The notes under the pieces: generated by a model | What the model was told of the DNA's origin: nothing | Database searches by the model: none | The model's input: only the letters and a program-made list of their open reading frames with translations | Position numbers and translations under genes: made by a program | Source of the DNA: Crossaster papposus | Taxonomy: Eukaryota > Echinodermata > Asteroidea > Velatida > Solasteridae | Direction of reading: 5' to 3' | NCBI GenBank assembly: GCA_037893245.1 | Contig: JBAIAA010000253.1 | Span: 124,001 to 188,000, forward strand | DNA: 64,000 nt | In this document: positions 1 to 64,000 of the stretch, piece after piece | How the letters are laid out: each line of letters starts with the position of its first letter | Position numbering within the stretch: position 1 is the first letter of the stretch

Positions 1-134
1 GAGTCTGATTTTCATAATAATGACACAGACACATGTGGTTGAGTTGCACAATATCTCGCTAGGCAGAGGTCATGTGAAGATTCAACACAAATAACACTGA
101 CTTGAGATGGTTTTTAACTTGTGAATTTGTTCAG

Positions 135-218
135 GGATGCGGCAACTTTCTGGCGAGTATCCAGACGGATAACATGACATCGATGGGCTTGATCTCTTTC
201 ATCATGGTTGCGCTTGAG
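135..218 (+). CDS. Tetraspanin, penultimate coding exon (partial gene)
   Basis: An 84-nt exon lies between acceptor TTTGTTCAG and donor GAG/GTACCA. Only one frame is open. It reads GCGNFLASIQTDNMTSMGL and on into a hydrophobic run. The Gly-Cys followed by an amphipathic helix and then a membrane segment is the usual end of a tetraspanin large extracellular loop leading into TM4. Both boundaries are phase 0. The rest of the gene lies outside the window to the left, so the subtype cannot be named. Tetraspanins organise membrane microdomains with integrins and other partners. Confidence 0.68.
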
Positions 219-504
219 GTACCAGTCATGTATTATTCAGCATTATAACAAACCTCTTGCTAGTTCTGTATTCTGGTTGGCTGAAACATGGTCACGTGGG
301 GTGGGTTAGTGCATGAGATTTGCGCCACCGTGAATTGTCGGGAAATAGTTCGCGAAGCGGACAATAGACTTAACAGTTTTGACTGGTTACAGCGCCCCCA
401 AGAGGTTTGCCAGGCTCATCTTAATATGCAAAATGGCGGCGTCTGGATCGGATCACGAAGGTTTCTTTACTTATTTCATATTTTGGACCGAGGTGTGTTA
501 TAAA

Positions 505-677
505 ACACATATGGACTGGCGTGATTCAGTCACTAAAGCACATGTATCCCCCCTCGGGCCTGTGAGTTACCAGAAAAAGGGACCTATTTCCCTCGGCTGT
601 AGGTCCCCCTTCTGGTCGCTCACAGTCCCTCGGGGAATAGACGTGCTCTAGTGACCTCATTACCAGTCCATATGTGT
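505..677. mobile_element. Palindromic foldback element
   Basis: Near-complete inverted repeat with arms of about 80 bp. The left end ACACATATGGACTGG is answered by CCAGTCCATATGTGT at the right. The tip is near 591 (CCCTCGGCTG). It is probably a non-autonomous DNA transposon with no coding capacity. Confidence 0.75.
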
Positions 678-824
678 ATACATGTACTATTATTTAAACG
701 GTCATGTAACGCTGGAAGGTTTATGAATTATTCCACACGATGAATAATTATTCAAGATTCTGAACATCATCGTATACCATTTTCCAGTTGTGTACTTGTT
801 TTCTGTTAACTTAAAAGTAGGATA

Positions 825-1100
825 AACCATTTGCAGATATCGAAAATGTTTACAATCGAATTATTAGTAAATATCTTACTTATTTGGAAGTAAATAATTA
901 TTCTAGGCATCCAGCAAAATGATTGCGCTAGATATAACCTGAAAAATATAATTTTATTTAAAACGGCGATCGCGAAATAAACAATAACAAGATAAGAAGC
1001 CCTGCCCGACGCCGGTTGAAAACGAACGCCGTTTTTCTTGCTTTTCTCAGCATTTATGATTGGAAAACTTCGGACAGGTCAGTTAAACGATAGTTACTTA
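825..1100. mobile_element. AGGTAGGATACACC-family TTAA element, partial
   Basis: It starts near CTTAAAAGTAGGATAAACCA and shares GCATCCAGCAAAATGATTGC and a CGGCGATCGCG core with copies near 4000, 10826, 27852, 44760 and 53333. It is cut by the palindrome at 1101. Confidence 0.6.
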
Positions 1101-1264
1101 GGGAATAACAGTGCGAGGACCCGGTCATTACAGCGTGATAATGACCGGGTTGGGGGATGACCGCTGGTAATGGACTTCGCCTTCGGCTCGGTCCATTACC
1201 AGCGGTCATCCCCCAACCCGGTCACTATCACGCAGTAATGACCGGGTCCTGCACTGTTATTCCC
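1101..1264. mobile_element. AGGGAATAACAG palindromic MITE, copy 1
   Basis: Inverted repeat with ends (A)GGGAATAACAGTGC and GCACTGTTATTCCC(T) and a hairpin tip CTTCGCCTTCGGCTCGG. The right flank is TTTAA. A related copy at 2685-2852 has cleaner TTAA flanks and a truncated one occurs at about 9546-9652. Confidence 0.72.
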
Positions 1265-1763
1265 TTTAATAAATACCTTTTTAACGAGTAAAATGATAAA
1301 AATGATCTAAATTTCGTGACTTTTTAACGGCGATATTTCTAGTGTTTTGTTTTCATGTTCAGGGCCATATTTTAGCTAATGCATGGTACCCTCCCTCTTC
1401 AAAAAATATATATTGAATTGGCTTACATGATGCTTGAATAATGCTAGTTCAGGGGACATTTATTCGCTTCTTCTTAAAAGCCGGTCAATTACTACAAAAT
1501 AATGCCCTCCATGTGATCAAGTCTCGACCAACCAGAAGCCATCAACTCTTCTAGGTATTTATTAATATAAAATACAATCCCTCCCCCCAATTAGTCAATA
1601 CTATATGAATAATTACTCGAGCGTCCTTAACACGCGTAGATCATGCATATTTAGTGCTATGAATAGTAAGTTCTGTTATGAACGCTGATTGGACACTGTT
1701 TATAGCTCTACTCTCAATTTCTTTTTTTCTTTTTTGTTTGGCTTTTTTCCTTCTCTATTTCAG

Positions 1764-1886
1764 ACAGTTTCTCTGATGTTAGTCTGTTGTGTCATAGGCA
1801 CCCAGCCTAAACCTCAGCGCGTCCCGAATGAGGAGAAAGTTGCGTCTTACCGAGTTAACGAAGTGGAGGAGGACGAACAACTGTAG
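1764..1886 (+). CDS. Tetraspanin, terminal coding exon with stop
   Basis: A strong polypyrimidine tract and CAG precede a 123-nt phase-0 exon encoding 40 residues and TAG. It begins TVSLMLVCCVIGTQ, which completes TM4 and provides a juxtamembrane Cys-Cys pair typical of tetraspanin palmitoylation sites. An acidic tail follows, ending VEEDEQL. Joined to the exon at 135-218, the hydrophobic stretch has the length of a single membrane helix. The nearest AATAAA is at about 2157, inside a palindromic element. Confidence 0.68.
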   Translation, partial: TVSLMLVCCVIGTQPKPQRVPNEEKVASYRVNEVEEDEQL

Positions 1887-2023
1887 AAAAATTTTCGGGA
1901 GACAGAAGTTGAGGTCAACCAATTTTAATTTCTAAAGAAAATTCTAAAAAAGATGTCTCCACAAAGAATTGGGTGTACATAGTTTAAACGGCAATGCTTA
2001 AGTACAGAAAAACGGAGCAATTG

Positions 2024-2206
2024 TAGAATGCAGGGCCCACTGACAACTGTCGACTTTATTTACCCTAGGACATAGAATGGACTGACCCTAACCCTGTATA
2101 CCCCAATACCCATATAATAATACAGGGCCACACCATTCTATGTCACATATAGGGTAAATAAAAACGAGAGTTGTCAGTGAGCCCTGCATGGGCCCTGCAT
2201 TCTATA
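2024..2206. mobile_element. Palindromic foldback element
   Basis: Arms of roughly 80 bp: AGAATGCAGGGCCCACTGAC at the left is answered by GTCAGTGAGCCCTGCA at the right. Inside, TTTATTTACCCTA faces TAGGGTAAATAAA. The AATAAA at 2157-2162 could serve the tetraspanin transcript, about 270 nt after its stop. Confidence 0.65.
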
Positions 2207-2684
2207 GTTAAGCCGAACAAGGGACAGCGCAATGTCATGTATCAACAAAGGGTACACATTTCACGAATGTAGACAATTAAGCCCACATGGCAAAATTAGA
2301 CCGTCGTTTAAAGACCAAATTTGATTTACTTCAAAACTCACATTATCAGTACGCATTAGCATGCTGTTAATATGTAATCATATCGTTGCTGTATAATACA
2401 AACTATTTACTGAAGGAGTTTTAATTTAACAGTGTCTTTGGTCTGCAGAATTTAAAGTTAAACTGTGCCTAGCTGCATGAACAAGTCAGTGTACCAAAAT
2501 ATTATTCAAATTTAATAAATATTAATAATAAATTTTTAATTAATAAATACCTAGGATGTTTATTAGCTTTTGATTGGTCGAGACTCGATCACCTAGAGGG
2601 TTATATTTTGTAGTAATGGCCCTGGCTTTAACAAATTGGAGCAAATTCACTGTTTATTCTCTAAACAAAAAGGTATTTATTAAA

Positions 2685-2852
2685 GGAAATAACAGGGTGA
2701 GGACCCGGTCATTCACTGCTTGATAACCTATCGGGTTCGGGAATGACCGCTGGTAATGGACCTCGACTTCGGCTCGATCCATTACCAGCGGTCATCCCCC
2801 AACCAGGTCTATTTTCACACAGTTATAACCGGGTCCCCACCCTGTTATGCCC
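2685..2852. mobile_element. AGGGAATAACAG palindromic MITE, copy 2
   Basis: The ends AGGAAATAACAGGG and CCCTGTTATGCCCT are each flanked by TTAA. The left breakpoint of the tandem duplication (2743) falls inside this element, so the copy heading unit B is truncated (about 9546-9652). Confidence 0.68.
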
Positions 2853-3469
2853 TTTAATGGTTTATATGGTGTGAGTGCATAATAATGCACGAGGGGACAA
2901 ATATAATACACCCGAATGTTCATTGTTCCCCTCTGCTACGCTTGATTCAAGATGGCCGCGGTAACTCACTTATTGCATGAACTGTATTATAATAGATAGA
3001 ATAATCAAAAGAATAAAAGAATAAACCGATATAAACTTACCATTTATACCGTGCGCTTGGATGATATTCCAACGTGTTTCCTGAAGATATTCCGTATGGT
3101 GAGAGACATATTTCGATGTGAACTCCATGCAACAAAATTAAGTTCGGTGGTCGTCATTCGAGTGGATAATTAAATGTGGTTCCTTCGTGGATCGGCTCGT
3201 TCAACATTCTTGTGGTCGGTATTCAAAATCCTCAAACCCGTTCGACTATTCTTGTGTAGAACGAGTTCACCTTTGTGACCCCCAAAACTTGAGCTTTTTG
3301 GGTGTACTCGCGACTCTATAATGACAACGTTCGTGTAGCTGCGGCGATGCTGCTATCTCGCAGATAGAGTGGCATGGAACCTCAATTACCATTATGGTAT
3401 TGGTCGTGTATTCGATGCAGTTTGAGGCACCAGTCTGATGCTATCACCGCGCCGACTATTATACCCAGC

Positions 3470-3665
3470 ACGATATGTGGCAGAGGGGTACCCCCTCTTA
3501 TCCCTATACTTTATACGCGCAACACTATTGTAACCTATCCCATCCCCCTTGAAACCTAAAAGGAATTCCTGAGATTCCGGGAACACAATGGTCAACACAA
3601 AAGAGGGGAGTTTTCTCTGCCACATATCGTGCTTCATGGTTTTCTCTGCCACATATCGTGCTTTA
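3470..3665. mobile_element. AGCACGATATGTGGCAGAG element, unit A ancestral copy
   Basis: Terminal repeats AGCACGATATGTGGCAGAG and CTCTGCCACATATCGTGCT surround an interior of about 150 bp. The flanks GCCGACTAT / GCCGACTAT form a 9-bp target duplication, as in Mutator-like elements. The right end is partly duplicated (a second TCTCTGCCACATATCGTG). The orthologous unit B copy is at about 10298-10497. Confidence 0.7.
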
Positions 3666-4423
3666 TATGCCGACTATACGAGATACAGCCCAGAATTCCG
3701 TGACGGCTCGGAATGCGTAGGCTATATAAGAATACCCCAAAATGTCCGCCGCTTCAAACGTAAACAACGTATTTTGTTGTCTTTTCTCGAGAACGACATT
3801 AGGTGGGTTCCCTTTCAACCGAATGTTTGAAATGGGATAAGTAAACAATCTAAAACATGACATTTTCAGGGATTTCAGGACATAGTACCCCTTTAATAAA
3901 AAGCCGAAAAAATACAAAATCAAAAATGTGTCTCCGACTTCAAAATAGTTATTTATTTATCTCATATCATTTAAAGTGATCATTTTATTAAAGGTAGAAC
4001 ACACCATTTGCAGATATCCAAAATGTTCAATACCGAATTATAGGGAAATATCTTACTTAATATTTGAAAGTATAAATAATGATTCTAGGCATCCAGCAAA
4101 ATGATTGCGCTAGATATCGTTTTATTCAATTTTATTTTAAGAAATCGGCGACATAAATATAAATTCATTTGGAGAGTTTTCGAGGAAGGAATTTACATAT
4201 TTTCACTGTTGCATGTGGCCGCGTATTTACGTATGAATCGAGTGATCCGAGATCGTTCGTTAACCTTTGATTATTATTTATACTGGGTAGCCCATTCAGT
4301 GGAATTCACTGTTCTCCTATAGGGCCCAGTGAGAGAATACAATGTGGAGAAATTACAGTTTTAGAGATGGTAGGAAAAGCCTAGAAGAATATCCTTGGGA
4401 AAACACACGGAATCAGACAGGGA

Positions 4424-4640
4424 CTAAACACCTGTTAGTCTCTGCAAGTCCATCACAAGTCCTTCAGTTCCAAATCAAATCACAAGCTATTCAAATGAGC
4501 TTTGACAAAAGCATTCCTTTGTCATTGTTCAACCAGTTACTTATGACTGGCTTTATGACCGGACTTGTGACTGGACAAGTGACTGGACTTGTGAAAGGAC
4601 TTGTACAAAGACTTGCAGGGACTCGAATACAACTCTGCTA
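4424..4640. mobile_element. CAAGTCC-rich element, copy 1
   Basis: Internally repetitive in CAAGTCC / GGACTTG, with ends related to GTCGAGTCCCTGCAAGTCC and CTTGCAGGGACTCGAATACA. Other copies are at 11285-11505, 17358-17571 and 43454-43683. Confidence 0.6.
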
Positions 4641-4735
4641 AAAACCCTAGGCCTAGGCGGGGCTCGAACCCGGGTCATAGTGGTGGGAGGCGAAGAAAGA
4701 ACCACTACGCCAACCTGACTTCTCCTCCTTCGTGT
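4641..4735 (-). repeat. tRNA-like (SINE head) sequence, unit A
   Basis: The minus strand reads GGCGTAGTGGTTC (A-box-like) and GGGTTCGAGCC (B-box). The unit B copy is at about 11505-11605. The stem pairing is too poor for a functional tRNA. Confidence 0.5.
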
Positions 4736-4871
4736 ACAGCGCATGTAGAACCGTTCCCCGATTTAGAAGCACGAGTAAGCGCGGATGAGTATTCGAACAC
4801 GCTGAAAATTATCTTTACTTTAATAGGCATGCGTCCGTATTTCATAGCGTCTGAATTGATGCTACACACCT

Positions 4872-5113
4872 GGGGCCAATTTCATAGAGCTGCTAAGCAC
4901 AACAAATGTGCTTAGCATGAAAATTTGTCCTTAGCAAAAACAAGGTAAAAACAGACCAAATTGTCACGTGGTTTTTATTGTTTTCGATTAATAATCAGCT
5001 GGTTTTTGGCTTAGCATGAAAAACCCGTGGAAATTTGGCGTGGTAACCTGTTTTTAACGAGCAAGACTTTTTTTGTGCTGAGCACATTTTTGTGCTTAGC
5101 AGCTCCTGCCCAC
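4872..5113. mobile_element. GGGGCCAATTTCAT palindromic MITE, copy a
   Basis: Left arm GGGGCCAATTTCATAGAGCT. The right arm keeps TGTGCTTAGCAGCTCC but has lost its terminal ATGAAATTGGCCCC. Present in both duplication units. Confidence 0.65.
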
Positions 5114-5733
5114 AACCCATTATATTATACACGCTGTCAAGTTTTACAATTCAAACACACGATAAGAAGGAAATTCCATCTCTAACCTTGAAATAATCAT
5201 AATAATTATCAGCAGATTCAACTGATTTGCGTCATGATTTCTCGTATTTTTAATTAGCAACGAAAAATAATATCCTATTTTGAAGAAACCCTGTGCTTGT
5301 TTCGAAGCTAAATACTGACTCATGGCCTTGGCCATTCTCTACACGAGAGGGCCGTTCAAGAAGACAGTTAGTAATAAACCCGATTGCTTTTTTTACTCCC
5401 CATTATCTACAAACATAAAAAATATAAATCTACTATTTCCAAACACCAATATGCAAAGCTAAGCCAAGATCTGGTTTCAGTAGCATGAAACGACCGAGAA
5501 TATCTCTATTCCCCTAGATGAGATGCCAGTCCATCGCAGGTTACTCCCCAACTATTGCCGGTATTACAGTGGAACCCAGATATAAATGAACAACACGCGA
5601 TTAACTTCTTACGCGTTTTGCGATTGGTGTCTTGCAAAATCAACGCGGTTCTACGTGTTCATTGTGCGTCAAGGTAATCGACATTGTTTTATGTTTCTCA
5701 CGTTGCACGAGGAAGTCACTATAAACTATCTCG

Positions 5734-6240
5734 TGTAGCGGTTCTTGTATTTTTCAAGGCACTTAGGCAACAACCCAGTTTGCCCTCAGCCTTGCGCTAT
5801 GGTTAAATAATCCACAAATCAAGAACATTTGGCGATGAAAAAGATAAACGTTAACGATAGCCAGATTCGAACCAGAGACCTTTCGAGCCATAGTTCACCT
5901 CTCTATACCAACAAGGCTATTGGCGAGTTGGTTGTGGACAGCCGTTCTTTATATACCCAGCACGATATGTGGCAGAGGGGTACCCCCCTCTCATCCCTAT
6001 ACTTTATACGCACTCAACACTATTGTAACCTAACCCATCCCCCTTGAAACCTAAAAGGAATTCCTGAGATTCCGGGAACACAATGGTCAACACAAAAGAG
6101 GGGGGGTTTTCTCTGCCACATATCGTGCTTCATATGGTTCTTTATAGTTCTTTAATGTAGCTGAGTTGCTATTGTTCTTTCTCATGAATAATACATTTAC
6201 GCACTGCCCAGCTGCGGAAAACAAATCGCGAACCGCTACA
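5734..6240 (-). mobile_element. tRNA-headed TIR element, copy 1 (unit A, interrupted)
   Basis: The ends TGTAGCGGTTCTTG and GAACCGCTACA form terminal inverted repeats. On the minus strand an A-box-like TAGCCTTGTTGGTATAGAG and a B-box GGTTCGAATCT are seen near 5865-5930. The length is about 314 bp without the 5954-6136 insertion. The region contains the empty site (TTAA at 5851-5854) for the unit B THAP element. Confidence 0.7.
5954..6136. mobile_element. AGCACGATATGTGGCAGAG element inserted in unit A only
   Basis: 183 bp with the same terminal repeats as the 3470 copy. It splits the tRNA-headed TIR element and is flanked by GTTCTTTATA on both sides (5944-5953 and 6137-6146). Unit B has a single GTTCTTTATA at the matching place (about 14736), which proves insertion after the duplication. 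The 10-bp target duplication and TIRs fit a Mutator-like non-autonomous element. Confidence 0.8.
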
Positions 6241-6859
6241 GCCAATGAAGTATAGGAACTTATCTGGAAGTGACGCATGCGCAAGATTACTCCAAATTGG
6301 ATGAACTAAGAGGAGCCTAATTGGTAACCAATGTAATATCGTACTGTGTTAGCACTTCAAATTGAGATAGTTATCAGGGTACCCGTGTCTATAAAATGTA
6401 CAACAGATGTGAACAATATTTACAGTTTAATTTACATACAATTTACAACTTCCGACGTTCAAATCGATCCAAACTATTTTCTTACTTACTTAAAAAAAAA
6501 AAAAAGTTAGAATCATTTGTGACAAGACTTAAAGGTTATTTATATTAAAATACACTTTAGTGAGCAAATTTATGTTGTGTGTATTTAAAAAAAATAACAA
6601 GCAAGAGAGTATAATCGTGATTTGACGGTTGCGTACAACGTGTTCGAAATCAGAGTATTATTCGAAAAGTTCATAATTATGGAAGGCCTTCCAAAGAAGT
6701 ACAAACGAGAGGAACGTACATAGGTTCATATAGAAAGGTGTGTGTGCACACACACCGTTGGAGGGAAATACGGTACCATTTGAAGAGGTGAACACAATGG
6801 GAATATACATCTCCACAAGTGTACATGTATCCACAAGGTTTATCACGAAATAGATATAT

Positions 6860-7110
6860 GGATTGACTCAAAATTACTCAAATACTAGGGTTAGGATGTG
6901 GGTTAGGGTTAGTGTTTGGGTAAGGGTATAAGGTTATATTGGGTCGAAATTTCAACCCAGGAAATTATTTGTGGTTGAAAAAAAACCTGTCGATTTTCTA
7001 ACCATTTTGTACACGAGAACAAATCGATGTCTACAGATACACAAATGCGAATATGTGTGTCGGTATTATGTGTAACCGTTGTCTCCACAGGGAATACAAA
7101 AAAAATCAAG
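6860..7110. repeat. Interspersed repeat with degenerate TTAGGG and a conserved non-coding block
   Basis: The block runs from GGATTGACTCAAAATTACTC through GTTAGGGTTAGTGTTTGGG to GTACACGAGAACAAATCGAT. It recurs in unit B (15455-15720) and at 63500-63700, where it is nested in another element. Confidence 0.6.
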
Positions 7111-7199
7111 GCGCCTTCTCTCGGTCGATCATTTTCTATACCTTTGACTAAATTGTGTATTTTCAAACGCCGAATACGCTTCTCATGGACCTCCAAACA

Positions 7200-7441
7200 G
7201 GGGCCAATTTCATAAAACATGTAAGCACAAAAAGTTGCTTAGCACAAAAAAGTCTTGCTCAGTAAAAACAGGTTATCGGCCAAAACTCCACAAGCTTTTC
7301 ATTCAAAGCAAAAAAAAGCTGAATACCAGTCACAAACAATAAACATCAACAGAAATGTTGGTTTGTAACCCTGTTTTTTCCAAGGAAGAATGTTCATGCT
7401 AAGCAAATTTTGGTGCTTACACGTTTTATGAAATTGGCCCC
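7200..7441. mobile_element. GGGGCCAATTTCAT palindromic MITE, copy b
   Basis: 242 bp, both ends intact (GGGGCCAATTTCATAAAACA / TTTTATGAAATTGGCCCC). Both arms share the variant AAAAC(A/G)TGTAAGCAC. Confidence 0.8.
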
Positions 7442-7954
7442 TGATATTAAAAGCAAGCAAGCAAAAAGAATATTGAATAAAATAATACCCCATAGTAGAC
7501 GTTGGCTTTTTGGTATCGCAACATAATTTAGCGTAAGCATTTAGCTTACCATACTTGTCACTTTGACCTAACTTGGGATCTAAACCCAAAAGGGATAACC
7601 ACAAAAAGTACACACAATTTAAATGTATCTCATAGACTGCATACGTTTCGATAGATGCGGTATCTGAACATTATAGCCAGAGTTGGGCCTTTCAGGAAAA
7701 AAATGGGACTTTTCTGGAAAAAAAAGAACCGTTTTGGTCGTTCGCGTATGATGACACTATTCTGCACGCTTGATACCAAAATAAACATTGCACTCTTTGG
7801 GTCTGTGATGGGCTGCCGCACACAATATACCGCGTGCCGGGACATTAATAGAGGGTAGGGTGCGACTGGATGTGAAGTTGAGCAAGTAATGTTTAGGTGC
7901 AAATCGTAAGACTCCTACGGCTCCGTGTCCGTATCGGACATCCGGTGCTATGTA

Positions 7955-9450
7955 CACTGCAAATCTTATTGGTCAAAGTTTATCCAACATTGTTAACCAA
8001 CGTTGAGTCAAATATCAACTGTTCACAAAATTGGGCAAAACTCTAACCTACATTTGTTGGGCAATAGGTCTATGCAACTACTGGGTAAAAAAATGACAAA
8101 ACGTGTTGGTGAAAAACATTGTCCAACTATTGGGTAAAAACTAATGACCAACTGTTGGGCTAGTTATTGACAAAAATGTTCGTTAAAAATTACCCAAGAA
8201 TTGAGGCAGTTTATATTTTACCCAACATGTGGCAATAGTGTTGGTTAAAGACTTTTATCGAACGAGTTGGGACGACTGAAATAATAACAGTTTTCATAAT
8301 TGTATTCATCCTTTTTTACCTCAATTTTATTCAGCAAATTCATTAAATTAACGCAGTACATACACGTACACACGTAGTATGCAGTTATGGAATACATTGA
8401 TGTTAAAGATCTCCTCCGGGAATGGGGCCTGGAAAGCCTCAATGAAACGTTCTCACTGTAATGTAAGAACTGAGACAGTTGTTTATGTTAACATAGAACT
8501 ATCCAGGTGCACGGATTGACTTTAGCGTTTTCACGAAGAGGCAAATTTGGGGCGCAGTGGCAACCACATGTAAACATGGTCAAAATTGCAAAACCGGTAA
8601 TTTTGTACACAATTTGTCTCATAACCCTCCGGTCTTCGGCCATCGGAAGGATGGTGGGTTACGATTATCGTAACTAGTTCGGCACGAATTGGGAATTGCA
8701 GATTAACCCTAACCCTCCTAAATCCTCCAAACTCAATATGATTTTGCACACACCCTAGGGAGTTAGGAGTACTGTTTCTCTTTGATGAATATGACAAGAC
8801 AATAATGACACACCTGGCCTGGATAGTTCTATGTTAACAGAAACAACATTCTAAGTTCTTACATTACCTGAGAACGTTTCATTGAGGCTTTCCAGGCCCT
8901 ATTCCCAGAGGAGATCTCCAACATCAATGTCTACTACGTGCGTACATGTGAGTGTATGTACTGCGTACGCAGTTGGATGTACAATGTACATTGTACATAC
9001 ATGTACTAACTATGTGCACGATTGGCCGGCGGTGCGGGAACTTTGCTTTTTTGTTGGTTAAAAACCATGTAGACTTTTTCCAAGTCCGCCAAATAAGAAA
9101 AAAGCTAACGACGGCCTACCATTTTGCAATTAAAATGCAAAAAATATTCAAGTAATGAAAATTACTTTAAAGATAATCTAAAGTACACCCCAATATAAGG
9201 TTTAGATGCATATCACTCGTGGCAAATTGCATGCACTTTTTGCCGGTAGATTTAGGCATGGGCAAGTCTATGTTCATGCCGCGCTCCCGTTGACCAATTC
9301 TTGGGTAATACTTTCATTGACCAATAATTTTGTAAAAGACAAAGATATGTGTTGGGCAAATAATAATGTTTACCAACATTCAGCACTTTTGACCAACGAG
9401 AGGTGAAAACGGTTTACCCAACATTATAATTGACCAATAAATTTGCAGTG
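7955..9450. mobile_element. 1496-bp TA-flanked DNA element inserted in unit A
   Basis: The terminal inverted repeats start CACTGCAAAT at both ends, with TTATTGGTCAA close behind, and are flanked by TA. Unit B keeps the empty site CTATGTACGACT (TA at 16496-16497). The interior is rich in TTGGGTAAA / ACCAAC repeats and holds a nested inverted-repeat element at 8351-8966. No transposase frame. Probably a non-autonomous Tc1/mariner-superfamily element. Confidence 0.8.
8351..8966. mobile_element. Nested element with long inverted repeats
   Basis: Arms of about 155 bp (8351-8509 and 8811-8966): ACGCAGTACATACACGTACA and GGGCCTGGAAAGCCTCAATG at the left have inverted counterparts at the right. The 300-bp centre has no recognisable coding sequence. 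Confidence 0.7.
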
Positions 9451-10297
9451 TACGACTAACGCCAGTTGTCTCGTTGTTCACGCGTAACTGCAAAAAGTGA
9501 CAAATTGTGGGGAAACGCTCATACACAGCTACTGGCACTGCACATGACCGCTGGTAATGGACCTTGCCTTCGGCTCGGTCCATTACCAGAGGTCATCCCC
9601 CAACCCGGTCCATTAATCACGCAGTTGTGACCGGGTCCTCGCCATGTTATGCCCTAATTACACGCAAATGGTTTATTGAGTGTGAGTGCCTAATATTGCA
9701 CTAGGGAACAAATATGCCTATAATACACCGAATCTCCATTGTTCCCCTCTTCTACGATGGATTCAAGATGGCCGCGGTATGTGAAACTCACTTATTATAT
9801 GTACTGTATTAGAATAGATAGAATAATCGAAATAATAAAAGAATTAACCGATATAAACTTACCATTTATACCGTGCGCTTGGATGATTTTCCAACGTGTT
9901 TCCTTAAGATATTCCGTACGGTGAGAGACATATTTCGATGTTGACTCCATGCAACAAAATCAAGTTCGGTGGTCGTCTTTCGAGTGGATAATGAAAATGT
10001 GGTTCCTTCGTGGATCGGCTCGTTCAACATTCTTGTGGTCGGTCTTCAAAATCCTCAAACCCGTTCGATTATTCTTGTGTAGAACGAGTTCACCTTTTTG
10101 ACCCCTAATACTTGAGCTTTTTGGTTGTAGTCACGACTCTATAATGACAACGTACGTCATAGCTGCGGCGATGCTGCTATCTCGCAGACACGTATACTAT
10201 AGAGTGGCATGGAACCTCAGTAACCAGTGTGATATTGGTCGTGTATTCGATGCACTGTTTAAGGCACCAGTCTGATGCTACCACCGCGCCGATTATT

Positions 10298-10497
10298 ATA
10301 CCCAGCACGATATGCGGCAGAGGGGTACCCAATTATCCCTATACCTTATTATACACACTCAACACTATTGTTACCTAACACGACCCCTCTTGAAACCTAA
10401 CTTAAAGAATTCTTGAGATTCCGGGAACACAATAGTCAACACAAAAGAAGGTGGGGGGGGGGGGGGGGTTTCTCTGCCACATTCGCGCTTCATATGC
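10298..10497. mobile_element. AGCACGATATGTGGCAGAG element, unit B copy
   Basis: Counterpart of the 3470 copy, with flanks GCCGATTAT / GCCAATTAT. A 16-G run (10453-10468) has expanded inside it. Confidence 0.65.
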
Positions 10498-11284
10498 CAA
10501 TTATACGAGATACAGCCCAGAATTCCGTGACGGCTCAGAATGCGTATATAAGAATACCCCAAAAATGTCCGCCGCTTCAAACGTAAACAACGTATTTTGT
10601 TTGTCTGTTCTCGGGAACCGTAAGACATTAGGTTGGTTTGCTTTCAACCGAATGTTTAAAATAGAATAAGTAAACAATCTAAAACATGACATTTTCAGGG
10701 ATTTCAGGACATAGTACCCCTTTAATAAAAAGCCGAAAAAATACAAAATCAAAAATGTGTCTCCGACTTCAAAATAGTTATTTATTTATCTCATATCATT
10801 TAAAGTGATTATTTTATTAAAGGTAGAATACACCATTTGCAGATATCGAAAATGTTTACTACCGAATTATTAAGAAATATCTTACTTATTTGAAAGTATA
10901 AATAATGATTCTAGGCATCCAGCAAAATGATTGCGCTAGATATCGTGTAATTGTAACGACAAATTAATGTTATTTTTTAAAAACGGCGACATAAATATAA
11001 ATTCATTTGGAGAGTTTTCAAGGAAGGAAAATACATGTTATCACTGTTGCATATGGCCGCGTATTTACGTATACGAACGTCACTCGTTGACTCGAGTGAT
11101 CCGAGATCGTTCGTTTACCTTTGATTATTATTTATACTGGGTAGCCCATTCAGTGAAATCCATTGTTCTCCTATAGGGCCAAGTGAGAGAAGACAATGTG
11201 AAGAAATTACAGTTTTAGAGTTGGGAGGAAAAGCTCAGAAGAATATGCTGGGGAAAACACACGGAATCAGACAGGGACTAAAAA

Positions 11285-11505
11285 CCAGGGATGTATAGTC
11301 AAGTCCATCACAAGTCCCTGTAAGTCCCTGCAAGTCCATCACAAGTCCTCCAGTTCCAAATCAAATCACAAGCTATTCAAATGAGCTTTGACAAAAGCAT
11401 TCCTTTGTCATTGTTCAACCAGTTACTTATGACTGCCTTTATGACTGGACTTGTGACAGGACTTGTGCAAAGACTTGCAGGGACTCGAATACAACTCTGC
11501 TAAAA
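11285..11505. mobile_element. CAAGTCC-rich element, copy 2 (unit B)
   Basis: Duplicate of the copy at 4424 with additional CAAGTCC repeats at the left. Confidence 0.6.
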
Positions 11506-11605
11506 ACCCAATCCACGCATTGGCCTAGGCGGGGTTCCGATCCGGGTCATAGCGGTGGGAGGCGAGGAAAGAATCGCTACGCCAACCTGACTCCTCCTTC
11601 TTCAT
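11505..11605 (-). repeat. tRNA-like (SINE head) sequence, unit B
   Basis: Duplicate of the 4641 block; its B-box is degraded relative to unit A. Confidence 0.45.
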
Positions 11606-11744
11606 GTACTTAGCATGTACAACCGTTCCCCGATTTAGGTACGGGTAAGCGCGGGTGACTATTCGAACACGCTGAAAATTACCTTTAACTTTAATAGGCA
11701 TGCATCCGTATTTCATAGCGTCTGAATTGATGCTACTCACACCT

Positions 11745-11955
11745 GGGGTCAATTTCATAGAGCTGCTAAGCACAACAATTTGCTTAGCATTAACATTTGT
11801 CCTTAGCAAAAACAAGGTAAAAACAGACCAAATTGTCACGTGGTTTTTATTGTTTTCGATTGACAATCAGCTGGGATTCGGCTTAGCAGGAAAAACCCGT
11901 ATAATTTTGGCTGATAACCTGCTGAGCACATTTTTGTGCTTAGCAGCTCCTGCCC
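11745..11955. mobile_element. GGGGCCAATTTCAT palindromic MITE, copy c (unit B)
   Basis: Counterpart of copy a, with about 30 bp deleted near its right arm. Confidence 0.62.
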
Positions 11956-13056
11956 ACAACCCATTATATTATACACGCTGTCAAGTTTTACAATTCAAAC
12001 ACACGATAAGAAGGAAATGCCATCTCTAACCTTGAAATAATCATAATTATTATCAGCAGATTGAACTGATTTTCGTCATGATTTCTCGTGTTTTTAATTA
12101 GCAACGAAAAATAATATCTTATTTTGAAGAAACCCTGTGCTTGTTTCGAAGCTAAATACTTACTCACGGCCTGGGCAATTTTCTACACGAGAGGGCCGTT
12201 CAAGAAGACAGTTAGTAATAAACCCGATTGCTTTTTTTACTCCCTATTATCTACAAACATAAAAAATATAAATCTACTATTTCCAAACACCAATATGCAA
12301 AGCTAAGCCAAGACCTGGTTTTAGTAGCATGAAACGACTGGAAATATCCCTATTTGCCCTGGATGAGATGCCACTCCATAGCAGGTTACTCCCCAACTAT
12401 TGCCGGTATTACAGTGGAACCCAGATATAAACGAACAACACGCGATTAACTTCTTACGCGTTTTGCGATTGGTGTCTTGCAAAATTAACGCGGTTCTGCG
12501 TGTTCATTGTGCGTCACGGTATAAATCGACATTGTTTTATGTTTCTCACGCCTTGTGCACGAGGAAGTCACTATAAACTATATCTCGTGTAGCGGTTCTT
12601 GTATTTTTCAAGGCACTTAGGCAACGACCCAGTTTGCCCTCAGCCTTGCGCTATGGTTAAATAATCCACAAGTCAAGAACATTTGGCGATGACAACAAAA
12701 ACGTTAAAGGAAACATGTAATAAGGTTTTTTTTTGCTTAAATCAATAAAGTATCATATTGACAACAACATTATGTGTGAGGTTGTGTTTATTTTCTGTGA
12801 TAAATGGGAGAAAATAATTTTTGAAAATGTTTAGTCATACCACTCCGCCCCTCAAAGGGAAGCCTCATTAACATAAAACTTCGCGTGGGGTATGACAAAA
12901 ATCGAGGCAGAGAATTGCCTCACTGCGGGGGTGCGCTACCCGGGCCTGGCTTGCATTATGCGCGCATTGCATGCAACAAGTCTTTGTCTACGAGTACGAG
13001 TTTACCATGCCGGTTTTTTATTCTAAATCAGGGTAAAAATACAACTGTTTTCAGTC

Positions 13057-13320
13057 ATGCCGACTAGATGTGTAGCTGCTGGGTGTAGCAAAACTACCAA
13101 GGATGGAGTAAGCCTTCATTTGTTTTCGGCTGATCCTAAACATCGGAGGATTTGGACAGCCAAAGTAAATCTTACCAGAGCGAAGTGGTCCCGCCGGGCC
13201 TAGTCTATTTCGGCCCGATCTGCAGCGACCATTTTGAGCGGTCGTGCTTCGACACTGGTCTGTACAGCAACTTTGGCATGCCCTTAAAAAACATGCTGAA
13301 GTCAGATGCTGTCCTAACGA
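13057..13320 (+). pseudogene. THAP-domain fragment with frameshift
   Basis: From ATG at 13057 the frame reads MPTRCVAAGC, then LHLFSADPKHRRIW, with the first two zinc Cys, the basic region and conserved Trp. It hits TAG at 13201. A one-base shift around 13190-13205 restores ICSDHFERSCF, the second half of the C2CH zinc site (Cys and His), followed by the GMP and DAVLTIF region that closes a THAP fold. The later frame continues into non-THAP sequence. THAP modules bind DNA in transposases and host regulators. Confidence 0.72.
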
Positions 13321-14015
13321 TATTCCAATCGGACGAATCTGTACTGTTTTCGTCAGATTCACTAAAAACCGACGAAGAACTTTCACGATCGTCCATGTTT
13401 AGTCCGCGCCGATTACTGTACATGTACATGTACTTTGTACGGTATCCTTTGCTTTGGACAGCGTGCGTGTGGGTGATCGCGTTTACATGTACATGTACGT
13501 ACGTGTGCACAAGGCGTACGGGATTCGTTCACTCTCGTACACACAACAAATGTGTTTGTTATACCACGGCAATAGATTGTGAATTTTTATTGGTCGAGAA
13601 GCGTTCACGTGACATGCAACAAAAACGCATGTATCCGAGTGTGCCGATGTATGAGCATGGTATGATGAGTGATGTACGCCGAGTACGCGTGGTACATGAG
13701 TTCATGTACCCCACGGGGTACATGAACTTTCTTTTTCCAGGCCGCGGAATCTTTTTTTACACGCTAGCGCATAGCCTGGCCGGCCATTTCTGTGATAAAT
13801 ACCATGGAAGCGACTGATATTAGAGTCTAGCAACGCTGTGTTATATTAGCTGGTACTACGTAAATTGATGTATGTTCCTGTGCGATGTAAACAGGGAACA
13901 GTGAAGTTAGCACTTTCGGCAACGACTAACGACCGCCATTGTTGTTTACACCGGCTTTCGTTTATGCTGTTCGTCTGCTTTTTTTCTGTTCCAATTTTGC
14001 CTTATTTTCTCCGTA

Positions 14016-14189
14016 ATGTCGGCAGACGACAGCATTAAGTCACCTCCAAAGAAGCGATTTATGTCTCGTTCAAAAGAGGAGATCAGAAATTTGATTTTCG
14101 AGCAGGACAGCGCCAGTACGAAGAAAAACACGGAACATTCAGTGCGACTACTTCGGCAATTTTGCACCGCAACGGGAACGGACCCATAA
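14016..14189 (+). CDS. Short open frame, possible captured first exon (57 aa)
   Basis: The frame opens MSADDSIKSPPKKRFMSRSK and contains EEIRNLIFEQDSASTKKNTE before a short Leu/Arg-rich stretch and TAA. A basic start, then an acidic helix with a Ser-Thr-Lys-Lys motif, is reminiscent of the amino ends of Crypton-derived tyrosine-recombinase-like (DUF3504) proteins. That is resemblance by eye only. It lies inside the THAP element and ends just before the 14234-14378 hairpin. It may be a captured exon, element sequence or chance. Confidence 0.3.
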   Translation: MSADDSIKSPPKKRFMSRSKEEIRNLIFEQDSASTKKNTEHSVRLLRQFCTATGTDP

Positions 14190-14233
14190 CAAACAATTCT
14201 TGCCTGCTGTAATCTATTACCGTGGTATAACAA

Positions 14234-14378
14234 AACAATTGTTGCCTGCTGTGATATGGTCCATGGCGTTTTGTACACCCTCGGGGGCAAATGGCACCCT
14301 CGGCTTCGCCTCGGGTGCCATTTTCCCCCTCGGGTGTACAAAACGCCATGGACCATGTCACAGCAGGCAACAATTGTT
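14234..14378. mobile_element. Near-perfect 145-bp palindrome
   Basis: The arms AACAATTGTTGCCTGCTGTG and CACAGCAGGCAACAATTGTT face a tip CTCGGCTTCGCCTCGG. It is nested in the THAP element. A partial third arm (AATTCTTGCCTGCTG) lies just to the left at about 14196. Confidence 0.78.
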
Positions 14379-15793
14379 AAGCGTACGTGGCCACGCGAAC
14401 CCGTCTCGTACCTAGACGTCGCGTACCGACTATCGATAATTTGTCCGGGTTCTGACTCGATTTACGTCACTCATTTTGAGTGGCCGCGAAATTTAAAAAG
14501 GGGGGGTCAATTTCTGGACGGCAAATTACCACACTAAACGTACACTAGAACCAGTTTTGCTTTTTATTCACATTTGATACACATAAATCTATTGATTTAA
14601 AACAAAAAATGCGTAATGAAGATGTTAGACTACATGTTTCCTTTAACGATAGCCAGATTCGAATTACAAACCTTTTGATCCATGGTTCACCTCTCTGTAC
14701 CAACAAGGCTATTGGCGAGTTAGTTGTGGACAGCCGTTCTTTATAGTTCTTTAATGTAGCTGAGTTGCTATTGTTCTTTCTCATGAATAATACATTTACG
14801 CACTGCCCAGCTGCGGAAAAAAAAATCGCGAACCGCTACAACCAATGAAGTATAGGAACTTATCTGGAAGTGACGCATGCACAAGATTATCCAAATTGGA
14901 TGAACTGAGAGGAGCCTAATTGGTAACCAATGTAATATCGTACTGTGTTAGCACTTCAAATTGAGATGGTTATCAGGGTACCCGTGTCTATAAAATGTAC
15001 AACAGATGTGAACAATATTTACAGTTTAATTTACATACAATTTACAACTTCCGACGTTCAAATCGATCCAAACTATTTTCTTACTTACTTTAAAAAAAAA
15101 ACAGTTAGAATCATTTGTGACAAAACTTAAAGGTTATTTAAATTAAAATACACTTTAGTGAGCAAATTTATGTGGTGTGTATTTAAAAAAAATAACAAGC
15201 AAGAGAGTATAATCGTGATTTGACGGTTGCGTACAACGTGTTCGAAATCAGAGTATTATACGAAAGGTTCATATGGAAGGCCTTCCAAAGAAGTACAAAC
15301 GAGAGGAACGTACATGGGTTCATATAGAAAGGTGTGTGTGCACACACACCGTTGGAGGGAAATACGGTACCATTTGAAGACGTGAACACAATGGGAATAT
15401 ACATCTCCACAAGTGTACATGTATCCACAAGGTTTATCACGAAATAGATATATGGATTGACTCAAAATTACTCAAATACTAGGGTTAGGATGTGGGTTAG
15501 GGTTAGTGTTTGGGTTAGGGTATAAGGTTATATTGGGTCGAAATTTCAACCCAGGAAATTATTTGTGGTTGAAAAAAAACCTGTCGATTTTCTAACCATT
15601 TTGTACACGAGAACAAATCGATGTCTACAGATACACAAATGCGAATATGTGTGTCGGTATTATGTGTAACCGTTGTCTCCACAGGGAATACAAAAAAAAT
15701 CAAGGCGCCTTCTCTCGGTCGATCATTTTCTATACCTTTGACTAAATTGTGTATTTTCAAACGCCGAATACGCTTCTCATGGACCTCCAAACA

Positions 15794-16036
15794 GGGGCCA
15801 ATTTCATAAAACATGTAAGCACAAAAATTTGCTTAGCACAAAAATGTCTTGCTCAGTAAAAACAGGTTATCGGCCAAAACTGCACAAGCTTTTCATTCAA
15901 AGCAAAAAAACAGCTGAATACCAGTCACAAACAATAAACATCAACGGAAATGTTGGTTTGTAACCCTGTTTTTTCCAAGGAAGAATTTTCATGCTAAGCA
16001 AATTTTGGTGCTTACACGTTTTATGAAATTGGCCCC
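15794..16036. mobile_element. GGGGCCAATTTCAT palindromic MITE, copy d (unit B)
   Basis: Counterpart of copy b, about 243 bp with intact ends. Confidence 0.78.
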
Positions 16037-16591
16037 TGATATTAAAAGCAAGCGACCAAAAAAAATATTGAATCAAATAATACCTCATGGTAGACGTTGG
16101 CTTTTTGGTATCGCAACATAATTGTAGAGTAAGCATTTAGCTTACCATAATTGTCACTTTGACACTTTGAATGTATCTCATAGGCTGCATACGTTTCGAT
16201 AGACGCGATACCTGAACGTTATAGCCAGTTGAGCCTTTCAGGTAAAAAGTGAGACTTTTCTTGGAAAAAAAAGGTTTTGGTCGTTCGCGTATGATGACAC
16301 TATTGTGTACGCTTGATACCAAAATAAACATTGCACTCTTTGGGTCTGTGATGAGCTGTCGCACACAATATATTGCGAGCCGGGACAATAATAAAGGGTA
16401 GGGTGCGACTGGATGTGAAGTTGAGCAAGTGATGTTTAGGTGCAAATCGTAAGACTCCTAAGGCTCCGTGTCCGTATCGGACATCCGGTGCTATGTACGA
16501 CTAACGCCAGTTGTCTCGTTGTTCACGCGAAACTGTAAAAAGCGACAAATTGTGGGAAAACGCTCATACACAGCTACTGGCACTGCGCATG

Positions 16592-16722
16592 CGTCTCTAT
16601 GCGGCAAGATTGGACCTTGTGCGCATGCCTGAAGTGTAAAATCGGCTCCGGTCTGTAAATAAACAAAAGAGTTTTGCATACAAACGGTCTGAATACAAGT
16701 CATGATAATAACTGCACTCGGC
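16592..16722 (-). other. sGC 3' UTR start between stop and duplication edge
   Basis: About 130 bp of unique sequence between the sGC TAG and the end of duplication unit B. No canonical polyadenylation signal on the minus strand here. Confidence 0.5.
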
Positions 16723-17275
16723 CTAAATAAGGACACACGTTGTGCTGTGCTGCACGTTCGAGTTTCCGGTGCTGCTGACGGGCGACGTGTCACCCTTGTT
16801 CATGTTGGACTTGTAATCGTTCGGCATGCCCGTCCCCTTGTTGTCTGATGAATTATTGTTAATGGGCGGCTTGATCTCGGCTTCGCCCACCGGGCTCTGC
16901 AGATTGGCCCGGTTCTTGCCCTGGTCCGGGAGGTCGTTGTTCACCCTGTTGTCCTTCAGCGACGACGGCGTCCTCCCCTCGTCCAGGATCATCACCACGG
17001 GCACGTCGTGCGTGACCTCTGAACTCCCCCGCGAGTTGTTGACGTTGAGGGCGGCGTTCGTCTCCTTGTGGGGGGCCTTGGGCGAGCTGGAGCCCTCCAC
17101 CACGCGCCGCTGCGAGCCGTGCGGGTTGGGCGCATCCAGGGTGTCTCGCTCCACGCGGCCCGAGAGCCCAGAGCGCGGCCGGTCCTTCTCCAGGTTGACT
17201 GGGGTGTAGTTTGGGGAAATCAGTGTCCGTGGACCTCCGGTCTCGAAAGAGCCGCGCGGTCCCCTGCTAATTGCA
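16723..17275 (-). CDS. Gyc88E: sGC exon 12: polar C-terminal tail, CaaX-type end, stop
   Basis: This terminal exon encodes residues 665-847 and a TAG stop. The tail is low in hydrophobics and rich in Asn, Ser, Pro and Gly, so probably disordered; no domain is recognisable. It ends HSTTCVLI, a Cys-aliphatic-aliphatic-Ile box suited to prenylation. The acceptor is TGTTTTTGCAG. A second in-frame AG lies 12 nt downstream. GC content exceeds the surrounding sequence. No AATAAA or ATTAAA was seen on this strand within about 700 bp after the stop, so the 3' end is undefined. Confidence 0.88.
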
Positions 17276-20200
17276 CTGCAAAAACAGGGGAGACAAAGTA
17301 AACAACAAATTAACACCTGGCGTCAACTTCATTTGCTAGCAGCAAGAGCCGTTTACCAGAGTTGTATTTGAGTCCCCGCAATTCCCCACAAGTCCCTGCA
17401 GGTCCACCACAAGTCCTTCAGTCTTACATCAAGTCACTATAGCTATTCAGATGAACTGTTAACAAAAGCATTCCTTTGTCATTGTTCAACCAGTTACTTG
17501 CGACTGGTTTTATGATAAGACTTGTGACTGGACTTGTGAAAAGCCTTCCAGGGACTCGAATACAACACTGTCGTTTACTCAGCATAAGAACACACATTAA
17601 AGTTATAGCAACCAGCACTGCAAGTGGCAGACTTTAAACTTGGTGTGAATATCAACAAGTGAAAACGTGGTGTCATATTTGATTTAAAAAAGGCAATGTC
17701 AACAACGAAACAAATGACACCACGTCATCAATTTCATTGTCGCCATAGTCCGCATAAGTAAATAGTCTGCAACGCATAGTCTGCAACGCGCGTGCAAGTA
17801 GAACAGACGCAAAAAACTTACGCGCATCATGCCAGTTAAAATCATCTGCATCGGATACGTTACGCGCACGCGAATGTTTTGCGCTGTTTGCACAAAAACA
17901 AAGCCAAAGTGGAAACGCTCATTTGCTTATCGTGCGTTTCAGTTTTGATCGTATCGGCTTCGGTAACTTACTGTATAGAATACAAACGCAGATATGCAAA
18001 TAGCCGTAAAAAAGCCGTACAAAGTTTCGAGTTTTCCCATAGGTTTGTGCACAAACATGGATGCGCCCATATCCAGCAGGCATCACTTTGTACATCGAGC
18101 CAGTGCTCTAGTAATTTAATATAGCTCTATAACTACAACCTAATTGGGTCCTTCCATCAGGTTTGGATACGGCGAGGTATTTATCCATGCATATCTTTAA
18201 AAGTAATATCATTACGTTGATTCAGGTATTTATGTAACATCCGTATTTGGGTGTGGAATATGTTTTAACGGTTTTGAAATCATGTAAAAAAATTTTTTTA
18301 CACAAATATGATTACAAAAAAAGGTGTCATTCGGACCATGTTCGGACGTAACATTGACACGGTATCACATCCAAATGCTCAAAATTCACATCCTCGGCTG
18401 TGGATGTGAAACTAGTGGATGTGAATTTGAATCTTAACGACTTAACCCAGGATGTGAACTTGGACTGAAGAAGTGAATTTTGAGCAATTGGATGTGATTG
18501 TTAAAATCATTTGTTGAAATCAATGACTTTGTCCGCTTTGAATGTACAATAACATCATGCCCCCTCCTAGTGTTACGCCCTCAAGAGTTTGGTACTTTTA
18601 GATACCTTCTGAGTGACTCCGTTGACGAGTTGAGCGAGCTCCTGGAGGCGTTCATCTGCTCGTCCCCAGATAAACCAAAGGGCGTATCAGTGTCATCCAC
18701 CGCCTCCTTCCCCATTAAAAAGAAAGTCTTCATGTGGCCTTTGCCCTGGGAAATAAGAGGCGTATTAACCGTGAGTACGAAGTTAAAGAGATCTTACACA
18801 TAAAGGAGAATACACGTTTGTTTATGGTGTAAATCGAGAAGTTTCCTTTGTTCCTCTCGAAAATTTCCTTTGTTTGTACTATAACTTTTTCCGACGGCTC
18901 TTATTGGTTTTGTACACGAATCTCAATCGAGGTCGTCCTCGATTCTAACCCTAACCCCAATTCACCTTCGTGTCGCCAGGTATGTGTCCTCCATTTACAC
19001 CATAAACAAACGCAAACCTCTGTGTGTATGTTTATGGAGGAAGGAATCCTCCATGGTTTGTTCAAAAGGAAACACAATAGGGCATCATCGGTCGTTATAA
19101 CCCTGCCGTGGACAGAAGCACAATAGGCGAACGATAATTCCGTTCAGTCTACGGGCGTTCGTATTTTGTTGAATTTTGTTCTCTGTCGTTAAACTCAGCG
19201 TACGATAAGTAAATGAGATTAGCTTATAGTACATGAACAAAGAAAAACACAATAGAATATCATCGATCGTTATAACCCTGTCGAAGACAGAAGCACAATG
19301 GGCGAACAATAGATCCTTTCAGTCCTCGGGTGCATTCGTCTTTTGTAGAATTTTGTCCTTTGTCGTTAAAACATTTTAAACGGAAGTCACTAACAAATAA
19401 CAAGTGTAGCGGTTCTTGTTGTACTTTTCAAGGTACTTATGTACCCTAACCCGGTTTTCCTTTCAACCTTGTTTTATGGTTAAAATAACCCATCAAACAG
19501 TTTGTCGAAGAAAAAGACACACGTTAACGATAGTCGGATTCGAACCACAGACCTTTCGATCCATATCTCTCCTCTAAGCTATTGGCGAGTTGGTTGAAGA
19601 ACCGGTCTGTATAATTCTATATAGTTCTTTAATGTATATGAGTTGCCATTGCTCTTTCTCATGAATTGACATTCACGCACCACCCATCTCCTTAAAAAAA
19701 AATCGCGAACCGCTACATCGGTTGTTATTATTAAGTGTTTTCCATTTTAAACGGACACTTGCACTAGTTATATCTAAAACCGAAATGGCCGGATCACCTT
19801 GACCTCCGTCTTCATCGGCCTCTCCAGTAGGATGTAGTACGGCCACTTATGCAGGTAGTCCCGCGTGGACTCGCTGAGGTGTATCCTCATGGCTTCGCCC
19901 GTCGACTCCATACGCGAGGCGGTGTTGACCGTGTCGCCGAACAGGCAGTAGCGGGGCATCTTCAGGCCGACCACACCGGCAACGACCATCCCCGAGTGGA
20001 TACCTGCGAGCCGAAATAAAAGATTAAACAGGTGCTCCAAACGATACCACAATTATCCTGGTTTTAGGCCGTGTCCGAAACGGGCTTCTAGAGCTACGGC
20101 TACGTCTATTATCAGCCTGCTCACGCGTTATCGTAATGGGCGAACACCTAGATAATAACCATACAGACAAGACATTCGGACGCGGCCTCTTAAGTGTGCC

Positions 20201-21402
20201 ACGGCACTAACATTGTTAGTCGTTTTTTTTGTATTTTTTTGTATTTTTGTTATTATTCTGTCATCTTTCAGTACAAAAATGTCATACTCCAGCTATTCCC
20301 AGTTCGAAAACTTTGCCAAATAAAGTATTAGATGGATCTATTCGGATACCTTTATGCCTTGCACATAACTTGGGATAAGTTGTTTAGTACAACTGATATT
20401 AGCTGATATTACACATAAGCACTTCACTCCCGAAACAAGCTAGAGTTTGTTCAGTTTGAAAGTAAAGTCAAAACACAGATCTCTCATACGTTGTTAGCAA
20501 AAAACTAACTGCATTTCATTAAAGCGTGTTTGTAGAAGGGTGCACAACTTGCGACCGTACAGGTACCGATAATTATTAATTATTGTACAGATTGAGAAAC
20601 TACTCGTCCTGAATCCAACTTTATAGTCCTGTCTCTGGATCGTGGATGTTTGCATGTAGTTGACAATTATTTATAGGCTACATCATCTAATCATATATTT
20701 TTTGTTTTGTTATTTATTTCCCAAAACTAAGCTTAGGCTCCGTTTTCGGCTTCATCACCATTGCCAAACTGCATGAACGAAGCCAAAGACGAAGACGAAG
20801 CTGGGGTTTGGTAAACGGCCCTTTTCTCTCGTCGGAGTTTCCCCCATGCACTGTGACTTTAATACCGATTCTAATCTGCAACGACTGTCCTGTAGATGGG
20901 TCCTTTAGGGAGCCGATGTCTCTCTTCATCGATAACGCCATCTCGGCAACGCGCACCGCGTGGTACTTCGTTGCTGTCGGGGCACCGGCGACGATCATGT
21001 AGGCGTCCCCTATGGTTTCGACCTGCAGTTCAGCAAAGTTGACGAAATAGAACAATAACTCGTTTTAAAATACCCCCCTGGGCTGCTGAGCAAAGTTTAT
21101 TTCATTGCAAAAAAACCACGAAACTCCCGAGAAAAACCCCGGTAGTATCGATGTACATGTATTACGTAATTTCAGAGGAAAGTGGCCAGAAATCACCTCA
21201 GAGTATCTAGAATTCAAATTCTTCCGGGGCCCTTCAGTGGGCACCGGACCCCCGCCGTTATTGGAGTCAAGTTTGGTAGGTGAAGGGTACAGCCCTCCTC
21301 CCCTAAATTAAAAGCTAGATCCGCCTCTGGATATCATACATTGCACATAATTATGCTCTGATAGTATACTTCGAACTATTGCACATAAATATATTTTATT
21401 TT

Positions 21403-21433
<31 letters not shown>

Positions 21434-24400
21434 TTTTTTTTAATTTTTTTTTTGGGGGGGGCTAATGGCGTCTCGCTTTGTTACACTTTTTACTGCCCTT
21501 TTTTCGGAGAGTTTGGTGGCTCTCTTCTACGGCTTATTTGATGTGAGTGACCTCCCGAGTGTGAATTTAACGTGACCGCCAGTGTCTCACCTTGTACACT
21601 TCGTGGGATTCAGTGAGTTGGTCGAATGTTGTGTACATTGCGTTCAGCATGGCCACAACCTGCATAGGCTCAATGCGTGAACAGATTTGCGTGAAGCCGA
21701 TCACGTCACTGAAGAGTATCGTGGTGTCTTTGAATACCTGTAGGCAAAAACCAATCAGAGATAAGTTTGTTCACGCTGATTTGAGTGAAGCCAATCACGT
21801 TACTGTCCGTACAATGTGTGTCTCCATAAGCGTATCACGAGGTAAGTTTCGGTAAAAATAAGGACTTCAAACTTGGAGGCTATATACACAGGTACGAACG
21901 TGACACCTGTCTGTTTTAATAATGTGATAGACTTCGTGGCGAGTTATTATAAAATGATGATTTGTTTTCGTTAACGACATGGCCGACTACCAGTGGCGTC
22001 TCAAATAATGTACCTCACAGGTACTCGTCGCTGGTTCCCCTCGCCTGAGCTTATCTGCTACAGCTTTGGGGATCATCTGGTACAGCAACGAGTCGGTGCG
22101 CTTCATCTCCTGGTCCAGTTTGCGCATGCTCGATTCGAGCTGCGCGCTCTTTTGTAACTCCTAAAAAATACACACAAAAAAGGTTTATCTTATCTTATTT
22201 TAACAGTTGATTTTATTACAATTATTAAACAACTACTTTTCCCGAGCAAAAAAATCTGCAGCCTCAACAAATAAAAAACAAAATGCGTTATTAACTCTTT
22301 TTACCCCTCGGTTTACCGCCTCATTGGATACTAATGGCTCTTCTCACTGGCAACTCGCGTAGTATTTACCTGATCCAGGGCTATTTTCAGTTCAGCTGAC
22401 TGCTGGGTACCAGCTAATACCAAGTCTCTGCTCGAGTCGTACATGCTGAGATCGTTGATGTATAGTCCCGTCTGGAACATAGCCTCCAGATTCGGCATGC
22501 TGGAAAAGAGACCAACCACAACTTCGATTACCACTCAATGCCAATTAAAGTGTTAGTTCATTTTACACAAAATAAACCATAAGATTAAAAAGTCGTATCC
22601 TTATTTAGTGATACCCGCAATGTCGCTTGCCAGGTTGTATCGTAACATTAAGCGTGATCCCTGGCCACACGGAATTCTGGTGTTTATGACATCTGACTAT
22701 AGCGCCCTCGAACAAAGATACTGACAATTTGGGAGACCGCCAACATAATAGGGTAAGATAGCTCAGTTGATAGAGTGCCAGTCCAGTATTCCGGAGGTCG
22801 CAGATTCGAGTCCCGCCTTGCCAATTGCTTTGTTCACTTTGAAAGTTATTCCACTTTGGGTACAAAATTGGAGTAGCTATTGCAATGAGCCCTTGCTCAT
22901 GAAATGAAGTGCCTGCAAAAATGACGCTATAAGATTTTTAATTTCCCTCTTCTGTTACGGACAGATGTTTTGTTTTAAAGTGGTAGTATAAAACTACTTA
23001 CAATGGTGTTGCAAGGAAGACATAGCCATCCCACTCCGGAACGTACTTCATCTGCCCCTTTAAACGTAGTCTCCGTGGGTGTAAATTTTCCGCAATGATT
23101 TCTATTTGCCGTAAAGGAATGTGGAACCAGTTACCAAACATTAATGTATGATCTTTTCATCTTTAATATAAAAACAAACAGACAGACAGGAAATAAAAAA
23201 TGGGCGCGTCACATGACGTGAGAAATATTACACACTAAAAGCGGTTCTCAAATTTTGAGGAAGAAACAAAACCGGTAAGATACAATAAGACCATTCGCCT
23301 ATACACTGTAGAAAAAAATACCAATTGGACTGATAGTGGAGGAATTTACAGACTTTTCCTAGTAAACAATTACGGTTTATCAGTAAAAACAACCACGGTC
23401 CGACTGCAGAAAAAAAAGATGGCACCTTGTTGCACGACTTTCGACAGTAAATTTTACAGTAGGGCCTATATTTTTACAGTGTACCTATTCAATGTACAAA
23501 GTAATGAACTGATCACTGCACTTACAATCAACGTAGATAGTTTATGTTAAAAAAAACAGTCGCAAGTGTAGACGACTAAAACAGCAGACAACCTTTACAT
23601 ACAACCGTATTCAGCGTACGTAGTCAGTTCGATGGAAGTTTGAATGCATGTTTACACGTTAGTTCCGTGTCTGTTCATTTTGACAAGTGTAAATGAACAA
23701 AGTCAAGACCAGCTGGAAACCACACGAAGAAAAGTATTAATAAAAAGGTTTTTCTTTTCGCTGTTCTTCGTTGATATTATGAACTCGAAATTCGAAGTAC
23801 GTTTTTTTCATTACTTAGGTAAGTTCTCAAATTGACATATCGGGCACACGCTTTCAAAATGGCCTCTTTTTCGTACAAGCAAACTTCAAAACCTTGCCGT
23901 GCTGTTTCGATTGATCGATCGATTTTAACTACCTGTCTACATAGTTGTAAAGTGTTAGTAAAAAATAAGAAATGTTCTTTCAAGAAACCAGAACGGACGG
24001 GCATTCAAACAAACAAAAACCAGAGAAAATGCGAATGGATTCTTTCCTTGTACATGCAGAATAATAAATCATTCAACTAAATCTCAAAAAGAGAGAACTC
24101 GTTCGACTATAAAGTAAGTGTCAAGAAGATGGCTTCTTAATTATAATTATACGTTGATAGACCCGAATACGAAAATCTTTTGTTGTAGGTTGATACCTGT
24201 GTAATTATAATTGATTGGTACATTCACCACCTGTACATAAAGTCACTAACAATTATCTTTCAGTTAAGTGTATTTGTCCAATATACGTCTTTGGTAAAAA
24301 TGATCTTTTTAGAAGATTGTGGAATACATAGAAAATTACCGCTTTCCTTTGATTGACAATTGGTTCCTCCGAAAACTTTGAAGGTTAATTGTGCAAAAAA

Positions 24401-27400
24401 CAAAATGACATCGTTTATTGTATCGTGATTTTATATGAAGTTAAATATAACAATTGTGTTACGACAATCCTAAACGCTCAGTACACTAATTTATTGCAAA
24501 AGAAGTGTAGATCCCTGCCCCTTAAACGCTGTAATGTGCATTCCAACTATATCGTATTTTCAACTATATCGTTTGCGGCACCAGACCACTCGAAATATAA
24601 CACCCAACTCTGGCCTTTCGACCTCAAACATTTACGGTAACTGTTTACAGTGCAGGATTGTATGCGGACATAGCAAACTAAAAAACGACCCTTGTGAGGC
24701 GATACGTTGGCCAACTGCTACACCAACTGCAATGTATTACAGCGAACAATCACACTATAGCCGAATGCCAATGTTCGATTTGGTTTGAAGATATGTCTTG
24801 GTAATGTTATCATGGACACCGTTTCTTAAGAAATAAACACCACAATACCAAACCAAGTCATTTTAAGGCAATTCTAAATGATTGGAATAAGAAGGCCACC
24901 ATATTAACCTTGCGACGTACCATTGTACTTTTTTTCGAAGTCGCATCGCCGTAAAAAAACCAATTGATTTGTCCACATTTAAAAAAGAAATCTCATATTA
25001 CATGTATTCCTAGTTCAAAGCATGCCGAATAGCATGGTAAGTGCCGCTTGAACCATGGTTAAACCAGTGACACAGCTTTTAGCAAAGCAAAGTGCTGCCC
25101 CACGAGTATCCAATTCCTTTGTGTACATAAAGGGGCCTTTCAAGTCTGGATTTTCCTTACCTACCCAAGCAATTAATCATGCTATATTGTTGCCTTGCCC
25201 CATTCAACAACACCAGCTGGGATCGAATATATTCAGACACTATGGGAAAGTACTGTGTTGACATATAAAGCCATAAAACCGAACAGCATGTGGGTTTATA
25301 CACACGAAATACAACCGACTTTGAAAAAAAGTACGGACGCGCGTTCGTGTAAAAACAAAATGGCCGCACGTCGCAAGGTTAAAAAATGAAACTGAGACTG
25401 GACAAAACGTAGATCGCCGATATCTGGTGTGATTTGGGTGCCTGTACAATTAAAATGCACATTGTGACCTGTGGGTTTAGGCCTATAACGGTTCAAATGA
25501 GCGCTGGCTCAAAGTCAAACACCACGTCATGTTGCTGCATTACCTGTGACATGGACAAATTGACGCCAGACAACAATATGGAATACAAATAGAAGAATGA
25601 AAAAAAAGATGAACAGACAAGAAAACACATGAAGATTGAAAAGTGAACATTGAAGAATGTGAAACTGAGACAAAATAGGCCTACACGTGACGGCGCAAAC
25701 TAAACCGTAACGACCTCTCTAAATGTAAGAGTAAACATGCTCACTCTCAAAAAAGCGAGTCTCTCTTAACAACATGAGTTTTTGAGAGCGAATATACTAC
25801 TATAAAAGGAGTGAAAACCACTACAAAATATTGAAATTGTCACTGTCTCAAAAAGCTATATGAATGACAACTCTCTAAAAATGAAAAAAATCTTTAAAAA
25901 ACAAAAACAAAAGAGTAAACAAGTACTTTCTGGAGTGGTTTTTACTCTTTTTTGATTAGTTTTTCGTTCTCAAAAACCCCATTTTACCCTTTTTAAAGTG
26001 GTTTTATGAGAGACGCACTCTTTTGAGAGTGAGTTTTTGTTTTACTCTTTTACACTTAGAAAGCTATTCTTAAAGACATTTGGTACGTAAAACGTCGAAA
26101 AGTTCACAAGAAACAAAAGGCTGTACAACTGAAATCCAATTGTTTTTTAATCGTGAAGGTAAATACCAATTGTAACAAAAAATCCGACATTATACTGTAC
26201 GTGTTTGTGTATCCCCGTGCGCTAAAGAAACCTGCGTACCGCGCTAATAACGCATCAAATACAGTGAGTCCTTCTTGGTAACTCAAACCTGTGCAGCGCA
26301 GCGCAAACTTGTGCAGCTGAATCTAAATCAGTGCACGGTGTTCATCTGCAGTGTGGCACTTAAAACAAAAAATGCGCAATATAGCAACGGCTAAGCGAGC
26401 AAACATTCACCGCGAACAGACAAACAGCAACATATTATATGCACAAGACCTTATAAGTTATAGGATATAGGAAGAAATACAAAACTAGAATGTCTGAAAT
26501 TTGATAGCGAGTAAAGAAAAGGAGTGCGAACACACATTATGGTTCAACCCAGTTCCGTGTAATATTGAGAGTGCATTCAATCATGCACGAGATAATCAAG
26601 TCACTTTTGATTTATAACAATATCTCATGACCTACCGGCCTGGTGCACTTCACGTCAAGCAAGTGATAGTTGGCAATGTTTTGAATGCATAAAGGGTGAA
26701 AATACTGTGGGAATAAATACCTCAGTCTGTCAAACTTTGTTTGCTTGTTTTCTTGTGGATTTTCTCCTGTTTTTCTTTCTTTTTGTTTCCCTCAATTTTA
26801 AACACATTTTGCTTTAATGGTATATGTTTTTCCCGGCTATTTTGAAACTTTTTGTTTTTCATTCAAATTCACCAACTCTCGCAATCAATTTCCTCCGAGA
26901 AAAATAAATCTAACGTTTTTACCAAACTAATTTATTATTCAATTTCAAATTTCGGTCACTCTAATAACGGGATGGGAGATAATTTCTTAGAGAATGTTGG
27001 TCATTACCGATCAAATTTGTCTAAGCTGTTGCCGAAAGGCAGTATTTGAGGATCGAATTCGTCTTTGTAACAATCATATTCAAACTTATGCTAAGTAAAT
27101 TTAATAGTCTGGTTTGTGATTGAGTTAAGCACACACCAGACTAATTTTTAATATTTAACATAAGTTTGCAATTGATTGATATAAGCTGGACGAATTTGAT
27201 CTGTAATGACGAATATTCCAGAGACAACGTTTAAACAGAGTCACAAAAATTTGAAATTGAGTGATAAATGACTAAATTGCTTCAGTAAAAGCGTGTGAAT
27301 TCTTTTCTCGGACGAAATTTAATGCGAGAGCTTGTGATTTTTTTATTTTTTTTTAAATAGCCGGGAAAAACTATATTAATCGTCACGCCTTGTGAATTGT

Positions 27401-30400
27401 ATTTTTTTAAATGACTAATTAAATGTTGTCTCAAGAGGGCTTACCGTTGCCATCTTCCCCGGACATGGAGTATCTCGAATCTGACCAGAAAATAACACCA
27501 TAATAATATCATTCATTTACACAATCGCATCCTAAAAACAAAAAGATTGGCCGGCATACGACTGTTCTATGTTTTACTCCAAAAGAACATGAAACAGGCA
27601 AGTGGCAAAGAAACAGTATTTGGCGCCCCCAAAATTCCCAGATCAAGTATTTATTAGAAAAAAGACAGAAATCCCCAAACAAACAAATTAAAAGAGCACT
27701 CATGCTTTTCTCATTTTGTTTGCGGTTCATTACATGCTGTAACAGTCTGAATGCAGCTTCAGAAAAAGGTTTGAATAACAAAAAACAGGCAGAGCATTTA
27801 GGAAAGAAAAAGAAGTTAAGAAAAGAGAAGAATTTGCATGCATTTAAATAAAAGGTAGGATACACCATTTGCAAATATCGAAGAAAAAAATTACTACCGA
27901 ATTATTAAGAAATATCTTACTTATTTGAAATTGATTATGATTCTAGGCAACGAGTAAAATTATTGCGCTAGATATCCTGTAATAATGTTCAAAATTATAT
28001 AAAGAATAACTGCCATATTCCGATTGAAAACGAAGGCCGTTTTCTTGTTTTTTGTTGTCTTGGCATCCATGATTGTAAAACTTTGGACAGGTCAGCTAAA
28101 CAATATTTACTGTAACAACAAATTAAAAATCCACTCATTTCTGCTAATTCAAGCAATTACTAATGGTGTATCCTTCCTTTAAGGGGCACAAGAATGCAAA
28201 TTTGCAGTCACACCAGATGACGTTTATTTTGTGGCAACGGCGCCATTTTGTAAGACCAAAGCCCACGACTGTTTACTGTTAGTACCCGCATACTCCAAAA
28301 CAGCAGAGTCGTATAGGCCCAATCACTTTAAACAAAAGCCAGTCGCAAATCAATCACAAGTCAGTTGCCAGTCGCAAGTCAAGCTAGTGAAGTGAACTGT
28401 GGTAGAGGGATTATGTCGTTTACCTAATTACTTGGTAAGAAGTACAGCAGCTTTGGATATAATGCATTTTTAGAAACGATTCACTTCGAAGTACTGCGGT
28501 TATGGGAAAAGATATCACTTTTTATCCCAAACAATTATTTGAATCTGAGAAGCGTTACTGCAGTGACGTTTCTCAGATTGTGTATTCCAATGCAGATTAT
28601 TCTTCCTGCATGGACATAACCGCTCCAGATTTTCGGCAATATCTCAAAATCGCTACCACCTTTTGAAATGAAATGTTTACAGGTTAGTTTTATGGTATAT
28701 ATTATCTATAACTAAATAGGATTGAAACAAACAGTGGGTACCAATTGCCAAACGTATACGATCACTTTAAGTTGAATGATGACCAGCTTGATTAAACAAA
28801 TTCCCCAGCAAGACCGCCTGTTAGTTCACAAAGCCCACTCAAAATACTTTTTACACCGTGGTTATTGTTAAAATGTAGAGTTGACGAGTTGACCATTATT
28901 TTGTACAACTATACACAAAAAAACCACCCAAACAATTTTTTGTTGAAAAACCTTGTGGTTTTAAAGATATTGATGACACTAAACTCCCCGTGAAACTATT
29001 CCTTTTGTCATGCTGTAATTTTGAAGAAGAAACCTAAACAAATTAAGGCGATTTCCAAAGGGTCAAAGGCGAGGGTCGTTACCAACATCGAAGCCTATTG
29101 GCCGGTATCCAACTCACTATAGTTTAAAACCAGCCAACCATATTATCTATTTCCATTCATAAATACCTTTCGGATATAAGTCAAAACATTTTTTTTTAAG
29201 TCAAAGATATGTTTATGGTATGGCATATATAGAGATTGAGGCGCGCGTTGCGTCCGTACTGCTCCATGTGAAGAACGCAGCGGCGCCTGTGTAGAGTGAA
29301 TTGAGGTCCGAAAAAACACACAAAAAACAAAACGGGGGCATACACACTTCTTATTATTACAGCAAAAGGGTACGCCGCTGGTGCCCACACGATTTCACTG
29401 GTTTTTCTTGTTACACCAACGTGCCCAATGCACCCAAATCGTGTGAGTATCAACACCATTGGCTGTGCACACACTAGGCACGTAAGCCAAGGCCAACACG
29501 TCATCTGACGATGTGACGGGACAGTAAAACACTTCCTTCGGGCAATAAGAATATAAATTGCACGGTGAAAGAACCTTTCATAACAAGGTCTAAAGAACAC
29601 AATATAAACAGGCGTTTATACAGCATAGAATGGTCATGCGGTGCAGAATGATTTGGCTACTGCTACATACTACTGCCAAAAAAGAGGTCATTTTTATGAA
29701 AAGTAAGTGCCGTGCAAGTTTGAAAGATTGGTTTTGTTTTAATGACCCGAGGCCACACGACGAGTCAATCCATAGTCGGCCTAGCTTGATAAAGAAAAGA
29801 AAAACTCACGTTTTACACTTGAATAGAATGAACGATTATTCACAACTAAGATGTTACTGAATATTCGTTGAGGTGCGTACACTAGGAATGGGCATGATGT
29901 GACTTTGCATTCAAAGCGTTCACGACCAGTAGCAGGAGGTGATTTCAACAAAAGATTTTTTTCAAAATCCCATCCAAATGCTTCTAATTCACATCCTGGA
30001 TAAGGTCGTTAAAATGCACATTCACATCAAGTCGATGTGAATCTGGACTTAAACGACTTAACCCAGGATGTGAATTTGGAAGAAGATGTGAATTTGGAGC
30101 ATTTGGATGCGATATCGGAAATCTTTTGTTGAAATCCCACTCCTGCCACTACTTGCCGTGTCCGCTTTGAATGTAAAATCACATCATGCCCATTCATATA
30201 GTGGTAACGAAGGTGATTGTTTTTGTGTGTGTGTGCGCATGCCCATGTAGAAATCTAACCTGCCAGCTTTTCTTACGAGAGTTCTGATTGGCTGGCTGTT
30301 TTGTTACCTGCTTTCTTAAAGGGTTTTCCGGGCACCTTTTCCTCTTTGGCAATGATTACTCCTCGATTGACTAACTTATTCTTTACTTCACGACGTCAAG

Positions 30401-33400
30401 TGGGCATTTATAGCGAGAGAAAAAGCAGTGCGGTTATCAATCGTTTATTGAATTACTTGAATTAAATAAGAGAAAAAAAGAAATCTTCGGAAAAAGAAAT
30501 CGTTTTGAAAGTAGTTCTTAATGATTTTCCCTCTAAGCATATTATTTCTACAAACTCTCGAGTCGTTTACAAACTACAAAGTGGGAAGGAAGTTTTAGTA
30601 GATAAATAAAGAAGTAGTTTTAGTTTTGTTTTTTGCTGTTCTTTGCAAAAGTTACATCAAACAGCCTGTTACAAAATTATTCCTTTCACATAATTTTGTT
30701 CAAACAGATTGTTACACATTTCTGCAGTATTAGACAAAAGAACGAGTTAGTATTTTAGTGTTAAATTTTGTTTATATAATTACCCAATGGCGAAACTACA
30801 CTCTAAAAAATACCCGGGTTAGATTTGACGCGGAATCCAGATCAAAATGGCACTTTTCCAGATCAAAATAATACTTTTTCCGGATCACAATAACATTTTC
30901 CGGGTCGCAATTAAACTTGGTCGGGTCACAATGCCACTTTTGGACCTTACAAAAATTGTAATTTCCAGATCAAATCGACACTTTTTGGACTCAATTTGCG
31001 GGACATTTTGACCCGGAAAAACAGTGCTGTTTGCGACGCGGAAAAATTATCCAGGACTTAGAGGACCCGGATTCTTAATTAAAAATTGATCCGAGTAAAA
31101 GCAAGTGTTAGAAGCAGAATAAGTAAAGCACGTATACTTACATTGAAATGATTTCAAAATGTTCCCTTAATCTCGCTTTTTGTAGAGAAAAATTTGGTGT
31201 TTAGAAAATATTGTGATTTAAAGTAAGTAAACCAAAAAAATCAGTTTTATAAAACGGCAATTCGAAGCAAAAACCTGAATGACCATCTGGTCATTTTCAA
31301 ACATTTAGGGTCAACTGTATAAGAAATTAGGCAAGTAGAAATACACGCTTATCGTGTTTATGCATTATTTACTGGTGTTCCCAGCTACATGAACGAAAAG
31401 GTGGGTTTTTTTTCCTTCAATATAAGCATGACAGTTAGTAAAGCCATGTCAAAGACAAGCGATTTTAAAGCCAGGGTTTGGACCAATTAATTACATTACT
31501 ATAATGAACGCCCAGGATTAATGATTTGCAACGAGCAGAACTGGTGATGTGAATATTATTATTATTTGGTGCATAAAATACAACGCACTGATGACAATGT
31601 GAATTGTTCGGGAAAATAATTATTGGTACGAAAACCCGTACATTTATAATAAAACAATGTAAATTAAACCCGTTAAACCCATTGAACGTTCGGTGAATTT
31701 TCTGAACTAGATTGTTCATTTGATTGGTTTTGTTTGGGTGCCCAGAAAACAGGGTTGGGTAGGGTGATAGTTGGGCAGCAGAAGCGCAAAACAAAAATAC
31801 AAACGTGAGTTTATGGTAAAGGGGCACAACCACTGAACACTTGATGGCGCTATAGCTGGCAAAATTAGGCATAAACTGCACATGAAGCTGCACACTGGTT
31901 CACGAAAGATTCACGTGTATATACGCTTGCTGATAGGTTTGTACTTGGAAGACGCTTAATACTAACCCGTGTAGCGGTTTGCGATTTTTTTTTTATTTTT
32001 TTTAGCAGCTTGGTTGACGTGAATGTATATTCATGAGAAAGAACAATGGCAACTCAGCTACAATAAAGAACTATAAAGAACGGCTGTCCTCAACCAACTC
32101 GCCAATAGCCTAGTTGGTAGAGAAGTGAGCTATGGATCGAAAGGTCTGTGGTTCCAATCTGAGTATCGTTAACGTTTATCTTTTTCTTCGCCAAATGTTC
32201 TTGTGGATTGTTTCAACCACCGAGCAAGGCTGAGGGGAAACCGGACTAGTTTACCTAAGTGCCTTGAAAAATACAACAAGACCCGCTACACGAGATAGTT
32301 TATAGTGACTTCCTTTGTACTCGACAATGTATTACAAGAACAATACAATGCTGCCACCAAGAGTTCGACTGACGGTCAGCTGCGAGCTTTGCTGGTTGGG
32401 ATATATAACGCAGCCAATGCGCAAAAGTTGGGAACTTAGGAGACACAGTGCTTTTCAGTGTTAACCCGATGCTGCTAAACCACAGCTACATGAATACTGT
32501 AAAGAACAAGGATTTTAAGATTTTCGCGTCAATAACGTGTTCCGTTTCGAAAAACAAAATATACAGGGTGGTCCAAAAAAAACTATACCCAACTTTGGAG
32601 GCCATTTTGATATTGATGTTCCAGATACATGAAATTATATCATTTGTTGAACTAACTGAAATGAACAAAACCAGAAGCCTATCTATTAAAAAGTATTATT
32701 TATCCATTTTAGTGTAAATAAAAGAAGCTCTCGCAAAAACATTTGTCAAAGGACTATCGCGTCATTACATTATTGTGTCATATCATATTCAAACATGTTG
32801 ATGCATTGACAGCTCCCGTGGAAAAGCCATTTTTACACATACTCGCTAAAAATAGGAATATCTCCAAAAATATTAATGTAATATCTTTCCTATTTTCACC
32901 AATAATGCTCAACGATATATGCTTTAATAATATGCAAACCAAATTACTAAAATATTTTATCATCTAGGAGAAAATGGCCTCCAAAGTTGGGTATAGTTTT
33001 TTTTGGACCACCCTGTACATACGTTCGGTTACAGAAACCAAATTCAGATAACGCCCTTTTCCTTGACAGTTCTGGGCCCAATTTCATGGATCTGCTTAGT
33101 GTTAGTGAACAATCCTTGCTTACTCGAGCATAAAATGTCGTGCTTACGGTATAGCGTATTTCGGTAAGCGTGGGATGTTGGCTTCTGTGCATGCGTACAT
33201 CCCGTAACTAAAGAGTATGTGCTTACAGGGTTAGCGCAGAATTTGTCTGCTAGCGCGGTTAGCGCAAAATGGTGATCGTAATTAAGCGCGGGATTCTGTG
33301 GTCAGCTGCAGAGCCATGAAATTAGCCCAGATCCCACAAACGAGCCCAATAGCTGTCCTCACGTCGTCGTAACAGTTTACGTCAAGGCATAACTTTTAAC

Positions 33401-36400
33401 GCCGATCAATATTATATTCCGTCTACATATCGAGGTGGAACTTGCGAATCGCTTTTTTATGAATTGCCCATACACTCCTAACATAATAGATTTTGTTTCA
33501 TAAGGCAGTGATTAGGAAATCTGTAAAGCACTGTGTCTCGTTAGATAGCAAAACATAATCTTTTGAAACCGTACTTTCAGAGTTGTATAGCCGAGTACTT
33601 TCCAAGTACCAGCTTAACTACCAGGGGCCAATTTCATAGAGCTGCTAAGCACACAAATTAGCTTAGCATGAACATTTATCTTTGGCAAAAACAAGGTTAC
33701 AGACCAAAGGTTCACGTGATCTTTATTGTTTTCGATTGATAATCAGCTGGTTTTTTTACTTAGCGTGAAAAACCAGTAGAATTTTGGCTGGTAACCTGTT
33801 TTTAATGAGCAAGACTTTGTTGTGCTAAGCAAATTTTTGTGCTTAGCAGCTCTATGAAATTGGCCCCAGATATTAAGATGATCTGGTAGGCATATGGATA
33901 GAGCTGTACAGCACAGACACTGAACAGTAAATGCTCAACAAATTGAATTCTTTGGACAATCAGGATCTTGTATGAATTAAGCTTTTAAGACAAAACCATT
34001 CTGTATAGTACTCGACCGAGCAATTTTCGTGTACTTCTGTCCCAAAACTTTGAATAAAAATCTGTATACTGTACATCCAAAATCACAAGTGAATTTTTGT
34101 TTTAACACTGGCGTCATTTGTTGTTGACTTTCAATGTTTAACTTGCTTTGTTTCTTTGCAACAAACATTACTCAGTAGTACAACAAAAGTACTCAGAAAG
34201 TACCACTGGAAACGGGCTTAATGTGATTTTGCATTCAAAGCCGACACGGCCAACAGCAGAATGTGATTTCAACAACAGATTTCCGAAATCACATCCAAAT
34301 GCTCCAAATTCCCATCCTCTTCCAAATTTACATTTTGGATAAGGTCGTTCAAATGCAAATTCACATCCAGTTGATGTGCATTTGGACTTTAACGACTAGC
34401 CCAGGATGTGAATTTGGATGGAGGATGTGAATTTGGAGCATTTGGATGTGATGTTAGAAATCTTTTGTTGAAATCACATCCTGCTATAACTGGCCGTGTC
34501 CGATTTGAATGTAAAATCACATCAGCCCATTCCTAGTGTACTCGACTACAACTCCGCGAACTTCATTTTTGTTTTACCCACCCCAAGTCCATTAATTGTT
34601 GTTGTCTTAATAAACACGAGGTTATTACTCAAACACATTATTTTGTCCTTACCTTTATATTCTTCGTCGTCATCGGGGGCATCCGCCTCAACCTCGTTCT
34701 CATCTTCCTCCGGTACCACGCACGACACGATGGTGGAGATGCTTCGTATGACCATGTTTATCGTGACGACCTCGAAAACCACGTTTTCGTGTGCTCGGAT
34801 CTATTGGAGGAAAAAAACTACAGATTTTTTGTGAGAACAAACATGTATTTTTGTTCTCAAAGTGAACAAAGAAATCGGCAAGGCGGGACTTGAACCTGCA
34901 TGCGACCTCCAGAATACTGGACCGGCGCTCTACCAACTGAGCTATCTTGCCCTATGTTGGCGGTTTCACCAATTTGTCAGTATCCTTGTTCGAGGGCGCT
35001 AGTCAGAAGTCATAAACACCAGAATTCCGTGTGGGCAGGGATCACGCCCAGTTTTACGATACAACCTGGGAAGCGACATTGTGGGGATCACTCAATGACG
35101 ATACGACTTTTTACTTTATAATACACAAATAAACCACAGGGGGAACTGACTAGGTAAATTTGCATAAATGTCAAAGTGAACAAAGAAATCGGCAGGGCGG
35201 GACTTCAACCTGTGACCTGTTTTTTTAAATCAAGATTATGTATTGCCATGCAAGACCCGACGGTCGTTGTATGCTTAAAAGGGGCTGAATTATCCATGAC
35301 CTCTAAACAATCTCTCCATGAAAATACTCAACTATGCTTACGGTGTAAATAGACGTTTGTACCTATTTGCATAAACTCCTAATCTCCTATTGGTTTTGTA
35401 CATTGTTTTTTTAATCGAAGACGTCCTCGATTCCTTTGCTGTCCTCAATTTGGCGACGTTGTTTCGCAAGTGTGTCCTCGATTTACACCATAAACTTGTC
35501 TCCACACACAATGTGTGCATACACCTTCAACCGTGGACCCTATTTCCCTTTTTTTGTAATTTTTTTTCTTTAAAAGAGCTCCCATATTGTTTGTACACAA
35601 ATCTCATTCGTGGACTTTTGTCTACCGAGGACCTATTGTTCTCTATTGTTCAAGGTCCACGGTTGAAGGTGTTTACATGTACACACACACGCATCACTAT
35701 GTGTTTCAGGTGTACATCGATGGTTTGTTTTTATTCCTCCTCTGTTTTATACTGTTTTGCAACAGCCACCATTGGTTTTGTACACGTTTTCTAATCGAGG
35801 ACGTCCTCAATCCTACACCTGTCCTCAAAAGAAAAAGCACCGGGACATTTTAAAAATGCATAAAAGAAGTGCACTTTTCAATGAAATTTACCAAAAAGAA
35901 ACGCAAGCTAGTTTTTAGAAACTCAAGAGGAGCAGAAAGTTGCACAGAATGTGCAACAAGAATCGCAAAATTCATTGCATGGACACTTTAGGGAGAAGCT
36001 AGCGGGCATTTCACCGCGAACCTCGAAAGACAAACAATCTAACGCAAACGGAGACAGGTTCGCGTGCAACAGATATTAAATGGAAGGTCTAGATTTTATC
36101 AGAAAGCAAAGGGGACTCATCTCCGTGACTAATAATATGAATTTGAAGAGGCCCACTTCACTCGTGTCGGCCGCGGTGAATCGCTCGAGTAAATCACTGG
36201 GTTGAAAAATTCATTTCCGAGCTTCTTCTATACGAACGAGACGAGCGTATTAACTATTATAGTGACCAGTTCAAACACGAAATGTCAAAAGTACTACAAC
36301 ATTTAATTTCATTCTTCCGAGAACCTCTCTCTTATTTAAAGGGCGCTCGTCGTGTAATTAACTTTTGGTTCATTAGTTCACACTTGTCATTTCCCTAGTG

Positions 36401-39400
36401 ACTGACTCGGTTGCATCTCCCCACCTGAATTCCCCCGTTGTCAAGAATCTGCAATCGACGAGGGGAAAACAATGTATTTCAAAGTGCTTCGACTGAGTAA
36501 TTGAGCTTGGAATTAAGTGGAATATTACATGTCGTCCTCGCGTGTTATATTCGGGAGAGAAAACAAGTTCTCTCCATTTGGAACGGGGAGCGTGACGTAG
36601 TGGTTGTACTCATGTACAAATGGCCATGTATAAATTGTGAATCCAGCTGCTGGTCACACGTAATATCCTCGCGCAGGCTTCTTTACCCCAATTTGCCTCT
36701 CGCTGTACGGGCACAATAATCCACTGCGGAGTAGCATGTGATAGATTTAATAATTTTTCATGTCGGTTCGTGCAAGAAAATTCTGAAAACTACTTGTTTA
36801 AACTTTAGTGTACATGCTTTGCATATACAATGTGACAATAGTATTCAATGATTTGTAATCTTACTGCATGTCTGCCAAGTTTGAATATCCCTTAATTTGT
36901 TTTCAATGGTTTTGTTTGTATTTTTTTCCTTTTTTTTGCGATCATTTGTTTTTACGTATAATGATCACTGTATAGGCCACAATCAAATCGTTGGCAATAA
37001 TACCAACACCACAATGTATCAAGCCATGATGTTTATACTCTTTTTTTCAAATTGGATAGACAGTTTGTGCATACCATCAATATGGGTATGCTCAAGTTAG
37101 TATCTTTATATCAGTACGCGGATTTGAGCATGCGCACTATTGTTTTCATTACATCATTAAGCCTGCTGCCACCAAGAGGCCGATAAGACTCCAACCTGCA
37201 CCAGTAATTGAACACTGCTGTCCCATGTGTTCGGTGTTCACAAGAAACATTTGCCACTGTATGATTTTTCCAGCGATTGGAATAGAACGAGGCACCCATG
37301 ATAGGGGTGAGTGTCCTTGTTCGTCCCCCCCCCCCCCCCTACCCCCCCCCCCCCCCCCCCCCCCCCTTCCCCACCCCAGGTGAAATGCCGCCGGGGACGG
37401 GTTTATGATATGGTGAGAGGCAGAAGACTTAGGCGTGCAAATACGGTGGCGCCTCGGTTCTGTTGTCCGATCAAGATGTCAGTACCGGAGAATTTGACAC
37501 ATCGGAGTACCGGACACACCGGACTGGATGGAGTGGGGAGAAAAGAGTAATTTCACGGCGTTGCCTCGGGGCTCGACTGGACATCAGCCACGGTCATCAG
37601 AAGACAGCTTCTGAAAAAAACACCAAGTGATCCTCGGATCGCAAGTGTCGCCTTTTCCCGCGGTCAATCCCTATTATATTTTGTGTGTGCATGTGTAAAC
37701 GATGACCTCAAATGACCCTGAGCTTTGACTTCAGTAGTTCGATAAAGAATTGTGGCTTTCTACACAAGTGTCACTACATCCAAGTTTCATCAAAATCCAT
37801 GAAAGCATGTATACGTTTGTTTCCAAAAACTTTACCTGAAACCTATTACTGTAAAACAAAAATGCTTTGTAATTTCACAGAAAAAGTGCTGGCAACAGAG
37901 GTTCCAGTACTTTCTGTTATTTCACTTACTGGTAATTTGTAAAAAGTAATCACAGACATTAATTGTTATTTTTAAAATAAGAGCAATGTTGTAATCGTTA
38001 ATAACAGACCAATTTTAAGGGGCAAAATATAGATAAACCGTAAAAGGCTAAATATATAATGGCGTCAATTTTTTTCTGTTTACATCATTTATTATTTAAC
38101 TGGGACTTTGTTTCAACTTTTACAGACATCTGCAAAAAAGGAAGCAGATTCATCAAAATTACATATTTGGGTATTTTTACACATGTTGTGTCTATACATG
38201 TACATACATTGTTTACGGCTGTTTGGTGCCCTCAAAAATAATCGCTGGAACAAAGTAACGTCTCAAAGACAGTGCTCATATTTTGGGTTGAAAGCCAAAT
38301 TAATCCTTTAAATCAAATGATTCGTGTTTGTTAGTCACTCAGCGTAGCCTCGGGACACACGTTTAAATCTTAGATCAAAATAATAGTCTTTGCCAGAATA
38401 ATGGCCAGAATAAAAGAAATCGGTAAGATAAAAATTAAATGTCTAATAAAAAGCTCTTAAATTTTGGCGCAAAGGTTGTGTAAAGTGCTCGGGTACTGAA
38501 ATAAATTCGCTGAAGAAAAAAAACCTTTTTATTAAAGAACAAATTTTACTTTTTTTTAAATTTTGACAAGGTTCAAAAATCATTGCAAATGCAATATAAC
38601 CCGACTGAATTGGACGGGGTATGACTCGATATTTAAACAAACCGCACTGAATATTGAATTGTATCCGGTGTGTGTATACACAAGTTGGGGCTTTGGTAAC
38701 CGTAATCTATCATCTGCAGTGTTTAATAAATGGTTTTAATGTAGTTTGCACATACCTCGGAGCATCGAAGTCAAACAATTTACATGCAGTTGCCATTCGA
38801 AAATAATATACCTGTAAATTATAGACCGTGCTTGAGAGTGTATGGGGAACTGTACCGTACCGATGCCGGCGTTTTGGCGCAATTGAAGAAAGCTCACACG
38901 CACAATGTACGTTTGTTTATGGTGTAAATCGAGGAGTTTCTTTTGTTCCTCTCGATAATTTCCTTTGTTTGTACTTTTCCCGACGGCTCTCATTGGTTTT
39001 GTACACGAATCTCAAACGAGGACGTCCTCGATTCTAACCCTAACCCCAATTCACCTTCGTGTCGCCAGGCATGTGTCCTCCATTTACACCATAAACAAAC
39101 GCGCTGCAAAACGCACTGCGGTGTTACATTAATACACCAGTGATGTGTATTACATGTTTCCGCTGTTGTGCTATATACCAAATAATATTAAAGAAACACC
39201 ACAGCTTTGTAGTGTATTTAGGAAGTTAAAGACAGGATACACCATTTGCCGAGCGTATACATGTGCATAGCGTCTTCAAGTAGTCAACTACCCATTCAGC
39301 AGCCGCGCGGGCCTGCGTGGTATACCTAATTAGCGCTGCTTCACAAATGAATTTCGTGCGTCGCGTATAATTATAGTACGCGATGCGAACCGCCGTTCTG

Positions 39401-42400
39401 CGATCGCTGATTGACTCCCTAGGAAAGCCTGCGGGGCCTTCAGATTTGCAAAGACGATAATAAGATAGTGAGAGAGCTGGTCTATAATCGTGTCGTTTGC
39501 GGGCGCACTGCGTGAAAGTATTATACGCGACGTGCACAATATCGATGACTGTCGTCTTTGGCAAAGACCACTAACGGGCCTACATCAATGTTTATCTCCG
39601 AAAAAAAATATTGGTTCTTACGTCGGGTTCAGCTAATTACTTATTACAGTTGAGCAAGATGGCGTCGACAGTGACTCCCTAACTCTCTCTTTCTTGTCGT
39701 GGAGGGGATACTTGTCTACGGAGCTCATAATAGCTGTTTCTATATACTTACATTGTCCCACGTGAAGGTCAGCAACGGCCGCTTGAGCTCAAAGACGTCT
39801 GTGATATTTTTGTCCACCAGAGTTGGCATGATTGCATTCAGACTCTTACCTGTTAACGAGACAGAATCACAGAAGCCAGAATAATTCAACAGTTTGTTAT
39901 GTTCAGTACATTACATTTAAGTGATTTTATATCTACATTGTTTACTATAATACGTTTATCTCATATTCTTATATTATACTGCATGCGTTGGGTGCCCAGC
40001 AGAAGGCTAATGTTAGGATGTATTTTGGCGGATACGGCCATATGTTATTCTGCCAGCACACGACAAACTAAGTTGTTGACAAAGTTGTACTTGGAAGGAA
40101 GTCTTTACTCTTTGCACCTATAATTTAGCAACCAATTTCAAGTTTTCTGAGGCAGCTGTAATTGCAGGGGTCGGTGTCATCTAAATTTGTGAAGCATTTT
40201 GCGACTTTTTTTGCTGTAAACGCAACAGAGTTAAAGGCAGTACGTACTGAGTAAATTTGCCTCACTAAAATGTTTAAGTGATTCATCCATTTTTCATGAG
40301 CAAAACACGCCGACTGTCCAAAAACTGTCAAACCACTCCAGTCTAGTGTGTTTATAGGGCACGTGTTCGTTTAGTTTTCCTTGGACCACTTGACACCTAC
40401 GCGCATACCCAAACTGCCGCCCATCTACTGAAGTGTTTACGGTAAAAACCATCACTTCCCATGGAGTGTGCTTGACCGAGCACCGCTGCGCGTGCGGTTG
40501 TTTTTGGTATGCACGCCACGCGCGTTTCGCCGCGATATGCGTTATTAACAGGTCAAGCGATAGCGGGGGATCGGGCGAGGTCGATCGCGACCGGCCCCAT
40601 CAGGAGAGACCGTGTCTGCTCCGGCTGCCTCTGCGCCCGGGTATCGGCTAAGTTGACCGGGAGTAATCGAGGAGGGCTATTAGTGGACGATCGATGGTGT
40701 GTCCGGAGTGCCGGAGATGAAGATCGAGCGGGCAGTAGAAGAGAAGGGGGTACTTAACTCGGAGATAAAAAAGGGCAAAGTTCACACCAGAGCTCGCGTC
40801 TTAAAGGACTAGTCTAGGAGCCAAGCTCGAAAAGAAGCTTATTTTGTTGTTTGTTTTACAAAGAGAAAAAGTTTGGCACTTGGAAGTACATGGAAGGGGG
40901 TGTCTCTGAAGTATTTATAAGACCGGGCGTAAGCATCCAAGGTGGCAGCAAGGTACTGTAATTCACCAATCTCTCAAGGTACACCCGCCTTGCTACTCAC
41001 ATCCCCCCAAATGTCTACATTGTATAGGAATATAGTATAGGCTGATTAAGAATAAAATACACACCATTAATGTTTCTATTAAAAAACAATGGTCCAATGA
41101 TTGGTGTTGTTTCCCATCAGACCAATCCACACGTTGACTTTCTCTCGGCTATCAGAACGGGATTTGGAATGGTAATGATTAGAAGAAACAATAAACAGGT
41201 GCTTACACAGTCGCAATGTTTAGCTCCACATTAATGACAATTTAATGATCTATTAAGAATAGCCGGCAATTGTTTATACTCAGCCTATACCTGCTATGTG
41301 AATGTTACACATTCCGAGAAAACAATATTCTAAGATTTCACAATCTGTGACGCCATTCTGCGTTCAGGGCGCGTTCTCAGCCAGCGGAATGCAGCTACTC
41401 GCGTGTCGCGCACTGAACAGACCAACAGTAGCGCCAACGCATGCACCGCGCGTGGTTTGAACACCTGCGCGCACTACTTGCGGATTTGTCGAAAAGTGCG
41501 TCTCTGACACGCATATTAGAAAATGGCATTATTTTGTTATTTTTCTTAAAAATGACAGCATGCCAGACGGAAAATTTTCACAGGGAGTTTAGAGCCATTA
41601 ATAATATATTTACAACAAGTAAGCTTTTCAACAGTATTTTGTTTGGTTACCAAGTTTGGATAGCTACAAAAAAGTAGATTACCCCCTTTAAAATTGGCGT
41701 CTCCTGTTTACATAAGCGCATTACTTAGATATACGAAACGGAAGGCGAAAGCCAAATATCCCCGGCGAATGGTGAGCTTTTCTCACCGCTTAATGCATTA
41801 TCAACGGGGCAGGTGTTAGGCAGCTGCAGACTATGTGCTTTAATGGCGCTTTTCTACAAGGAATATAATCTAATTGATCTTCAAAAAAAAAAAAAAAAAA
41901 TCGCCGCTCAAGAAACTGGATTACCATATTCTATGAATGTGATGTGGTTGTTTGTTTATGCAAGTTCTCTCCAAACAAGGCAAAAGCCAGTCGAGGTAAA
42001 AAAGCTACAAAGGTAAACAAATATATAAAAAAAATAAAAAAATAATAATAATATAGAAACTTAATTACCTCCAAATAGGCACTTGGGGAGACAATCCCAT
42101 AGAGATGTACACACAATTAAAACAGTCCTAACTTGTTTACCCTAACCCTTTTCTCTAAGATCTTCGAGATTTATGCTGAAATCTGTCGTTCTAGGACAAC
42201 AATAACTCCAAAAATATTGTTTTTAGGGTAGCTAGACACTTAGGGAGACTCTGAAATGTCTCCCTAAGTGCCACTGTCTCATTATTACCTAAACGATAGA
42301 CACTTATTACCTTCTTGAAGCAAGAGAGATTATATGATACAGGAATGCATGCACTAGGAAAAAAATCTACAGAGCTACAGAACGAGAAAAAAAAGCTATA

Positions 42401-45121
42401 TCGGCGTAGTTTGTGTTCTACATCTAGATGTCTCCTGACGATAACGAATCACATATCGCAATTAATATCAAACGTCGCCAGAAATGTTAATGTTTATATT
42501 ATGACTTTCCCGTCTTCACTCAAGCTCCGCCGACAACCGAAAAAACGAACTCGGACGCCTGCAGGCACTATGGGTTATTGAACAATGGAAATGTCGTTTC
42601 GCCCTTGGCTTAAAAACCGTTAAATTTCACGAAGATTTCACGCTGAAATAAAGGGTGAGACTGCATTTTCTAGTATTATTCCAGAACTCATGGTGAGAAG
42701 GCTTTAGAAATGCATAACTTGCATTGGCAGCCGTTTTTAAATTACCACAAATGGTGTTATTCTACCTATATATTTAATATAAAGGACAAATCCGCGATGA
42801 ATGCATTATATACAACATTATACTCGATCAAGTTTTGCAATATCTCGCTTGTACATGTATCATAATTGTATAAAATATTATTTGATGTTGGGTTAATTAA
42901 TTGAAAGAAACATTTAGATAATAATTTATATTTATTATAATTAAATATAAAAAAGGTCGTTACATTCCTTCAATTTAAAACAGTTTGATATTTTGTGCGC
43001 ACTGTTCTTTATGACGCGACAGGGAAATTATCATTTATATGTAAAGTGTTGGAACTATTTTCTTAGGACTTCTTACTTGTATCCTTACGCACATGATTTA
43101 TCTTGCCCCTATATAGACGATGTGCCCTCTGACGTCACGTGTTTACATCTGTATTCAAATGTGTCCGACAGTGTGCGTACACATTGTGTTTTACATTGTG
43201 ACGTTGCAGGTCAGTCCGCCTTTGAGTTATGTGACCTCTGATGTCATCTCTTAACCAACAAACCTATGTAAAACATGATGCGTGCGCATACTGTCGGGCA
43301 CATTTGAATACAGGTGTAACATCGTCTATAAAGGGCCATGTAATTGAATTAAAGTGGTTAAGTTTTGTTACACCTTACGGCCGGTGTTCTTGTTCCGTTT
43401 TTTTCGTCTACTCATTTACGTGTATACTTCTACGATACAGCAGCCCTATAAACCAGGGTTGTAGTCGAGTCCCTGCAAGTCCGTTCACAAGTCCTTTCGT
43501 GAAGCCAGTCACAAGTCCCTTCATAAAGGCAGTCACAAGTAACTGGATGAACAATGACAAAGGAATGCTTTTGTCAAAGCTGATTTGAATAGCTTGTGAT
43601 TTGAATTGGAACTGAAGGACTTGTGATGGACTTGCAGCTATAGGGACTTGCAGGGACTTGCGATGGACTCGACTACATCCCTGCTTTTAATAGCCAAATA
43701 TATTTCTCATGACATGATGACTGTGTGCGAAATGCCATTCTTTTATCATTTGCATTGAACAACTTGTCAACGATCTGTCTGACTAACGAGGCGATCGTAA
43801 ATGCGGCCCATCCAACCGACAGTGACATAGTTATACCATTTATTTATTTAAGATCACCATTCCAACGGCAGGACCAGAATTCCACACGGCGACGACGCAG
43901 GCTAATAGTTCAATGAAATTTCAGACGCGAAGTAGAAAAGAAAAAAAAGCGGCTACAGAAATTTCGTACATCGATATGGACTGGCTCATTCGTTCTGTGT
44001 TGAGTTATAATATATATTTTTGATGCAGTGGTATATAGCATAATTTTTATAAAACGCAATTACCGATTTATAATGCTGTCACTAGGAATGGGTATAATGT
44101 GATTTTGTATTTAAAGCTGACACGGCCAGTAGCAGGATGTGATTTCAACAACAAATTTCCAAAATCACATCCAAATGCTCAAAATTTACGTTCTATAAGT
44201 CCAAATTCTCAGTTTTAATTTGTAGCTTTATATATATACACGTGCTTCGTTTAACTATCCTTCCCGTTTTAAACCTGCACGTGTATAGACATTAAAAGGG
44301 AATTGAAAACATTTTCAACCATAAAACAAAATGTATTATAATTTATAATACCTTACTGGACTGTTGGTGACTGACAGTGTGAAGCGTTCTGTAAAATTAT
44401 GGCACCTGGTGTACCGTCATTTTTCAGAAGAGTTTTTTTTTATTTTAATCTCCATCAATCAATCCATCGATATCTATTTATATAAATAGCCAACGCTGGT
44501 CGACAGGCCAGCGTTGCAAGAAAAACTATAGCTTCTTGGAAATACTTCCCCAAATTTACCATTAGATTGTTTGCCTTTTTTTTTCTTCAATCGATATGAA
44601 CGGGTACAAGCCAGATAGACTGGTTTCCTGATCGTACAATTCCCCGACGTATATAAATTGTTCCGTTTCATCTTAAGTAGGGTGAGGGAACCAGACTACA
44701 AAAACATGATCGTTTTTTCTCCCCAGTTTTTTTAGCATCTACGAATATAAACCAAACATTTTTACTATCGAATTATTAGTTATCGAATTGTAGGCATCCA
44801 TCAAAAGGATTGCACTAGATATCCTTTAATTTTTCCGAAAATTGAATTGTCTAAACAAATAGGGCCTATTGCGATCGCCGCCGGCGATCGCGAAAAAACA
44901 AGAACAACATAAGAACCACTGCCCGACGTCGGTTGAAAACGAACGCCGTTTCTCTAGCTTTTCTCAGAATCATTAATGATTGTAAAATTTTAAACAGTCA
45001 GTTAACCGATATTTACTATAAAATACAACCCATAAAACCCACCCATGATATTCAAGCAATTACCAATGGTGTATCTTACCTTTAAACAAGTCTATATAAC
45101 AATATTTGTATACACTATACT

Positions 45122-45153
<32 letters not shown>

Positions 45154-48100
45154 ATTTGTTTTAATAAATAACTAAAGCCGGGAGTGCCAAGCGTCTTACG
45201 GTACTGTGAAACAGTTCACCCGCTTCCTTTTCAAGCGGGAGCCGATAAAAGAAGGGCTTAAATACGACCGGCTTCCGGTAAACGAACCGGGAGTATTACG
45301 CCCGTCCGCCTATACTCGTTCCCCCCTTCACAAGAGGAAACAAAAAGCAGACCAACATGATCTCGACTGTTAATAAGTTACATGTTCGACCCGTTTGCAA
45401 CTGAATAATCTCTTTTCAGGAGGAGGACTATTGATAGAACCTTCACAGCTACACATAAAATAGAGTACCTATGCGCGAGTATACACCCTCTTTCTTTACT
45501 CTTTGACAATCCAGCAAGCGCAAACGGCGTGGAGACGCAATCAAAAAGCCAGCCGTATAAAAGATGATACTTTCATTTGGGATCGCGTTGCGGTAAGGGA
45601 GCGGAAATGAAAAGAGAAACAACCCTGGAAAATTGCAATTTATTGGCTATTCGTGTTTCTGCAGGACGAATCGCCACTAACACAAGGTTTATAACTGTCT
45701 CATTTGTGCCATTGGCTTTTGTAGCAAAAGTAGGTCACAGCCGAAGTAATGTGTCGGTCGGTATGATTACCTGTAACACTATAGGGATGGGCATGGTGTG
45801 ATTTTGCATTCAACGCGAACACAGCCAGTAGCAGGATGTGGTTTCAACAAATGATTTTCCAAATCACATCCAAATGCTCCAAATTCACAGATCCTTAGTC
45901 CAAATTCACATTCTCAGTCCAAATTCACATCCTAGGTTAAGTCGTTAACATGCAAAGTTGCACCCAGTAGATGTGAATTTGTACTACTGGTCCCGAGGTG
46001 TAGGTCAGCTCGACTTCCTCCCGATTATTTTCCAGAAATCAACAATGCTGTATTTGTGTTACTACACCATTATAAGTATTAACTGCCTTGTATTGACGAT
46101 AACGGCCTTCGTAGATTTTCTACCTTTATTCAGCACAAGATATTTAAGTTCTTCGTCAGTCAATAACGGAAATCTAGTAACGTTACTGAGACTGGTTCTG
46201 TAAAGATTACATGCAACAGACTACATGATTATTACGAGGCGGGTTCCAGAGGGAATTTATGGTGCTACCAGAAAAGAATACCGCACGGCAGCGAGTTGGT
46301 TACTCACCGGGATGACGTCGTCACATGGCAGCGTATCATTTTTACTTCACAGGCGCGCGGCGGAATCGGCCAATGACGCTCCCCAATTTACTCATGAATA
46401 TTGATGAGGTGTAGTAGTATTTGGTACTTTGTAGTACACAATACACTGCTTATAGAACACAGTAATGCAGCGCGGGTTGCGTTTGTTTATGGTGTAAATG
46501 GAGGACACATGCCTGGCGACACGAAGGTGAATTGGGGTTAGGGTTAGAATCGAGAACGTCCTCGATTGAGATTCGTGTACAAAACCAATGAGAGCCGTTC
46601 GAAAATGTTAGAGTACAAACAAAGGAAATCATCGAAAGGAACAAAAGAATTAAACTCCTCGATTTACACCATAAACAAACATACATGTACGCGTGCCATG
46701 CTTGCGGTCAGCCATGTCAATATGAGAATAAAACACTTCATCGTCATCATACAAGTCTCCCAATGCTTGTGCAAATATTTCCCGGCGAACATTTTCATCG
46801 CTGTATACATTTTGTCCAACCATTTTTGTGTTTAAGTGCACAGTTCAGCAGAGTATTCTGTGTGTATTTACGGAGCTTCCGGGCGAATTCTTATAAGCTA
46901 TAATCCCCTGCTATAAAATATGCACGATATTTGACTCCAACGCGGCGGCTAGGGTGACTAGACGTCCTCTATATTATAACAGTAAAGTGCTTCAGTTGTG
47001 ACGGATGAGCAGGAAACGGCCGTGAAGTTTAGGCGCGTCTGCCGCGAGGGATGACAAGAGCAGCTCCCGCAAGGCATTCAAAGCAAACCAATTAGCGTTA
47101 CCTTTCATACGTACTATAGACATTTCTTTTGTCTTCGTGTATAGTTGGCAAAATACTCATTTTTCTCGGTTCCCCAATCAAATTTAACCTCAAATGTTGA
47201 TGCTGGGCCTCTCAGCTGTTCCTCTTACATTTTCTATATGACCTGCTCCAGGAAAAGGTGATGTACATGATTGAAAAGTCCAGAATATAAGCTTTCATTT
47301 GGTATATAGTACAGCTCCATAGCCCCTCCCGTTCCGGTGATATGACGTTTTTGCATAATAATGAGTTTCATGGAATTCAAAATACACAACTGAGAAAACA
47401 GGCTTCGAAACACAACAAAACTAAGACAATACATTGAAACCATGCACTCTTAAAAGGTTTCGTTTCACTTTTTTATCGAATTCCATCTTTTTATTAATTA
47501 AATCTGAAACTTTGGATATTAAAGATGTCATTTAAGACAAAAAATGAAAATCTAATTTTGACAAAAATATTTACCCTATTAACTTTAAGAGGCCATTATT
47601 CAGAAATGCATAGCGCGACTTATGTCACCTTTTTCCGGAGCAGGTCAAATATAACCCTAACCCATTTGTCCTCTAAAGCTCTTTTTTTCAGAGAGCGCAA
47701 AACGGACTGTGGACCTGTCCAAGTCCACAAACCGTAACCTCTTCCCGCATCATGTTGACGTCAATTGTTCGGAAGTCCACAGTACGTATGAAATACTAAC
47801 TCATTGCAGTTGAAAGTTGGCTAGAGTGTATTATAGGAAACGCACCGATTCGCTTTCGTGATATTGATTAGAAACTCGGATCGTATATCTTTCGGCATTA
47901 TAAACACTCGCTGCGGGTCACGAAGGTTTAATAATATTAACGCTCACTGTTGAAGATTTATTATTTTTACATTGTCCAGATTGTGTTTGTGGGGAACAGA
48001 AAGTCTGTATTGCTCTAGCCTTGAGTGCAAGGCTATGCTGTACATTGTGCATGTACATGTGTACTATACTGGCCACCCATATGGAGTCTAATCACTGGCA

Positions 48101-51100
48101 GTTTCATTCACAGCCTTGAGGTTTTAGTATTTTCGGATTTTATGATTTTCTTTACTTTGCTTCGCGAATCCAAGGCGAATAGGGGGCGTGCGTATGCAAA
48201 TTATCACTAGGCCCTATTAGTGTATAATGTGTATTTCCCAATGGCCAATCACAGATCACCGGCTGTTGGTTCGCATCATACTCCTGGTTTCATAGCGTTT
48301 GCTTCTTAGAATTCGCAAACGCTATTCAACATGACAATGCAATCAAAGACCAATCAGATCCCGCGGTTCGAAAGCATCATTAACATAACAACAAAACTCG
48401 GAAGTATGACTAAAACTTCAAGGCTGTGAATGAAACTGCCAGTCATTAGACTCCACACGGGTGGCCAGTATAGTACACATGTACACACAGCCTTGCACTC
48501 AAGGCTAGTTTTGCCCCAAACCGCAGTGCACCAATTAAGTTTTTCTCAACAAATCAACAGTTCAAATTGATTTAGCACGGCATGTTGGATAAAATCAAAC
48601 ACTGCGCGCGTGCAGCTGACTGAGGTTGAACGAAGCTGTAAACTGTGAATTTGATTGGGTCTTACTTTAACATACACGATTAGAATTTAGAGATTAGAAA
48701 AGTCTATATGCAGTCGTCCCGACCTCTAAATCATCTCAACCCATTTCATCGAGTAAATTGCATTATACACTTTTTTTCCTCCATTCTTGGGCATTTAAAA
48801 TTTACGACCCAATCAAAATGGCCATTCAATTTATCAAATGTATAGTATAAAGTCAACATTTTCTTTACAATTGGATACACAATCGTGTCCGTGAATATAG
48901 GTGCAAGTCATGCTACTCTAGTTCCCTGACTTAACAATTTCCTGACGTCGGCTGCGAGTTCTGGAGTAGAGTCAGGGAACCAGACTACAAGAACGGTATT
49001 TTGGTTCTTGACCTTTTTCCAGTTCCCAGCTTCTATTCGAACATAAAAACCTTCAACAGGTCAGTATAACAATAATAATTTGGTATAAAAGACTAAACCC
49101 CCAAATCAATCAAATTCTGAAATGTACAGCAAAATATAATGTTGCGTACTCTTTAAAGGGATCGTATACGTTTGGTAATTGGAACCCACTGTTTGTTTCA
49201 ATCCTATATAGTTATAGATATATACCATAAAACTAACCTGTAAAAAGTTCATTTCAAAAGGTGGTAGCGATTTTTAGATATTGCCGAAAATCTGGAGCGG
49301 TTATGTCCACGCAGGAGGAATAATCTGCATTGGAATACACAATCTGAGAAACGTCACTGTAGTAACGCTTCTCAGATTTAAAAAAATTGGGATAAAAAGT
49401 GATATCTTTCTCCATAACCGCAGTACTTCGAAGTGAAACGTTTCTAAATATGCATTATACTATCCAAAGCTGCTGTACTTCTTACCAAGTAAGTTTTTAT
49501 TGCCATACATTTTTGGAGTAATTACCAAACGCATACGATCCCTTTAATAAAGCGCTGTTAAAACAAAACAGCCGCCTGAAATATAGACCTTTTACGTTGT
49601 GATTAAAGTTGGCAGCGGCGTTTTATGTTACAAAAAATAATGCCAGGCAAAATATATACACTTCTAGATTAGAAGAAACACAGTTTTGTTATCTTTTCAA
49701 TAATCTATTTTAAGAGTATCTTTTCAAGCCTGACTTGAGTGCATTTACAAAATGCCAACACGTATCAAATGACGACTAAAACGATAGTCGCCCATTTCAG
49801 TATTGAGGTGAGACTATTGATATTTTTAATGAAGACAATATCTTTAATGGTGAAATATACCTTTAGCAATTATCTAAAAAAATATTCCCTGTGGAATTAT
49901 TTATTCTGGCATGCTGTCATTTTGAAGAAAGTGGGGTTTGAAAATGGACTTCATACGACATACGAGTCTAAAGTTATAATGCAAATTATGTCCAAAATGG
50001 CAGCCATTTTAAAATATCCAAGATGGCTGCCATCTATTTGAAGTACACCACAAGCAAGGATTTACTTTAGTCCCTTGGTATAAAAAAACACATGGGGTTT
50101 GCCACCAAAATATACATCATATGATAATCAGGCCCGAAGGTATAGATACAAATTTTGGTCCATTTTGAATTCCAAGATGGCCGTACACATGGTAATGTTA
50201 AGCGCTTTGAGGCGTTAAGCACCGCACAGTATTAAAAGGAAAAAAGGTTACCATGGATTTATCGCTTAGGAAGGTAAAATCTATCAAAAAAACGACAACA
50301 GTTCCTTCTTTAGCAAACAAAAATGCAAATGTACACAACAGCCTATACTATAATTCGCGTAGCTAAAACTTCATAAGGGTTATTTGGAGCTCTTTTTGCT
50401 GCTTCAATATAACAAATTGCACAACTGACAAAGTAATGGTCTATTGTCACAAACCCCTAATGGGCCAGTCACAAATCAGTTGCGATGCGTCGGCGATGGG
50501 TAAAACCGGGAAATTTGAACAAAATCTTGAGACAGGTCTCACGATTTTGCACCCGTCGGAGGCGCTCTCCGGACGCCTGCGGCTTGTCGCAGATTTTTTT
50601 GGCATCGCCACACCCGTCGCGGTCCCCAACTTTGAACTTAAAATTTTAAGATTGCTCGCAAGATTTTTCACCCATTTTGGGCATCCCAGACACAATCTCC
50701 GATGACCTACGATGCCCTCCGATTAATCGGAGGCGTCCTCCGAATAATCTGAGACTAGTCGCAAGATTCTGTGTGGGATTTGAAATTCAGGTTGAGATTC
50801 AATGTCTGCGAGTGGTCTCCGGCGCCCTCCGACTGAATCGGAGGCGCCCTGCGACGATTCGTACGCTTTCTGTGATCGTCTCCGACGAATCGTACGGTGG
50901 AATCGTAGTAAATCGCCGTGTATATAAGAAAAGATGCTCGCAGATATCGTCTCCGATGCAATCGGAGGCGATCGGAGGCTAATCCCACGATTTTTCCACA
51001 AAACCGGGTCAAAATCCTTGAAAAAATCTCAGACAATGTGACTGCTCCACTTTTATTAGGATTATTGCTAGGATTGTTCAAGGATTCTTTATTTTCTACG

Positions 51101-54100
51101 ACGACCCCCGGCCAAAACTAATCCCCGACAGATCGCCGACATTGTGACTGGGCCATTAGAACAAACTCCGTATTTTACAGTGTCAATAGTTCTACTTTTT
51201 TCAATTTAGTTTGGAGAGATAAACATCGTCCTGGTGCAAATGATTAACGAAGAATGATTTTCAAAGCAAACTTTATAAAATGGTTCCTCAAACCATAAAA
51301 GGTATAGGCTGGGAACTTCTCGTCCAAAAGGCATTTATTAATTTTACCTACAAAATGGCCTGCCTTAGACTAACACCCGGGTCCTATAGGGTGCACTAGC
51401 CTAATTCAGGTCCCATTGAAAACAGTGTAAAATCAACAATGTTTAGGACCAAGTTTCATGCACACCGACATCACTGGGGTTTCATAAACAACAATCAGAT
51501 TATTGTCTTGGTCTTTATCTTTCCATTTCTTTTCAATTTTTAGTGGGTTAGCCAATTACATTTTTTAATAATCACACCAAAAGAAACTCACCTCCCGAAA
51601 AGTGGTACTTCCCGAGCCTGCAAGCAGCCATTTTACAAATGGCATCCCTCCACGTTCTAGGGCAATTAGGACCCATTTTATAACCGTAATTTTATCAAGT
51701 CTGCCCTCAGATTGAAGCTCCAAAACCAGGGAGTTGATCCGATGTTATATTTACACAATCCCACCATTTTGTTTACCAAACAGCCCCCCTTTTCAAAAGA
51801 AACTGTGGTGGGGGGGATTTCATACTAGAAACCGCGGAGAAATTCTCCCTTCAATTGGGGTAGTGCACCCTTTACTGTTGGTCCTCCCGATGACAGTGAG
51901 TTAAAGCCGGTTAAATCAAAGTCGGGAAAACAGGTAAATCCCAATTAAGGTACATGTACTTCCAACAGCATAATAGCCTCACCGACAACAGTCTTGGTTG
52001 CTGGAAACCGACACGGCTTCGATCTGTGCATTACCGTCGTGGTGTCAACAGGAAAACGTCTGTTTGCGAGGCAAGGTCTTCTTATTGGACGACGGTATCA
52101 CTTCGCGTCATGTATATCATCGTTAAGCCTTTAATGTACAGAGCGGGTAATGTTCCGCCTACAGACTTAAACGTGATTAACGTTTCCTGCACAACCAAAA
52201 CAGAGAAGATAATGGTATCTTCTGTGCAATGGAGTTGACATCTTAATGTCTGATATTTTAGTCATGTTTCATCGGGTCTGGATGTCTACGTGACTACCCC
52301 CCCCCCCCCCCCCCTCCCCCCCCCCCCCCCCCCCCCCCCGACCACTATCTGACCTGAATCGCGATGGCAAAGAAAAGAGACGTTATAATGACCGTAATTA
52401 GGGTTAGATTGTGACATTATGTTAGGAATACATGTAACAGCTAACCTATGTGTAGAAAAAGAAATTATACATTGACCTATTATTTTGTTTGGAAAATAAA
52501 ATATATTCGATGGGTTATAGAAAACACACTCTTCCATTAATCCTAAAATTGTCATTCTTTCATATCTTTCATATCAAATTTCTGTTGACTTGTCGCAGTC
52601 TCCATTGCGGCTCCGGTATCGAGCGTCATCAGACAGTATACCATACGGGCGCGTTCCAGTTGCGCATGCCCAATAGAGCAACACACCTGGATGTTAGCAT
52701 TATTAACACACTATCATCCGGGTAAGTTTGTTCTCCACTCATGCGCTGAAGCACAATCAATATATGTCCCTCTGCATGTCTCGGTTTCTTTTAATAACTG
52801 CAACTTCACATCGACTACAATTATTTACTCGTTGATGAATGAGCGATCCAATTTTTAATCAACCTTTTGAGGATGCACAGTTCTCTATAGTTACAACATT
52901 AATTCTGGTCCCTGTCAACCTATCGTTGTTCTGTACGCATATACCGCTAGCCTATCACTTTCAAGATGAAAACAAATAAATTTCAGTTATTATTACTGCT
53001 AACTAATTACTTACTAATTTCAAACTTGTGGTAATGTCTTGCTTCTTGAGGCGTCGAGAAAAAAAAATGAGTTTTTTTAGAGCGAGGCGTTTGGGAACAG
53101 AACAATCGAATAACATTACATATGGTGGATTTTTGTATCAATTTCTAACGATAGTCGACATTTCTTAACAATTCGGTAGTACAAATGCTCGATATCTGCA
53201 AATGGGGTATCCTACCTTTAATTGTATCAGTGGTCAGCGTATTTCCCTAGATTTGCAAAAATATTGTTCTTGGTTGTATTTTGGCTACGGGTTGCTTGTA
53301 ATCCCCTGAATTTCACCGACTATAGTTTAAAGGTAGGATACGCCATTGGTAATTGTTTGACTTATCATGAATGGGTGGGTTTGGGGGGTTGTATTTTATA
53401 GTAAATATCGTTTAACTGACCTGTCCGAAGTTTTACAATCATGGATGCTGAGAAAAGCAAAAAAAACGGCATTTGTTTTCAACCAGCGTCGAGCAGTTAT
53501 TCTTATGTTATTTTTGTTTTTTTCACGATCGCCGGACGGCGATCGCGAATTTTGTTTTATAAAATTATATTATTCGGAATAATTACAGGATATCTAGCGC
53601 AATCATTTCGCTGGATACCTAGAATCATTGTTTACTTTTAAATAATTCGGTAGTAAATATTTTCGATATCTGCAAAAGGTTTATCCTACCTTTAAGGACA
53701 TCTAGTGATATTTTAACCCTCCTATATCTAGTGCAGTTACCATAGAGCTGTCAGACCTTTCAAAACCTTTCAAGTTTCCTGGACTAAAGGGTTTTGAAAG
53801 GTGAGAAAGCTGTCTGACAAAAGGAACCGATGAAAGATTTTGAAAGGTAAAACAACTCTCTAAACAAACTGGTGTGAAAAAATACCTTTCAAAAGGTTTT
53901 GAAAGGTGTATGCAGAAGCAACAAATTCTGGAGCGTTTTGAAAGGTTCATACTTATTGTTAGCCATTTTGCCCATTAAGCAGATTTTGAAAGGTTTTGAA
54001 AGGTAAAACCATAAGAGGGATCTATAGGATTACAACAAAACATCAATTCGGCTTTACATTGGACCATTCGTCGGGTGCCCGGCAGAAGGGCACGTGAGCG

Positions 54101-57100
54101 TTCTGACGCGAAAATCACTTCCATACAAATTGCGTTAAAAGGCTCCAATTTTCCCACACATGTACTATGAATCCAATGTTCTCTCGCACGCGTCATAAAC
54201 CGTACACATTTTATATTTGTCACACATCTGAATCACAATTTTTTTGAGGGGAATTTGTGTTAAGTTCAAAAGGAAATGTTTAAATTTCCTTAAAATATAG
54301 GCCGTTGTTTTGCATATGCCCTTTTGCTGGGGACGTTTTGGTGATTACGCGTTCGCGCATAAGGGCATACGCGCATTATGCCCTTCTGCCAGGCACACAA
54401 CGCATTATTCCCTTCTTCACCCTATGATGTTTTGTTATTTCGTATTATGAATTGCCCTGCGAGGTATTATTATTTTTTTGCATTAAAGTATGGATTAGGT
54501 GGTTTTTTCTGCCTCGATTTCCAATAAGATCACGGATCACCGAACCTTTTAACGGACTATATGCGCAGCTTGCATTCATTGAGCTGATGTGGAGAAATAT
54601 ATTATTTTAAATAGACAGCCGCATCGATATTCAACACTCGCATACAAAACCAAAAGGCATCAGGGGCCAATTTCATAGAGCAGATTAAGCACAACATTTT
54701 GTTTAAGCACAACAACTCGTGCTTGGTAAATCATGTTATAGGAGTCAACATATTTCACGTGATCGTTATGCTAAGCCAACAACAGCTAAATACCAATCAC
54801 AAATAATATACATCACATGGAGTTGTTGCTGGTAAGCTGGTTTTACTAAGCAAGAATGTTTTGTGCTTAAGCAATTGTTTTATGAAATTGGCCCCAGGTC
54901 TGAAAACGAGACTCGAGAAAGCAATACGGCATGGGGACCATCGGCGTAAATACTAGGGGATTTAAGGGAGGGGAGGGGAGGGTGGGTTACATACCCCTGC
55001 TCACTTGTTGACATAAAGCTCAATTAGCCATTTGCGCGAGACCCCGAGTTAAATTGGAATAACATCTTGTACACCGACTTGCTCACCTACTTAGCACCGT
55101 TAAACTTAAATTCTCTCTAGACCAAAAACACTGTTGCCATGTCATATGATTCCGAGCAAGCTCTTGTATAGTTAATTAAAAGACGTTCAGCACCAATACA
55201 TTGTTAACAATGGGTGAGAATGGCACAAAGACACCAGACCATTCCGGAGCTGGGGGTTGCTATATAGTAGCGTAAGACTTTCCCCGAATCACGGGATGTA
55301 GCAGTCTGGAGAATTCAAAGTTAAAATGTGCCAAGCTGTGTGAGCAAGTCAGTGTACCAGTTAAATTTCACTCGGGGTTACTCGCAAATAGGTTATTCTG
55401 GTTTACAACAATGCCCAGGGGCCAATTTCACGGAGCTGCTAAGCACACAAATTTGCTTAGCAGAAAAAAGTCTTGCTCATTAAAAACAAGTTATCAGCCC
55501 AAATTCTACGTGTTTTTCATGCTAAGCAAAAAAACATCTGATTATCAATCAAAAACAATAAAGATCACGTGAACATTTGGTCTGTAACCTTGTTTTTACC
55601 AAGGACAAATTTTCATGCTAAGCAAATTTTTGTGCTTAGCAGCTCCGTGAAATTGGCCCCTGATGTATGGGTCATAGGCCCCCCACGTAGGAAGGTCAAT
55701 TCTGGTTTACAACCATGCACACATGGAAAGGTCAAGTTAGGACGAGTTCGGCGGCAGCTTCGTTGCTAAGGTGTTGAATACGCGTCTTAGCTTATTAAAA
55801 TCGATCCTATAGGGCGAGTTGTGAGTTAAGACGAGTTAACCCCTTCTTTTCGTGAAATCGGCTGCTGTCATCAGACAGGACACACAAAAACAGTTTTTTT
55901 CTGAAAGATTTTTTTTTTAAAGCGAGGTTGGACGATGACCTTGCTCCTAAATCGACCGCTCTCTGGCATAACCGGCAGTTTTTAACGCTGAATGAATCGT
56001 CAATATCAGCCACGGACCTTGAGCTTATTATGATTTATTATAAGCTTATTAAGGGAATCTTTCAATCTTTGGCCCGGGATGGCAGTCACTTTTGCTCTAC
56101 CGAAAATCGCCGCTCTAGAGTTTCCGGTCTCTTGGTTCTATGAGCTGAGGCCCGCGCCCCTTCACGGGAGCAACATGCAAGACAAATCGTATGTATATTA
56201 CTATCGTGGACCTTTACCTTGTTTAATCTGAACAGGTTCCATTTTTTTCATTTAATTTTAATTTACATCTGTCTCATGTTAACTGTATATCAGCTCTCCT
56301 GTAGTATTCGGGGGGTCGGTTGCACAGAACGAATCGTCTTCTTGACTCGTTTCTTAAATAGACGACGACTGTTTTGTGAAAAGTGTTTATTAAGAGGAGT
56401 GGCAAGTCAGCATAATATTTAACAAAAAAAAGTGTCGGAATTTCTTTTAAAGCCACATAATGTAGCCTTATGGGCGGCACTTTATCGTAATTTGTAGTAC
56501 ATTAGGGAGACAAGTGGAATTAGGGAGACGTTTCAATAGCCGTGTTACCGTTGGCCTTATTCTTCCGCAGCCTCGCGGTAACTCACCGCGACATTCCGCC
56601 GTCGTGTAATTCTATACCGTGCGATCCCAGGACACTGGGGCGCTTTAGTAACGAGACGGTACGCACAGGAGACGGAGTGTTTAACCAACTGTTACGGGTC
56701 CCGCACTCTTGTTACCGTCGTGATATTTAAGCGCTTTCGCTGTGGTGCTAAAGGCGACGGGGACGCAAAGTGCACAGTGCACAGCGTGCAGGCATGTCGT
56801 GCATTACGATGAAAAAGGGCCCCCAAAGTGGGCCTAAACGGCCAAACCATCAATTTATTGAATATAGATTGAGGTATAGAATAAGCTACTTACCGAACAG
56901 ACATCGCCAACACTAATTGATTCCCTGTTGTTATCTTCATTCATTGTAGTACCCTCCATAGTCAGCATAGATATTTCTAGATACAAATTATTTTTTCAGC
57001 TCTCTCTCTCTTACGTCGTGTTTAGGGAACGAACGCTATGTTGGCCGAGTACCGTTCCGAAAATCAACGGGACGGAGAGATTTCAGGTTGGCGCATGCGC

Positions 57101-60100
57101 AGTTTGTTTTTTTCGCTGGCGTTACCGTCTCCTTGTGCGTACCGTCTCGTTACTAAAGCGCCCTACTTTTATACCGCGACGTAACGTTTCATTCTCCATG
57201 CAAGACTGGCAGAATGTCACGCATTGCGGGCGCTGTGCGCAGTCACATTTGACCTCGAGACGAAGTAGTTTACGGCGTGGTCGCGGTACTTCTACAGGGC
57301 GCGCGAGGCTGTTCCCATCGGACTTGTTAGCGTCACTAATGAACCTACTGAAATAATGTTAGTGATCCTTGCAGGTCTGTGAGCAGATGTTCTCGGGTTG
57401 TTTACTGTATAAAATGTATTAAGTCGCGCAGTGCACTATCATGTAATGGACTACTCAACGTTGAGAGGATAAACCTTTCATCAAAATGCGATTTACATTT
57501 TTTGCCAGTAATGACATCTTTAACACCAATATTTTCAGGTTTCATTCAAAGAAATGTTGATTTTGATGATTAAAGTGGAAAACACGTTCATTTTGTGTTC
57601 ATCGTTCTGTTGTTCTACAACAGAGCCGGCTTTTTTAAAGCCTGTTTTCTTAGTTGTGTAATTTGAACTCCAAGGAAGTAATCAAAAGCAAACATATCAT
57701 ATCTCCAGAACAGGAGTAGCTCTGGAGCTCTATTATATACAAACTGAAAGCTTACGTTGTGGGCTTTCCCACCATGTATATAACTCAATTTCACTATTTT
57801 GTGACATAATACCCATTATTGTGGAGTGGGTCACATAATTTATGTTTGTTTTTCTGTACTTTTTTATTTATTTTTGTGTATATTTGTATGACTGTTTTTG
57901 TATGCGATGTACCCTGCGAAATAATAAATGAACGAATCAATGAAATTAACCTATCATTGAACAGCCGTCGGGTTTTCTTATCCAATCTTGTCGAGTTCAT
58001 TTAATTATTCGTCGCTTTTAGTGCGCGTAATTCGATTTATGAGTGAGTGCACGCTTGGGTTGCACTATATCCGCCCGTACACCGACACCGCGCTCGCCAC
58101 ACATACGTGCTTGCAAAGAGTATCCTATTATCCCCACGTCAAGCTTAGGCCGCGTCCGAAACGGGTGTCTAGAGCTACAGCTACGGCTATTGTCTGCCTC
58201 CGCGAATTTTGTAGCACTGTCCGAAATGCCGTCTAGAGCTACAGCTACGGCTACAACGTCACAAAAAATCTAGCCGTAAAAGAAGTTGTCTAGTTCAGGC
58301 AAAACAAAATGGCGGCAGCACTAACGTTGGAGCAAATTTATTTATTTATTTTTCATTGATAGTGCATTGAATTGAAACTATCAGATCGACAAATGTCAAT
58401 ATCGTCAGGTATTTCGACTGGCTGTAAACAAACATTGCATAATTTTGCAAACACTAATTCAAGCATCGCTTGGGAGCGTAATAACTAGCCGTATAGGCTC
58501 TACCGTATAGCCACGACCGAATTCCATTTGCCTTAGCGCCTACGTAGACGTAGCTGTAGCTGTAGACGTAGACCGTAGCTCTAGACACTCGTTTCGGACA
58601 CGGCCTAAGACTATAGTGTGCACGATGAGCTGCTCTCGCAATCTCCGATCACTCGCAATAAAAGACTAGCGAGGAGACAACATTTTCTGATTTACGGGTG
58701 ATTCCTAAGCACCGGTATAGGGCCCCCGACCAAACAGCCACGCAGACAGGATGTGTTTTAAGTTAAAGAAAATTCCTCCGAGGCACATAGTCTGCGGTGT
58801 ATTTGATTGAAAGCTTGTGGATAATGATTCTGTCATTTCGCTACAAGATTCTCAATTATAGTTAAGACTTCGGTCGCTGCCCCAAATTAATGTACACAGT
58901 CAAATGCTTTATGGACACCGAATGATCGGGTATGTTGTTGGGTTGGTTTGTTTTCCTATAGAGAAGATGAGAAATGCCTGTAAATATTTAGAGCTTTCCC
59001 TTTTTGTACCGCGATAAAGCAAGAGATGATACTTTGTTTGTTTCAAATTCATCCGTTTGTTTTGATACATGGTTTCGGTAATGGTACATTTTGGTATAAT
59101 GTGTCATAGCGAAAAGCCTATTAATATAAATATCAAGCTTCCAGCGGTAAAAATAAAACCGCGTATTGTATATGCTTTCGTAAAAAAGTACCCGGATGGC
59201 AGCAACATTGTCAGTAAAAGTACCCGGATGAGGGCAATATTACTTTGGATATTGCCCGCATCGCGGATTTTCACTGGCTCCAACACTTTCTTATTGTTTT
59301 TTTTTTTTAACTTCAACGTGTCTCGCTTATGTTCGTCATGCTGATGTGATTATGACAAACTGCGTTATATTTTGTTCGGTAAATCAAAGAAGCCGCACAA
59401 AACGACCACCATATAGCGTCCAGATCACAAATAAACTAAACATGATCTGATTATCATACCTCATACCAACATTACTATACGCCGTTAAAAAAATAGAAAG
59501 ATTATAATTTCGATGCAATGCCGTGAAGTTCAGCCTTCAGGGTACGACAGTAACCAATAGCGCACTATACCACTTCGCACTATAATGTCAACAAAAACAT
59601 CGCCTGCGTTGAACGTGTCTGTCAACACGTCGTGAAAAGTCTTCTTGCGTATAATGTCTCGCAGGCGGCTTTTACGCCACCCTTGGTATACACGACCGGG
59701 ATATATGTTTACAGTTTTGATTCCATCTGAATGTCGTGCTTTCTGGTTACAGATTGCAGCTTTTCGTTGTTCATAACAAAATTTAACATGAATACACGTA
59801 CTTTTGAAAACTGTTGGCATAATGTATTTTTGGCCTGTCTTAGTTTGAGTAATAATATAATAATTGTGATGCTTACTCTTGCTTACTAAGAGTAAAAAGC
59901 TCACTCTCAAAAAGAGCGAGTCTCCTATAAAACCACTCTAAAAAGAGGTAATTTTTTTGTTTCGAGCAAAAAAGGGTGAAAACCACTTCAAAAGTGTGAA
60001 ATTGTCACTCTCTCGAGAAGCCGTATGAAGGACAACTTCAAATGAGCTGTTTTTCCTAAATGGCTCATATAGAACATTTACTCTTCTCTTTTGGAGAGTG

Positions 60101-61764
60101 AGTTTCTCCTCTTTTACATTTACACAAATAAACCACAAGGGATAAAAAGATAAAAAGTCGTAGCCTCATTAAGTGATCCCCACAATGTCGCTTCGCTTCC
60201 CAGGTTGTATCGTAACATTTGGCGTGATCCCTGGCCATACGGCATTCTGATAGTTGTGACTTCCGACTAGAAGCCTTCGAACACTAGATACTCTCCCAAA
60301 AAAGATACATTTGGGAGACCGCCAACATAACATAGGGCAAGATAGCTCAGTTGGTATAGAGCGCCGGTCGGTTGTTCCGAAAGTTGCAGGTTCGAGTCCC
60401 GCCTTGCCAATTTTCTTTGTTCGCTTTGAAATCGTTTACGTTTAGAGAGATATAGCGCATCGCATACATGGTAACACAAAACGTTAGGTAAACAAAAACA
60501 GTGGAGCAATGTTATTTGGCAAACATTGCTGGTTAATTCGGGTAAACATTTGCCAAGTGTGAGGAAAAGTGTACCCAAGATTGCGGACGCTCTACATTGT
60601 ACGATCTGAAAGCGCCCTGGGTTATCATTACCCCGTTCAAGCAATGGACCACGCGGCCGCCGATATCTGCGCACAATCAACCGCGATCAACACTCTGGGT
60701 ACCCGGTTATACTCCTGGGTGTTGAGAGGCAATTGTAGTAAAGTGTCTTATCCAAGGGCACAAATACTATGTCACTGGCAGGGTTCGAACCCACGCATCA
60801 TCGTACACGGGTCAAACACTGTAACCACTGGATCATAATGTAGCTTTTTTGGTACATGTTTGTCCCCCCCCCCCCCCCCACCACTATTTTTTATTTTGCT
60901 TTGTCATATCCAAATCGATTTTTCATAGAGGAAACAATTGAAATAAAGTTGATGTTTAATCAACGGATAGAATACAGTTTATTTTAAACACACACACAAA
61001 AGGGTTTGTGCCCTACTTCGTCCAACGAATGATGTTTTCACTATTCGTATTTCGAAACGAAGGATTTGAAATGTGCACTCACCGATATTCTTGATCTTCA
61101 TCTTTCGGTCGAACATGATGTGAAACGGAAACAGGTCGAAGAAGAGCGAAGCTTTGACGACCGAGGCTTCCTCCAGTCCGTAGACGTGCCTCTCCCTCTC
61201 GGAAAACTCCTTGTTGTCGAACAAGAGCTTGAAGACCACGAAAGTCGTGTCGCCGCGGGTTTCCTCCGACACCACCTGCACGGAGACGTCGAGGTTGTAG
61301 AACAACCGCCCGACGGATTTGAGCTGCCCCTTGACGTAATGCACGTAGCCCGGCCTGCGCGAGCGGTAGTGGAGGGTCAACCCGTGGCTGCTCTCGTCTG
61401 TGCAGAAGAAGCTCGGCGGCTTCATCTTCGGGTAGCTGAAGCGCAGGTACTCGTGGAGGTTGTCCAGGCCGTTCATGAAGTCCCTCATGCTCCGGCCCAG
61501 CACGCGCAGCATCTTGTCGTAGCCGTACTTGCTGAGAAACCGAACGAACTCCTTGCCTGTGATGTCCATGAACTCTTCGGCCGTACAGCCGGCGTACTCG
61601 CTGACGGCCTGGGCCAGCCGCGGGATGATCCGCTCGCTGTACATGCGGTGCGTAACGTAGGTGTACTCGTGGATGCGCGACTTCTCGCGGATGACCAGCC
61701 ATGCTTCCTCGCCGTACATGTGCTTGATCACCTCAATGGTGTTCTCCACTAGCAGCCCGTACAT
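16723..61764 (-). CDS. Gyc88E: Atypical soluble guanylate cyclase, Gyc-88E type, 12 coding exons, complete
   Basis: The gene encodes a haem-containing cytosolic cyclase converting GTP to cGMP; fly Gyc-88E relatives respond to O2 as well as NO. I joined 12 exons: 61083-61764, 39752-39849, 34653-34800, 27445-27480, 23002-23101, 22370-22499, 22014-22160, 21591-21737, 20866-21022, 19798-20003, 18606-18745 and 16723-17275. All introns are GT/AG, all phases agree, and the total is 2544 nt (847 aa plus stop). Domains: H-NOX (about 1-185), HNOBA/PAS (about 205-375), coiled coil (about 385-425), class III cyclase (about 445-630), and a 210-residue polar tail ending Cys-Val-Leu-Ile. Metal aspartates D458 and D502, purine residues E498 and C568, and transition-state N575 and R579 are all in one chain, so a homodimer should be active. 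Cyclase and HNOBA wording ([18 protein letters not shown]) matches the 88E type better than classical beta-1. Family assignment is strong; gas preference is inference. Confidence 0.95.
17358..17571. mobile_element. CAAGTCC-rich element, copy 3 (sGC intron 11)
   Basis: It lies about 80 bp upstream (transcript sense) of sGC exon 12. Left end TTGTATTTGAGTCCCCGC, right end GGGACTCGAATACAACA. Confidence 0.6.
18361..18578. mobile_element. CACTAGGAATGGGC-family MITE, partial
   Basis: Repeats of CACATCCAAATGCTC / GGATGTGAATTTG and the right end ATCATGCCC...CTCCTAGTG. The left terminus is lost. It abuts the donor of sGC exon 11 within about 27 bp. Confidence 0.6.
18606..18745 (-). CDS. Gyc88E: sGC exon 11: end of cyclase domain
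   Basis: This 140-nt exon encodes residues 618-663. [13 protein letters not shown] closes the catalytic fold, followed by a Ser/Asn-rich stretch. The acceptor is TTATTTCCCAG. The donor AGAAG/GTATCT is weak. A partial CACTAGGAATGGGC-family MITE begins only about 27 bp into the following intron. Confidence 0.9.
18815..19012 (+). mobile_element. CGTTTGTTTATGGTGTAAAT MITE, copy 1 (sGC intron 10)
   Basis: 198 bp with terminal repeats CGTTTGTTTATGGTGTAAAT and ATTTACACCATAAACAAACG. The interior holds ATTGGTTTTGTACACGAATC and GATTCTAACCCTAACCCCAA. Very similar copies are at 38910-39101 and 46480-46680. Confidence 0.78.
19405..19716 (-). mobile_element. tRNA-headed TIR element, copy 3 (sGC intron 10)
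   Basis: 312-bp intact copy with ends TGTAGCGGTTCTTG and GCGAACCGCTACA. Minus-strand B-box GGTTCGAATCC near 19530-19550. Confidence 0.72.
19798..20003 (-). CDS. Gyc88E: sGC exon 10: cyclase domain, purine and transition-state residues
   Basis: This 206-nt exon encodes residues 550-617. It contains [11 protein letters not shown] and [20 protein letters not shown], with guanine-selecting C568, and N575 and R579 positioned for transition-state binding. The residue pattern marks a guanylyl rather than adenylyl cyclase. The donor GTCAAG/GTGATC falls in the conserved VKGKG motif. Confidence 0.96.
20064..20190. mobile_element. TTAGGCCGTGTCCGAAAC element, short copy (sGC intron 9)
   Basis: Ends TTAGGCCGTGTCCGAAACGG and ATTCGGACGCGGCCT, about 127 bp. 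The longer relative is at 58145-58608. Confidence 0.55.
20866..21022 (-). CDS. Gyc88E: sGC exon 9: cyclase domain, second metal aspartate
   Basis: This 157-nt exon encodes residues 497-548. [15 protein letters not shown] supplies the purine-contacting glutamate E498 and the second metal aspartate D502. The donor is ATCG/GTATTA, weaker than consensus at +4 to +6. It must be used, because the next exon starts with the matching phase and completes the conserved IGIHSG motif. Confidence 0.94.
21399..21436. repeat. TTTA microsatellite (sGC intron 8)
   Basis: About nine TTTA units followed by a T run and a short G run. Confidence 0.85.
21591..21737 (-). CDS. Gyc88E: sGC exon 8: cyclase domain, first metal aspartate
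   Basis: This 147-nt exon encodes residues 448-496. It contains [11 protein letters not shown] with the first metal-binding aspartate D458, then the [13 protein letters not shown] helix common to class III cyclases. Both ends are phase 0 (acceptor TTGCCTACAG, donor AAG/GTGAGA). Confidence 0.96.
22014..22160 (-). CDS. Gyc88E: sGC exon 7: coiled coil and cyclase linker
   Basis: This 147-nt exon encodes residues 399-447. It begins with a heptad-like helix ([20 protein letters not shown]), the dimerising signalling helix. It then carries [20 protein letters not shown], which precedes every sGC cyclase domain. Both boundaries are phase 0 (acceptor TTTTTTAG, donor GAG/GTACAT). Confidence 0.95.
22370..22499 (-). 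CDS. Gyc88E: sGC exon 6: end of HNOBA and start of coiled coil
   Basis: This 130-nt exon encodes residues 356-398. The segments [19 protein letters not shown] and [10 protein letters not shown] are hallmarks of the 88E-type HNOBA to signalling-helix junction. The acceptor is TCTCTTTTCCAG and the donor CAG/GTAAAT, leaving in phase 0. Confidence 0.95.
22564..22862 (+). mobile_element. tRNA-derived SINE, copy 1 (sGC intron 5)
   Basis: A conserved 190-bp body (AATGTCGCTTGCCAGGTTGT, then CTGGCCACACGGAATTCTGG) is followed by a tRNA-like block at 22753-22823 with A-box TAGCTCAGTTGATAGAG and B-box GATTCGAGTCCC. The tail CTTTGTTCACTTTGAAAG is shared with copies at 34840-35143 and 60121-60440. The tRNA-like part is downstream of the body, unlike ordinary SINEs. 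Confidence 0.7.
23002..23101 (-). CDS. Gyc88E: sGC exon 5: end of HNOBA core
   Basis: This 100-nt exon encodes residues 323-354. It contains [19 protein letters not shown], the conserved HNOBA strand pair found in all sGC subunits (LKGQM...FLATP). It enters in phase 1 and leaves in phase 2 at CCATT/GTAAGT. The acceptor AAATAG is followed directly by coding sequence. Confidence 0.93.
23304..23481. mobile_element. CACTGTAGAAAAA MITE, TA-flanked
   Basis: 178 bp with ends CACTGTAGAAAAA and TTTTTACAGTG, both flanked by TA. Confidence 0.65.
25719..26059. mobile_element. GAGAGTGAG inverted-repeat element, copy 1
   Basis: Ends CTAAATGTAAGAGTAAACAT and GTTTTACTCTTTTACACTTAG. The arms contain CTCACTCTCAAAAAAGCGAG facing ACGCACTCTTTTGAGAGTGA. 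A second copy lies at 59886-60122. Confidence 0.7.
26826..27371. mobile_element. 546-bp imperfect foldback element
   Basis: The left end GTTTTTCCCGGCTATTTT is mirrored by AAATAGCCGGGAAAAAC. Matching arm segments include CAATTTCAAATTT and TAGTCTGGTTTGTG facing CACACACCAGACTA around a centre near 27122. Confidence 0.72.
27445..27480 (-). CDS. Gyc88E: sGC exon 4: 36-nt micro-exon in the HNOBA linker
   Basis: This short exon completes codon 310 and encodes residues 311-321 ([11 protein letters not shown]). The acceptor is TTCTGGTCAG and the donor AACG/GTAAGC. It is phase 1 on both sides and a multiple of three, so skipping would keep the frame. It lies in the variable HNOBA linker. There is no domain signature to confirm it independently, but splice sites and phase fit exactly. 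A 546-bp foldback element ends 73 bp downstream of it in transcript sense. Confidence 0.78.
27852..28186. mobile_element. AGGTAGGATACACC-family TTAA element, intact copy
   Basis: Ends AGGTAGGATACACCATTTGC and AATGGTGTATCCTTCCT. The right flank is TTAA and the left flank a degenerate ATAA. About 335 bp, without the CGGCGATCGCG core. Confidence 0.7.
28424..28766. mobile_element. AGGGATCGTATACGTTTGG TTAA element, truncated copy
   Basis: Inverted relative to 49157-49543. The right end ACGTATACGATCACT is followed by TTAA; the left end is missing. Confidence 0.7.
29880..30203. mobile_element. CACTAGGAATGGGC-family palindromic MITE, full copy
   Basis: Ends CACTAGGAATGGGCATGATG and CATCATGCCCATTCATATAGTG. 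The arms are rich in CACATCC / GGATGTG. Other copies are at 34204-34537 (full), 18361-18578, 44085-44215, 45779-45985 and 62979-63150 (partial). Confidence 0.75.
30808..31085. repeat. Internally repetitive element, GATCAAAAT / CACTTTTCC units
   Basis: About eight irregular units combining CCGGATCACAAT-like and CACTTTT-like words, beginning ACTCTAAAAAATACCCGGG. Possible MITE; terminal repeats not clear. Confidence 0.45.
31970..32290 (+). mobile_element. tRNA-headed TIR element, copy 4 (sGC intron 3)
   Basis: 321-bp intact copy in the opposite orientation. A-box TAGCCTAGTTGGTAGAG and B-box-like GGTTCCAATCT lie on the plus strand near 32107-32163. The ends are TGTAGCGGTT and CCCGCTACA. Confidence 0.72.
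32564..33015. mobile_element. Mariner-like MITE with perfect 45-bp inverted repeats
   Basis: 452 bp flanked by TA on both sides. The ends start CAGGGTGGTCCAAAAAAAAC and are identical for 45 bases on both arms. The TA target and CAGGGTG-type termini fit the Tc1/mariner superfamily. No transposase frame, so non-autonomous. Perfect arms suggest a recent insertion. Confidence 0.85.
33074..33329. mobile_element. GGGGCCAATTTCAT palindromic MITE, diverged copy
   Basis: Diverged ends GGGCCCAATTTCATGGATCT and GCCATGAAATTAGCCC. The centre is no longer alignable by eye. Confidence 0.55.
33624..33867. mobile_element. GGGGCCAATTTCAT palindromic MITE, copy e
   Basis: 244 bp, ends GGGGCCAATTTCATAGAGCT and AGCTCTATGAAATTGGCCCC. 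Both arms carry TAGAGCTGCTAAGCAC. Confidence 0.8.
34204..34537. mobile_element. CACTAGGAATGGGC-family palindromic MITE, full copy 2
   Basis: About 334 bp, ends CACTGGAAACGGGC and GCCCATTCCTAGTG. It lies 115 bp beyond sGC exon 3 in intron 3. Confidence 0.72.
34653..34800 (-). CDS. Gyc88E: sGC exon 3: HNOBA segment with acidic insert
   Basis: This 148-nt exon encodes residues 261-309, starting [12 protein letters not shown], a typical HNOBA helix and strand. The second half is strongly acidic (many Glu and Asp, residues about 290-308), a linker region that varies in length and charge among sGC subunits. The acceptor has a T-rich tract ending CCAATAG. The donor is AAAG/GTAAGG, leaving in phase 1. 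Confidence 0.92.
34840..35143 (-). mobile_element. tRNA-derived SINE, copy 2 (sGC intron 2)
   Basis: The tRNA-like block is at 34878-34951 on the minus strand (GATAGCTCAGTTGGTAGAGC ... GGTTCAAGTCCC). Acceptor pairing is six bases with a mismatch at the seventh and the anticodon loop is abnormal, so it is not a tRNA gene. It ends about 40 bp from sGC exon 3, in intron 2. A partial extra tail follows at 35165-35215. Confidence 0.7.
35340..35840 (+). repeat. Degenerate relatives of the TTTATGGTGTAAATCGAG MITE
   Basis: Two diverged partial units containing TTGGTTTTGTACA, GACGTCCTCGATTC and GATTTACACCATAAAC. Between them lies an inverted pair, ACACCTTCAACCGTGGACC (near 35521) and GGTCCACGGTTGAAGGTGT (near 35653). 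Confidence 0.5.
37325..37366. repeat. Poly(C) tracts
   Basis: Two C runs (37325-37339 and 37342-37366) separated by TA. Length may be unstable or mis-assembled. Confidence 0.85.
38910..39101 (+). mobile_element. CGTTTGTTTATGGTGTAAAT MITE, copy 2 (sGC intron 2)
   Basis: 192 bp, intact ends, interior nearly identical by eye to copy 1. Confidence 0.78.
39752..39849 (-). CDS. Gyc88E: sGC exon 2: HNOBA/PAS segment
   Basis: This 98-nt exon encodes residues 229-260, beginning [10 protein letters not shown] and ending LTFTWDN. It enters in phase 1 and leaves in phase 0. The acceptor reads GTTAACAG on the minus strand and the donor AAT/GTAAGT. The sequence continues the HNOBA domain exactly where exon 1 stops. 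It follows a 21.2-kb intron. Confidence 0.93.
40480..40760. promoter_or_regulatory. CpG-rich patch in sGC intron 1
   Basis: A GC- and CpG-dense stretch (for example CGATCGCGACCGG near 40581) about 0.6-0.9 kb upstream of exon 2 in transcript sense, in otherwise AT-rich sequence. It could be an internal promoter or enhancer, or simply an old element. No coding frame is convincing. Confidence 0.3.
42231..42268. repeat. Short hairpin
   Basis: CACTTAGGGAGAC and GTCTCCCTAAGTG separated by a short loop. AGGGAGAC words recur at 56503-56530. Confidence 0.5.
43454..43683. mobile_element. CAAGTCC-rich element, copy 4, intact
   Basis: The ends CAGGGTTGTAGTCGAGTCCC and GGACTCGACTACATCCCTG form clear terminal inverted repeats. 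It is the best reference copy in the window. Confidence 0.65.
44085..44215. mobile_element. CACTAGGAATGGGC-family MITE, left half
   Basis: Left arm only (CACTAGGAATGGGTATAATG to AAATGCTCAAAATTTACG). Confidence 0.6.
44740..45090. mobile_element. AGGTAGGATACACC-family TTAA element, left end degraded
   Basis: Core GCGATCGCCGCCGGCGATCGC and right end AATGGTGTATCTTACCT followed by TTAA. The left end is not recognisable. Confidence 0.62.
45126..45153. repeat. Poly(C) tract
   Basis: 28 C in a row. Confidence 0.85.
45779..45985. mobile_element. CACTAGGAATGGGC-family MITE, left half
   Basis: Left arm with an extra repeat of CCAAATTCACAT. The right arm is absent. Confidence 0.6.
46480..46680 (-). 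mobile_element. CGTTTGTTTATGGTGTAAAT MITE, copy 3 (sGC intron 1)
   Basis: 201 bp, inverted relative to copies 1 and 2, intact ends. Confidence 0.78.
48015..48508. mobile_element. 494-bp inverted-repeat element
   Basis: Arms of about 100 bp: CTAGCCTTGAGTGCAAGGCT at the left faces AGCCTTGCACTCAAGGCTAG at the right, and GGAGTCTAATCACTGGCAGT faces its complement. The terminus is itself a small palindrome. Confidence 0.75.
49157..49543. mobile_element. AGGGATCGTATACGTTTGG TTAA element, intact
   Basis: 387 bp with terminal repeats AGGGATCGTATACGTTTGGT and ACCAAACGCATACGATCCCT, each flanked by TTAA (49153-49156 and 49544-49547). An internal hairpin reads AATCTGAGAA...TTCTCAGATT. Kolobok-like by target site and AGG termini. 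Confidence 0.78.
50457..51159. mobile_element. 703-bp element made of many short GC hairpins
   Basis: The terminal repeats CTAATGGGCCAGTCACAA and TTGTGACTGGGCCATTAG bound a region packed with words such as CCTCCGATTAATCGGAGG, CCGACTGAATCGG and CTCCGATGCAATCGGAGG. Frames are open on both strands only because the palindromes avoid stops; none resembles a protein family. Superfamily not assigned. Confidence 0.7.
52297..52339. repeat. Poly(C) tract
   Basis: About 42 C with one T interruption. Confidence 0.85.
53160..53218. mobile_element. AGGTAGGATACACC-family TTAA element, right-end fragment
   Basis: GATATCTGCAAATGGGGTAT then CCTACCT and TTAA. The rest of the element is missing. Confidence 0.6.
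53333..53691. mobile_element. AGGTAGGATACACC-family TTAA element, best copy
   Basis: About 360 bp with ends AGGTAGGATACGCCATTGGT and GGTTTATCCTACCT, both flanked by TTAA. The centre carries the palindrome CGATCGCCGGACGGCGATCG. Confidence 0.78.
53744..54007. repeat. Clustered TTTTGAAAGGT motif
   Basis: About ten copies of TTTTGAAAGGT or its complement in 260 bp with irregular spacing, some as back-to-back pairs (ACCTTTCAAAACCTTTCAAG). No terminal structure seen. Confidence 0.7.
54663..54895. mobile_element. GGGGCCAATTTCAT palindromic MITE, copy f
   Basis: Ends GGGGCCAATTTCATAGAGCA and TATGAAATTGGCCCC. Both arms share the variant TTAAGCAC. Confidence 0.75.
55418..55660. mobile_element. GGGGCCAATTTCAT palindromic MITE, copy g
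   Basis: 243 bp. Both arms read TTTCACGGAGCTGCTAAGCA, a variant not seen in other copies. Confidence 0.8.
56636..57166. mobile_element. Element with inverted GGGCGCTTTAGTAACGAGAC ends
   Basis: About 45-bp inverted ends, GGGCGCTTTAGTAACGAGAC at the left and GTCTCGTTACTAAAGCGCCC at the right, enclosing about 440 bp without recognisable coding sequence. Confidence 0.68.
58145..58608. mobile_element. TTAGGCCGTGTCCGAAAC element, long copy (sGC intron 1)
   Basis: 464 bp with ends TTAGGCCGCGTCCGAAACGG and GTTTCGGACACGGCCTAA. The subterminal zones are built from repeats of TAGAGCTACAGCTACGGC and its complement. No coding frame. Confidence 0.72.
59886..60122. mobile_element. GAGAGTGAG inverted-repeat element, copy 2
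   Basis: Same family as 25719-26059, about 237 bp, left end CTAAGAGTAAAAAGCTCACT and right end CTCCTCTTTTACAT. Confidence 0.65.
60121..60440 (+). mobile_element. tRNA-derived SINE, copy 3 (sGC intron 1)
   Basis: Same body and a tRNA-like block at 60336-60408 (A-box TAGCTCAGTTGGTATAGAG, B-box GGTTCGAGTCCC). Confidence 0.7.
60570..60840 (-). repeat. Second tRNA-headed repeat type
   Basis: The minus strand begins with GGTTACAGTGTTTGAC and B-box GGGTTCGAACCC, then GTGCCCTTGGATAAGACAC. This arrangement is typical of a tRNA-derived SINE; the family is not identified. Confidence 0.5.
60864..60879. repeat. Poly(C) tract
   Basis: 16 C in a row. Confidence 0.8.
61083..61764 (-). CDS. Gyc88E: sGC exon 1: start codon, H-NOX haem domain, start of HNOBA
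   Basis: This exon encodes residues 1-227 and one base of codon 228. The ATG (61762-61764) has A at -3 and an in-frame TGA three codons upstream, so the start is well fixed. The protein opens [10 protein letters not shown]. The predicted proximal haem ligand is H104 in the NLHEYL segment. The haem-propionate YxSxR motif is present as Y133, S135 and R137, and the conserved proline is near P117. HNOBA begins around residue 205 ([12 protein letters not shown]). The donor on the minus strand reads ATCG/GTGAGT. A large frame on the opposite strand is only its shadow. Confidence 0.96.
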
Positions 61765-62560
61765 TGTTGTCCCTCACTCACACTATAAACTCTATCAAAA
61801 AAAAACACCACCTCACCAACTTTGTCTATTGCCTTTACTCTCCAATCACTGAAGCATGTTTTGTCTGAACCACCGTCAAAGTGTTAAAGGATCCATTGCA
61901 AACACACAGCGGCTTTCAACTTGAATCTATCAGTGGTTTTCAATTGGGAAATTGTCAATTGCTATAGCACCAGTGCATAAGCTAGTGAGGCAGGCTCACT
62001 CGATTGCCTTTTCAGGTTTACTCGATTGCATTTTTCGGTTATATCTTTTCCAGTCTGTCGTCCTTCTAAATGATCACTCGAAACTGATCTACGTATTACG
62101 GACCCCAAACAAACACAAACAGAATACAGTTGGGCAATAAACGCGTGATGCTCACAAACCCAAATCCAGGATTCCGCTAGTTGAGGCTTCCCTGGCAAAT
62201 ATCACCAACGGGCTGTAAGTCACGTAGCAAAGCCAACCACGGTCAGACGGGGTTTGTGTTCTGTTTACGCTAACCTTTCATCTACGCTCTCACATCAATC
62301 ATCTGAGCGGAACACGCCGTACGTCTCCCACTCGCCTTTCCCTTCAGCGCAGCCTGCAGACTTCCTGTATGCAGTATACGGCAAACCACAACCTTGAGGC
62401 GGCGCTGAGTGGATGAATGTGAAACTGGTCTGATCCTCTCTGATGAGCTGTCGATGTCTGTCGCGTCGGGGGCAACGTGCTCGAGTCGTTAGCAGGCCGG
62501 AAGACCATGCGCACGAGCGCACGCGCGCGCAGATATCTCCAATGTCAAAGTTCAACCAAT
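61765..62560 (-). promoter_or_regulatory. sGC 5' UTR and probable promoter-proximal region
   Basis: This is the sequence upstream of the sGC start. A candidate splice acceptor lies about 30 bp upstream (T tract then GATAG near 61793), so a non-coding first exon is possible. Around 62440-62530 composition turns GC- and CpG-rich (GCGCACGAGCGCACGCGCGC), as often seen at animal promoters. No TATA box or initiator can be assigned with confidence, and no start-site evidence is available. Confidence 0.35.
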
Positions 62561-64000
62561 TGGAGCGACCACCGCCAGCTAGCTTGTCACTGCTAAACCC
62601 GTTGAAAATGATTACTCTAACAGAGGGTCCATGCGCGTGTAATTACTCCCTAAAGATGACGAATCAAAAGGACCTATTTTGCTGTCTTTATCCCCCGGGA
62701 CTGATTGGTTGCTTGTTGGCAAACACCGGGAAGTTAAGTAAATACACGGCTGACTGGTCACCCGCTCGCACGATCAGGCTGCAGACGTGGACTGGAGAGC
62801 CGCCGGTAGGGCAAAATGTACAGGTGCTCCACTATAGCGATGTGAAAGAAACGTGACGTGTGCAACACAACAGTAGGAAAACTTACCAGGGACACGGGAT
62901 GGTTTTTCCTTAATAAGAGAAGAGAGAAAAAAATTCATTTATTTGTATAATTATAAACAAATGAACTAGGATATCATATACACTAGGAAAGAGCATGATG
63001 TGATATTGCATTCAAAGCGGACACGGTCCTTATAAGTTATAGCAGGATATGTGATTTCAATAAAAGATTTCCAAAATCACATCTAAACGCTCCAAATTCA
63101 CATCCTCAGTCCAGCGGATGTGAATTTGAATCTTAACGACTTCAGCAGTTTTAATACCAAAATTAAGTCTGCTTTTTGTTGAACCATCTCACGATGACAG
63201 CCGATTATGTTGGACTTTGATGTGCATAAATACATCCATGTTTGGTATTTTGTAAACCTTAAAGGTATAGGATACACCACTGGTAATTGCTTTAACTGTC
63301 CGAAGTTCTACAATCGTGGATGCTGATAAAAGCAAGAAAAATGGGGTTTGTTTTCAACCGGCGTCAGGCAGTGGTTCTTATGTTGTGCTGAAATTCGGTA
63401 TCCTCTGGAGACCTGAATACAATGTGTATAATGGAGACAAAAGGTCTCCGGAGGGTAAATTTCTATAGATGAATAGGTCTCCTATGGGATTTTCACGAAT
63501 TCGATTTTTGGATTGTACTCAAATTACTCAAAAACTAGGTTTAGGATGTGGGTAGTGTTTGGGTTAGGGTATAATATAGGATTATTAGGTCGAAATTTCA
63601 ACCCAGGAAATAATTTGTGGTTGAAATAGGAGCATTTTGAAAAAGGTGCCCGACTTTTTAACCAGTTTGTACACGAGAACAAAGAGATGTCTCCACTGGG
63701 ATACGGATTTAAGTATGGACGTTCTTGGGTTTTTTGCGATCGCCGTCCGATATCTAGCACAATCCTATCGCTTGATGCCTACAATTATTTCTTACTTTCC
63801 AAAAAGTAAGATATTTCTTAACAACAACCTTAACAGTTTGTATACACCATTTGCATTAGCTGTAGTTTTCGGGAATGCATGGGTTGGGGAATTCATGTTT
63901 TATAGTCAATATTGTGACGCTAACCTGTTGAAGGTTGTGTGTTCATAGAAGCTGAAAAACCTAAGAAACAAAGTGCTGTTCTTGCAGTCTATGGTTCCTT
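62561..64000. other. Upstream region of the sGC gene
   Basis: Contains a half MITE (62979-63150), an AGGTAGGATACACC-family element from about 63264 split by a roughly 345-bp insertion (63387-63733) carrying the GTTAGGG-type repeat, and a further partial family copy from about 63838. No exon recognised. Confidence 0.5.
62979..63150. mobile_element. CACTAGGAATGGGC-family MITE, left half
   Basis: Begins CACTAGGAAAGAGCATGATG; truncated after TTGAATCTTAACGACTT. Confidence 0.6.

Follow-up and report, generated by a model that had tools for sequence, protein, structure and literature searches.

The 64,000-nucleotide stretch of Crossaster papposus DNA analysed here (the window, part of contig C253) carries on its minus strand a gene for an H-NOX guanylate cyclase, running from 61764 to 16723, in which 11 exons join with closing phases into a single frame of 835 residues, with GT-AG signals in 10 of 10 introns. 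The protein starts with MYGLLVENT and ends in TTCVLI, followed by a TAG stop codon. Exon 1 (61083..61764) contains the start codon, the complete H-NOX domain with His104, the stretch YRSRR at 133-137 and Tyr143, and the start of HNOBA; it is supported by PDB alignments and by a Pfam HNOB match over the full profile length (4.8e-50, with a query that left out exons 2 and 3). Exon 2 (39752..39849), which encodes a part of HNOBA, was found by a weak tblastn lead and then by its splice sites, and a query containing the exon 2 piece matched HNOBA at 7.5e-46. The middle of HNOBA lies in exon 3 (34653..34800), the least certain exon, which was obtained by a scan of splice sites and open reading frames. 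When 58 splice-compatible candidates for this exon were ranked against an approximate segment of human beta1, the best two were one exon with two donors, and the donor at 34653, matching in phase on both sides, was chosen. Exon 4 lies at 23002..23101, exon 5 (22370..22499) encodes HNOBA sequence, and exon 6 (22014..22160) encodes the end of HNOBA or the helix preceding the catalytic domain. The catalytic domain occupies exons 7 (21591..21737), 8 (20866..21022) and 9 (19798..20003) and ends in exon 10 (18606..18745), where the tail starts. Exon 11 (16723..17275), the last, coincides exactly with the stretch singled out in the first-pass annotation.

The same Pfam search, with the query lacking exons 2 and 3, gave HNOBA at 1.7e-41 and Guanylate_cyc at 1.8e-64, and the top PDB match of the joined protein was human sGC beta1 (4.2e-100). 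The domain order is the same as in classical sGC beta1 (PDB 6jt0_B and 6pas_B), in contrast to several residues by which the two differ. In a MAFFT alignment of the gene with human beta1, Manduca beta1 and the bacterial H-NOX Alr2278, Tyr143 takes the place of beta1 Ile145, and Leu77 and Phe209 those of Cys78 and Cys214, which we take to be the two NO-linked cysteines referred to below. The heme ligands are present, as His104 for the proximal histidine and Tyr133/Ser135/Arg137 for the YxSxR motif. The catalytic set, with the residues assigned within the cyclase domain as we take them to be, is complete in one chain, including ETIGD and FSD, the latter in place of the FSG of beta1, so that the enzyme has the residues of a homodimer-capable cyclase. 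For the catalytic domain, the best-scoring match was the receptor cyclase NPR1 (8.4e-55). AlphaFold in single-sequence mode gave a model of low quality for the H-NOX domain (mean pLDDT 49.1), which was set aside.

A tyrosine at the pocket column of Tyr143 (141 in the numbering of the paper) is characteristic of a basal clade comprising Gyc-88E, MsGC-beta3, GCY-31 and GCY-33, as compared with isoleucine in beta1 and beta2 and with a nematode clade that has its tyrosine three columns earlier (PMC1435932, Fitzpatrick 2006). Residues 138-147, in exon 1, hold two tyrosines, Tyr143 in the column of the 88E clade and Tyr140 in that of the nematode clade, and thus both O2 signatures of PMC1435932. According to the available text of the same paper, Manduca MsGC-beta3 has lost the two NO-linked cysteines, as has the present gene, and MsGC-beta3 and Gyc-88E, which also share the pocket tyrosine with it, are active as homodimers. 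Because of Tyr143, the absence of equivalents of Cys78 and Cys214, and the one-chain catalytic set, we accept the designation of an atypical, 88E-type cyclase made in the first-pass annotation, as one that rests on signature residues. Small trees, constructed without Gyc-88E, GCY-31 and GCY-33 as references, placed the H-NOX piece beside and outside the beta1 clade (support 0.77) and the catalytic piece beside receptor cyclases, again outside the beta1 clade (0.83); they disagree on the neighbour and are weak, and the placement is no finer than "not within beta1". Membership of beta2 (GUCY1B2) was rejected, as Tyr143 stands where a non-polar residue is required, and classical beta1 identity was rejected too, with Cys78, Cys214 and FSG absent and a CaaX end present. 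Since Tyr143 occupies beta1 position 145, O2 appears to be a likelier gas than NO for this protein.

The end of the reading frame is encoded at 16723..16737 on the minus strand by TGT GTC CTT ATT and TAG (the stop at 16725-16723), giving HSTTCVLI with Cys832-Val-Leu-Ile as a Cys-aliphatic-aliphatic-X sequence at the extreme C-terminus. Exon 11 encodes residues 652-835 (184 residues, with residue 652 shared with exon 10); its acceptor, tgtttttgcag, directly precedes 17275 and is in phase with exon 10. The GC content of the exon was 0.62, as compared with 0.40 in the preceding intron, and GC3 in the coding frame was 0.84. Using a synonymous-codon preference trained on exons 1-10, the coding frame scored 0.231, the highest of the six frames, followed by 0.104. 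GC3 fell across the TAG from 0.80 in the 30 codons before it to 0.40 in the 30 codons after it. An artefactual frame was rejected on account of the codon preference and this drop, and a position of the end inside a repeat was likewise rejected, as no self-BLAST match of the window at E 1e-10 overlapped exon 11. The CaaX end, described in the first-pass annotation as Thr-Thr-Cys-Val-Leu-Ile followed by TAG, is thus confirmed at the level of the gene model, by splice phase, codon preference and the drop in coding signal at the TAG. In the six frames of the window, the pattern C[AVIL][AVIL][LIMF] directly preceded 5 of 5207 stops; among stop-to-stop ORFs of at least 100 residues it ended one of 55, namely that of exon 11. 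Downstream of the stop, no AATAAA or ATTAAA was present within 1692 bases. Reading through exon 10 leads to the end YLKVPNS, which lacks a CaaX box, suggesting that a soluble isoform is possible.

The tail after the catalytic domain comprises 218 residues, including the 184 of exon 11, and by the charge-hydropathy rule it counts as disordered, with a value of 0.391 where the boundary lies at 0.417, as compared with the H-NOX (0.455) and catalytic (0.491) domains on the ordered side. This agrees with the disordered tail of about 180 residues proposed from the first inspection. Its only cysteine is Cys832, and the 20 residues before it contain one Lys and one His as basic residues, as compared with 7 in the corresponding part of the tail of a paralogue on contig C89; neither a polybasic stretch nor a candidate palmitoyl cysteine was found as a second signal. 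Such a second signal is frequent but not universal in CaaX proteins. With so few basic residues, and no cysteine in the tail besides Cys832, this protein seems less likely to have a stable plasma-membrane anchor than to shuttle, or be targeted to cilia, on a carrier that binds prenyl groups.

To place the CaaX end among its relatives, a profile search was carried out over the whole assembly (1.02 Gb, 1841 contigs), with 11 of 11 first-look candidates scored. Six HNOB matches were found, in a type of search that a more divergent gene could escape. Besides the present gene, with Tyr at position 145, these were a gene on C89, with Ile at this position and the end HRESKTCILL; two near-identical genes on C451 and C591, both with Val at this position and the end GPPSKICVVL; and two classical genes on C345. 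One of the latter is a beta1 gene with equivalents of Cys78, Cys214 and Ile145, ending in SEEQSQAEQ; the other is an alpha gene with the weakest HNOB match (4.4e-4), ending in DNTEDQKLW. The two lie on one strand of C345, at 367-387 kb and 421-441 kb, about 53 kb apart; alpha and beta1 genes are a neighbouring pair in vertebrates too. A CaaX box with a final Leu or Ile thus ends four of the four non-classical H-NOX genes found (three of three if the near-identical pair is counted as one) and neither of the two classical genes, and in every gene with a CaaX end the junction between the last two exons is in phase. The lack of such a box on classical beta1, asserted in the first-pass annotation, holds for the beta1 gene found here. 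Viral and prokaryotic contigs, scanned once each, yielded no relatives, as expected for an animal gene.

In contrast to the ends, the tails of the paralogues are mutually unrelated. When the last four residues were removed, shuffled sequences scored as well as the real tails in 138 of 200 cases for the present gene against the C89 gene, in 181 of 200 for the present gene against the C451 gene, and in 60 of 200 for C89 against C451, no comparison being better than shuffles. The first-pass annotation had proposed to ask whether the final residues are fixed while the tail drifts; asked here of paralogues within one genome, the CaaX class is kept and the tails are unrelated. The last exons of the C451 and C591 genes, compared over 80 codons, differ by 6 non-synonymous changes and 1 synonymous change, showing no sign of purifying selection. 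The near identity of this pair means that there may be three distinct non-classical genes besides the classical two. Large collinear blocks of the two contigs are mostly 85-93% alike, and the last exons are about 96% alike besides a 6-base gap; by these sequences the pair may be two haplotypes of one gene or the product of a recent duplication. With Ile or Val at position 145, the C89 and C451/C591 genes look closer to beta2, and the CVVL of the C451/C591 pair is presumably the end of rat beta2 as well.

The Ile of CVLI belongs to the X class of GGTase-I (Leu, Ile or Met), and in the available text of PMC11152559, CaaL, CaaI and CaaM are described as GGTase-I ends. According to the same text, human GGTase-I fully modified CVLL and almost fully modified CTII, both GGTase-I and FTase accepted CVLM and CNLI, and of the CaaL/I/M ends tested all but CSFL were fully modified by human farnesyltransferase. 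CVLI itself is absent from the text of PMC11152559. Since its first part is that of CVLL and CVLM and its terminal residue is Ile, CVLI should be, by analogy with these ends, a substrate of GGTase-I, FTase or both.

Among the nematode cyclases to be compared, GCY-35 belongs to a separate nematode clade. GCY-33 and GCY-35 are, like the present gene, O2-type H-NOX cyclases, in another animal and compared here without their C-terminal sequences. According to the available text of PMC6953435 and PMC6007932, GCY-33 is located in the cilia of BAG neurons, and GCY-35 at the end of the URX dendrite; GCY-33 groups with Gyc-88E, and GCY-31 and GCY-33 are the only nematode members named in the 88E clade in the accessible part of PMC1435932. 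The title of Gross et al. (2014, J Neurosci) states that PDL-1/PrBP sends prenylated soluble guanylate cyclases to dendritic endings, and ciliary delivery of prenylated proteins with PDE6delta is described in the part of PMC6678300 at hand. In vertebrates, sGC beta2 (GUCY1B2) has a C-terminal extension of 86 residues that contains an isoprenylation or carboxymethylation sequence (PMC8200204, available text). The first-pass annotation mentioned a similar CaaX end for this subunit, but not the nematode parallel. Both beta2 and the present gene have a C-terminal extension and a prenylation-type end, and they differ in the pocket, beta2 having Ile (PMC1435932) and the present gene Tyr. Mouse neurons expressing Gucy1b2 sense low O2 (PMC6131590), and a direct receptor role of Gucy1b2 in this sensing is called unclear (PMC12755159), in the accessible portions of these two papers.

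Prenylated or prenylation-competent H-NOX cyclases are thus already described in two other lineages. In the available portions of the literature on Gyc-88E and MsGC-beta3, no statement on a CaaX end was found, and those of PMC4718211 and PMC7179362 contain nothing on C-termini. Among the matches listed in the open-access literature, no title or abstract opening dealt with an 88E-type cyclase ending in CaaX. The present analysis contributes the genome-wide pattern, in which CaaX is found on every non-classical H-NOX gene found, including the 88E-type member, and not on the classical pair.

We consider it probable that the gene encodes a homodimer-capable, 88E-type H-NOX cyclase with a working prenylation signal, delivered by a carrier to sensory endings or cilia. 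The heme pocket would be built as in the O2-binding class in an enzyme capable of homodimer formation, and CVLI would be read by geranylgeranyltransferase I or farnesyltransferase. Attachment of the lipid would be followed by removal of VLI and methylation of the Cys. The lipid could then let a carrier of the PDE6delta/PDL-1 kind bring the enzyme to cilia or sensory endings by way of the long, flexible tail, and there O2 (or NO) would alter cGMP beside its targets. Of the membrane-tethered, gas-sensing source of cGMP proposed in the first-pass annotation, the CaaX end, the 88E type, the classical beta1 without CaaX and the pattern among paralogues all stand, and the stable membrane anchor is the part judged less likely, in view of the few basic residues and the single Cys.

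One alternative is that the CaaX arose by chance, in that the protein happens to end in Cys-Val-Leu-Ile and is not prenylated in the cell. The pattern does occur by chance before stops in the window, no polybasic or second-Cys signal lies near Cys832, and the last exons of the C451/C591 pair lack purifying selection. However, a CaaX end of the same class is present on every other non-classical H-NOX gene found and absent from beta1 and alpha, and we regard a chance end as highly improbable. Quite improbable, too, is that the main product is soluble, intron 10 being retained or another last exon being used, with the CaaX isoform as a minor form; the short open end reached by reading through exon 10 would allow this, but the coding signal of exon 11 is strong and breaks off at the TAG, its splice phase matches and its acceptor is good.

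A further alternative accepts the lipid but not the ligand, in that CaaX would serve NO sensing by placing an NO receptor at membranes, Tyr143 notwithstanding. The other CaaX genes of the genome have Ile or Val in the Tyr143 column, and NO-binding beta subunits have Ile there (PMC1435932). Tyr143 and the missing equivalents of Cys78 and Cys214 argue against this for the present gene, and we consider it unlikely. We prefer the hypothesis of a carrier-delivered, prenylated cyclase of the O2-binding class.

More tentatively, and with less than even confidence, we suggest that a C-terminal CaaX is an ancestral mark of animal non-classical H-NOX cyclases (88E, beta2 and nematode types), whichever gas they sense, and that it was lost by the alpha/beta1 heterodimer. 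This reading fits the tree in the accessible part of PMC1435932, in which the 88E clade has a basal position and beta2 falls into another group. If it is true, the first H-NOX gas sensor would have been a cyclase homodimer that a prenyl shuttle carried to sensory endings, with the cytosolic NO receptor as a derived form. The physiology of sGC is mostly modelled on the freely diffusing alpha/beta1 enzyme. Should the non-classical cyclases form a prenylated class in which a free tail drifts and the end stays fixed, the site at which gas-dependent cGMP is made would be an old, selected property, which could be tested by changing one residue in each of a few genes. Such a class would also join the isoprenylation site of beta2, worm PDL-1 and low-O2 sensing in mouse olfactory neurons.

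Several repeats surround the gene. Downstream of its stop, 2743-5854 is directly repeated at 9544-12707 and 6137-7955 at 14736-16498, with identities of 87% and 94% and distances of 6.8 and 8.6 kb, respectively, and by this similarity the repeats look like a recent duplication. A 98-base piece at 9449-9546 recurs at 16494-16591 (95%), leaving 132 bases between the second copy and the CaaX exon. We also found a dispersed repeat family, with copies at 22562-22844, 34857-35120 and 60119-60431 that are 78-87% alike. Two of these copies contain tRNA calls by ARAGORN, for tRNA-Thr and tRNA-Asn, which suggests that the family is a tRNA-derived SINE.
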